Below, piece by piece: positions 1 through 38,139 of a stretch of DNA of 38,139 nt (position 1 is its first letter; every line of letters starts with the position of its first letter). The stretch is from Clostridia bacterium. GTDB taxonomy: Bacteria > Bacillota > Clostridia > Christensenellales > Aristaeellaceae. The notes under the pieces were generated by a model. It was not told the DNA's origin, did no database searches, and saw only the letters and a list, made by a program, of their open reading frames with translations. Where the stretch lies: contig JAGBFR010000057.1 of assembly GCA_017936375.1 (NCBI GenBank), forward strand, positions 1 to 38,139. The letters are read 5' to 3'. A program made the position numbers and the translations under genes.

Positions 1-62
1 TCGGTTAGAGCACCCGCCTGATAAGCGGGAGGTCGGTGGTTCGAGTCCACTTCAATCCACCA
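1..62 (+). tRNA. tRNA-Ile (GAT), 5' end outside window
   Basis: The window opens inside the D arm. The anticodon stem CCCGC/GCGGG closes the loop CTGATAA, giving anticodon GAT. The T stem GGTGG/CCACT, acceptor 3' strand TCAATCC, discriminator A59 and an encoded CCA (60-62) follow. Only the acceptor 5' strand and part of the D arm are missing. Confidence 0.95.
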
Positions 63-65
63 TAT

Positions 66-140
<75 letters not shown>

Positions 141-142
141 AT

Positions 143-176
143 CACACCATCGCAGACGCGGTGGTGTTTTTGTTTT
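143..176 (+). terminator. Rho-independent terminator of the tRNA pair
   Basis: Ten base pairs, ACACCATCGC with GCGGTGGTGT, around the tetraloop AGAC, then a T-rich tail. A near-identical hairpin recurs at 3000-3036 after the next gene; 26 bp (151-176 and 3011-3036) are identical. Confidence 0.85.
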
Positions 177-185
177 GCCCGGAAT

Positions 186-214
186 TTGACAGGGTATGGA
201 GCGGATGGTATAAT
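186..214 (+). promoter_or_regulatory. Sigma-A promoter of the transglutaminase/LRR gene
   Basis: TTGACA (186-191), 17-bp spacer, TATAAT (209-214): consensus. It starts 10 bp after the tRNA terminator and 60 bp before the ATG at 274, which has GGGGAGG upstream. Confidence 0.85.
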
Positions 215-273
215 CGATTTTATAAAACCACATTCCGTGCTGTTCATAATCAAAAACGGGGAGGCTGTCACTC

Positions 274-2988
274 ATGAAATGCAGGAAGCTCTTTTCCCTT
301 CTCCTTCTCTGCGCCGCGCTGCTCCTGTGTGCGCTCGCGCCGGCGGGGGCCGCGTCGCTGTCGGAGATCGACTGCATCTATGCCACAACGCCGCATACGC
401 TGCTGCCTGTGGGCGAGGAGATCGCCTTCACGCTCCACTACGACGGCGCCGCGGCGCTTGGCGATTATGAGATCACCGCCGAATTCCTGCGCAAGCCCAT
501 CGACGACACGGGGAGGACCTATACCTTTCACGCGCTCGGCACGGTTTCGGGCAATACCGTCACGATCACCCTCTCTCAGGAAGGGCGCTATCTCCTGCAG
601 CTGACGCTGAAGGATGCCGCCGGAAACACGGACACGCTCTTTGCGGGCTACTATGTCACCGACTGCAGCGCCGTCAGCCCACTGGAGCAGGCCCTTGCCG
701 ATATCAAGGCCCAGTGCCTCGCCGCCGGGGCGGACAGCACCATCGAAAAGGCGCGATTTGCCCACGACTGCATCATCAGCAGCGCCGCTTACAGCACCTC
801 CGCCGCGCGCAAGGACGATCCTGAAGGCGTCCTCCTCGACGGCGCGGGCGTCTGCCAGAGCTATGCCTATGCCTACCAGATGATCATGAAGGAGCTGGGC
901 GTCGAGTGCCTGCTCATCGACGGCAAAATGGGCGGCGAAGACCACGTCTGGAACCTGATCAAAGTCAACGGCAACTGGTATCATGTGGACTGCACGGCGG
1001 ATGATCCCGTCAGCGGCAGCGAAGGCGACGGGTATTTCATGGTCTCCGACGACGTTTGCAGCAGCAGCCACAGCTGGAACACGAGCCGCTATCCCACCTG
1101 TGAGCACACGCTGGACGAAGCCGGAAAGACCATGGAAAAGGACGGCTTCACATTCAACGCAGGCTATGGCAATATCACCATCCAGTCCTACACCGGCACG
1201 GCGGCCGACCTCGTGATACCCGCCGAAATCGACGGGCGCAAGGTCGTCTCCGTGGCAAAATACTTTCTCCAGAACAACAGCCACGTTAAAACCCTGACCT
1301 TCAGCGAGGGCATCACGAGAATCAGCTCCCTCTTCGCCGATCACTGCGAAAACCTGATCTCCGTTTCCCTCCCATCCACGGCGTCCCTCCCCACATCGGA
1401 GGGCGGAGTCGTATCCGGCCTCGGCGGCTTCGTCGATCACTGCAACAACCTCAGGACCGTCACCGTCGCCGACGGCAATCCCTATCTCTGCATGGTGGAC
1501 AATGTGCTCTACAACAAGGCCATGACCGCCCTCCTGTTCTATCCGCCGCAGAGCAGGACAGCCGTTATTCATGTCCCCGATGGCGTCTCGGCCATTCAGG
1601 ACGACGCCTTCGCCGGCAATACCTATCTGAAGGAAGTCTTCCTTCCGGATTCCGTCACAAGGATCGGCTACTGGGCGTTCAGCAACTGCAGTGCGCTTGA
1701 GAAGATCAATATCCCGGATAACTGCGCGTTTATCGGCCAATACGCCTTCCATGAGACAAAGCTCTCCGAGATCCACATTCCCGCCGCAACGGAAAGCATC
1801 AGCCCCGGCTCCCTTCCGGGAACGCTGACAAGCATCACCGTGGACAGCAGCAACCCTAAGTATTACGCAGAAGACAATGTCCTCTTCCACCGAAACGGCG
1901 TGCTGCTGCGCTACGCCGGCGGGACAAAGATCACCTCCTACGCCGTTCCCGCGGGCGTCAATAAAATCAGCATGAACGCCTTCTATGGCGCGGTCAATCT
2001 GAAAAAGATCACCCTGCCGCAGGGCCTCGTGTTTATCGACTATGGCGCATTCTACCGCTGTGAAAACCTGACGGAGATCGCCATTCCGGACACGGTTGAA
2101 ACCATCGAACAATCCGCCTTCATGGATTGCACGCACCTGGTGAAGCTGACCATCCCCGCCTCCGTGACGAGCATCGGCTCCGGCATTCTGAACAACGTGA
2201 AGGGACCGGTCATCTATGGCGAGAAGGGCTCTGAGGCGGAGGCATGGGCCGCCCGAAACGGCTATGCCTTCCAGCCCATGGATGAACCGTGGGACGTCTC
2301 GGGCACGCTCGGCGACAACATCGCATGGACGCTGTCGGAAAAGGGCGTCCTGACCCTGACGGGCACGGGAAAGATGGCGTCCGGCCTGCCGGAGCCATGG
2401 GCCAACTACGCCAACAATATCAAGCGCATCGTCGTCTCCGACGGTATTACCTCCGTAGCCAGCCAGAGCTTCTATATACTGAACAATGTGACGACGGTCA
2501 CGCTCGCGGACAGCGTGACATCCATCGGCGAATTCGCCTTCTACAGCTGTGACCGGCTGAAGAAGATCGCCATCCCCTCCAGCGTGACGCGCATCAGCGA
2601 GGGCGCATTCTACTACTGCCCCAATCTGGTCATCTCCTGCACGGAGGGCAGCGCCGCCGAGCAATACGCGCTCAGCCACAGCATCCCCTGCACGCTCGGC
2701 AGCGAGGAAGACCCGTTTGTCATCCCCGCCGCCCTGACCGCCATCGAGGAAGAGGCCTTCGCCGGCAGCGCCATGCAGCAGGTCACCATCCCCGAGGGCG
2801 TGACGAGCATCAGCGCGCGCGCCTTCGCTGACTGCACGGAGCTGGCCCTGATCGCCATCCCCGACAGCGTGAAGGAGATCGCGGACGACGCCTTCGCCGG
2901 CAGCGAGAATGTATCCATCCTCTGCAGCGAGGGCAGCTATGCGCATGGGTATGCCGCGGCAAACGGCGTGGCGTATTCAATTGAATGA
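274..2988 (+). CDS. Secreted transglutaminase-like / BspA-type leucine-rich repeat protein
   Basis: The 904-residue product begins with a signal peptide (MKCRK, hydrophobic core, cleavage near AGAA at about residues 25-28). Residues 140-245 form a transglutaminase-like (papain-fold) domain with a visible triad: Cys194 (GVCQSYA), His224 (EDHVWN) and Asp239 (YHVDCTADDP). From about residue 290 to the C-terminus run repeats of the BspA/LRR_5 type, with pieces such as VTSIGEFAFYSCDRLKKI and an IPDSV..I...AF core. Such Cys proteases or crosslinkers fused to BspA repeats are common in surface-exposed proteins of gut Clostridia, where the LRRs are thought to mediate adhesion. No sortase motif or C-terminal membrane helix is visible, so secretion or loose wall association is likely. 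It has its own promoter and terminator. Substrate unknown. Confidence 0.85.
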   Translation: MKCRKLFSLLLLCAALLLCALAPAGAASLSEIDCIYATTPHTLLPVGEEIAFTLHYDGAAALGDYEITAEFLRKPIDDTGRTYTFHALGTVSGNTVTITLSQEGRYLLQLTLKDAAGNTDTLFAGYYVTDCSAVSPLEQALADIKAQCLAAGADSTIEKARFAHDCIISSAAYSTSAARKDDPEGVLLDGAGVCQSYAYAYQMIMKELGVECLLIDGKMGGEDHVWNLIKVNGNWYHVDCTADDPVSGSEGDGYFMVSDDVCSSSHSWNTSRYPTCEHTLDEAGKTMEKDGFTFNAGYGNITIQSYTGTAADLVIPAEIDGRKVVSVAKYFLQNNSHVKTLTFSEGITRISSLFADHCENLISVSLPSTASLPTSEGGVVSGLGGFVDHCNNLRTVTVADGNPYLCMVDNVLYNKAMTALLFYPPQSRTAVIHVPDGVSAIQDDAFAGNTYLKEVFLPDSVTRIGYWAFSNCSALEKINIPDNCAFIGQYAFHETKLSEIHIPAATESISPGSLPGTLTSITVDSSNPKYYAEDNVLFHRNGVLLRYAGGTKITSYAVPAGVNKISMNAFYGAVNLKKITLPQGLVFIDYGAFYRCENLTEIAIPDTVETIEQSAFMDCTHLVKLTIPASVTSIGSGILNNVKGPVIYGEKGSEAEAWAARNGYAFQPMDEPWDVSGTLGDNIAWTLSEKGVLTLTGTGKMASGLPEPWANYANNIKRIVVSDGITSVASQSFYILNNVTTVTLADSVTSIGEFAFYSCDRLKKIAIPSSVTRISEGAFYYCPNLVISCTEGSAAEQYALSHSIPCTLGSEEDPFVIPAALTAIEEEAFAGSAMQQVTIPEGVTSISARAFADCTELALIAIPDSVKEIADDAFAGSENVSILCSEGSYAHGYAAANGVAYSIE

Positions 2989-2999
2989 TGCTATACAGC

Positions 3000-3036
3000 A
3001 AAAGCACCACCGCAGACGCGGTGGTGTTTTTGTTTT
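3000..3036 (+). terminator. Terminator after the LRR gene (duplicate of 143-176)
   Basis: GCACCACCGC pairs with GCGGTGGTGT around AGAC and is followed by TTTTTGTTTT. It begins 12 bp after the stop codon and is almost the same sequence as the tRNA terminator about 2.86 kb upstream. Confidence 0.85.
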
Positions 3037-3069
3037 ATCCGGAAATGCAGTTGCCGCCAGCAAAGTCCG

Positions 3070-3098
3070 TTGCGCGCAAATCTCACAGATGCTATAAT
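3070..3098 (+). promoter_or_regulatory. Promoter of the TIR-protein gene
   Basis: TTGCGC (3070-3075), 17-bp spacer, TATAAT (3093-3098), 48 bp before the chosen ATG at 3147. Confidence 0.7.
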
Positions 3099-3146
3099 AT
3101 TCCTATCACATGCGTCCGCGATTCCCACACACGGAGGGCAAATCAT

Positions 3147-6100
3147 ATGATCGGAAACAGCACGCCCCATACCTACCTTTGCTTCATCAGCTATAAGCAC
3201 GCCAACGCCAGAGAAGCCGAATGGCTGCAGAAAAAGCTGGAAAGCTATCGCCTCCCCAGCAAGCTCTGCCGCAAGTATCCCGCGCTGCCCAAGCGCCTGA
3301 GCCAGGCCGGCAACATCTATCGGGATGAAGACACGCTTCGCCCAGGCTCCATGGCGGCGAATCTGCACACCGACATGGCGGCGACCAAGTACCTGATCGT
3401 CCTCTGCTCCCGCGAGGCGCACGACGAGCCGAAGTACATCGAGCAGGAGATCGAGACCTTCCTCGCCACCGGGCACACCTATGAGCAGATCATCCCGCTG
3501 ATCATCGACGACGATCCCCAGCCGGAAAAGACTTGCTTCACGCCCATCCTCCAGCGTCTGAGCGAGGAATACACGCTCATCGGCGCAAACATCCATGACT
3601 CCGGCCGCGAGCAGGCGCTGCTCAAAATCATTGCCACCATGCTGGGCATTCAGGTCGTCGAGCTGCAGACCGCCGAGGAGCGCAGGCGCAGAAAGAACCG
3701 CCGGATTGCGCTGCTCTGCGCCCTTGCAGCCTGCGCCCTTTCCTGCGTCGCCGGGTATTTCGCTTACGATTATTATGTGCCCAAGACGGCCTACTATCTG
3801 GACTACGTCGAGGAATGGGGCCTGCCAAAGGGCATCGGCGAGCTGCAAAAAGAAGAACTCTCCGGCATGAGCGCATTCTATGCCCTTGAAATGCGGTGCC
3901 GCAAGGTACAGGAGCTGCGGCACGAGAATGCAGCCGGCAAGCTGATCGATCATGAACTGGCGGCTCACAAAGACCGCTCCGCTCAGCGCGTATACAGCTA
4001 TGGCGCAGACGGTCAGCTGGAAAAAGTCGCCTGCCATGACGCAGACGGCGGCATGGTGATGATCATGCGCTATTCCGGCCCGGGCATCATCGACCTGCAG
4101 AGCCCGGACGGCAATGCCAGCGTCTCCGTCGCCGCCGACATCACCGCGCTGGAGACGGGCAGCTACTTTGACACGGACGACGATTCGTCCATCCGCAGCG
4201 GCATCATCCGCTACTGCGTCGACTACGACGAGCAGGGGCGGGAGACGGAGCGGCGCTTTGCCAAGGACACATGGAACACGCCCGTCAACGACGGCAGCAA
4301 TGTCTGGGGCATGCGCTATGAGCGCGACAGCCTCGGCCGCGTGATCCGCGTCGTGTACCTCATCCCCACCAACGGCGCCAGCAGCAGCGCAGATAACAAG
4401 AACAGCTATATCCCGGCTGCCAATAAGCGCGGCATATCCGGCCAGGCCTATCAGTATCGCGATAACGATCTGGCTTATATCGTCCATTTCGGCAAGGACG
4501 GGCAAAACGTCCTCAACGAAGAGCGCTATTCCTCCATCTCTCTGGAATACGATTCGCGTCATCACCGCGTCAGGGAAACCTATCTGGGCGTGCACAGCGA
4601 ACCGGTGCGCTCCTCCAAGGGCTATGCCGGAATCTCCTACGAATATGATACGGATGGAAACTGTATCCACAAGGTTTATTTCGGCGTCGACGGGCAGCCG
4701 GATACCACGCTCACCTACGCGCGAATTGCTTATGAATATGACGATCGCGGCAACAATACCCTCATCCAGTATTTCAGCGCAGACAACACGCCTGTGCCCA
4801 ATGCCAACGGAATCACTCTGGTACGGATGGAATATGACGAAGAGGGCCACAGAACACGCGAGACGTATTTTGACGCAAACGGCGAACCCGTCCTCAGTAA
4901 GTCGGGATATGCCGGCAAAGCCTATGAATACGATGAGCGCGGAAACCAGATCCGCCGCTCCTTCTTCGGCTTGGACGGCGCGCCCATCCTGACGCCGAAC
5001 AGCTATGCCAGCTATACCCATGCATACGATTCAAACAACCTTCCCATCCGGAAGGACTACTTTGATACGGATGGAAAGCCTATCGCCGCCTCAGGCGGCT
5101 ACGCATCCGTCCGCACGGAATATGACAACCGCGGCAATCTGATCCACCAGGAATACTTTGACGCAGACGGAAAACCCACCCTCTGCACCGGCGGCTATGC
5201 CTCCTACAGGCTGGAATACGACACGCGCGGCAACTGGGTCCGCGGCGATTACTTCGGCACGGATGGAAATCCCGTTCTGATCCCCTCCACCGGCTACGCC
5301 AGCATCACGCTGGAAGTCGATGAGCGCGGCTATCACACCCGTGAGGCATATTTCGGCGTCAACGGCGAGCCTGTCATGATGAATAGCGGCTATGCCAGCT
5401 TCACCGCGGAGTACGACGCGTTTGGCAACAGTACCCGCACGGCGTATTTCGGCATCGACGGCAGGCCTGTCATGCATCCCGATGGCTATTCCAGCATCAC
5501 ACGCCAATTCGACAGCCGCAGCAACTGCATTCGTGAATCCTATTTCGACACAACTGGCTCCCCTGTTATGAATGTGAATGGCTATTCCAGCACCGTCTGG
5601 ACGTATGACGAATCAGGCAGCCATCTTTACCATGATCATTATGATACAAACGGTTATCTCATAGCCTGCCCGAACAGTGAGCTTCAAACGGATGAAAATG
5701 GATTCCTCTATCAACCCAAACACAATGAAAAGGGACAATGGATCCGCACGGATTACTTCGACACAGACAGATATGCTGCGCTGAATGCCGACGGATACTC
5801 GACGATCACCAGAATGTACGACGAGCACGGCAACTGCATCCGGGAGGATTACTTCGGTATTGACGGCGAGCCCATCCTGCATGTCAACGGCTACGCCAGC
5901 CACACGTGGGAATACGACGATGCGGGCAACATCATCAGCCGAACAGCCTTCGACCTTGCCGGCAATCCCATCACCGATGCAAACAGAAACCTGCGATATG
6001 ACGATAGAGGATTCTATTATCAGGCAGAATTCGACGACGATGGAAACTGGATCCGCTCGGACTACTTTGACGCGCAGGGCAATCCCTTCCTGATTCCCGA

Positions 6101-6389
6101 CGGCTATTCGAGCATCACGCTTGAATATGACGAAGCTGGCAACCGCACGCGCGAAGCCTATTGGGGACTCAGCGGCGAACCTGTCCTGCACGTCAACGGC
6201 TATGCCAGCTACACGTCGGAATTCGATGATCAAGGATTCTGCATCTGCCAGAGCTTCTTCGGCATCGACGGAAAACCCGCTCTGAACACCTACGGCTATG
6301 CCAGCCTCACATGGGAATACGACGAAAACGGAGAAGAAATCGGTTACACACTCTATGACGAATGCGGCGAGATCATCGAAGACGAATAA
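3147..6389 (+). CDS. Membrane-anchored TIR-domain protein with YD/RHS-like repeat tail
   Basis: Start chosen at 3147 (GGAGGG 7-12 bp upstream, just after the promoter); 1,080 residues. Residues about 5-150 are a TIR domain: TYLCFISYKHANAREAEWLQ, IYRDEDTL, YLIVLCS, then KYIEQEIETF and IIPLIID. Glu101 sits where NAD-cleaving TIR domains carry the catalytic Glu (compare WVxxEI in SARM1), but activity cannot be read from sequence. An RRRRKNRR stretch precedes one transmembrane helix at about 184-205. Everything after it, presumably extracellular, consists of about 19 copies of a roughly 32-residue unit of the form GYAS...EYD..GN....YF..DG.P, related in style to YD/RHS repeats. No RHS core or toxin tip is visible at the C-terminus. 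Basic residues on the TIR side of the helix suggest a cytoplasmic TIR. Possible roles are a receptor-like sensor or surface-linked defence; function unknown. Confidence 0.8.
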   Translation: MIGNSTPHTYLCFISYKHANAREAEWLQKKLESYRLPSKLCRKYPALPKRLSQAGNIYRDEDTLRPGSMAANLHTDMAATKYLIVLCSREAHDEPKYIEQEIETFLATGHTYEQIIPLIIDDDPQPEKTCFTPILQRLSEEYTLIGANIHDSGREQALLKIIATMLGIQVVELQTAEERRRRKNRRIALLCALAACALSCVAGYFAYDYYVPKTAYYLDYVEEWGLPKGIGELQKEELSGMSAFYALEMRCRKVQELRHENAAGKLIDHELAAHKDRSAQRVYSYGADGQLEKVACHDADGGMVMIMRYSGPGIIDLQSPDGNASVSVAADITALETGSYFDTDDDSSIRSGIIRYCVDYDEQGRETERRFAKDTWNTPVNDGSNVWGMRYERDSLGRVIRVVYLIPTNGASSSADNKNSYIPAANKRGISGQAYQYRDNDLAYIVHFGKDGQNVLNEERYSSISLEYDSRHHRVRETYLGVHSEPVRSSKGYAGISYEYDTDGNCIHKVYFGVDGQPDTTLTYARIAYEYDDRGNNTLIQYFSADNTPVPNANGITLVRMEYDEEGHRTRETYFDANGEPVLSKSGYAGKAYEYDERGNQIRRSFFGLDGAPILTPNSYASYTHAYDSNNLPIRKDYFDTDGKPIAASGGYASVRTEYDNRGNLIHQEYFDADGKPTLCTGGYASYRLEYDTRGNWVRGDYFGTDGNPVLIPSTGYASITLEVDERGYHTREAYFGVNGEPVMMNSGYASFTAEYDAFGNSTRTAYFGIDGRPVMHPDGYSSITRQFDSRSNCIRESYFDTTGSPVMNVNGYSSTVWTYDESGSHLYHDHYDTNGYLIACPNSELQTDENGFLYQPKHNEKGQWIRTDYFDTDRYAALNADGYSTITRMYDEHGNCIREDYFGIDGEPILHVNGYASHTWEYDDAGNIISRTAFDLAGNPITDANRNLRYDDRGFYYQAEFDDDGNWIRSDYFDAQGNPFLIPDGYSSITLEYDEAGNRTREAYWGLSGEPVLHVNGYASYTSEFDDQGFCICQSFFGIDGKPALNTYGYASLTWEYDENGEEIGYTLYDECGEIIEDE

Positions 6390-6448
6390 TGCCCACTTTC
6401 CTTTTTCCCATCCCGTTTCCCCACCAACCACATAACGGAGGCAAACCC

Positions 6449-7840
6449 ATGACCACACCTGTCAAAGACGTCAGGAACCTCACCATCGCCTACATCGGCG
6501 GCGGCAGCCGCGGCTGGGCGTGGGGCTTCATGAAGGACCTCGCGATGGACGCAGACATCTGCGGCGTCGTGCGGCTCTACGACATCGACCGCGAGGCCGC
6601 GCAGAATAACCAGATCATCGGCACGAAAATCAGCGCCCACCCGGAGGCAAAGTCCCCGTGGCGCTACAAGGTCGCCGACTCGCTGGCGCAGGCGCTGACC
6701 GGCGCAGACTTCGTCGTCATCTCCATCCTCCCGGGCACGTTTGAGGAGATGCGCTCGGATGTGCACGCGCCGGAGAAGTACGGCATCTGGCAGTCCGTGG
6801 GCGATTCCATCGGCCTTGGCGGCTTCATGCGCGCGATGCGCACGCTGCCGATGTTCGTGGAGATCGCCGAGGCGATCCGCGATCACGCGCCGGAGGCCTG
6901 GGTCGTCAACTACACCAACCCGATGACCCTCTGCCTGCGCACGCTCTATCACGTCTTCCCGGGCATCAAGGCCTTTGGCTGCTGCCACGAGGTCTTCGGC
7001 ACGCAGAAGCTGCTGTGCGCCATGCTCGAGAGCGAGCACGGCATCGCCGGCGTCGAGCGCCACGAGCTCTACACCGGCGTGACGGGCATCAACCACTTCA
7101 CATGGCTGACCAGCGCATCCTACAAGGGCTATGACCTGATGCCGCTGTACAAGGACTTCGCCGACAAGTATTACGAGACGGGCTACCTCGCGGGCAAGGA
7201 CGACAACTGGATGAACAACCACTTTGCCTGCGCGCACAGGGTCAAATTCGACCTCTTCCGCCGCTTTGGCCTGATCGCCGCGGCGGGCGACCGCCATCTG
7301 GCGGAATTCATGCCCTCGTGGTACCTGCGTGACCCGGAGACCGCGCACAGCTGGATGTTCAGCCTGACGCCGGTCGACTGGCGCATCAAGCAGCTGGGCG
7401 AGCGTCTGCAGAAATCCCATGATCTCGTCAGCGGGAAGGAGCCTCTGGAGATGAAGCCCTCCGGTGAAGAGGGGCATCTGCTCATCAAGGCGCTGCTGGG
7501 CCTCGCGCCCATCGTCTCCAACGTGAACGTGCCCAACCGCGGCCAGATCCCGAATCTGCCGATGGACGCGGTGGTGGAGACCAACGCCTACTTCACCCGG
7601 GACAGGATCGAGCCGCTGATGGCCGGCCCGCTGCCGGGCGAACTGCAGACGATCATCGGCCGCCACGTCGCCGTGCAGGAAAATACGCTGCGCGCGGCGC
7701 TCACCTGCGACCGCGAGCTCGCCTTCCACACCTTCATGAGCGACGCGCAGATGACGCTCGGTCTCGAGGACGGCAAAAAGCTCTTTGACGAGATGCTGGA
7801 GGCGCAGAAGAAGTACCTGCCGAAGGAATGGTTCGAGTAA
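6449..7840 (+). CDS. lplD: GH4 family alpha-galacturonidase
   Basis: A 463-residue NAD- and metal-dependent glycosidase. The start at 6449 has CGGAGG upstream; the frame is open further 5' without a ribosome site. Visible are the N-terminal dinucleotide fold (IAYIGGGSRGWAWGF), the GH4 motif NYTNPMT, and CHEV at residues 179-182. In GH4 this tetrapeptide separates specificities (CHSV alpha-glucosidases/galactosidases, CDMP phospho-alpha-glucosidases), and CHEV has been reported as characteristic of alpha-galacturonidases such as Bacillus LplD. The expected reaction is release of galacturonate from pectin-derived oligogalacturonides in the cytoplasm. It lies 59 bp after the TIR gene without an obvious promoter or terminator between, so it may be cotranscribed. 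No pectin transporter or uronate-isomerase gene is nearby. Confidence 0.85.
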   Translation: MTTPVKDVRNLTIAYIGGGSRGWAWGFMKDLAMDADICGVVRLYDIDREAAQNNQIIGTKISAHPEAKSPWRYKVADSLAQALTGADFVVISILPGTFEEMRSDVHAPEKYGIWQSVGDSIGLGGFMRAMRTLPMFVEIAEAIRDHAPEAWVVNYTNPMTLCLRTLYHVFPGIKAFGCCHEVFGTQKLLCAMLESEHGIAGVERHELYTGVTGINHFTWLTSASYKGYDLMPLYKDFADKYYETGYLAGKDDNWMNNHFACAHRVKFDLFRRFGLIAAAGDRHLAEFMPSWYLRDPETAHSWMFSLTPVDWRIKQLGERLQKSHDLVSGKEPLEMKPSGEEGHLLIKALLGLAPIVSNVNVPNRGQIPNLPMDAVVETNAYFTRDRIEPLMAGPLPGELQTIIGRHVAVQENTLRAALTCDRELAFHTFMSDAQMTLGLEDGKKLFDEMLEAQKKYLPKEWFE

Positions 7841-7850
7841 TTAAATGACA

Positions 7851-7890
7851 AGAACCCGCCGCCGGAGTCATCCGGCGGCGGGTTCTTTTG
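7851..7890 (+). terminator. Strong terminator after lplD
   Basis: A 15-bp stem (7851-7865 with 7872-7886) around a 6-nt loop, GC-rich at the centre, followed by TTTTGCTT. Transcription from the minus side meets it as well; there the tail is CTTGTCATTT, less T-rich. Confidence 0.85.
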
Positions 7891-7902
7891 CTTATTCTAT
7901 GG

Positions 7903-8022
7903 TCGTACTCATCTTCCGGAATCTGCTTGTACCAGTACATGACGACGTTCTCATTGGACGCGATATCGACGACCTTCTCGGTGCCCTTCTCGCTGGAGGC
8001 GTACAGGCGCATGGTCTCCGGC
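7903..8022 (-). pseudogene. Remnant of an unidentified coding sequence
   Basis: Read on the minus strand from 8022, directly after the kinase stop codon, is a 40-residue stretch that looks like true protein: PETMRLYASSEKGTEK, then an alternating hydrophobic strand NENVVMYWYKQIPEDEY, with codon use like real genes (GAG AAG GGC ACC). It has no start codon or ribosome site, and its frame runs on without a stop into the lplD terminator and gene. The KGTEKV...NVVMYWYKQ pattern recalls FMN-binding split-barrel (pyridoxamine-phosphate-oxidase-like) proteins, but that is only an impression. It is probably the 3' piece of a lost gene. Confidence 0.45.
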
Positions 8023-8739
8023 TCAGTGCAGCTGCGCCGCCCTGCGCGCAAGCGGCACGCGCACGACAAACGTGCTGCCACGCCCCAACTCGCTGTGCAC
8101 GCGGATCTCCCCGCCCATCCCACGGACGAGCCGCCGGGTGATCGCAAGGCCGAGGCCGCTGCCCGCCTCGCCGCTCGTCTCCCGCGCGCGGGCAAAGGGC
8201 TCAAACGCATGGCGCAGGAACGCGGCGCGCATGCCCGGGCCGTCATCCTCGACACAGAAGACGGCAAACGACCGACCGCCGCTCACACTGAGCCGCCCGT
8301 GCAGCGCGACATGCCCGCCGGGCTGGGTGTACTTGATCGCGTTGCCCGCCAGATTGACCAGCACGCGCGGGAGGACAGCGCCATCCTCGCGCAGAACCGC
8401 GCCCTCCAGCGGCGCAAGATCCACGACAAAGCGCTGCCCCTTCTCCCCCGCCCGGCCATCCAGCAGGGAGCGCACCTCCGCCGACAGCGCCCGCGCATCG
8501 AGGCGGCGCTTCCCCTCCGCCTCGCCGCAGTGCTGGGCGAGGAGCCTGTCCATCGCGCCGACGGCCAGCAGGATCTGCTGCAGCTGCTCGTCCGCGCCCT
8601 GCCCGCGGCTGAGCTTCAGCAGCGCCGTCTGCGCCGCGCCTGCCACGCAGGTCATCGGCGTGCGCAGGTCATGGGCGAGCATGTCCATGCTCTCCGCCCC
8701 GGCGGCGTTAAGGTGCGCCTGTCTTCCGATTGCCCACAT
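8023..8739 (-). CDS. Soluble sensor histidine kinase (HisKA + HATPase core only)
   Basis: The 238 residues hold only the catalytic core: H box AHDLRTPMT (about residues 22-30), N box NLAGNAIKYT, G1 box DDGPGM, G2 box GSGLGLAI, and a C-terminal GRGSTFVVRVPL. There is no transmembrane helix, PAS, GAF or HAMP domain; typical sensor kinases exceed 350 residues. No response regulator is adjacent. The start at 8739 is preceded by GAGAGGGGA; no clear promoter was found. The 3' end abuts the remnant at 7903-8022, so the gene may itself be the product of a rearrangement, perhaps the conserved C-terminal half of a once longer kinase. Input signal and partner unknown. Confidence 0.8.
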   Translation of the reverse strand: MWAIGRQAHLNAAGAESMDMLAHDLRTPMTCVAGAAQTALLKLSRGQGADEQLQQILLAVGAMDRLLAQHCGEAEGKRRLDARALSAEVRSLLDGRAGEKGQRFVVDLAPLEGAVLREDGAVLPRVLVNLAGNAIKYTQPGGHVALHGRLSVSGGRSFAVFCVEDDGPGMRAAFLRHAFEPFARARETSGEAGSGLGLAITRRLVRGMGGEIRVHSELGRGSTFVVRVPLARRAAQLH

Positions 8740-8930
8740 AGCCTCATCCCCTCTCTGTGGTATGAGGATATGGAGATTCGGGTCGAATTATTCCAATTTT
8801 GTCACATTTAATCCGTTTTCTTAACGCATTCGTCATAATTAGACGGATTTTGCGGGTTTCGACAGGATTTGCAAAACCGGATTCACGGCTTTATGCAAGG
8901 ACAAACCTTATTATTAACCAAACCCTGATG
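8740..8930. other. Intergenic region upstream of the kinase
   Basis: No coding sequence or convincing promoter seen; moderately AT-rich. The kinase ribosome site lies at its left edge, and the MITE-like repeat begins immediately at its right edge. Confidence 0.5.
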
Positions 8931-9100
8931 CCCGCAGACTCCCTCCGAATCGCCTTCGGCGATCCACCTCCCTCCCGGAGGGAGGCTTGAAAAAGCAAGG
9001 CATGGCAAATCAGCGCGGCTGAACTGCAAAGCAACTCTGAAGAAAAGGCTCCCTCCGGGAGGGAGCTGTCTGCCAGAGGCAGACTGAGGGAGCCTGCGGG
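8931..9100. repeat. MITE-like palindromic element, 170 bp
   Basis: The ends are inverted repeats: CCCGCAGACTCCCTC at 8931 and the complement of GAGGGAGCCTGCGGG ending at 9100, with 14 of 15 matching. Each end also folds alone: CTCCCTCCCGGAGGGAG on the left, and CTCCCTCCGGGAGGGAG plus GTCTGCCAGAGGCAGAC on the right. The 60-bp middle has no gene. Non-autonomous mobile element or REP-like structure. Confidence 0.7.
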
Positions 9101-9168
9101 CGGAGGAGCAAGACATTCCAACAAAGTGTGATCCTATGAAAGCAATGCAAGGTCAAACAGCAAGACGA

Positions 9169-9201
9169 CAAAAGCACCCCGCAGAACGCTCTGCGGGGTG
9201 C
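9169..9201 (-). terminator. Terminator of alaS
   Basis: On the minus strand the 11-bp stem GCACCCCGCAG/CTGCGGGGTGC around a 6-nt loop is followed by TTTTGTC. It lies 23 bp past the alaS stop codon. Confidence 0.85.
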
Positions 9202-9223
9202 GGATGATTCAGTTGATGCGGAA

Positions 9224-11029
9224 TCAGTCTTCCGGCTTGGCGCCGATGACCGCCTTGATGCGGCGGACGCCGGCGGAGGAGGACTCCTCCTTCTGGATCT
9301 TGAAGGACACGAGCTCGCCGGTGCGGGAGGCATGCGGGCCGCCGCAGATCTCCTTGGAGAACTCGCCCATGGTGTACATGCGGACCAGCTCGCCGTACTT
9401 GCTCTCGAACAGACCGATCGCGCCCTCGGCCTTGGCGGCCTCGACGGTGGTCTCCTTCATGGTGATCTCAGCGTCGGCGGCGATCCACTCATTGACCAGC
9501 GCCTCAACCTGAGCCAGCTCTTCCTTGGTCACCTTGCGGCCGAACTTGAAGTCGAAGCGCAGGCGCTCGGCGGTGATGTTGGAGCCCTTCTGCGCGACCT
9601 CATCGCCCAGCACGCGGCGCAGCGCGGCCTGGAGCAGGTGGGTGGCGGTGTGCAGGCGGGCGGTCTGGGCGCTGTGGTCGGCGAGGCCGCCCTTGAAGCG
9701 CTGCTCCGCACCGGCCTGAGACAGCTTCTGATGCGCGGCAAAGTGCTCGGCGAAGCCCTTCTCATCGACGGTGAGGCCCTTCTCATTGGCCAGCTCGATG
9801 GTCATCTCGATCGGGTAGCCATAGGTATCGTAGAGGTGGAAGGCGTCGAGGCCATCGATGACGGTCTTCTCGCCCAGGCGGGAGACGACCTTCGCGAACT
9901 CCTTCTCGCCCTGACGCAGGGTGCGGGCAAAGCGGGTCTCCTCGAGCTTGAACTGCTCAAGGACAAAGGCCTCGTTCTGCTTGAGCTCCGGATAGACCTC
10001 GGCGTACTGGTCGATGATGACCTTCGCGATCTCGCAGGTGAAGCCCTCGCCCATGCCGATGCCCATGCCGTAGCGGACAGCGCGGCGGATCAGGCGGCGC
10101 AGGACGTAGCCCTGGTCGACATTGCTCGGGGACACGCCGCGCGGGTCGCCCATGATGAAGGTCGCGGTGCGCAGGTGGTCGGCGACGATGCGGAAGGCCT
10201 TGGTGGTCGCCTCGTCGTCCTCATAGCCCTTGCCGGACAGCTCGGAGATCTTGGCAAGGATGCCGGCGAAGGCGTCGGTCTCGTAGACGGTCTTGCAGCC
10301 GTTCAGCGTGCAGATGGTGCGCTCCAGGCCCATGCCGGTATCGACGTTCTTCTTCTCCATCGGGACATACTGGCCCTCGGCGTTCTTATTGTACTGCATG
10401 AACACGTCGTTCCAGATCTCCAGGAAGCGGCCGCAGGAGCAGGCCGGGGAGCAATCCGGGCCGCAGGGCGCCTGATCCTTGATGATGAACATCTCGGTAT
10501 CCGGGCCGCAGGGGCCGGTCTGGCCCGCCGGGCCCCACCAGTTGTGCTTGCGCGGAAGGAAGTAGATATTCTCCTTCGCCACGCCCTGCTCCATCCAGTA
10601 GCCGGCAGCCTCGTCGTCGCGCGGGATATCGCCTTCGCCCTCAAAGACGGTAAAGGCCAGCTTGTCCTTGTCAAGGCCCAGGTACTCCGGGCTGGTCAGG
10701 AACTCCCAGGACCAGGCGATCATTTCCTTCTTGAAGTAGTCGCCCAGGGACCAGTTGCCCAGCATCTCAAAGAAGGTCAGGTGGGAAGCATCGCCGACCT
10801 CCTCGATATCGCCGGTGCGGATGCACTTCTGCACGTCGGTCAGGCGGGTGCCGGCCGGGTGCTTGCTGCCCAGCAGATACGGGACGAGCGGATGCATGCC
10901 CGCGGTGGTAAAGAGGACGGTCGGGTCATTCTCCGGAATGACGGACGCGCTCGGGATCACGGCGTGGCCCTTGCTCTTAAAGAAATTCAGCCACATCGCG
11001 CGCAGCTCGCCGGAAGTCATCTTCTTCAT
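9224..11029 (-). CDS. alaS: Alanine--tRNA ligase, short form without C-Ala domain
   Basis: Charges tRNA-Ala with alanine in the cytoplasm. Start at 11029 (MKKMTSGELRAMWLNFFKSK, GGAGAG upstream); 601 residues. The class II core (FTTAGMHPLVPYL, GPAGQTGPCGPDTEMF, NVDTGMGLER) is followed by the tRNA-recognition region and a complete editing domain with His460/His464 (HTATH) and Cys562/His566 (CGGPH), the zinc site that clears Ser- and Gly-tRNA-Ala. The protein then ends at SAGVRRIKAVIG, where normal bacterial AlaRS (about 870 residues) continues into the oligomerization and DHHA1/C-Ala domains. The stop is clean with a proper terminator, so this is a natural short form, not a broken gene. A second, full-length alaS may exist elsewhere. 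Expression is governed by the T-box at 11205-11440. Confidence 0.93.
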   Translation of the reverse strand: MKKMTSGELRAMWLNFFKSKGHAVIPSASVIPENDPTVLFTTAGMHPLVPYLLGSKHPAGTRLTDVQKCIRTGDIEEVGDASHLTFFEMLGNWSLGDYFKKEMIAWSWEFLTSPEYLGLDKDKLAFTVFEGEGDIPRDDEAAGYWMEQGVAKENIYFLPRKHNWWGPAGQTGPCGPDTEMFIIKDQAPCGPDCSPACSCGRFLEIWNDVFMQYNKNAEGQYVPMEKKNVDTGMGLERTICTLNGCKTVYETDAFAGILAKISELSGKGYEDDEATTKAFRIVADHLRTATFIMGDPRGVSPSNVDQGYVLRRLIRRAVRYGMGIGMGEGFTCEIAKVIIDQYAEVYPELKQNEAFVLEQFKLEETRFARTLRQGEKEFAKVVSRLGEKTVIDGLDAFHLYDTYGYPIEMTIELANEKGLTVDEKGFAEHFAAHQKLSQAGAEQRFKGGLADHSAQTARLHTATHLLQAALRRVLGDEVAQKGSNITAERLRFDFKFGRKVTKEELAQVEALVNEWIAADAEITMKETTVEAAKAEGAIGLFESKYGELVRMYTMGEFSKEICGGPHASRTGELVSFKIQKEESSSAGVRRIKAVIGAKPED

Positions 11030-11098
11030 ATTGGTTTTCTCTCCTTGTTCAGTGATCTTCACCCAATCGCTGCAATACCGCCAAACCATCCTGTTGTT

Positions 11099-11170
11099 CG
11101 GGGCCGAAGGTTTCCAAAGGGCGACCGGAAAGCCCTTTGGCGGGGTACGGGGCAGCGCCCCGATCCCCTT
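11099..11170. repeat. Intergenic repeat unit inside the alaS leader
   Basis: Contains the perfect inverted repeat CCAAAGGGC/GCCCTTTGG (11114-11122 and 11132-11140) and the palindrome GGGGC-AGC-GCCCC (11149-11161). It resembles dispersed GGGGCGCTGCCCC-type repeats of clostridial genomes. It sits between the T-box terminator and the alaS start codon and so lengthens the leader. Confidence 0.5.
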
Positions 11171-11204
11171 GGCCATCGAATGTGCAGCGGTCGGGAAATA
11201 CCGG

Positions 11205-11440
11205 CCAAAAAATAAAACGCCTGCCGTCCGGGGACGAACAGACGCGATTCGCGGTACCACTCCGGTTGACGCCCAAACGGGCGCCCTCTCTCGCCCTTAA
11301 CGCGGGCAGACGGCCGGCTCATCGCCGGCGGCTACGCGGAGGGCTGCCCGATTCACTCATGCGCCGGGCTTACACCCTCCCCGGCTCGCTTTGCATGATG
11401 GATAGAACCCGGCTCTTTCCGCCTCAATGCTTTTGATATC
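11205..11440 (-). promoter_or_regulatory. T-box riboswitch leader of alaS
   Basis: On the minus strand, GGAGTGGTACCGCG (within 11250-11264) is the conserved T-box sequence that pairs with the NCCA end of uncharged tRNA. It is followed by an imperfect 12-bp terminator stem (CGTCTG...CAGGCG region) with TTTTATTTTTT at 11207-11217. The 5' half, starting AAGCATTGAGGCGG, folds into long GC-rich stems expected for Stem I. The specifier codon should be an Ala GCN triplet; I did not place it with certainty. Uncharged tRNA-Ala should promote antitermination and raise alaS expression. Confidence 0.9.
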
Positions 11441-11446
11441 CCCGAT

Positions 11447-11475
11447 ATTATACGGAATCTTTTGAGGATTGTCAA
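11447..11475 (-). promoter_or_regulatory. Consensus promoter of the T-box/alaS unit
   Basis: TTGACA (11475-11470), 17-bp spacer, TATAAT (11452-11447), read on the minus strand. Transcription would start near 11440, at the 5' edge of the T-box leader. Confidence 0.9.
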
Positions 11476-11532
11476 GCGAGAACAGGGATTTGCAGATTGA
11501 ACTTCAGGATGATCATGCGCTGCGGCGCGGGG

Positions 11533-11690
11533 AACCTCATCCGCCCCTACGGGGCACCTTCCCCTCACAGGGGAAGGCTTTTGGGCTGACGCACCCCCGG
11601 TCACCCTGCCGCGCCAAGGCGCGGAAGCCTGTGGGCGGGCGGGTGGGACCCAACAGAGTCGCTGCGAAGCAGCGGGTAGCCCCTCACCTA
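11533..11690. repeat. CTCATCCG/CTTCCCC intergenic repeat with GTGGGCGGGC extension
   Basis: Begins AACCTCATCCG, then a small CCCCTACGGGG hairpin and CACCTTCCCCTCACAGGGGAAGG, all shared in layout with 15986-16040. After it (about 11620-11680) comes a segment with TGTGGGCGGGC and CCCAACAGAGTCG, similar to parts of 37551-37710. No gene is present. Confidence 0.65.
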
Positions 11691-11715
11691 CACAGGTTGA
11701 TGTTCATTCATGCAT

Positions 11716-13311
11716 TCACGGCATCCGCCAATGGCACATCCACGCAAAGCCGGCAGCAGCCAGCGCAGCCTGCACGCCAGCCGCGATCCACACGGCGGCC
11801 GCGCCAAGCCCGGTGATGACCGCAATCAGGCCCACCGCAATCTGCGAAAGCATGCCCACGAGCATCGACAGGAACACCGCCACGCCCTGCTTGACGACCT
11901 GCGTCTCCTGCGTCCAGTCAAACTTGGGGAAGCAGAGATTCATCATCAGCGAGAACACGCCGGAGAACGCCGCCGCGCAGAGCGGATAGACCATCATCAG
12001 CAGGCACTGCGCCGGGGTAAGCGCGAGGCGCACGCAGAACACCGCGCACGCAAGAAGCAGCACCGGCACGGCGATCGCCAGATCGAGCAGCAGCTTCGCC
12101 CCCAGCCATGTGCGCATGGACACGGGCATGGCGCGCATGAGCTCCATCTGCTCGCCCTCCAGCGAGACCGCGCAGGCCGTCAGCGGGGCCATCGCCGCCA
12201 TCAGCGCCGGAAGGAGGGGCAGCAGCGCATAGAGCTGCCCGCCCCATTCCGGCAGGAGCGCAAGCACCGGCAGATACGGGCGCACGTCGATCACCAGCAC
12301 CGCGGCGGCGGAAAGGAGCACCATGATATGCCCGACCAGCACATTCATCATGTACACGCCGGAGGAGACGAGGCGCAGCGCCTCCTTGGAAAGCAGCGCC
12401 ATCAGCGGCGGGCGGCGGCGCATACGCCCCGCGCGCGCAGCGCGCTTTGCCCCGGAGGAGGACAAGGCGTCCACAATCCGCCCAAAGCCCAGCGCGGACA
12501 GCACGCCCGCCGCACCGAGGGCGAGAAGCGCCGTGACGGCCAGCCAGATAAAGGCCGAGGCGCTGCCCTGCGCCGCCTGCGCCACCCAGTCCGCCGGGGG
12601 ATACAGGCCGGCGAGCAGATCCGCGAAGCGCCCAAAGAGCACCATGAGCATGGCATCGGTCATCGCGCCCGTGCCCGCGCCAAAGCCCAGACCGACCGCA
12701 ATGCCCATCACGCCGACCAGCAGCGCGATGCTCAGCACGCCGGAAACCAGCGCGCGATGGCGCAGGCGGCGCGTGACATAGGACACGGCCACACCGATGA
12801 GCAGCGCCAGCGCCGTGGGAATCGCCGGGATGAACAGGAGCGCGGCGGCAAGGCGCGCGGCCTGTCCCGCCTCCATGCCGCAGGACGCGCAGGCGATCGC
12901 CGTCGGCACGGAGACCAGCAGCGCCAGCAGCACCTCCGGCACGAGCACGGCAAGCATGCGGCTCAATACGATCGCGCCGGTGCGCACGGGCATGGCGCGC
13001 AGCTGCTCCGTATCCCCGCCGCCAAAGATGAGCTGCGGGCCCTTCATGACGATCGTCACGAGCGTGATCATCGCCATGACCAGCGCATACGCGCGCGGGA
13101 TGACGTCCATCGCCCCGACCTCGGAAAGCGTCCAGACGAAGACCACGGGATAGAGCGCGGCGAGGCCGCCGATGAGCAGCCAGATCGCCGTGACGCCCAG
13201 CGCGCGCAGGCGCTGCTTCCTGTCATGGCCGTGGATCAGGCTGTTGATCCCGGCGAAGCGCAGCAGCTGAATGCGCGAGAGCAGGCAGACCTCCCTGACA
13301 AAATCAGTCAT
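11716..13311 (-). CDS. ABC transporter permease, about 12 membrane segments
   Basis: A 531-residue, strongly hydrophobic protein with many predicted membrane helices, for example ALGVTAIWLLIGGLAALYPV near residue 38 and several Ala/Leu/Val-rich stretches through to the C-terminus. It has no ATPase motif or signal peptide. Its start overlaps the last 8 bp of the ATPase gene, so the two are translationally coupled subunits of one exporter of the ABC-2 style. Substrate unknown; linkage to an SdpI-like protein suggests antimicrobial peptide or lantibiotic-like self-protection, but that is inference. It is the last gene of the operon; no clear terminator was seen before the repeat at 11690. Confidence 0.8.
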   Translation of the reverse strand: MTDFVREVCLLSRIQLLRFAGINSLIHGHDRKQRLRALGVTAIWLLIGGLAALYPVVFVWTLSEVGAMDVIPRAYALVMAMITLVTIVMKGPQLIFGGGDTEQLRAMPVRTGAIVLSRMLAVLVPEVLLALLVSVPTAIACASCGMEAGQAARLAAALLFIPAIPTALALLIGVAVSYVTRRLRHRALVSGVLSIALLVGVMGIAVGLGFGAGTGAMTDAMLMVLFGRFADLLAGLYPPADWVAQAAQGSASAFIWLAVTALLALGAAGVLSALGFGRIVDALSSSGAKRAARAGRMRRRPPLMALLSKEALRLVSSGVYMMNVLVGHIMVLLSAAAVLVIDVRPYLPVLALLPEWGGQLYALLPLLPALMAAMAPLTACAVSLEGEQMELMRAMPVSMRTWLGAKLLLDLAIAVPVLLLACAVFCVRLALTPAQCLLMMVYPLCAAAFSGVFSLMMNLCFPKFDWTQETQVVKQGVAVFLSMLVGMLSQIAVGLIAVITGLGAAAVWIAAGVQAALAAAGFAWMCHWRMP

Positions 13312-14029
13312 TGCGCGCCTCCTCCATGAAGACCTCCTCGAGCGTCCTGCCGCCGGCGACCTCCTCCATCGTGCCCTCGGCGACGAGCCTGCCGCCGCGG
13401 ATCATGACCACGCGGTCGCACAGCTTCTGCGCGACCTCCAGCACATGGGTGGAAAAGAAGATGGCGCTGCCCTGATCGCAGAGCTCACGCATGACGCGCT
13501 TCAGGTGATACGCTGCCTCCGGATCGAGGCCGACGAACGGCTCGTCGAGCACCATGAGCTTGGGCTGATGCACCAGCGCGGCGATGACCGCTGTCTTCTG
13601 CTTCATGCCGTGGGAGTAGGACGAGATCAGCTCGCCGAGGCTGTCCGTCATGCCGAGCATGTCAGCGTACTTCGCCGTGCGCGCCTCTCGCTCCGCCTGC
13701 GGCACGCCGTAGAGATCCGCCGTGAGCGCGATGAACTGCGCGCCCGTCATGAAGGGATAGAGCTCCGGGTTATCGGGCAGATAGGCCAGCTGGCGCTTGC
13801 AGGCGAGCGGCTCCTTCGCCACGCTCCTGCCGCAGACGAGGATCTCGCCCTCGTCAAAGCCCATCACGCCGCAGACCGCGCGGATGGTGGTCGACTTGCC
13901 TGCGCCGTTATGGCCGATGAAGGCGCAGAGCTCGCCCCCGCGCACGGTAAGGGACAGATGATCGACGGCGCGCTTGCCGCCGGGATAGACCTTGGTCAGG
14001 TCGCGAATCTCAAGAACAGGCTGGTTCAT
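13304..14029 (-). CDS. ABC transporter ATP-binding protein
   Basis: A 241-residue nucleotide-binding subunit with Walker A GHNGAGKST (about residues 39-47), Q-loop region near AYLPDNPELYPF, signature SYSHGMKQK, Walker B LMVLDEP, D-loop GLDPEA and the switch His in STHVLE. LYPFMTGAQF after the Q-loop is typical of the ABC-2/CcmA-type drug- or bacteriocin-export ATPases. AAGGAGG sits 8 bp before the ATG. It powers the permease at 11716-13311 and lies 23 bp after the SdpI-like gene in the same operon. Confidence 0.93.
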   Translation of the reverse strand: MNQPVLEIRDLTKVYPGGKRAVDHLSLTVRGGELCAFIGHNGAGKSTTIRAVCGVMGFDEGEILVCGRSVAKEPLACKRQLAYLPDNPELYPFMTGAQFIALTADLYGVPQAEREARTAKYADMLGMTDSLGELISSYSHGMKQKTAVIAALVHQPKLMVLDEPFVGLDPEAAYHLKRVMRELCDQGSAIFFSTHVLEVAQKLCDRVVMIRGGRLVAEGTMEEVAGGRTLEEVFMEEARND

Positions 14030-14052
14030 GGGATGTTCCTCCTTCTCTATGT

Positions 14053-14715
14053 TCAGCGGCTGTGCGTCTTATGGTAGTGATACGAATAGACCGTCGGAAT
14101 CAGCACGGCGAGCAGCAGCACGATAAGCCCCGCATACACGCCGGCCTGCGCAGGCAGCAGCGCGCACAGCAGGAGAATAAACCCCGCCGCCATCCACACC
14201 CGGCCGCCGAGGCGGTGCGTCGCGCGCCAGTTGTCGTCGTCCGCCAGCGTCCACGGGAGCTTGATGCCCAGATAGCGGTTGCGCGTGCACTTGGGCAGGT
14301 AATTGCCCACGACCATGAACAGCGCGCCCAGCAGCAGCAGCGCCGGCGTATTCATATCAAACGACGCGCCCAGCGCATGCGAATAGATCGCATAGCCCGC
14401 GATCAGCGAGATTGCCGGGCAGAGGCCGTGCACGATGCGCATGAGCTTGGGATTATTGCCCACGACCGTGCCGCCGCGCTCGCTGACCGCCACACAGACG
14501 AAGTGCAGCGCGAGCAGGAACAGCGGCATGCCGAAGACCGCAAAGCTCCGGCTCGACCAGCCGTTGGGCTCGCCGTCCGCACCCCAGTGCGTCGCCACCT
14601 GCTCAGGCAGGCGGTCCCAGAGGATCACGCCCGCCAGCATCGGCAGGAGCGTCACCGCGGCAATCAGCAGATTCGCCAGAATCGTCCATTTATTGCGCTG
14701 AATGTATTCACGCAT
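14053..14715 (-). CDS. SdpI-family membrane protein (DUF1648 + SdpI)
   Basis: 220 residues with about six membrane helices. The N-terminal part has the DUF1648 hallmark LPEQVATHWGADGEPNGW between helices one and two; the C-terminal part has the SdpI hallmark VVGNYLPKCTRNRYLGIKLP followed by TLADDDNWRATHRLGGRVW. In Bacillus subtilis SdpI gives immunity to the SdpC killing factor and sequesters the repressor SdpR. Here too the gene is coupled to an ArsR-type repressor (8-bp overlap), while ABC subunits follow. No sdpC-like toxin gene is in the window. Immunity, signal transduction or both are plausible. Confidence 0.88.
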   Translation of the reverse strand: MREYIQRNKWTILANLLIAAVTLLPMLAGVILWDRLPEQVATHWGADGEPNGWSSRSFAVFGMPLFLLALHFVCVAVSERGGTVVGNNPKLMRIVHGLCPAISLIAGYAIYSHALGASFDMNTPALLLLGALFMVVGNYLPKCTRNRYLGIKLPWTLADDDNWRATHRLGGRVWMAAGFILLLCALLPAQAGVYAGLIVLLLAVLIPTVYSYHYHKTHSR

Positions 14716-14983
14716 CCCTCTTCTCCCCCTTCAACTCGCTGATAAAGAGCATGATTTCCTCGAGCACCGAGGCATTCAGCTCGTAATAGATGAACTTGCC
14801 CTCCCGCTTGTCGCGGATGAGGTCGGCGTCCTTTAAGACCGACAGATGCCGCGAGACGGCCGCTGCCGTCACCGGGAAATGCTCCGTGATCTCCCCCGCG
14901 GACAGGCGCCCCGCCTTGAGCAGGCTCAGGATCTCGCGGCGGGTGGGATCCGCCAGCGCGCGCATGGTCTCCTGCAGAGCCAT
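14708..14983 (-). CDS. ArsR/SdpR-type transcriptional repressor
   Basis: Start chosen at 14983 (MALQETMRALADPTRREIL; AAAGGGG 8 bp upstream) rather than six codons earlier; 91 residues. The winged helix is typical: LADPTRREILSLL, recognition region FPVTAAAVSRHLSVLKDADL and wing KREGKFIYYELN. No metal-binding Cys pair is seen, which argues for the SdpR rather than the metal-sensing branch. First gene of the operon; it probably represses its own promoter through the palindrome at 15002-15024. Its stop overlaps the sdpI-like start by 8 bp. Confidence 0.9.
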   Translation of the reverse strand: MALQETMRALADPTRREILSLLKAGRLSAGEITEHFPVTAAAVSRHLSVLKDADLIRDKREGKFIYYELNASVLEEIMLFISELKGEKRDA

Positions 14984-15001
14984 ATGTGAATCCCCTTTCA
15001 T

Positions 15002-15024
15002 TTAACATTTAACTGATATGTTAA
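15002..15024. promoter_or_regulatory. Palindromic operator of the ArsR/SdpI/ABC operon
   Basis: TTAACAT and ATGTTAA form a perfect 7-bp inverted repeat 9 bp apart, lying just downstream of the -10 box, over the expected start of transcription and before the ribosome site. This is a good position for repression by the product of the first gene. Confidence 0.65.
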
Positions 15025-15028
15025 TTGT

Positions 15029-15057
15029 ATTATAGCAGGCAGACGAACATCTGTCAA
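15029..15057 (-). promoter_or_regulatory. Promoter of the ArsR/SdpI/ABC operon
   Basis: On the minus strand TTGACA (15057-15052), 17 bp, TATAAT (15034-15029): full consensus, consistent with a strong promoter held down by a repressor. Confidence 0.88.
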
Positions 15058-15090
15058 CCTACTTTCGCCTGCAAAAAGCAATGTCCGCTC

Positions 15091-15119
15091 TTCACACGGG
15101 GCGCGTGCCGGGCTATAAT
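15091..15119 (+). promoter_or_regulatory. Promoter of the alpha/beta hydrolase gene
   Basis: TTCACA (15091-15096), 17 bp, TATAAT (15114-15119), 40 bp before the start codon at 15160. Divergent from the ArsR-operon promoter, with the two -35 boxes about 34 bp apart. Confidence 0.75.
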
Positions 15120-15159
15120 GGATACAGACCCACTCAATCCTACAGCAGGAGGCAGCGCT

Positions 15160-15984
15160 ATGGAGCATAAGACATTCAACGCAGGCACGGGCGTCATCCA
15201 TTACGACATCAGCCGCCGCGGCGCGGACAGGCCGTGGCTCGTCTTTCTGCCGGGGCTGAGCGCCGACCACACGCTCTTTGACAAGCAAACGGCGTATTTC
15301 GCCGGGGAGGCCAATTGCCTGGTCTGGGATGCGCCGGCCCACGGTCGCTCTCGCCCCTTCCCGCTGACCTTCACCATGCGCGATCTGGCCGTGTATCTGC
15401 ACGGCATCCTTGAGGCGGAAGGCGTGTCCTCGCCCTTCCTCATCGGCCAGTCCCTTGGCGGCTACATTGCCCAGATCTATATAGCGCAGTACCCCGGCAG
15501 CGCTGCCGGCTTCATCTCCATCGACTCCTGCCCGCTGAGCCGGAAGTATTACACCCGCTGGGAGCTGGCGCTGCTCAAGCGGACAAAGGGGATGTACATG
15601 AGCATCCCGTGGAAGCTGCTGCTCGCATGGGGCATTGCGGGCACTTCGACCACAGCATACGGACGCGGACTCATGCGGCAGATGTGGACCTCCTACAGCA
15701 AGGAGGAATTCTGCAGCCTCGCCGACCATGGATACCGCATCCTTGCCGAAGCCGTCGAGGCGCAGCCGGAATACCCCATTGCCTGCCCCACGTTGCTGCT
15801 GTGCGGCGAGAAGGACGGCGCAGGATCGGCAAAGAGTTATAACCGCCGATGGACAAAGCAGGACGGTCATCCGCTGGTCTGGCTCAAAGGCGCAGGGCAC
15901 AACGCCAACACCGACGTACCCGACGAAGTCAACCGGCTGATCCAGAACTTCATTTGCCAAGCTTCAAAGGCCGCAGCACGCTGA
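15160..15984 (+). CDS. Alpha/beta-fold hydrolase
   Basis: Start at 15160 behind AGGAGG; the frame is open upstream but that part precedes the promoter. 274 residues, the usual size. Visible are the oxyanion region FLPGLSADHTLFDKQ, the nucleophile elbow GQSLGG, an acid in LCGEKDGAG and the catalytic His in KGAGHNAN. It lacks a signal peptide, so acts in the cytoplasm. The sequence does not separate esterase, peptidase and other activities. Divergent from the SdpI operon; it could share regulation with it, but its promoter lies outside the operator palindrome. Confidence 0.85.
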   Translation: MEHKTFNAGTGVIHYDISRRGADRPWLVFLPGLSADHTLFDKQTAYFAGEANCLVWDAPAHGRSRPFPLTFTMRDLAVYLHGILEAEGVSSPFLIGQSLGGYIAQIYIAQYPGSAAGFISIDSCPLSRKYYTRWELALLKRTKGMYMSIPWKLLLAWGIAGTSTTAYGRGLMRQMWTSYSKEEFCSLADHGYRILAEAVEAQPEYPIACPTLLLCGEKDGAGSAKSYNRRWTKQDGHPLVWLKGAGHNANTDVPDEVNRLIQNFICQASKAAAR

Positions 15985-15985
15985 G

Positions 15986-16040
15986 AACCTCATCCGTCAT
16001 TGCCTTCGGCAATGCCACCTTCCCCTCACAGGGGAAGGCT
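15986..16040. repeat. CTCATCCG/CTTCCCC intergenic repeat, short copy
   Basis: AACCTCATCCG, the hairpin CATTGCCTTCGGCAATG, then CACCTTCCCCTCACAGGGGAAGGCT. Starts 1 bp after the hydrolase stop codon. The hairpin-forming parts may also serve as a transcription end structure. Confidence 0.7.
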
Positions 16041-16150
16041 ATGGGGCAGCGGAACAGCAGACGCATCACAATCCCGTCGCTCATAGGCCTGCCTTGCACA
16101 ACAGACCTTCATATGATAAGATGAAGCCAGACCATCACGGGAGGGATACC

Positions 16151-16933
16151 ATGATCGACGGCCATATTCACATCGAGAGCGGCCCGTACACGCCGGAATG
16201 GATCGACCGGTTTGTGCAGCGCGCAGCTGAAACCCGGATGGACGAAATCTGGCTGCTGGAGCACTGCTACCGCTTTGCGGAGTTCGCGCCCATGTATGAA
16301 TCCGCGCGCGCGTACAGCGACTATAACCGCGCATGGTTTAATCGTCGGGCATGCACGGCAAGCCTTGAGGCCTACCTTTCGCTGATCCATCAGGTCAGGG
16401 AGAAGGCGTATCCCGTCCGCATCCGATTCGGCCTTGAGGTCTGCTACTTTAGGGGATATGAGTCCTTCGTCGCTCAGACCGCGAAGGGGCTGGGCCTTGA
16501 TTTCCTGCTGGGCAGCGTGCACTTTGTCGGCGGCTTTGCCTTCGACCACAGGCCCGAGCTCTGGGACGGCATGGACGTGGACAGCCTGTACCGCCAGTAC
16601 TTTGAGGACTCCATCGCCCTCGCGAAGAGCGGCGTCTTTGACGGGCTCGGTCATCCGGACACGATCAAGCTCTTCGGGCACAGGCCCTCCTTCCCCCTCA
16701 CCGGGTACTATGAGCGCCTCGCGCAGGCGCTGTCCGAGAGCAAGATGTACGCCGACCTGAACAGCGGCGCGGCGAGGCGTTATCCCGAGACCGCTTCGCT
16801 GGGCATGGAGGACGAGCTGCTGCGCATCCTGAAAGCGCATCATGTGCGGCTCATCACCTCCTCCGACGCGCACTGCCCCGAGGACGTCGGGCACAGAATC
16901 GCGGAGCTGACCCGCCTCGCAGAAAGCGAGTGA
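16151..16933 (+). CDS. PHP-domain phosphatase, histidinol-phosphatase-like
   Basis: Start at 16151 behind GGGAGGG; 260 residues. The PHP metal-site motifs appear in order: DGHIHIE (residues 3-9), LEHCYRF, FGLEVCYF, GSVHFV, GLGHPDTIKLFG and SSDAHCPEDVG. Members of this branch are trinuclear-metal phosphoesterases; HisK-type histidinol phosphatase is the best-known activity. No other his gene is near, so the physiological substrate is open. A weak promoter could be TTGCAC (16094) with TAAGAT (16117), 17-bp spacing. It converges on aspS with a shared terminator. Confidence 0.82.
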   Translation: MIDGHIHIESGPYTPEWIDRFVQRAAETRMDEIWLLEHCYRFAEFAPMYESARAYSDYNRAWFNRRACTASLEAYLSLIHQVREKAYPVRIRFGLEVCYFRGYESFVAQTAKGLGLDFLLGSVHFVGGFAFDHRPELWDGMDVDSLYRQYFEDSIALAKSGVFDGLGHPDTIKLFGHRPSFPLTGYYERLAQALSESKMYADLNSGAARRYPETASLGMEDELLRILKAHHVRLITSSDAHCPEDVGHRIAELTRLAESE

Positions 16934-16962
16934 GCGGGCCGCGCGATTGATAAGCAAAAGAA

Positions 16963-16999
16963 AAAGCCGGACTGCGCGAAACAGTCCGGCTTTTTTTAT
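16963..16999. terminator. Bidirectional terminator between the PHP gene and aspS
   Basis: The stem AAAGCCGGACT/AGTCCGGCTTT has T runs on both strands (TTTTTTTATA on plus, TTTTTCTTTT on minus), fitting the two converging genes. Confidence 0.88.
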
Positions 17000-17006
17000 A
17001 ACAGCA

Positions 17007-18317
17007 TTACGGGGTGAGGCGGGTCGGGCCGCGGAAGATGAACATGGCCTCCTTAATCGCCATGCCCAGCAGGAGCATGGTCAGGCGGTCGATGCCCAGG
17101 CCGAAGCCGCCGTGCGGCGGGCAGCCGTACTTGAAGAACTCGGTGTAGAACTTGACGTCCTCGTCAAGGCCCTTCTCCTTCGCCTGCGCGCAAAGCACGT
17201 CATAGCGATGCTCGCGCTGGGCACCGGTGGTGATCTCCACGCCGCGCCAGATCAGGTCATAGCCCTGCGGTATGCCCTGCTCGTCGCGCATGTGGTAGAA
17301 GGCGCGCTTCTCCGCGCTGAAGTCGGTGACGAAGAGGAACTCGTGGCCGAACTTCTTCTTGACCAGATCGTAGGACAGGTGCTCCGCCTCGGTGGTCAGG
17401 TCGCCCTTCTCCTCCTCCGGCACCTTGTAGCCAAACTCCTTCTCCAGCTCGTCATACAGCTCGGAGAGCTTCATGACCGGGAAGGGCAGGGTCGGCACCT
17501 CCAGCGGCGTGCCGAACATCTCCTCAAGCTCCTTGCCGTAGGCCTCCTTGACCTTGCCAAGGGCATAGGTCAGCAGCTCGGCCTCCAGCTGCATCACGTC
17601 GTGGAAGGACTCGATGAAGCTGAACTCCAGGTCGAAGCCGGAGAACTCGGTGGTGTGCTTGCTGGTGAAGCTCTTCTCCGCGCGGAAGACCGGGCCCACC
17701 TCGAAGATGCGCTCAAAGCCGGAGGCCATGGCCATCTGCTTATAGAACTGCGGGCTCTGCGCGAGATACGCGTTGCGGTCGAAGTACTTGACCTCGAAGA
17801 CGTCCGCGCCGGACTCGGAGGCCGCGCCGATCAGCTTCGGGGTGTGGATCTCCATGAAGTTCTTCTGGAGCAGATACTCGCGCATGGAGGCGACGAGCAG
17901 CGTCTGCACCTTGAAGAGCATCTGGTTCTTATCGGTGCGCAGGTCGACCCAGCGGTAGTCGATGCGCTGGTCGATGGAGGAGCGCTCGTGGCCCTTGCGC
18001 GCCTCGCGGTCGATCGGCAGCGGGGCCGCGATGGACTCGACGATAATCTGCTTGGGGTAGATCTCCACGCCGCCGAGCTTGACATACTCGCTCTCCACAG
18101 CCTTGCCGATGACGGTGATGACAGAGTCCGGGGTCAGGGAGTTAACCGCAGCGTCAAGCTCCGGATCCTCGTTCTTTTCCACGGTGATCTGCACCCTGCC
18201 GGTGATATCCTTGAGCACGATGAAGGCCATCTTGCTCTTATTGCGAATGGTATCCACGAAGCCGCAGACCTTGATCTGCTCCGCGCCGCGGACGTTGGCC
18301 GCATACGTTCTTTCCAT
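17007..18317 (-). CDS. aspS: Aspartate--tRNA ligase, archaeal/eukaryotic (probably non-discriminating) type
   Basis: Start chosen at 18317 (MERTYAANVRG, GGAGGG 7 bp upstream); 436 residues. An OB-fold anticodon domain (VCGFVDTIRNKSKMAFIVLK) leads to a class II core with motif 2 region FEVGPVFRAEKSFTSKHTTE and motif 3 GFGLGIDRLTMLLLGM, ending RGPTRLTP. The length and absence of the large bacterial GAD insertion place it in the archaeal/eukaryotic AspRS branch; bacterial AspRS is about 590 residues. In Bacteria this type often also charges tRNA-Asn with Asp, to be corrected by GatCAB, but discrimination cannot be settled from sequence alone. The gene has its own promoter. Confidence 0.9.
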   Translation of the reverse strand: MERTYAANVRGAEQIKVCGFVDTIRNKSKMAFIVLKDITGRVQITVEKNEDPELDAAVNSLTPDSVITVIGKAVESEYVKLGGVEIYPKQIIVESIAAPLPIDREARKGHERSSIDQRIDYRWVDLRTDKNQMLFKVQTLLVASMREYLLQKNFMEIHTPKLIGAASESGADVFEVKYFDRNAYLAQSPQFYKQMAMASGFERIFEVGPVFRAEKSFTSKHTTEFSGFDLEFSFIESFHDVMQLEAELLTYALGKVKEAYGKELEEMFGTPLEVPTLPFPVMKLSELYDELEKEFGYKVPEEEKGDLTTEAEHLSYDLVKKKFGHEFLFVTDFSAEKRAFYHMRDEQGIPQGYDLIWRGVEITTGAQREHRYDVLCAQAKEKGLDEDVKFYTEFFKYGCPPHGGFGLGIDRLTMLLLGMAIKEAMFIFRGPTRLTP

Positions 18318-18355
18318 ACTGATTCCCTCCATCAATAAAGGTTCATACAGAGTTT

Positions 18356-18383
18356 ATTATACCTGCATTTTCCGGCAAATCAA
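18356..18383 (-). promoter_or_regulatory. Promoter of aspS
   Basis: On the minus strand TTGATT (18383-18378), 16 bp, TATAAT (18361-18356), about 39 bp before the ATG. Confidence 0.75.
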
Positions 18384-18428
18384 GCCCCCCGCGCGGATTT
18401 TTCCGCAAAAGCGGCACTTTCTATGTGG

Positions 18429-18457
18429 TTGACTTTCCCTTTTTCGCATAGTATAAT
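18429..18457 (+). promoter_or_regulatory. Promoter of tRNA-Arg
   Basis: TTGACT (18429-18434), 17 bp, TATAAT (18452-18457), 14 bp before the mature tRNA 5' end. Confidence 0.85.
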
Positions 18458-18470
18458 AGCAGATGCGCAT

Positions 18471-18547
18471 GTACCCGTAGCTCAGTTGGATAGAGCGTCA
18501 GACTCCGACTCTGAAGGCCGGGGGTTCGAATCCCTTCGGGTACGCCA
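18471..18547 (+). tRNA. tRNA-Arg (CCG), integration target
   Basis: Acceptor GTACCCG/CGGGTAC, D stem GCTC/GAGC, anticodon stem TCAGA/TCTGA with loop CTCCGAC (anticodon CCG), T arm GGGGG-TTCGAAT-CCCTT, discriminator G and encoded CCA. The 45 bp from the anticodon loop to CCA recur exactly at 27247-27291, so the integrated element restored the full gene. Confidence 0.97.
18503..18547. repeat. attL core (45-bp direct repeat)
   Basis: Runs from the anticodon loop to CCA of tRNA-Arg and is identical to 27247-27291. Flanking bases differ on both sides (A/T before, T/A after), so 45 bp is the full identity block. Confidence 0.95.
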
Positions 18548-18550
18548 TAA

Positions 18551-18594
18551 GAAAAGCCTTGATTTTATTAGAAAATCTCGGCTTTTTCTTTTAT
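18551..18594 (+). terminator. Terminator after tRNA-Arg, element-borne
   Basis: AAAAGCC-TT-GATTTT pairs with AAAATC-TC-GGCTTTT, followed by T's. It lies inside the element and now ends tRNA-Arg transcription; the original host terminator was displaced to 27292. Confidence 0.85.
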
Positions 18595-18619
18595 GCTTTT
18601 ATTACTCTAATTTCGCATT

Positions 18620-18641
18620 TGGGTACTATTCTGGGTACTAT
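18620..18641. promoter_or_regulatory. Left integrase arm-type sites (two copies)
   Basis: TGGGTACTAT at 18620-18629 and 18632-18641, 12 bp apart, in the same orientation as the three copies at 27109-27142. Direct repeats near both ends of a tyrosine-integrase element are typical arm-binding sites. Confidence 0.75.
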
Positions 18642-18690
18642 ACGTTCCAAATTCTGCATACCGAAGCGGTAATAATTCCGCATAAAACGA

Positions 18691-18715
18691 GAAAAACCGC
18701 CCTGTTTGGGCGGCT
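18691..18715 (-). terminator. Terminator of the ArdC module
   Basis: On the minus strand AGCCGCCC-AAACA-GGGCGGTTTTTC. It ends the leftward unit that begins at about 20724. Confidence 0.8.
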
Positions 18716-18778
18716 CTTAATCGGTCAATTTCAGGTGTTCACAATCGTTATTTCAGTGGTAGTGACCTTGTTAGCCAG

Positions 18779-18976
18779 TCAGACGACATCGGTTCTACAA
18801 CTGCTGCGTACTCCTCCTTTCTGTTTGGGTTCTGGACGCTTATAGTCGGCGAGAAATAGCGGCAGTACCTGCATGATTTTTCTCTTATGCTTCATCCTCA
18901 TGATATCTTCCGCAAGCAATTCGATGTTTGTCACCTGCTTCAGCTGGGTGTGGCTATGCTTCTGCGCCTCAATCAT
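18779..18976 (-). CDS. Hypothetical small protein, last gene of ArdC module
   Basis: Start chosen at 18976 (MIEAQKHSHTQLKQ), where ATG overlaps the end of the upstream gene by 8 bp and GGGGAGGCG stands before it; 65 residues. Basic and partly helical (LAEDIMRMKHKRKIMQVLPL), with no membrane segment. I do not recognise it. The coupling argues that it is translated; composition alone is weak evidence. Confidence 0.5.
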   Translation of the reverse strand: MIEAQKHSHTQLKQVTNIELLAEDIMRMKHKRKIMQVLPLFLADYKRPEPKQKGGVRSSCRTDVV

Positions 18977-19115
18977 CCTGTTCGCCTCCCCTCTGCTCGT
19001 CGCCAGTGGTGTAGGCTGTTCTGAAGATTGGAGCGAGTACGTGCAGGCAAGCCATAACGACATGAGGATTGCTGCAGGAATTGATGAAGCAGTTGAATTT
19101 CTCGTTGTTGGTCAT
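18969..19115 (-). CDS. Hypothetical 48-residue protein
   Basis: MTNNEKFNCFINSC then a short hydrophobic run HVVMACLHVLAPIF and an acidic tail GDEQRGGEQDD. GGGAGG lies 10 bp before its ATG, which overlaps the stop of the preceding tiny gene (ATGA). Three Cys residues and one hydrophobic helix are visible; could be a small membrane-associated or binding protein. Family unknown. Confidence 0.55.
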   Translation of the reverse strand: MTNNEKFNCFINSCSNPHVVMACLHVLAPIFRTAYTTGDEQRGGEQDD

Positions 19116-19270
19116 GCGGTCGTCCTCCCTTCCTTCTGTTGCTGGGAGTAACGGTTGTTGAGAATTGCCCACACTTTGTGGATCGTCGTAGGGTCGTCGA
19201 CGACATTAAGCATCTGGGCAATAGCCTTCTTCTGTGCTGCGGAGACCTCCGCGAGGGTGACGTTGTTCAT
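19112..19270 (-). CDS. Hypothetical 52-residue protein downstream of ArdC
   Basis: MNNVTLAEVSAAQKKAIAQM, then LNVVDDPTTIHKVWAILNNR, ending in a charged tail. GGAGGAAG is 7-8 bp upstream; the stop shares ATGA with the next start. Predicted all-helical and soluble. It begins 62 bp after the ardC stop. Antirestriction operons often carry such tiny accessory proteins, but I do not recognise a family. Confidence 0.6.
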   Translation of the reverse strand: MNNVTLAEVSAAQKKAIAQMLNVVDDPTTIHKVWAILNNRYSQQQKEGRTTA

Positions 19271-19331
19271 AGAATCTTCCTCCTATCAGTTCAGGGAGGC
19301 CGCTCTTGGCGGCGCTCCCGGTGTGCTGGGG

Positions 19332-20168
19332 TTACTGGTTGAGGATCAGGTTGCAAGCCTTCTCGGCCTGTCCTGCGGCGCTGACGATCAGGCGGCGGTC
19401 ATCCTTCAGAGCCTTAAGCCAGCTCTGGATGTAGGCCGCGGAGTTGCGGAAGCTGCTGGAGGTTTCAAGGCCAGCGTGGTTGACCAGCGCAGCGGCGCCG
19501 ATCTCGGCCACAAGCTCCTCTTTGCTGTATTCTTCAGATCCGAAGCAAGCAACCTTGGTCAGGCGGTTGAGGCGGCTTGTGTGGCCAGTGCTGTGGGTCA
19601 GCTCATGGAAGGCCGTGCTGTAGTACTCGGCCAGCTCCTTGAACTGCTCCAGAAGCGGAAGCGTTACAGTGTCGGTGCTCGGCCTGTAGAAAGCCCGGTC
19701 ACCTTCCTGATGGATCAGCTTGACGCCGGATCTGTTCAGATAGTCGGTGATGATCGCGCCGGCCGCCTCGTCAGGCTGGAGGCTCTGCGCGGCTGCGGTA
19801 GTGTCGTGCTGGGGCTTGAGGCCTTCGCAATCGTCGATGTGGAACACATTGAAGTACTTCAGGAACGGGATCTTCTTGACTTCGCTGGGGTTCTCTTCGT
19901 CTTCCTTCTCAATCCACTTCCAGAATACAACCATCTGAGCCTTCGCGCCTTTGCGGATATTGCCGCCTTCCTTCTGGATCTGGGAGAACGTTGCGTACTC
20001 GCCGGGTCTGCCCAGTATCATCTGGTTCAGAAGGCTGTACGGCTTCCCGGTGCTACGGCTGATCGCACAGGCCTTGCCGCTGATGATCCACGGCTTATGC
20101 CACGGGATGACGCCTTGCTCAAGCTGGGCGAAGATCCTGTCTGTGACTTCCTGATAAACGTCCTTCAT
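19332..20168 (-). CDS. ArdC-like antirestriction protein
   Basis: 278 residues, start at 20168 behind GGAGG. The N-terminal half (about residues 1-125) matches the ArdC N-terminal ssDNA-binding domain: VYQEVTDRIFAQLEQGVIPW, ISRSTGKPYSLLNQMIL, GEYATFSQIQKEGG, KGAKAQMVVFWKW. The C-terminal half is a zincin-like metallopeptidase with HELTHSTGH (His188, Glu189, His192) and a downstream EELVAEIGAAAL glutamate. ArdC proteins ride on plasmids and ICEs, bind single-stranded DNA and shield entering DNA from restriction enzymes; relatives also occur on phages. It is the main gene of the leftward module driven from 20730-20758. Confidence 0.92.
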   Translation of the reverse strand: MKDVYQEVTDRIFAQLEQGVIPWHKPWIISGKACAISRSTGKPYSLLNQMILGRPGEYATFSQIQKEGGNIRKGAKAQMVVFWKWIEKEDEENPSEVKKIPFLKYFNVFHIDDCEGLKPQHDTTAAAQSLQPDEAAGAIITDYLNRSGVKLIHQEGDRAFYRPSTDTVTLPLLEQFKELAEYYSTAFHELTHSTGHTSRLNRLTKVACFGSEEYSKEELVAEIGAAALVNHAGLETSSSFRNSAAYIQSWLKALKDDRRLIVSAAGQAEKACNLILNQ

Positions 20169-20217
20169 TGGTGTTCCTCCTCTTGTAGAGGGCTGCCCCT
20201 TGTGCTATACTTGAGGC

Positions 20218-20281
20218 AGCCTCTCCGGGTCTTGGCGGGTCTGGGTGGCGGTTGAGACGCTCTGCAAAGCGTCTCTTTTTT
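20218..20281 (+). ncRNA. Candidate small antisense RNA in the ardC leader
   Basis: TTGTAG (20183-20188), 17 bp, TATACT (20206-20211) could start a transcript near 20218. It would stop at the hairpin GAGACGC-TCTGCAAA-GCGTCTC with six T's (20254-20281). The T run is only on the plus strand, where no protein gene ends. The RNA, about 64 nt, would be antisense to the transcript just upstream of ardC. Confidence 0.4.
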
Positions 20282-20603
20282 ATGCGGCGTTGCGGGCAGC
20301 GTACTTACACAGGCCGCAGGTCTTACCGTCCATCGTCGCGACACCGTTTGCATCGCAGGACAGGAGCAGCGCAGCGCGGAGCGTGTCGTGCTTGTGCTGG
20401 TCATGGATGCTGGCGAGGCCGGAGCGAATGAGCTTCATCAGGTAGGCGCTGATGCTGGCTCGGTTGTCTTCCATGCGGAAGGTATAGAGCTTGCCGCCCT
20501 TGGCCTCTGCCCATGCGATCTTGAGCGCCGTGCAGAGCGTGTGCCCCTTCTCGCGTCGGATCTGCCAGGCGTGGCGCATGATCTGCTGGAGGTTGTACTT
20601 CAT
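20280..20603 (-). CDS. Hypothetical 107-residue protein, first gene of ArdC module
   Basis: Start chosen at ATG 20603 with AAAGGAG upstream (an in-frame GTG precedes it by one codon). The N-terminus QQIMRHAWQIRREKGHTLCT followed by ALKIAWAEAK is a pattern I have seen in small proteins of clostridial phages and conjugative elements. The C-terminus has CKYA and a CGLC-type Cys pair that could hold a metal. No function known. It is first after the promoter overlapped by TTGCGCAA palindromes. Confidence 0.7.
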   Translation of the reverse strand: MKYNLQQIMRHAWQIRREKGHTLCTALKIAWAEAKGGKLYTFRMEDNRASISAYLMKLIRSGLASIHDQHKHDTLRAALLLSCDANGVATMDGKTCGLCKYAARNAA

Positions 20604-20729
20604 CACGTGTTCTCCTTTCTATTAGCTCAGAGAATCGCGCCCCAGCTCGTGCCCTTGCCCCTATGCGGCGATGTGCGCGGCTGGCGTCTCACTCATAGCA
20701 CCGGGGCGCTTCTCTCTTGATCTGAACAT

Positions 20730-20758
20730 AGTATAGACTATTTGCGCAAATATATCAA
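20730..20758 (-). promoter_or_regulatory. Promoter of the leftward ArdC module
   Basis: On the minus strand TTGATA (20758-20753), 17 bp, TATACT (20735-20730). The spacer is almost filled by the 14-bp palindrome TATTTGCGCAAATA (20739-20752), so a bound repressor would exclude RNA polymerase. Confidence 0.8.
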
Positions 20759-20815
20759 CGGTGAGAATGCACAATATTTACGCAAATATATTGCGCAACA
20801 TGTATATTTGCGCAA
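20739..20815. promoter_or_regulatory. Operator array of TTGCGCAA palindromes
   Basis: Four copies between the divergent genes: TATTTGCGCAAATA (20739-20752), TATTTACGCAAATA (20775-20788, one change), TTGCGCAA at 20791-20798 and TTGCGCAA at 20808-20815. The first lies in the leftward promoter spacer; the last supplies the -35 box of the rightward promoter. Likely bound by the ribbon-helix-helix protein encoded next to it. Confidence 0.75.
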
Positions 20816-20836
20816 GTAGATGTATTCCGCTATAAT
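20808..20836 (+). promoter_or_regulatory. Promoter of the ribbon-helix-helix gene
   Basis: TTGCGC (20808-20813), 17 bp, TATAAT (20831-20836). The -35 box is half of an operator palindrome, suggesting autoregulation. Confidence 0.75.
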
Positions 20837-20860
20837 AGAAGAAGAAAGGAGCGCGAGTAA

Positions 20861-21088
20861 ATGGTAGTATCTAAAGCACAGCAGAAGGCCGTTAATAGCT
20901 ACATCTCCCGTAACTATGATAGAATCAATCTGACTGTTCCCAAAGGACAGAAGGCAGCTATAGACGCTCACGCAAAGGGCAAGGGACTTTCTACCAATGC
21001 CCTTCTGAATGAGCTTCTGCGCGCAGATATGGGTGTATCAGAGGAAAATTGGAAGGTCAAGAGTTCCAGCGGTACGGACGAAGAGTAA
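20861..21088 (+). CDS. Ribbon-helix-helix (Arc/MetJ-type) regulator
   Basis: 75 residues, start at 20861 behind GAAAGGAG. The core YDRINLTVPKGQKAAIDAHA, KGLSTNALLNELLRADMG has the strand (INLTVPKG) and two helices of Arc/CopG-type proteins, which bind palindromic DNA as dimers or tetramers. It is preceded by the TTGCGCAA array and diverges from the ArdC module, so it is probably the repressor of both. No toxin partner follows: a terminator starts 14 bp after the stop. Confidence 0.8.
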   Translation: MVVSKAQQKAVNSYISRNYDRINLTVPKGQKAAIDAHAKGKGLSTNALLNELLRADMGVSEENWKVKSSSGTDEE

Positions 21089-21101
21089 CCACAACCAATA
21101 A

Positions 21102-21132
21102 AGAAGGGGCAGTGCAACAGCTGTCCCTTTTC
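21102..21132 (+). terminator. Terminator of the ribbon-helix-helix gene
   Basis: AAGGGGCAG pairs with CTGTCCCTTTT (with a G-T pair), followed by a short T run. Spaced 14 bp from the stop codon. Confidence 0.7.
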
Positions 21133-21420
21133 ATATGCACTTGCAGAGGATCGACTGCAGCCGGATGCCGAAGTTTCAATGCGCATCATATGCACATACT
21201 CCACCATTGTTAGCATGTCCAACAATGTGCATCCTTAATCAGAAGATACTCTTTCTTTTTTCTATTCTATTCTCTTGATGTACCTGGCAGAAAATCAAAA
21301 ATCCGCAGAGGAACGGCACGCCATTACCCGGAATTGACCACCGGACGAGAGCGCTAAACCCCCACGCCTATATACTTCGACGCGCGAGACTGAGCATATC
21401 CCCCCGGGGTGGTGAGGAAA
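21133..21420. other. Non-coding stretch within the element
   Basis: No convincing gene on either strand. It holds TTGTTAGCATGTCCAACAA (21207-21225), a short imperfect inverted repeat, a pyrimidine-rich run near 21250-21280, and CCCCCCGGGG at 21401-21410. No promoter is clear. It lies between the converging ends of two regulatory units of the element and may hold an origin or packaging-type site, but nothing proves that. Confidence 0.4.
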
Positions 21421-21588
21421 ATGAAAACCGTAGAAAAAGCCAAAGCAGAATTACAAGCTATGTATCTGAATTTGAGACGGTATATGCTAAGAAAAGCATT
21501 CTTGCTTTGTGTGCATCATTTGGGCGGCAAGCAAAAGAATATCCAGGCAAAACCAAGCTATTCACGTTGCAATTTTTGCAGCGCATAA
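21421..21588 (+). CDS. Doubtful small ORF, 55 residues
   Basis: MKTVEKAKAELQAMYLNLRR then YMLRKAFLLCVHHLGGKQ, with GGTGAGG before the ATG and the GC-rich CCCCCCGGGG just upstream. Basic and helical; no family recognised and no promoter seen. It is the only plausible gene in this 600-bp gap. Confidence 0.3.
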   Translation: MKTVEKAKAELQAMYLNLRRYMLRKAFLLCVHHLGGKQKNIQAKPSYSRCNFCSA

Positions 21589-21683
21589 CCCCCCCTGGAC
21601 ACATGCATGCAGGTACTTGTTTGGCAGGTATCCGCTGCACACATCGACGCGGGAGAGAGCTCAATCCCCTCCCCCTTGCATAA

Positions 21684-21715
21684 AGAGAAGGCCGATCAAT
21701 CCGTCGGCCTTCTCT
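21684..21715 (-). terminator. Hairpin ending the replication operon
   Basis: Perfect 12-bp stem AGAGAAGGCCGA/TCGGCCTTCTCT around 8 nt, abutting the stop codon of the sigma-like gene. Only a weak T tract (TTTATG) follows on the minus strand. Confidence 0.65.
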
Positions 21716-22419
21716 CATTGATGATTCAGTTTTTCCTGCTTCTGCTTCAGCAAAATGCACTCCTGCACAGACATTCTCATGCGCTTATAGCTGCTCAGTC
21801 CACTCTGATACAGGTTCTTTTGCCATTGAAAATCCGCCGCATATATCCCCAGCAGAATATCATCTGCACGAAGCAAGGCCAATGCCCTACTCAGTAGAAA
21901 ATGAATTCGCTGCTGACTGATTCCTTCCCTCGCTGCAATAACCCCAATCTGTTCGTGATGCAAATGATAGGCGATAACAAGTCGTCTTTCCCGCTCCGGC
22001 AGAGCCTCAACAGCTGCCCGGACATCCCGAACAAGATCAGCCTCCAGCAGTCCATCATCACTGGGCGCCAGATTCTCATCCACAATCAATTCTGAATACG
22101 GCGTTTCACCATCCGCAGCCAGAGCATCAAGAGAAAACTGCGCTTCCACATTCCGCTTGCTAGTCCTTATACCCAGCAGCCTCCTGCATTCATTCCGCAC
22201 ACACCAGTCAATCAGCCTACCAAGCGGACACTTTTCATCGTACCGCATGACAGCAATGTGAAAACCCAGATATGCGCATTGCTGGAAGTCCTCCCGATCT
22301 GCATAAGCGCGGGGAGAGTACCGCGCTGCCGCTTTTAGCGCGCACGCCTTGTACTTTCTCCACAGCCGCAGAATCGCTTCCTGATCGCCCTGACGCGCCT
22401 GTTGAAGACAATCCCTCAT
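21715..22419 (-). CDS. Sigma-70-like RNA polymerase sigma factor of the element
   Basis: Start at ATG 22419 (TGATG overlap with the upstream stop); 234 residues. Residues about 8-90 match sigma region 2: GDQEAILRLWRKYKACALKA, YADREDFQQCAYLGFHIAVM, CPLGRLIDWCVRNECRR. A region 4-like helix-turn-helix follows: ALPERERRLVIAYHLHHE, then IGVIAAREGISQQRIHFLLSRAL. The C-terminal 45 residues are basic and unassigned. Such proteins in phages and ICEs are often late-gene activators. Here it is the last gene of the replication operon, and no late operon is obvious, so its target promoters may be elsewhere, possibly on a helper phage. Confidence 0.8.
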   Translation of the reverse strand: MRDCLQQARQGDQEAILRLWRKYKACALKAAARYSPRAYADREDFQQCAYLGFHIAVMRYDEKCPLGRLIDWCVRNECRRLLGIRTSKRNVEAQFSLDALAADGETPYSELIVDENLAPSDDGLLEADLVRDVRAAVEALPERERRLVIAYHLHHEQIGVIAAREGISQQRIHFLLSRALALLRADDILLGIYAADFQWQKNLYQSGLSSYKRMRMSVQECILLKQKQEKLNHQ

Positions 22420-22658
22420 CAATGCTCAACCATCTCTGAGCAGGGCAATTCACCGCTCAGAGCCACCTCTGCCGCCGTCAACTCGCACACCCGGCGATAA
22501 GCATCAATCCGACGGATTAACTCGTCCCGGCAGATCGGAAGCAGCTCAAGCCCATCGATGCAGGCAAGCAGCGCATTCTCGGCTGCGTGAATCGTGATGC
22601 CCTCTGCAGCACTGCCAAGCGGCGCAAGCGTATCAGAGAAGTCTAAATTATTCGTCAT
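22419..22658 (-). CDS. Hypothetical 79-residue protein
   Basis: GGAGGAAGG immediately precedes the ATG at 22658. The sequence is acidic and helical (ENALLACIDGLELLPICRDE, LIRRIDAYRRVCELTAAEVA). It ends in TGATG shared with the sigma-like start. No family recognised; conserved operon position suggests a replication or regulation accessory. Confidence 0.65.
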   Translation of the reverse strand: MTNNLDFSDTLAPLGSAAEGITIHAAENALLACIDGLELLPICRDELIRRIDAYRRVCELTAAEVALSGELPCSEMVEH

Positions 22659-22667
22659 CCTTCCTCC

Positions 22668-22865
22668 TCAAACCCCCAGCGCATCATCCAACGCACGCAT
22701 ATAAGCCTCAAATTCCTTCCACTCGCCCCGCATGTGCGTCAGCTTCCGCTCGCCTGCCTGCTTGAAACGCGTGCGCAGCGCATAAACATTGCCGTCCCTG
22801 CCCAACTGCTCCCGCTCTGCCTTCGCCTGCCGGAGAAGCTCCTTGAAAGTCTCGTCCAGATTCAT
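22668..22865 (-). CDS. Hypothetical 65-residue protein
   Basis: Start chosen at 22865, 8 bp from a GGGGGG ribosome site; an ATG two codons upstream is too close to it. Highly charged and helical: LDETFKELLRQAKAEREQLG, FKQAGERKLTHMRGEWKEFE. Possibly a coiled coil. Lies between the DnaB-like and 79-residue genes with 9-13 bp gaps. Function unknown. Confidence 0.6.
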   Translation of the reverse strand: MNLDETFKELLRQAKAEREQLGRDGNVYALRTRFKQAGERKLTHMRGEWKEFEAYMRALDDALGV

Positions 22866-22878
22866 CCGCATTTCCCCC

Positions 22879-24129
22879 CTACGACACCTGTCGATAGCGC
22901 ATCAACGCACCGTCAAATCTCAAATCCAGTCGACACATGCGTCCCTGCCGATGCTTCGCGACATAGAGCGAAACAAACCGCTCGCCGTTCGGATTTTCTT
23001 TCAACGGACTGTGAAGCATCAACACGACGTCAGCATCCTGCTCAATAGAGCCGCTCTCTCGCAGTTCCGACAAATGGGGCGGTCGATCCTCGCCCTGAGC
23101 AGAGGCGCGGTTGACCTGTGCCGCAGCGATCACCGGACAGCCCAACTCCAGGGCCAGCAATTTCAGCGCACGGCTGATCTCGCCGACGGCCTCCACGCGC
23201 CCGCTCGTCTTCTGATCCGGATAGAGCAGCTGGAGATAGTCCACGCAGACCAGATCCAGACCGCCGGCCGCCTTCATCTGCAGCGCCAGGCGACGGATGG
23301 CCGCAGGTGTTCGCGCTACCGTACTGATGCGCAGATTCTCCCCCAGAATAGCGGGTACGCGCTCTGTGATGCAGAGATAGTCGCCGTCGGACAGCGTACG
23401 GTGCTCAATCTTCCCCGTGCTAACGCCGGTGATCTGCGCCGTCATGCGCCCGATGACCTCCCGCTCAGACATCTCCAACGAAATGTAAAGCACGCGCCGA
23501 CCAGCCTTGAGCGCATTAACGGCGCAAAAGGACAGCAGTGCCGATTTGCCGACGGCAGGCCTTGCACCGATGACGACCAGTTTCCCGCCGCGCAGGCCGC
23601 CGCCGAATTGCTCATCAAGCTTGGGCAGTCCAAGCGGGACAGGAGTTTCCTGCGCCTCGCCATCCAGATGCAAAAGCAACTCGACCATCGCATCCGTTCC
23701 GCTGATAGAATCGCTGGAGGCTGTTCTTCTGCTAATCTGATCCAACTGCGTACGTGCCTGGCTGATGATCTCCTCCAGCGGCGCATCCCGTGCCTTCGCA
23801 GCTTGCGCAGCGTGCAGAAAAACTGCCTCAACCTGCCGACGCTGAGCAGCATCACGGATATGTGCGCCGTACTGCGCCGCAAGAGCGCCACTGCCGGCAG
23901 CTTCTGCGGAGAGCTCAATCAGCGCCTCCGTATCATCCGGCAGCGCATCACAAGCCGTCACAAGGTCGACAATCTCGCTGCGCATCTCAATCCTGACGCA
24001 AGCTGCAAAGATACGGCGGCAAACGACATCGGTAAAATCGTCTGCCAGCAAGTCATGATCGCTCGCCCGCGCCTCACCCCTGATGACTGCACCAAGGAAT
24101 GCACGCTCAGATCCTGTCGAAGTGCGCAT
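22879..24129 (-). CDS. DnaB-like replicative helicase of the element
   Basis: Start chosen at 24129 (MRTSTGSERAFLGAVIRGEA, AGGTGA upstream); 416 residues. The N-terminal part is a shortened DnaB N-domain (AFLGAVIRGEARASDHDLLA). The RecA-like domain carries Walker A GARPAVGKSALL, the strand/helix YISLEMSEREVIGRM, Walker B LDLVCVDYLQLL, then VIAAAQVNRASAQ and ELRESGSIEQDADVVLML, all DnaB hallmarks. It should unwind the element's DNA at an origin set by the organizer encoded just upstream, with which it overlaps by 23 bp. A DnaB-type helicase with an organizer is a phage-style replication module. Confidence 0.9.
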   Translation of the reverse strand: MRTSTGSERAFLGAVIRGEARASDHDLLADDFTDVVCRRIFAACVRIEMRSEIVDLVTACDALPDDTEALIELSAEAAGSGALAAQYGAHIRDAAQRRQVEAVFLHAAQAAKARDAPLEEIISQARTQLDQISRRTASSDSISGTDAMVELLLHLDGEAQETPVPLGLPKLDEQFGGGLRGGKLVVIGARPAVGKSALLSFCAVNALKAGRRVLYISLEMSEREVIGRMTAQITGVSTGKIEHRTLSDGDYLCITERVPAILGENLRISTVARTPAAIRRLALQMKAAGGLDLVCVDYLQLLYPDQKTSGRVEAVGEISRALKLLALELGCPVIAAAQVNRASAQGEDRPPHLSELRESGSIEQDADVVLMLHSPLKENPNGERFVSLYVAKHRQGRMCRLDLRFDGALMRYRQVS

Positions 24130-24763
24130 AAGGATCACCTGCCCGTCTCGAAATAGTCGGCGTGTTCCGCTCCCACGTTCTGACGCAGGCACGCCAGTCC
24201 TTGATCTTCGTCTTTCCGCGCATCCAGCCCGCAGCCTCGTAGTGGTCAAGGAACTGCTGCGCATCAATGCCATTACCCCGCTCGGTGCAGTAGGCAGCAA
24301 CCTCGTCCAGCGTAGGCGGAACAAAGCGCTTTTTAGCCGGAGCGGGAGCGACAGAAATTAAGCTCCCCTCCTCTAGGCTTCCCTGGGGATACGGAGTGTC
24401 GACGCATTGTATACAGGGTGTATCCAAATCGTACATCAGCGCAGCATTCAGACTGAGCTGCGCCTTCTCCGCGAAACACTTCGTCGAGTGAAAGCGATCC
24501 TTCGGGATGTAGTTGTGCTGCCGCCAGTGCCTAAGAACAACGACTCCCGACTCAAAAGGAATAAGGAATCCTTTAGCACAGAGCAAAGACAAATCGTCGC
24601 GGCTTGAACCGACGAGACGAACAACGGAGTTCGCGTTCAGCAGGAATCCCTCATCATCTGCCTGAAGTCCCAGGAAAAAGTAAAGCCTCTGCGCTGTGGC
24701 AGGAAGATCCAAGAACAGATCGGTCTCACAGACCTCGCGGCTAAACATGCGACGAACGGCCAT
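24107..24763 (-). CDS. Replisome organizer / DnaD-like replication initiator
   Basis: Start at ATG 24763 in a TGATG overlap; 218 residues. The N-terminus MAVRRMFSREVCETDLFLDL, PATAQRLYFFLGLQADDEGF is the winged-helix start of phage replisome organizers. A linker follows, then PPTLDEVAAYCTERGNGIDA, QFLDHYEAAGWMRGKTKIKD and WRACVRTWERN, the DnaD-like C-terminal signature. Such proteins bind the origin and load a helicase, consistent with the DnaB-like gene next door. No origin iterons were recognised inside the gene. Confidence 0.85.
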   Translation of the reverse strand: MAVRRMFSREVCETDLFLDLPATAQRLYFFLGLQADDEGFLLNANSVVRLVGSSRDDLSLLCAKGFLIPFESGVVVLRHWRQHNYIPKDRFHSTKCFAEKAQLSLNAALMYDLDTPCIQCVDTPYPQGSLEEGSLISVAPAPAKKRFVPPTLDEVAAYCTERGNGIDAQQFLDHYEAAGWMRGKTKIKDWRACVRTWERNTPTISRRAGDPYAHFDRI

Positions 24764-24969
24764 CAATTACAGCCCTCCGTCCCGCAACGTTCGGCGCACA
24801 TCTGCTGCCGCAGCGCCTGCTGGAGGACATCCAGATCCCAGCGCAGACAACGGCGCCGATCCCCGCGCCCGACCTCCAGCGCAGGGTAGCGCCCCTGCTT
24901 AAAGCCGGAACGCAGTTCAAACTCAGACAGGCCGGTGGCCTGTGCAGCAGCCTTTGTAGTGACGAACAT
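24763..24969 (-). CDS. Excisionase-like small HTH protein
   Basis: Start at ATG 24969 (TGATG overlap; GGGGGG upstream); 68 residues. VTTKAAAQATGLSEFELRSG, FKQGRYPALEVGRG, RRRCLRWDLDVLQQAL follows the MerR-like winged helix of Xis/AlpA proteins, in which the helix picks the site and the WDLDVL segment closes the domain. It probably directs excision or early transcription. Two Cys residues lie in the C-terminal tail. Confidence 0.7.
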   Translation of the reverse strand: MFVTTKAAAQATGLSEFELRSGFKQGRYPALEVGRGDRRRCLRWDLDVLQQALRQQMCAERCGTEGCN

Positions 24970-25157
24970 CAACAACCCCCCTTGCGCTCGTTAGCAATCT
25001 CATCGATGATGGTTAGCAAACGCTTGCACTCCTCGTCAGGCAGCTCCCGGCGTAGCATGCGCGACAGCTGAGAATCATGAATTCCAAGCCGATCAGCGAC
25101 CTGCCAGAGGAATACAGCGTGCTCACGCGCAGCATCGCGAACAGTTTGATTGGCCAC
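24969..25157 (-). CDS. Small helix-turn-helix protein, first of the replication operon
   Basis: GTG start at 25157 behind GGGAG; 62 residues. VFLWQVADRLGIHDSQLSRM, LRRELPDEECKRLLTIIDEI resembles a compact XRE-type HTH common at the head of early operons in clostridial prophages. A Cro-like or antirepressor role is likely but not shown. Confidence 0.7.
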   Translation of the reverse strand: MANQTVRDAAREHAVFLWQVADRLGIHDSQLSRMLRRELPDEECKRLLTIIDEIANERKGGC

Positions 25158-25178
25158 TAAATCACTCCCTTCGCAGCA

Positions 25179-25207
25179 ATTATAGCACGTTCTGCATCAC
25201 GCGTCAA
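25179..25207 (-). promoter_or_regulatory. Early promoter of the replication operon
   Basis: On the minus strand TTGACG (25207-25202), 17 bp, TATAAT (25184-25179). It drives the seven genes to 21715. The -35 box is overlapped by CAACTGTTGCAAC (25205-25217), which shares GTTG/CAAC half-sites with the repressor promoter region. Confidence 0.8.
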
Positions 25208-25260
25208 CTGTTGCAACGATATCATCGCATCAGAAGAAAATCACATTGTTGTAAATGTTG

Positions 25261-25289
25261 TTGACAACACAGCACGTCAATGGTATAAT
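25261..25289 (+). promoter_or_regulatory. Promoter of the repressor/integrase unit
   Basis: TTGACA (25261-25266), 17 bp, TATAAT (25284-25289). The -35 box is embedded in GTTGTTGACAAC, a GTTG-N4-CAAC inverted repeat, a probable operator for the adjacent CI-like repressor. Confidence 0.85.
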
Positions 25290-25319
25290 CAATTCAACCG
25301 AAAGGAGGATTTTTCAACC

Positions 25320-25880
25320 ATGAAACTGCCTGACAAACTGTATCAGCTTCGAAAGCAGCGCGGATTGACCCTCAAGGAATTATCTGAAGCTGTCGGAATC
25401 ACCGCAGCCGCATTATCCAGCTATGAAAAAGGACAAAAAGAACCTTCACTGTCTTTCGCAAAAAGGCTTGCAGAGTATTTCGGTGTTTCTCTGGATTATT
25501 TGTGCGGGTTAGATGACTCCGATACCAATACTCGGAAGAATAAACAAATTTCCCGCGCAGATATTATCGAGCGCTTTACAGATCTATGTGAAACCGGGCT
25601 ACCAATCAGAATCGAAAGAAAATCGCTTAACAAAAACCAGTTAGCTTTCCGTTATCCACCAATCACAGATTACAATGGAGAAGCCTCAACTGTTTGCGTG
25701 AACCTCGCAAGCTTATGGCTTTTAGTATTTGCAGAAAAATACAATCGCCTATTACAGTTATATATTGAACAGGAAATTGACCTCGAAGTACTAGAAGCCT
25801 TTAAGGAAAAGTACATGAGAATATATGCTAATGACTATAATCTAACGGATGATGATCCACTTCCTTGGGAGGATGTATGA
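25320..25880 (+). CDS. CI-like XRE repressor of the element
   Basis: 186 residues, start behind AAAGGAGG. Residues 5-60 are an XRE helix-turn-helix: LYQLRKQRGLTLKELSEAVG, ITAAALSSYEKGQKEPSLSF, then FGVSLDYLCGLDD. The C-terminal part is not the peptidase (LexA-type) domain: no Ser-Lys pair is apparent, so induction by self-cleavage is unlikely. Codon use is much more AT-rich than the host genes. It faces the replication operon and is coupled to the integrase (ATGA overlap), the usual genetic switch of temperate elements. Confidence 0.88.
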   Translation: MKLPDKLYQLRKQRGLTLKELSEAVGITAAALSSYEKGQKEPSLSFAKRLAEYFGVSLDYLCGLDDSDTNTRKNKQISRADIIERFTDLCETGLPIRIERKSLNKNQLAFRYPPITDYNGEASTVCVNLASLWLLVFAEKYNRLLQLYIEQEIDLEVLEAFKEKYMRIYANDYNLTDDDPLPWEDV

Positions 25881-27070
25881 ATCTCGAAAACCGTGGCAAC
25901 GGCTCATGGCGTGTTCAGATCTCCGACGGATACAACCCAGACGGTACAAAGCGTCTATTCCGCAGAACGATCAAGGTTGATCCCAACAAGACAGAGACAG
26001 CACAGCGACGCGAAGCTGCCAAGCAAGCAGCCCTCATTGAGGCAGATTACCGTCGAAAGCTCCTGCTGATGGGAAGCAAGACGACAATCGCTCAGCTTGC
26101 GCAAGAGTATCTGCTTGACCGTGTGGAGCGTAAAGGCCTCAAGGAAAGCACAGTCAAACAATACCGCGATATCATCCTTGGAAGGATTGTCCCGGAGCTG
26201 GGCAAGAAGTATGTGCAGGATCTGACAGCGCGTGATATCAATGCCTTCTATCGAAAGCTGAAGGACGCGCCGGCACTTACCAAGCGCAGCAAAACAGGCA
26301 AGCTCAGCGGAACGACGCGCCGCCAGTATCACACACAGCTGCACGCCATGCTTTCATACGCCGTCAAGACCGGGTACATCGCCGTTAATCCTGCAGACCA
26401 GGTTGAACCTCCTCAGAAGGATACCGGCGAAACACAATGGTATGAGCTTGATCAGGCGGGCCAGCTCCTGCGCGCGCTGGATACGCTGGAAGAAACACAA
26501 TGGCAGCTATTCTTCAATATGGCCATCTATACCGGCATGCGTCCCGGCGAATTGGTTGCGTTGAATTGGTCTGATATCAAGGGCAATGTTCTATATGTCA
26601 AAGCCAGTGCAGTATTCGTCAAGGGTCAAGGTACGAAACGGCAGGAAAGCCCGAAAACAGAAAAGGGCTGGAGGAAAATCATTCTACCCGGTCATATTGT
26701 CGATCTGCTGGCGATCCATCGAAAGGAACAATTGACTTACCGTCTCCCCTTTGGCAAGAACTGGTCCGAGCCAGATGCGGTATTCACAACCGACGACGGG
26801 CGACGCACAAACATCAGTACTCCTACACATATCTTCCAGAAGATCCTGCGCAAGCATAACCTTCCTCCCCTCACGCTGTACGGCCTGCGGCACACCTCCG
26901 CAACCACAATGATTGCACAAGGTGTCTCTGTCCGAGATGTTGCCGAACGGTTAGGTCATGCACAGACCAGCACCACAATGAACATCTACGCACACGCATT
27001 GAAAGACGCAAGTGAAAAGGCCACAGAAGCAGTTGCATCTGCCCTTGATGCTGCAAAGCGTAGCGTATAA
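25877..27070 (+). CDS. int: Tyrosine site-specific integrase
   Basis: Start at 25877 behind GGGAGG, overlapping the repressor stop (ATGA); 397 residues. An N-terminal arm-binding domain (GSWRVQISDGYNPDGTKRLF) and a SAM-like core-binding domain (LAQEYLLDRVERKGLKESTV) precede the catalytic domain with Arg222 (GMRPGEL), Arg338 (LYGLRHT), His361 (RLGHAQ) and the nucleophile Tyr371 (NIYAHAL). Tyr335 stands where most members have the first His of HxxR. It should join the element's attP to the 3' half of tRNA-Arg(CCG). The gene ends about 180 bp from attR, beside the arm sites. Confidence 0.95.
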   Translation: MNLENRGNGSWRVQISDGYNPDGTKRLFRRTIKVDPNKTETAQRREAAKQAALIEADYRRKLLLMGSKTTIAQLAQEYLLDRVERKGLKESTVKQYRDIILGRIVPELGKKYVQDLTARDINAFYRKLKDAPALTKRSKTGKLSGTTRRQYHTQLHAMLSYAVKTGYIAVNPADQVEPPQKDTGETQWYELDQAGQLLRALDTLEETQWQLFFNMAIYTGMRPGELVALNWSDIKGNVLYVKASAVFVKGQGTKRQESPKTEKGWRKIILPGHIVDLLAIHRKEQLTYRLPFGKNWSEPDAVFTTDDGRRTNISTPTHIFQKILRKHNLPPLTLYGLRHTSATTMIAQGVSVRDVAERLGHAQTSTTMNIYAHALKDASEKATEAVASALDAAKRSV

Positions 27071-27097
27071 AAAAGCCGCCCTTCTCGGGCGGTTTTC
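27068..27097 (+). terminator. Terminator of the integrase gene
   Basis: AAAGCCGCCC-TTCT-CGGGCGGTTTT, at the stop codon. Its stem resembles the hairpin at 18691-18715. Confidence 0.85.
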
Positions 27098-27108
27098 TCG
27101 TGCCTTCC

Positions 27109-27142
27109 TGGGTACTGGTCTGGGTACTATTCTGGGTACTAT
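27109..27142. promoter_or_regulatory. Right integrase arm-type sites (three copies)
   Basis: TGGGTACT at 27109, then TGGGTACTAT at 27121 and 27133, exactly 12 bp apart, all in the same orientation as the left pair at 18620-18641. Such an array is expected for binding the N-terminal domain of the integrase. Confidence 0.75.
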
Positions 27143-27246
27143 TCACACAGGCCTGCACGTGATTGCACAGCGATACACGGCAATAATCCTTTATATTGTT
27201 TAATTTCTTTTATCAGCAAATCAATACACAAATCAGTTCATTGTAT

Positions 27247-27291
27247 CTCCGACTCTGAAGGCCGGGGGTTCGAATCCCTTCGGGTACGCCA
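27247..27291. repeat. attR core (tRNA-Arg 3' fragment)
   Basis: Identical to 18503-18547 over 45 bp, with no promoter or 5' half, so it is not a second tRNA gene. Marks the right end of the element. Confidence 0.95.
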
Positions 27292-27328
27292 AAGGCACCG
27301 AAATCTCTATGATTTCGGTGCCTTTTCT
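27292..27328 (+). terminator. Original host terminator of tRNA-Arg
   Basis: AAAGGCACCGAAATC pairs perfectly with GATTTCGGTGCCTTTT around TCTAT. It directly follows attR, where the tRNA terminator would have been before integration. Confidence 0.88.
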
Positions 27329-27504
27329 TTATCTTGTCTTACCGCTCAGCGGTTTCGAACTGTTTTTCTGATTTCTCCTGTCTGCCAATGGTTTTCTAAT
27401 GCAGTTCGTTTCCCCGTCACCCCTCTTCATGCAGCTTGATTCTACGAAAAAGACGTGCGCCCTCCAGTCTTCATTGAAGAGCATATCAATCTTCCTATTC
27501 TGTA
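27329..27504. other. Intergenic stretch downstream of the ATPase gene
   Basis: No gene, promoter or clear terminator was found. CCGCTCAGCGG (27341-27351) is a short palindrome without a T run. Base composition is more AT-rich than the host core. Confidence 0.4.
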
Positions 27505-28824
27505 TCACTCAAGTAAGAAATCCAATAACCTGACGATTTTGATTCCATCCTGTGTCATCGTCGTATTGCTATCAAGCACAATGATGTTCTTTTCAAAGCT
27601 ATCGCGAATCTGACGCAGCGGCTCAAGCTCCCGAATCCGAGTGCTCTCCGCATCCATATTCTCCGTGACCTGAAAGTATCGCTTATCATCCACTTTTGTG
27701 GCGATGAAATCCACTTCCCGATCACCGATCTTGCCCACAGCTACATCGTATCCGCGCCGAAGCAGTTCAAAGTATACGATGTTCTCAATGGCATGCCCTA
27801 CATCCATATTGCGATATCCAAGCAGAAAATTACGAAGACCGGTATCGACAATATAGTATTTACCCAGCGTACTCAGATAGCCTTTTCCTTTGATATCAAA
27901 CCGCTTGATCTCATAGAAGATATAGCTTTCAAGCAACGCCGCCACATACGCTTGAATTGTCTGAACGGCCGGTGTGCCAGTGCGCTTCCTCTCCGTCAGC
28001 ATACCCTTACTGACCAGCGTATTACTGATGGAAGTTGCAGAAGTAGAATTACCAATATTGTCCGCAAGATACAGAACAATCTTTCGCAGCAGTTCCGCAT
28101 CGGTAATCTGCCTCTGCCCTCTGCGCTTATCTCTTTCCAGAATGTCCCGTACAACGACGGTATTGTACACGCCATCCAGCAGCGTCCACGCCTTATCCTG
28201 TTCAAGGCCCACATCAGCGATGCCCGGCATACCGCCAAAGCGCATGTACGCTTCAAAGAGTTCTTTCAATTCATAGACATTACCTTCTTCATCCGTAACC
28301 CGTTTGCGGATTTCACCAACAGGGCTTTTATACTCGGCAATGTTATATCCATGAAAATCAAGAAACTCTTTGAAAGACAAGGGAAGCATGCGGATTTCCA
28401 CATAACGTCCGGAGAGGTAGGTTGAAATCTCAGACGAAAGCAGATAGGCGTTCGATCCTGTGATATAGATGTCACAGTCAAAATCCACACGGAACGAATT
28501 TACTGCATCCTGCCAGTCCGTTATGCGCTGGATTTCATCGAAAAACAGATACATTCGCTTATCCGCTATGATCCGTTCTTTGACGTATCCATACAATTCC
28601 TCAACAGACATTCCACGGTAATCCATAGATTCAAAGTTCATGCAAACCATCTGATGATCTGCCACACCGTTTTCCCTCAGATGCTGCATCATAAGTTTCA
28701 GCAGGCTGGATTTTCCGCAGCGCCTAATGCCCGTCACAACTTTTACCGGCTCAGTATCCTTGAATGCAATGAGCTGATTCAGATATAAATCTCTCTTCTT
28801 GAGAGCCACTTGTCTTTTCAGCAT
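27505..28824 (-). CDS. AAA-type ATPase with DUF4143 (Walker A/B, orphan)
   Basis: Start at 28824 (MLKRQVALKKRDLYLNQLIA; GGAGGTGAT upstream); 439 residues. Walker A GIRRCGKSSLL (about residues 33-43), Walker B MYLFFDEIQRI, sensor ITGSNAYLLSSEI, and the C-terminal DUF4143 part with VDTGLRNFLLGYRN and a PD-(D/E)XK-like GDREVDFIATK. This family (AAA_14/DUF4143) is very common in Clostridia and Bacteroidia and poorly understood. It lies just outside attR, is less GC-rich than its neighbours and has its own promoter, so it may be separately acquired. Confidence 0.88.
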   Translation of the reverse strand: MLKRQVALKKRDLYLNQLIAFKDTEPVKVVTGIRRCGKSSLLKLMMQHLRENGVADHQMVCMNFESMDYRGMSVEELYGYVKERIIADKRMYLFFDEIQRITDWQDAVNSFRVDFDCDIYITGSNAYLLSSEISTYLSGRYVEIRMLPLSFKEFLDFHGYNIAEYKSPVGEIRKRVTDEEGNVYELKELFEAYMRFGGMPGIADVGLEQDKAWTLLDGVYNTVVVRDILERDKRRGQRQITDAELLRKIVLYLADNIGNSTSATSISNTLVSKGMLTERKRTGTPAVQTIQAYVAALLESYIFYEIKRFDIKGKGYLSTLGKYYIVDTGLRNFLLGYRNMDVGHAIENIVYFELLRRGYDVAVGKIGDREVDFIATKVDDKRYFQVTENMDAESTRIRELEPLRQIRDSFEKNIIVLDSNTTMTQDGIKIVRLLDFLLE

Positions 28825-28845
28825 ATCATCACCTCCGATACCGAT

Positions 28846-28874
28846 AGTATGCCACAAAAACCGGATTCTATCAA
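28846..28874 (-). promoter_or_regulatory. Promoter of the ATPase gene
   Basis: On the minus strand TTGATA (28874-28869), 17 bp, CATACT (28851-28846), 22 bp before the start codon. Confidence 0.65.
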
Positions 28875-29065
28875 GTTATTGTTATTCATGTTAGAAACTT
28901 TTCTTTTTTGAAGAAAAAATGGCATCAACTTATCTGCCAAGCAAATGGATAGCGTAAAGATGGGTTTTAAGAATATCCAGCTTCAAAACTGCTAATGGAT
29001 TACTGATTGGAAGCCCCTTGCCGCCGCCGGCAGCATGCCTCTCTGCTTTCATCCGCCTGCGGCCG
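28875..29065. other. Intergenic stretch between ATPase and TetR genes
   Basis: No gene seen. It changes from AT-rich (28880-28990) to GC-rich (after 29010), marking a composition boundary. GCCGCCGCCGGC near 29020 is a short GC-rich run. Confidence 0.4.
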
Positions 29066-29593
29066 TCATTCCTTCCGGCGAAGCATGCGGCACAGGAGCT
29101 CCGCCAGCTGCTCCGGCGTTTCCCTGAAATCCCGCTCGGTCCATACCTTCAGCAGGCCGACCGGCACCGCCTTGAAGTACTCCCTCAGATAGTCGTCGTC
29201 GACCTCATCATGCGGAAAGAGGCTGTCCTTCTCTTCATTATATACCTGCTCCCAGTATGCGTACATATCGTCGAACACGGAGAACATCCGGTTTCGCTCC
29301 AGCACTTTGAGCAGCTCGCGCGAATACGGCATATACCGGAAAAAATCCGTGATCGCATCCTGCATGTCATGCGGCACATAGCCCCGGCTCTGATACTGGG
29401 CGATATCCCGGATCAGCATATACCGGATGACGTCCCGCTTCGTCTCAAAATTCCTGTAAAACGTCGCGCGGGCAATCTGCGCCTCCTGGCAGATCTGCGT
29501 GATGGTGATCTCGTCAAACAGCTCCCGCTCAAGAAGCCGGAGTACGCTCGCCGTGATCTGATTCCTCGCCCTTGACGGTGGCTTCTCCCTCAT
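29066..29593 (-). CDS. TetR/AcrR-family transcriptional regulator
   Basis: Start chosen at ATG 29593 (MREKPPSRARNQITASVLRL); an earlier GTG at 29623 lies inside a hairpin. No good ribosome site is visible, so the start is uncertain; 175 residues. The N-terminal HTH reads LFDEITITQICQEAQIARAT, FYRNFETKRDVIRYML, typical of TetR proteins. The rest is a helical ligand domain without recognisable specificity. It diverges from the NlpC/P60 gene and may bind the 20-bp inverted repeat at 29616-29660. Confidence 0.85.
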   Translation of the reverse strand: MREKPPSRARNQITASVLRLLERELFDEITITQICQEAQIARATFYRNFETKRDVIRYMLIRDIAQYQSRGYVPHDMQDAITDFFRYMPYSRELLKVLERNRMFSVFDDMYAYWEQVYNEEKDSLFPHDEVDDDYLREYFKAVPVGLLKVWTERDFRETPEQLAELLCRMLRRKE

Positions 29594-29615
29594 CGTGTAA
29601 TCCAGCAAAAGATGC

Positions 29616-29660
29616 AAAAGCACCTCCAGTCGTAGTTATCCTACAACTGGAGGTGCTTTT
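29616..29660. promoter_or_regulatory. Long inverted repeat between tetR-like and NlpC/P60 genes
   Basis: Two 20-bp arms (29616-29635 and 29641-29660) with one mismatch and a 5-nt loop; the outer part reads AAAAGCACCTCCAGT. A T run follows on the plus strand. Since both flanking genes point away from it, it is more likely an operator or a leader structure than an ordinary terminator. Confidence 0.65.
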
Positions 29661-29732
29661 TCCAATGTCCATTTTCAGTGGAATACTTCAGACCGCACAT
29701 GGCGTTTTTCTTTCCCCCCGGGATGGAACGAT

Positions 29733-29760
29733 TTGACAGCTTCGTCATATATGGTATACT
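29733..29760 (+). promoter_or_regulatory. Promoter of the first NlpC/P60 gene
   Basis: TTGACA (29733-29738), 16 bp, TATACT (29755-29760), 40 bp before the ATG at 29800. Confidence 0.8.
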
Positions 29761-29799
29761 GGATACATCAGCAAAGGATACGCCGCAGGGAGGGATATC

Positions 29800-31638
29800 A
29801 TGCGAGGGAGAAAGCCGCTTCATCGGGCCGCGTGCGCAGCGCTGTGCCTCGCCCTGTGCATGACGATGCTCCTCGCCCCCGCCATGGCGGAGAAGCTGGC
29901 GCGGCCTGTCATGAAGGTCGCCGCCGACGGGCCAAGCGGCCAGCCGGCGCTGACATGGGGATCCATCCCCGGCACGGTCCACTACCGGGTCTACCGCTCG
30001 GGCAACGGCGCGGACTTTGAGCACATCGCCTCTGTGAGCGGCACAGCCTACACCGACACGAACGCCGCCGTGGGCCGCACCTACGTCTACCGCATCCGCG
30101 CGGTGGCGGCGGACGAAAACGACAACTCCCCCTATTCCGAGGAGAAGGGCATCACCTGCGCGCTGCCCTGCCCCGTCGTGCGCGTCGCGCAGAACCCGCA
30201 AAACGGACGGCAGAAGCTGACATGGTCGCGCATAGAGGACGCAAGGGAATACGCCATCTACCGCGCCGGGCCCGGCGAGAGCGAGTACCGGCACGTCAAG
30301 ACCACGGTGAAGACCGGCTGGACGGACACGGACGCCGCGCTCGGCCGCACCTATACCTACCGCGTGCGCGCGCTGGGCAGCCAGCCGTCGCTCAATTCCG
30401 CGCTGTCGGAGGCGGTCACGGGCTGCTATGAGCTGCTGGATACCGTCGTCCTCACCGGGGAGACGGACGAGAGCGGCCGCCCCGCGCTCAAGTGGAACAA
30501 GGCCGCCGGCGCCGTGCGTTACAGGCTCTACCGCAGGCTGGGCCGGGACGGAGAATACACCCTCCTCGAGCAGCTGGCCAAGCAAAAGACCACCGACACG
30601 GACGCGCCCCCCGGCGTCGCCTGCTACTACAAGGTCATCGCCTACGGTGAGGACGGCGAGCGCGTGGGCGCCTCCGAGCCCGTCTGCATCGAGACGGCGG
30701 CGCGGGCGGGCGAGCACCTGCTCAAGCGGTATGTGAATGTGCCGTCCGTCGACCTGTACAAGTCGCTGCACGCCGGGCACAAGCTCCTCTCTGCGCGCTA
30801 CATGGACGCCATCACCCTCTGGGAGGGCAGCGAAGCAGAGGAAAACGGCCGCTGCCGGGTCATCTACGGCGGGCAGGCGCTCTATCTCGACACAAAGGAC
30901 CGGGACGAAAACCTGACACGCGAGAAACGCAGCTACGCCTACACGGGCCAGACCGCCATCCAGCAGGAGGTCATCGACCTCGCGCTCACGATCAGCGAGG
31001 ATTGGACGACGACCTACGCCCACGGGCAGTCCAACGGCGTGCCGGACGGAGACGGCGTATACGGCTTTGACTGCACGGGCTTGGTCAAGTACATCTTCAC
31101 CACCGTCATGCAGGAGCGCATCCCGGCATACAGGCTCTACGCCGGCATCGACACGCTCTACGGCATGACGAGCATCTGCAACGAGGGCTACCCGGGCGAG
31201 GTAAAGGTCGTGCGCGTATCGCGTGACAACCTGCAGCCGGGCGACGTGCTCTTCTTCACCAGCTATGCCGACGGCCGCACGAGCACCGAGATCGGGCACT
31301 GCGGCATCTATCTGGGGAATAATGAATTCGTCCACAGCACCTCCGCGTGGGAGGACGCCGTGTGCATCATCCCGCTGGAGGACGAGTACCGGCACAACCT
31401 CAAGGCCGTCAAGCGCTACCTGCCCGCGCAGATCATCCCCGCCGATACGCCGGTCGTCATCGACGGCCCGTACAACCGCTACAAGGTCTACGCCGCGAAA
31501 TCCGCCGAAGCCGAGGTGATCGCCAAGCCCCGCCAGGGCGACGCGCTGACCCTCCTGTACACCGACAACGGCAGCTGGGCCTACGTCCGCACGCAGGACG
31601 GCGTGGAGGGGTTCATCCTCGCCAGCCATCTGAAGTGA
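29800..31638 (+). CDS. Secreted NlpC/P60 peptidase with fibronectin-III and SH3b domains
   Basis: 612 residues, start behind GGGAGG. A signal peptide (RAACAALCLALCMTMLLAPA, cleavage near AMA-EK at residue 30) is followed by three fibronectin type III-like modules (about residues 35-310; each has ALTW/KLTW...YRVYR and a TYVYRIRA strand), an SH3b-like segment, the NlpC/P60 catalytic domain (about 390-530) and a C-terminal SH3-like tail. Catalytic residues: Cys425 (YGFDCTGLV), His500 (EIGHCGIYLG) and His512 (EFVHST). Such enzymes cut peptidoglycan stem peptides outside the cell and act in wall remodelling or separation. Its catalytic and SH3 parts are closely similar to 32354-33634. Confidence 0.9.
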   Translation: MRGRKPLHRAACAALCLALCMTMLLAPAMAEKLARPVMKVAADGPSGQPALTWGSIPGTVHYRVYRSGNGADFEHIASVSGTAYTDTNAAVGRTYVYRIRAVAADENDNSPYSEEKGITCALPCPVVRVAQNPQNGRQKLTWSRIEDAREYAIYRAGPGESEYRHVKTTVKTGWTDTDAALGRTYTYRVRALGSQPSLNSALSEAVTGCYELLDTVVLTGETDESGRPALKWNKAAGAVRYRLYRRLGRDGEYTLLEQLAKQKTTDTDAPPGVACYYKVIAYGEDGERVGASEPVCIETAARAGEHLLKRYVNVPSVDLYKSLHAGHKLLSARYMDAITLWEGSEAEENGRCRVIYGGQALYLDTKDRDENLTREKRSYAYTGQTAIQQEVIDLALTISEDWTTTYAHGQSNGVPDGDGVYGFDCTGLVKYIFTTVMQERIPAYRLYAGIDTLYGMTSICNEGYPGEVKVVRVSRDNLQPGDVLFFTSYADGRTSTEIGHCGIYLGNNEFVHSTSAWEDAVCIIPLEDEYRHNLKAVKRYLPAQIIPADTPVVIDGPYNRYKVYAAKSAEAEVIAKPRQGDALTLLYTDNGSWAYVRTQDGVEGFILASHLK

Positions 31639-31750
31639 GCGGCGCGCTTATGTATCCGTAGTACACGTTATTCTATCTCCCCGTGGTATCCTATGCTCAC
31701 AGGGAAGCACCCGAACAAAACGCCATCCCACACAAAAAGGAGTGTTGAAT

Positions 31751-32218
31751 ATGAGCCACATGGAAGACCTGATGCGCAAGACGATTGAGTACCTCGATTC
31801 CCAGAACTGGCACTACAAGCTCAACGAGAATCGCAGCAACGTGATCGAGATGAGCATGGGCATCAAGTCCAAGCTCAAGAGCGTGCGCATGCTGATCGTC
31901 GTGGAGGAGGCCGGCATCCAGTGCTTCGGCGTCTGCCCGATGAACGCGAGCCCCGACGTCTACCCGCAGGTCGTGGAATTCCTGACCCGCGCGAACTACA
32001 ACCTCAAGGTCGGCAAGTTCGAATTCGACTACAACGACGGCGAGATCCGCTACCAGACCTACCTCCCCTGCAAGGAGACCGACCCGCACATCAAGGACAT
32101 CGAGCGCGTGGTCGACGTGCCGTTCCTGATGATGCAGATGTACGGCGACGGCCTGGCGAAGAACCTGATGGGCTTCGGCGATCCGGAGAACGACATCAAG
32201 GCCATCGAGAAGAAGTAA
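31751..32218 (+). CDS. YbjN-like protein
   Basis: Start chosen at ATG 31751 (AGGAG 8 bp upstream) over a GTG three codons earlier; 155 residues. Alternating strands and helices such as IEYLDSQNWHYKLNENRSNV, RMLIVVEEAGIQCFGVCPMN, VEFLTRANYNLKVGKFEFDY follow the YbjN fold, a type III secretion-chaperone-like fold seen in many bacteria. Cytoplasmic; molecular role unknown. It lies between the two NlpC/P60 genes and ends in a duplicated-type terminator. Confidence 0.75.
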   Translation: MSHMEDLMRKTIEYLDSQNWHYKLNENRSNVIEMSMGIKSKLKSVRMLIVVEEAGIQCFGVCPMNASPDVYPQVVEFLTRANYNLKVGKFEFDYNDGEIRYQTYLPCKETDPHIKDIERVVDVPFLMMQMYGDGLAKNLMGFGDPENDIKAIEKK

Positions 32219-32231
32219 ATCACCTGCGCAG

Positions 32232-32264
32232 CTGGCTGCGGGCATTGCCCCGCGGCCGGTTTTT
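32232..32264 (+). terminator. Terminator of the YbjN-like gene
   Basis: CTGGCTGCGGG pairs with CCCGCGGCCGG (with G-T pairs) around CATTGC, then TTTTT. Nearly the same sequence ends the next gene at 33644-33678. Confidence 0.8.
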
Positions 32265-32282
32265 GCATCCCTCGTGCGCGGC

Positions 32283-32311
32283 TTGAAGAAACCCCGGTCC
32301 TGTTGTATAAT
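32283..32311 (+). promoter_or_regulatory. Promoter of the second NlpC/P60 gene
   Basis: TTGAAG (32283-32288), 17 bp, TATAAT (32306-32311). Confidence 0.8.
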
Positions 32312-32353
32312 GCAGAAAAGCACACCATTGCGCGCCCGAAAGGATGTAACAAT

Positions 32354-33634
32354 ATGAAGCGGCTTCTTCCCCTGATTGCTCTGTCCGCTGCGCTGTGCGC
32401 GGGCGCCTGTCCTGCGCAGGCGGCGCAGCTTGCCCTGCCCTCCTCACTGCCCGTCATTGAGGAAGAGACGTTCTCCGGCGTCGGCGCGGCGGACGCGGTC
32501 ATCATCACCGAGGGCACTGCGGAAATCCGCAGCCGCGCCTTTGCCGGCAGCCCGATCCGCTCAATCATCCTCCCTGCCTCGGTCAGCTTCATCGCGCCGG
32601 ACGCCTTTGACGGCTGCAGCCTGCTCACGTTCTCCGCGCCGGAGGGCAGCTATGCGCACGCCCGCTGCCTGGAGCTCGGGCTGACTGAGACCCCGGCAAA
32701 CCCCGAAACCGAGGCGACGCGCTACGTCAGCGTGCCCAAGATCAAGCTCTACACGCAGCCCAGCGCAACCTCCGCCTCGCGCTATGCCCGGTATATGGAC
32801 CGGCTGGAGCTGGGCGAGTGCGTCTCCCGGACGGACGCCGCCGCGTGGTACGCCGTGCTCGACGGCGGGGAGACGATGTACGTGCGCATCGAGCACGACC
32901 GCCCCGTCCTCACGACCAGGAGAAGTTCATACGCCTACCCGGCACAGAACGCTGCCCAGCGCGGGGTCATCGATCTGGCGCTCACCATCAGCGAGCGGTG
33001 GGCGACCACCTACGCGCACGGGCAATCCGATGGCGTGCCGGATGAAAACGGCCTATACGGCTTTGACTGCTCGGGGCTGGTGCGCTACCTCTTCTCCATA
33101 GTCATGGCACAGCGCGTCCCGCTGTATACCGTCCCCGCCGACCTGACCAAGCTCTATGAGCTGGACATCCTCATCAACGCAGGGCTGCCCGGGGAAACGC
33201 CGGTCATCGACGTCCCGTATGACGAGCTGCAGGCAGGCGACGTGCTCTTCTTCTCCAGCCGCGCCGACGGCAGCGCCTCCACCGAGGTCGCGCACTGCGG
33301 CGTCTATCTGGGTAATGGCGAGTTCGTCCACGCTACCTCGGAGTGGGAGGATGCGGTCTGCATCATGCCGCTCACGGAGAGCTTCCTTGACAACCTGCGC
33401 GGTGCGCGCCGCTACCTGCACGAGACGCTCGTCCCCGCCAACACGCAGGCCACCATCACCGGCCCCTACATGGGCTACAAGGTCTATTCCGAAAAAGACG
33501 TCGATTCCGAGCTGGTGACCACCGTGCGCGAGGGCAGTGCGGCGCTCATCCTTTACACCGACAGCACCATCTGGGCATATGTCCGCCTTGAGGACGGCAC
33601 AGAGGGCTACATGCTCAAGCAATATCTCCAATGA
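32354..33634 (+). CDS. Secreted NlpC/P60 peptidase with LRR-like and SH3 domains
   Basis: Start at 32354 (MKRLLPLIALSAAL; AAAGGATG upstream); 426 residues. A signal peptide (to about residue 23, AQA) precedes a short BspA/LRR_5-type stretch (SLPVIEEETFSGVGAADAVI, IRSRAFAGSPIRSIILPASV), an SH3b segment (VSVPKIKLYTQPSATSASRY), the NlpC/P60 domain with Cys239, His314 and His326, and a C-terminal SH3 tail. It is a paralogue of 29800-31638 with the fibronectin modules replaced by LRR-like repeats. Predicted peptidoglycan endopeptidase. The LRR stretch resembles the repeats of the 274-2988 protein. Confidence 0.9.
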   Translation: MKRLLPLIALSAALCAGACPAQAAQLALPSSLPVIEEETFSGVGAADAVIITEGTAEIRSRAFAGSPIRSIILPASVSFIAPDAFDGCSLLTFSAPEGSYAHARCLELGLTETPANPETEATRYVSVPKIKLYTQPSATSASRYARYMDRLELGECVSRTDAAAWYAVLDGGETMYVRIEHDRPVLTTRRSSYAYPAQNAAQRGVIDLALTISERWATTYAHGQSDGVPDENGLYGFDCSGLVRYLFSIVMAQRVPLYTVPADLTKLYELDILINAGLPGETPVIDVPYDELQAGDVLFFSSRADGSASTEVAHCGVYLGNGEFVHATSEWEDAVCIMPLTESFLDNLRGARRYLHETLVPANTQATITGPYMGYKVYSEKDVDSELVTTVREGSAALILYTDSTIWAYVRLEDGTEGYMLKQYLQ

Positions 33635-33643
33635 CATCACCAG

Positions 33644-33678
33644 CCGGCTGCGGGCATTGCCCCGTGGCCGGTTTTTTT
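33644..33678 (+). terminator. Terminator of the second NlpC/P60 gene
   Basis: An 11-bp stem, CCGGCTGCGGG with CCCGTGGCCGG, around CATTGC, then seven T's. The T run also forms part of the next gene's -35 box. Confidence 0.88.
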
Positions 33679-33705
33679 GCTTTTCCCCCGCCGCCATGCT
33701 ATAAT
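33677..33705 (+). promoter_or_regulatory. Promoter of sbcDC
   Basis: TTGCTT (33677-33682), 17 bp, TATAAT (33700-33705), abutting the upstream terminator. Confidence 0.75.
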
Positions 33706-33739
33706 AGAGCCACTCAAACCAATCCCCGGGAGGGCTTTT

Positions 33740-34873
33740 ATGAAGATCCTGCATACATCGGACTGGCACTTCGGCATGCCCGTGGGCACGGGCAGCTACG
33801 AGGCGTGCCAGCGCCATTTCCTCTCTCAGCTGCGCGAGGTCATCCTGCGCGAAAATGTGGGCGCAGTCCTGCTGGCGGGCGACGTATACGACGCGGGCAT
33901 CGTCTCGGCAGACGCCATCCGCATCTACAACGACGCGGCGACCATGCTCTGCATGGAGCTGGGCGTGCAGCTGATCGTCATCGCCGGCAATCATGACAGC
34001 GCGGCGCGCCTGTCCGCCTGCCGGGAGCTGCTCGCCGCCGCCGGCCTGCATGTGAACGGACGGCTCACGCGGGACGTCGAGCCCGTGCTGCTGGACGGCG
34101 GGAAGGTCGCGGTCTATCCGCTGCCCTTCTTCACGCGGGACGCGGCGGAGGCGCTCTTCCCCGAAAAGAAGAGCGAGATCCGCTCGACCGAGACGGCGTA
34201 CATGGCCGTCTGCGATCACATCCGCGAGACGATGGATCCCGCGCGCCGCAACATCGTGATGGCACACGCGATGGTCGTCGGCGCGGAATTGTCGGATTCG
34301 GACCGCTCCGCGCGCGTGGGCATGGCCGCGGCTGTGTCGAAGGACGTCTTTGCCGGGTTTGACTACGTGGCGCTCGGCCACATCCACAAGCCGCAGGTCG
34401 TCGCGCCGCACGTGCGCTACAGCGGCAGCCCGCTCAAGTACTCCTTCGGCAGCGAGGAGACGCAGGAGAAGGGCGTGGTGCTCATCGACACGGAGGACAT
34501 GAGCCAGCGCTTCATCCCCCTGCCCCCGCTTCGCGACAGGGCCAGCGCCGAGGGCACGCTCGACGAGCTGATGGCGCGCGAGGATCTGCAGGATCAGTAC
34601 CTGAAGCTCACGGTCACGGACCGCTACGCCGGGCTGGATCTGCTCGCGCAGCTCCGCGAGCGATTCCCCAATGTGCTGGAGGTCTACGGCAAGCATCTGG
34701 AGGATCAGGAATCGGCCACCGCGCTCTCCGTGGAGGAGCTCGAGCGCATGGACGAGACGGATATCATGAAGAAATTCATGGCGGAGAACTTTGGCTGTGA
34801 GCCCACGGCGGCGCAGCTTTCGCTCTTTGCCGATGTGCTCGCATGGAGCGAGGAGGAGGGTGAGCTGTCATGA
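33740..34873 (+). CDS. sbcD: Exonuclease SbcD (Mre11-like nuclease subunit)
   Basis: Start at 33740 behind GGGAGGG; the frame is open upstream only into the promoter. 377 residues, normal for SbcD. The Mre11 phosphodiesterase motifs are in order: LHTSDWHFG (I), LLAGDVYDAG (II), VIAGNHDSAA (III), VMAHAMV (IV), GHIHKPQ (V). With SbcC it forms an ATP-dependent, Mn-dependent nuclease that opens hairpins and protein-blocked DNA ends during repair and replication. It overlaps sbcC by ATGA, so the subunits are coupled. Confidence 0.96.
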   Translation: MKILHTSDWHFGMPVGTGSYEACQRHFLSQLREVILRENVGAVLLAGDVYDAGIVSADAIRIYNDAATMLCMELGVQLIVIAGNHDSAARLSACRELLAAAGLHVNGRLTRDVEPVLLDGGKVAVYPLPFFTRDAAEALFPEKKSEIRSTETAYMAVCDHIRETMDPARRNIVMAHAMVVGAELSDSDRSARVGMAAAVSKDVFAGFDYVALGHIHKPQVVAPHVRYSGSPLKYSFGSEETQEKGVVLIDTEDMSQRFIPLPPLRDRASAEGTLDELMAREDLQDQYLKLTVTDRYAGLDLLAQLRERFPNVLEVYGKHLEDQESATALSVEELERMDETDIMKKFMAENFGCEPTAAQLSLFADVLAWSEEEGELS

Positions 34874-37521
34874 AGCCTGTATCGCTTGAATTCCAGTGCT
34901 TCGGCCCGTACATGGAACGCCAGCGCGTCGACTTTGAGCGGCTCGAGCGCAGCGGCCTCTTCCTCATCTGCGGCGAGACGGGCGCGGGCAAGTCGACCAT
35001 CCTCGACGCGATCTGTTACGCGCTCTACGGCAAGTCCTCCGGCGGCCTGCGCGGCGACATTGAGGTCATGCGCTGCAAGCTCGCCGGGCGCGAGGACGTC
35101 ACCAGCGTGGAATTCACATTCGACTGCGGCGGGGAGCGCTACCGCTTCGTCCGCAGCATGCGCATGTCCCGCAAAAACATGAACTACGATTTCGCCTGCC
35201 AGATCCTGAAGGACGGCGAGTTCGTCCCGATTATTGAAAACGCGAAGGCCACCTTCATGAACCAGAAGGCGCAGGAAATCATCGGCCTGACGTACGAGCA
35301 GTTCCGTCAGGTCATCATCCTGCCGCAGGGCCAGTTTGAAAAGCTGCTCGTCTCCGACTCGACGGAGAAGGAAAAGATCCTCGTCTCCCTCTTCGGGGCG
35401 GATCGCTGGCAGCGCATCGCCGAGGAGCTCTACCGCCGGGTGATGGAGCGCGACACGGCGCTCAAAAACGAAAAGGCCGCCGTCGCCGCCAAGCTGAAGG
35501 AATACGGCTGCGAGGCGCTGGACGCGCTCGGGGAGAAGCTGACGCAGCAGCAGGCGCTTGAGGCGCAGCTCGCCGCGCAAATCACCGTCGAGGGCGAGGC
35601 GGCCGCCGCGCACAGGAAGGCGCGCGAGGCCGCGCTGCTGATCGACAAGGAATTTGCCCAGCTGCGCACGCTCGAAAAAGACCAGCAGAATCTCGCCGGG
35701 CAGGCTGCGGGCTTTGAAAACACGGAGCGGCGGCTCGCCCTCGCGGCAAAGACCGAGCCCATCCTGCCCATGCATCGGGCGCTTGGGGAGGCCAAGGCGC
35801 TGCTCGCCCGCCGCGAACGGGAAGCCAGCGCCGCACAGGATGCATACGCCCGGGCGCAGACCGCATACGCCGCCGCCGCCGATATGCGCGAAAAGGTTGA
35901 GGCGAACAGGGAGAAATACGCCCGCATCCGCGAGCTGATCGCCCTGATGGAGAGCAAGCGCCCCGTCTATACGGCCATCGAATCGCTGCAGAAGGCGCTG
36001 AATCAGGCCGAGCGTGCGCTCTCTGACCGCGCAGCTGCGTACAAAAAGGCAGAAAGCGAGGCCGCGCTATGCACATCCGCGCTCGAGCGCGCATTCCGCA
36101 CGCAGAATGAGGCCATCGCCGACCAGCAGCATGCGCAGGAGCAATACCGCCTCGGCATCGGCGGCGAGCTTGCACAGGCGCTTGAAACGGGTAAGCCCTG
36201 CCCCGTCTGCGGCAGCCTGCATCACCCCGCCCCGGCGCAGCCTGCCGCGCAGCGTGTGACCGACGCGCAGCTCAAAGCGCTCACCGACGCCGTCGCGCAG
36301 GCCGGAGAGCGTGCCAACATCGCCATGCAGCGGCGCACCAACGCCGACGCGACGCTCGCCAACGCCCAGCGCCTGCACCAGCGTGCCGAGCAGGAGGCCG
36401 TCGCAGCGCGGCGCGACCATGAGAACGCGCTCGCCCAGCGGATAGAGGGCTATGACACGCTGCCCGCGCTGGCTGCAGAGATCGACAGATATCAAAAATC
36501 CTGCGACAATTACGAAGCCAAGGCCCGCTCCTGTGTCCGCGATTACGAAGCGGCGCAGACGGCGCTCGCCACAGCGCAGGCCGCGCAGGAAGCCGCGCAG
36601 GCGGAGCTTGCCGCCGCCAGGCAAAATGCGGACGCATGCGCCGCCGCCTTTGCCGAGGCACTGGCGGCCGCGGGCTTTGAGAGCGACAAGCAGTTTGCCG
36701 CCGCATGCCTTGACCCCGCCGAGCGCGACAGGCAGCGCTCCGCCCTCGCGCAGTACCGCGCGCGCGTGCAGGACAACGCCGCCGCCCTCGCCAGCCAGCG
36801 GGAGAGGCTCGCCGGGCAGGAGGCGCCGGACATGAAGGCGCTCGACGAAAACCTTAAGCAGGCGGAGGCCGCGCACAAGGCCGCCGTCGCCCAGCACGCC
36901 ACGGCGCAGGAGCTCGCCGCGCGCATGAAGCGCGACCACGCCTCCCTGACCGCGCGCACCGAGGCCTATGCCGCCGCGCGCCTTGAAACCGACGCGGACA
37001 TCGAATTCGCCGGGCGGCTGCGAGGCCGCTCGGGCAGCAGCCTGCAGCGCTATGTGCTGGGCGTGATGCTGACCTCGATCACCGTGCAGGCCAATCTGCT
37101 GCTGCGCCGCGTCTACGGCGGGCGCTACCAGCTGCACAGGACGGACGCCATCGCGGGCTCCGGGCGCAAGGGCGGCCTCGAACTGGAGGTCTACGACGCG
37201 CAGAACAACGAGCGCCGCAGCGTGACCACGCTCTCCGGCGGCGAAAAATTCCTCGTCGCGCTGAGCCTGGCCATCGGCCTGTCGACCGTCGTGCAGGCGC
37301 AGGGCAGCGGCATCCGGCTGGAAGCGATGTTCATCGACGAGGGCTTCGGCTCGCTCGACCGCGAGTCCGTTGGCGATGCGCTTGAGGTGCTCGCCGGCAT
37401 CCAGCGCACCAGCGGCGTGGTGGGCATCATCTCCCACGTCGAGCAGCTCGCCGAGACCATCCCGACGAAGCTGGAGATCGTCAAGAGCGAAAAGGGCAGC
37501 CGGATCGTGGAGAGAGGGTGA
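34870..37521 (+). CDS. sbcC: Exonuclease SbcC (Rad50-like ATPase subunit)
   Basis: 883 residues, start in the ATGA overlap with sbcD. Walker A GETGAGKST (residues 35-43), Q-loop region RQVIILPQGQFEKLL, long Ala/Glu-rich coiled coils, a central zinc hook CPVC (Cys444, Cys447), then the signature TLSGGEKFLVALSLAIGL (from about 786) and Walker B EAMFIDEGFGSLD. A little shorter than Escherichia coli SbcC (1,048), with shorter coils. ATP binding by the heads controls the SbcD nuclease; the hook joins two complexes. A repeat starts 3 bp after the stop. Confidence 0.96.
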   Translation: MKPVSLEFQCFGPYMERQRVDFERLERSGLFLICGETGAGKSTILDAICYALYGKSSGGLRGDIEVMRCKLAGREDVTSVEFTFDCGGERYRFVRSMRMSRKNMNYDFACQILKDGEFVPIIENAKATFMNQKAQEIIGLTYEQFRQVIILPQGQFEKLLVSDSTEKEKILVSLFGADRWQRIAEELYRRVMERDTALKNEKAAVAAKLKEYGCEALDALGEKLTQQQALEAQLAAQITVEGEAAAAHRKAREAALLIDKEFAQLRTLEKDQQNLAGQAAGFENTERRLALAAKTEPILPMHRALGEAKALLARREREASAAQDAYARAQTAYAAAADMREKVEANREKYARIRELIALMESKRPVYTAIESLQKALNQAERALSDRAAAYKKAESEAALCTSALERAFRTQNEAIADQQHAQEQYRLGIGGELAQALETGKPCPVCGSLHHPAPAQPAAQRVTDAQLKALTDAVAQAGERANIAMQRRTNADATLANAQRLHQRAEQEAVAARRDHENALAQRIEGYDTLPALAAEIDRYQKSCDNYEAKARSCVRDYEAAQTALATAQAAQEAAQAELAAARQNADACAAAFAEALAAAGFESDKQFAAACLDPAERDRQRSALAQYRARVQDNAAALASQRERLAGQEAPDMKALDENLKQAEAAHKAAVAQHATAQELAARMKRDHASLTARTEAYAAARLETDADIEFAGRLRGRSGSSLQRYVLGVMLTSITVQANLLLRRVYGGRYQLHRTDAIAGSGRKGGLELEVYDAQNNERRSVTTLSGGEKFLVALSLAIGLSTVVQAQGSGIRLEAMFIDEGFGSLDRESVGDALEVLAGIQRTSGVVGIISHVEQLAETIPTKLEIVKSEKGSRIVERG

Positions 37522-37523
37522 AG

Positions 37524-37727
37524 AACCTCATCCGTCTGCCCTTCGGGCAGCCCAGTCCGGAAGGACGCAGGAGATTGTGGGCGGGCTGGGCACCGAAGCC
37601 GAGCGCGCCCGGTGGGCGCATTGGGCGAGGCGGAGCGTGGGGAACCGCAAGGAGCGATGGAACATCGCGACTATGCGGGCTCCCCGGAGGGGCCCAGCAA
37701 AGTCGTAACCCTGCCACACCTTCCCCC
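37524..37727. repeat. CTCATCCG/CTTCCCC repeat interrupted by a second repeat segment
   Basis: AACCTCATCCGTCTGCCC and its hairpin (37524-37550) match the start of the family at 15986 and 11533; the matching second half, CCACACCTTCCCCC, appears only at 37714-37727. The roughly 163 bp in between contain TGTGGGCGGGC and GGCCCAGCAAAGTCG, related to the segment after 11600. No gene is convincing here. Confidence 0.6.
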
Positions 37728-37838
37728 ATCCTGCGGATGATCCCCCTCCCTATGGTTATCATGCAAAAAGCGCTCCCCGCAGTGAGGGGTGATGGAAAGG
37801 AAGGAGTTATCCTTCACTTTACAACCCAAGAAATGCCG
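37728..37838. other. Intergenic stretch between repeat and terminator
   Basis: No gene seen. CTCCCCGCAGTGAGGGG near 37771-37788 is a weak hairpin. Confidence 0.4.
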
Positions 37839-37873
37839 AAAGCAGCAAACCCGCTAAGGCTTGCTGCTTTTTG
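37839..37873 (+). terminator. Rho-independent terminator
   Basis: AAAGCAGCAA pairs with TTGCTGCTTT, then TT-G. Probably the end point of the sbcDC transcript, some 320 bp after sbcC. Confidence 0.75.
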
Positions 37874-37949
37874 TTCTGCGTGATAGAATGAAAGCGACAA
37901 ACTTGAATTTGTGGAGATAACCATTGAAAATTGAGTTGTAATGCGATTG

Positions 37950-37964
37950 GCAACTTTAAGTTGC
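37950..37964. promoter_or_regulatory. Candidate operator upstream of the XRE gene
   Basis: GCAACTT-T-AAGTTGC, a perfect 7-bp inverted repeat with one central base, about 75 bp before the regulator's start. No strong promoter was seen; TAAAAT at 38009 is a possible -10 box. Confidence 0.5.
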
Positions 37965-38038
37965 GCAAACGCAAAAACAGGTTGGTAGTGATTTGTGATT
38001 TTTTGCGCTAAAATAAAGGCACCAAAGGAGGTGCTCAT

Positions 38039-38139
38039 ATGAGTTTTTCAGAAAATCTAAAGCAAATCAGAAAAGAACACCATCTATCGCAGGAAGAACT
38101 GGCAGAACTTCTGGATGTGAGCCGACAGGCTGTTTCCAA
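38039..38139 (+). CDS. XRE-family transcriptional regulator, truncated by window end
   Basis: AAAGGAGG precedes the ATG at 38039. The 33 visible residues, MSFSENLKQIRKEHHLSQEE then LAELLDVSRQAVSK, are the first helices of an XRE/Cro-CI helix-turn-helix of the type (RQAVSKWE) widespread in Clostridia, often linked to a membrane or ABC gene downstream. Only the DNA-binding start is in the window. Confidence 0.9.
   Translation, partial: MSFSENLKQIRKEHHLSQEELAELLDVSRQAVS

Follow-up and report, generated by a model that had tools for sequence, protein, structure and literature searches.

An 8,744-bp element in a 38,139-nucleotide stretch of Clostridia bacterium DNA (the window; contig JAGBFR010000057.1) is likely, judging from its genes and their relatives, to be not an IME or a decayed prophage but a compact PICI-like phage satellite packaged via a helper-type site. 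The new observation is a ∼147-bp non-coding segment that is common to satellite-type loci and to prophage DNA upstream of terS. The satellite reading is favored by the recurrence of the gene set with another integrase and att site, by relatives that carry terS-like genes and have no TerL or portal match in their contigs, by the terS-upstream segment and by an ArdC of prophage affinity; the original prediction had left a phage satellite and an IME with a conjugative helper side by side, and these results tip the choice towards the former. Satellites have been studied best in cocci, enterobacteria and vibrios that grow in culture; the present comparison pairs, by sequence alone, a satellite family from uncultured Clostridia with a probable helper lineage through the shared segment. 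If this pairing is true, helper–satellite matching becomes testable in metagenomes, and ArdC, commonly taken to indicate conjugation, would be part of an element expected to arrive in phage particles.

The 45-bp tRNA-Arg duplication originally proposed to bound 8.74 kb is an exact repeat (18503–18547 and 27247–27291) with a spacing of 8,744 bp, which is the length of the element, and TGGGTACT-type short repeats are placed just within both att ends (Table 1). The integrase, CI-like repressor, replisome organizer, DnaB-like helicase, sigma-like gene and ArdC that had been predicted all match protein families, and the integrase is intact. Two HTH genes had been described as facing the repressor; this holds in part for 24969–25157, which matches phrog_17740 with HTH matches in Pfam below threshold. 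The other, 24763–24975, matches no family in Pfam or PHROGs, and homologues of it are carried by related elements. The HMM search proposed at that time for the small genes also linked g108 to phrog_28198. The DnaD-like protein is at most 47% identical to Streptococcus phage replication proteins, including the initiator in the replication module of Javan18, which is a full phage. The true start of the DnaB-like gene is probably inside the open reading frame listed. A DnaB search of the genome contigs returned 129 stretches, none of which was confirmed. The sigma-like protein had no match in the phage collection, and a scan of viral sequences with it gave one stretch, also not confirmed.

Table 1. 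Features of the element and its insertion site, with positions in the window; percentages are identities to the related loci L053 and L054.
Feature	Position	Strand	Evidence or remark
tRNA-Arg(CCG), integration target	18471–18547	+	last 45 bp form the left att copy
Left att copy	18503–18547	+	exact 45-bp repeat of the tRNA-Arg(CCG) 3′ part
Two TGGGTACT-type repeats, left end	18620–18643	+	starts 18620, 18632; presumed integrase arm sites
ArdC-like anti-restriction protein	19332–20168	-	ArdcN PF08401 1.5e-26; MPTase-PolyVal PF18818 2.3e-39; phrog_7245
g108, no assigned role	20280–20606	-	phrog_28198 1.1e-4; kept in related elements
RHH/Arc-like DNA-binding protein	20861–21088	+	phrog_13890 1.6e-17; phrog_582 3e-4
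terS-upstream-type segment, candidate packaging (pac/cos) site	21269–21415	-	∼147 bp, non-coding; core 21326–21342; putative function
Sigma-70-like protein	21715–22422	-	sigma-70 region 4 PF08281 1.1e-6; phrog_351 1.7e-18
79-residue protein, no assigned role	22419–22658	-	77% in L053
67-residue protein, no assigned role	22668–22871	-	56% in L053
DnaB-like replicative helicase	22879–24324	-	DnaB_C PF03796 1.2e-59; phrog_19 1e-81
DnaD-like helicase loader/initiator	24107–24766	-	phrog_8489 3.1e-50
Small gene facing the repressor	24763–24975	-	no Pfam/PHROGs family; 71% in L054
Small putative HTH gene facing the repressor	24969–25157	-	phrog_17740 7.8e-13; Pfam HTH matches sub-threshold
CI-like repressor	25320–25880	+	HTH_3 PF01381 1.1e-18
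Tyrosine integrase	25865–27070	+	PF00589 2.1e-24
Three TGGGTACT-type repeats, right end	27109–27142	+	starts 27109, 27121, 27133; presumed integrase arm sites
Right att copy	27247–27291	+	exact 45-bp repeat

All 68 six-frame open reading frames of at least 45 residues within the element were scanned against Pfam (E ≤ 0.01). The 21 families matched include no relaxase, terminase, portal, capsid, tail or lysis family and no TerS, in agreement with the earlier statement that terminase, portal, capsid and relaxase are absent. The same reading frames gave no such family among the first 25 of 46 PHROGs families, which makes this the weaker evidence of absence. The relaxase gene expected of an IME is thus not found by Pfam in these reading frames, and the terminase, portal and capsid genes expected of a prophage were found neither in the element nor in the contigs that hold such elements.

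PICIs are described, in one account (PMC6092414), as having an integrase, a replication module and a master regulator, with divergent regulators and int on the repressor side, a size of ∼12–15 kb, a conserved primase-rep/ori replication organization, an att site that is never occupied by a prophage, and either their own TerS homologue or a helper pac/cos sequence; they are induced by helper phages, interfere with them and are packaged into infectious particles. The element has the three components and the regulator layout. Judged by PMC6092414 and PMC5052747, it is most like the Gram-positive PICIs, especially those of the SaPIbov5 type with helper cos/pac, in its integrase and repressor set against a divergent regulatory/replication operon, its att boundaries and its lack of structural or lytic genes. 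These PICIs are packaged by their own TerS or through a helper-type site; in the element, Pfam found no TerS, and the terS-upstream segment is a candidate for the packaging role. Unlike the PICIs of these accounts, it is 8.7 kb long instead of ∼15 kb, has a DnaD-like loader with DnaB instead of primase-rep/ori, carries ArdC and a sigma-like gene, has no recognized known interference gene and resides in uncultured Clostridia. The PICMI satellites of Vibrionaceae (PMC10803314) are similarly small and without terS or capsid-remodelling genes; they differ in having no identifiable cos/pac site and in their host group.

The same gene set is present in a sister species (L053; 8,668 bp), where it is inserted in tRNA-Ser with a different integrase (27% identity). 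A 10,019-bp relative in another species (L054) lies at the same tRNA-Arg. The tRNA-Arg site is empty in other related genomes, and occupancy varies; a lack of such variation, or a longer orthologue with a relaxase or capsid gene, had been named beforehand as speaking against the original prediction, and no such orthologue was found. At tRNA-Arg(CCG), the insertions observed resemble satellites (the window element, L054, L070 and, in part, L055). Related att-bounded elements span 5,973–13,553 bp, the more distant of them including three with terS-like genes (L070, L111 and L124), and none of the nine element-holding contigs has a TerL or portal match. The RHH/Arc-like gene is found again in L053, L054, L070, L111 and L113, and g108 is 96, 63 and 52% identical in L053, L054 and L070, respectively; a search of viral contigs with the g108 alignment gave one partial relative. 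An Rfam search of six sources gave tRNAs and one skipping-rope RNA (in L070) and nothing else. Between the window element and L053, dN is lower than dS in all seven genes compared. By these comparisons, a gene set kept in two tRNAs with dN below dS, the element is a maintained unit.

The ∼147-bp segment occurs in four satellite-type loci (the window element, L053, L054 and L183). In two prophages from the same bacterial family, G071:C59 and G211:C150, it lies immediately upstream of terS. In 308 genomes, the best two non-training matches to a model of the segment, G135:C69 and G025:C3 (E of 1.6e-4 each), are both ∼105–130 bp upstream of terS in a terS–terL context and score above 1,000 of 1,000 shuffles; the G025 match is weak in a local scan (E of 0.076). 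Among the next-ranked matches, eight more contexts were retrieved apart from G135, G025 and the loci used for training. The gene lists of five (L224, L225, L226, L227 and L229), and that of L230, place the matches in ordinary genes, and L228, L233 and L234, assessed by protein comparison only, gave no match. The 17-bp core occurs in 12 IMG/VR contigs, and the 11 of these without extended similarity may be chance matches. A model built from the DNA upstream of terS in nine other prophages matched weakly once, in L070 (E of 0.022) but outside the element there. An initial idea, in which the segment would be the mark of a single TerS clade, did not hold: the four segment-linked TerS are diverse (26–33% identity, except for one 98% pair). 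Ten TerS without the segment form one cluster (49–95% identity).

Prophage G135:C69, also from the same bacterial family, has the segment, ArdC (75%) and DnaB (39%) in common with the element and possesses terS and terL. Its DnaD-like, DnaB, activator-like, ArdC, segment, terS and terL form a single run, the early part of which the satellite resembles, as would be the case if the element were the early half of a prophage left after loss of its terminase and structural genes, with no independent life. We regard such decay as very improbable, given that this compact gene set recurs in a second tRNA, where it has a different integrase and att repeats of its own, and given the dN/dS relationship in the seven genes and the orientation of the segment, which shares the strand of the gene before it in four of four satellites and is antisense to terS in four of four prophages. 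This reversal indicates that the segment is not simply a retained upstream end of terS.

The likeness of the segment to the terS-side DNA of resident phages suggests how the element could hitch a ride, and the segment is a candidate terS-type packaging site (pac or cos) that would be recognized by a helper terminase. For this packaging step only, the element still being a satellite, a regulatory role as a terS promoter, operator or leader is the alternative. It draws on the position of the segment in prophages, where 19 to ∼130 bp separate its end from the first codon of terS, a placement in what is likely the 5′ region. We consider it rather unlikely: in the window element and L053 the segment sits between convergent genes, where the terS-like direction would drive only backwards into the sigma-like gene, its orientation is reversed relative to phage, and the terS-bearing L070, L111 and L124 have no match better than an E of 4. 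The last result is as expected if an own TerS and a helper-type site are alternatives.

ArdC is 91% identical in L053, 83% in L183 and 75% in prophage G135:C69 (L056), the closest non-satellite relative found, which runs counter to the earlier hint that ArdC pointed to conjugation. ArdC matches comprise 3,071 plasmid records, of which 1,703 are typed as conjugative and 543 as mobilizable, versus 57 from phage, and ArdC is reported to aid the conjugation of R388 (PMC7213743). Both points lend weight to an IME, the excised circle of which a helper conjugative element would transfer via an unrecognized oriT, with ArdC protecting the incoming strand. That relaxase-free elements borrowing everything are possible also counts in its favor. 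We nevertheless hold an IME to be very improbable, since Pfam finds no relaxase family in the 68 reading frames, the replication genes are of phage type, the nearest ArdC found outside satellites sits in a prophage and a terS-type segment has no role in such a model.

As a satellite, the element would be released when a helper phage relieves CI-like repression. The integrase would then excise it as a circle, DnaD would load DnaB for replication of the element DNA, and the helper terminase would recognize the segment and direct satellite DNA into helper particles; ArdC may protect this DNA against restriction as it enters a new cell. A wider proposal, which we offer tentatively as possible but short of probable, is that these elements constitute an undescribed Clostridia satellite family in which the reversed terS-type packaging site is a portable cassette common to different backbones and directed at part of a single prophage lineage. 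Sister elements would use their own TerS, the sigma-like or activator gene next to the site may link the satellite to the late phase of the helper and ArdC would serve as anti-restriction for particle-borne DNA. The backbones named for the cassette are the tyrosine-integrase DnaD/DnaB elements and L060, a serine-integrase, primase-helicase locus that is not known as a satellite.

Two results count against the satellite reading. The segment is missing in ten of the 14 prophages of the G071-type TerL lineage, and no helper is seen in the incomplete MAG of the window itself (80.9% complete), where neither PF03354 nor a portal nor a TerL of the G071 lineage was matched. The TerS of L158 has one weak relative in viral contigs, and its best matches among solved structures are sigma factors (E of 0.014). 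The sister genome G071 holds both a satellite and a segment-bearing prophage.

The element is bounded, as originally noted, by a 45-bp tRNA-Arg duplication with a spacing of 8,744 bp between the copies, and short TGGGTACT repeats inside both ends look like integrase arm sites. The integrase and CI-like repressor noted there were likewise recovered, with the repressor and the tyrosine integrase both on the plus strand. The minus strand carries, in order, a pair of small genes, then a DnaD-like loader followed by a DnaB helicase, then two more small genes of unknown kind and one resembling sigma-70, beyond which lie an RHH gene (plus) and g108 with ArdC (minus). Capsid and relaxase genes had been reported missing, and a Pfam scan of the 68 six-frame ORFs that reach 45 residues or more matched 21 families, of which none belongs to relaxases, terminases, portals, capsids, tails or lysis; PHROGs gave 46 families for the same ORFs, 25 of them listed.

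Coordinates of features in the window and in the compared loci
Feature	Sequence	Coordinates	Remark
tRNA-Arg(CCG)	window	18471-18547	last 45 bp are the left repeat copy
Right repeat copy	window	27247-27291	exact
Shared segment	window	21269-21415	~147 bp, non-coding
Shared segment	L060 (G208:C103)	1383-1514	15-kb contig
Second ArdC	G000:C53	80585-81384	L064 10576-11391
Protease-bearing locus	G149:C2	41000-60900	L127
Prohead protease	L127	4286-5071	
Second integrase unit	L070 (G032:C4)	14703-18960	4.2 kb
RHH and toxin-like genes	L054	12340-12990	
RHH and toxin-like genes	L070	7974-8810	
RHH and toxin-like genes	L113	6862-7766	
Shared right-end stretch	L053	13218-13561	
Shared right-end stretch	L157 (G071:C68)	11762-12104	

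The window element is a maintained mobile unit. Among 29 genus genomes, an 8,668-bp relative (L053, in G210:C115) lies in tRNA-Ser(GCT) within a 24-bp repeat and has the same gene order (DnaD, DnaB, g67, g79, sigma, RHH, g108 at 96% and ArdC at 91%), with an integrase of only 27% identity. dN is below dS in all seven genes compared between the two, from 0.02/0.30 (g108) to 0.42/0.72 (g67), several dS values being near saturation. A 10,019-bp relative (L054, in G071:C37) occupies the same tRNA-Arg as the window element, beside aspS, with an integrase at 74% and no ArdC or sigma match. The occupancy variation expected among related strains was borne out: the window and L054 are occupied, while G210, G212, G187 and G177 look unoccupied. 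In the first three of these, aspS directly adjoins the tRNA, and the 5.5-10 kb examined around them contain no integrase match; in G177, what follows the tRNA resembles the right flank of the window, as an empty site should. The reading in G096 and G216 covered 260 bp after the tRNA.

Public ArdC records are mostly from plasmids (3,071), with fewer from phages (57) (best 49% and 42.5%, respectively, among the matches listed). The closest copies in the genus are those of satellite L053 and, at 75%, of a prophage (L056, G135:C69), where ArdC lies near terS and the segment described below. The remaining genus copies (55-72%; L064, L067-L069, L071, L072) are placed differently, several of them no more than a few kilobases from an integrase. 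The second ArdC in the window's own genome (71%) is near ORFs that by eye resemble resolvases and transposases.

The candidate packaging site emerged as ∼108 bp at 70% common to the L054 satellite and a prophage of the same genome (G071:C59), where it immediately precedes terS (phrog_2538, 1.4e-7); terL and a phrog_156 portal come next. When the prophage stretch was compared with the 29 genus genomes, it matched itself, a second prophage (in G211), the satellite of G071 (E 1.1e-6) and, over only 22-26 bp, four other spots. In the window and L053 the segment follows the sigma gene. A 17-bp core taken from four segment-bearing places does not recur in 308 family genomes, which shows rarity only, since the core was derived from those same places. 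The core is present in 12 IMG/VR contigs, with extended similarity in one, a satellite-type locus (L183; DnaB 51%, sigma-like 46% over 148 residues, ArdC 83%) that has the segment in the same position. In all four satellites the segment shares its strand with the gene before it, and in all four prophages it is antisense to terS. Close by, L054 has two partial extra copies (E 1.5e-4 and 0.037) and the window a weak one (0.064). Another segment-bearing contig (L060), which may be a satellite or a phage, encodes a serine integrase, a primase-helicase and a g108 relative (69%).

Seven copies (window, L053, L054, L158, L170, L183 and L060) were built into a sequence-only model, which was searched against the 308 genomes with stricter filters. 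The best two matches outside the training set, in G135:C69 and G025:C3 (E 1.6e-4 each), lie ∼105 and ∼130 bp upstream of prophage terS-terL and outscored all of 1,000 dinucleotide shuffles. The third-ranked match (8e-4) is the additional copy found in the satellite of G071; the lower-ranked matches whose gene context was read fall in ordinary genes. When 262 loci were scanned locally, E was 0.0023 for G135 and only 0.076 for G025.

The TerL lineage of the G071:C59 prophage is found in 13 of the 29 genus genomes. Fifteen prophage loci were compared (14 from the genus plus G025, leaving out a 43% TerL in G197), and 14 were counted because the G212 prophage has no callable terS. Four carry the segment, two of them training members, and ten do not, so that only some of these prophages have it. 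TerS is 49-95% identical among the ten and diverse among the four; in G096 and G032 the terS start was probably called too early, and a whole-locus scan still gave no match. No link between the window's own genome and a helper was found: its MAG (80.9% complete) gave no match to PF03354, to a portal or to TerL of the G071 type, and its two weak phrog_2 matches are of a kind also present in 11 of 14 control genomes. The right end of L053 resembles a stretch 1.4 kb after a TerL gene in L157 (352 bp at 73%, the last part nearly identical), with no Rfam match to explain it.

Of 13 loci tested besides the window, att repeats were found around eight (L053, L054, L070, L111, L113, L115, L124 and L127) and not around five (L055, L057, L058, L059 and L119), some of which are cut by contig ends. 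The six elements other than L053 and L054 span 5,973-13,553 bp, in tRNA-Arg, tRNA-Leu (three), tRNA-Ser and tRNA-Val; relatives of RHH, the sigma-like gene and g108 recur across elements among the matches listed. Ten selected proteins, each scanned against Pfam and PHROGs, included a clear TerS in L111 (PF03592, 1.1e-23), one above the Pfam cut-off in L070 (PF16677, 2.8e-7), a weak one in L124 (phrog_2538, 5.8e-5) and a prohead protease in L127 (PF04586, 6.1e-29). Whole-genome searches placed no TerL (PF03354, phrog_2) or portal (PF04860) on the nine contigs holding the window element and these eight relatives; the 13.2-kb L127 element, with its protease, may remodel a helper capsid.

PICIs are described as using either a TerS homologue or a helper pac/cos sequence (PMC6092414), with SaPIbov5 an example of the latter (PMC5052747). 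This split is mirrored here: elements with terS-like genes lack the segment, and the reverse holds for the window, L053 and L054, which carry it but no terS; L113, L115 and L127 have neither. At 8.7 kb the window element is inside the satellite range of 7-20 kb given in PMC13376191. It falls outside PICIs in both size and replication module and is therefore not filed as one, only as working like one. For PICMIs, PMC10803314 identifies no packaging site. We infer excision, induction and packaging of the window element, and the role of ArdC. A literature search at the level of titles and abstract openings, with most subscription journals outside its scope, turned up no account of satellites from this group of bacteria.

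In L070 a single tRNA-Arg hosts a tandem, first the satellite and then the second integrase unit, with att sequence in common. The RHH genes of L054, L070 and L113 adjoin toxin-like genes, by eye RelE/HigB-like in L054 (phrog_3445 toxin, 2e-4) and MazF-like in the other two, which suggests an addiction module; unlike these, the RHH gene of the window stands without a toxin-like partner.
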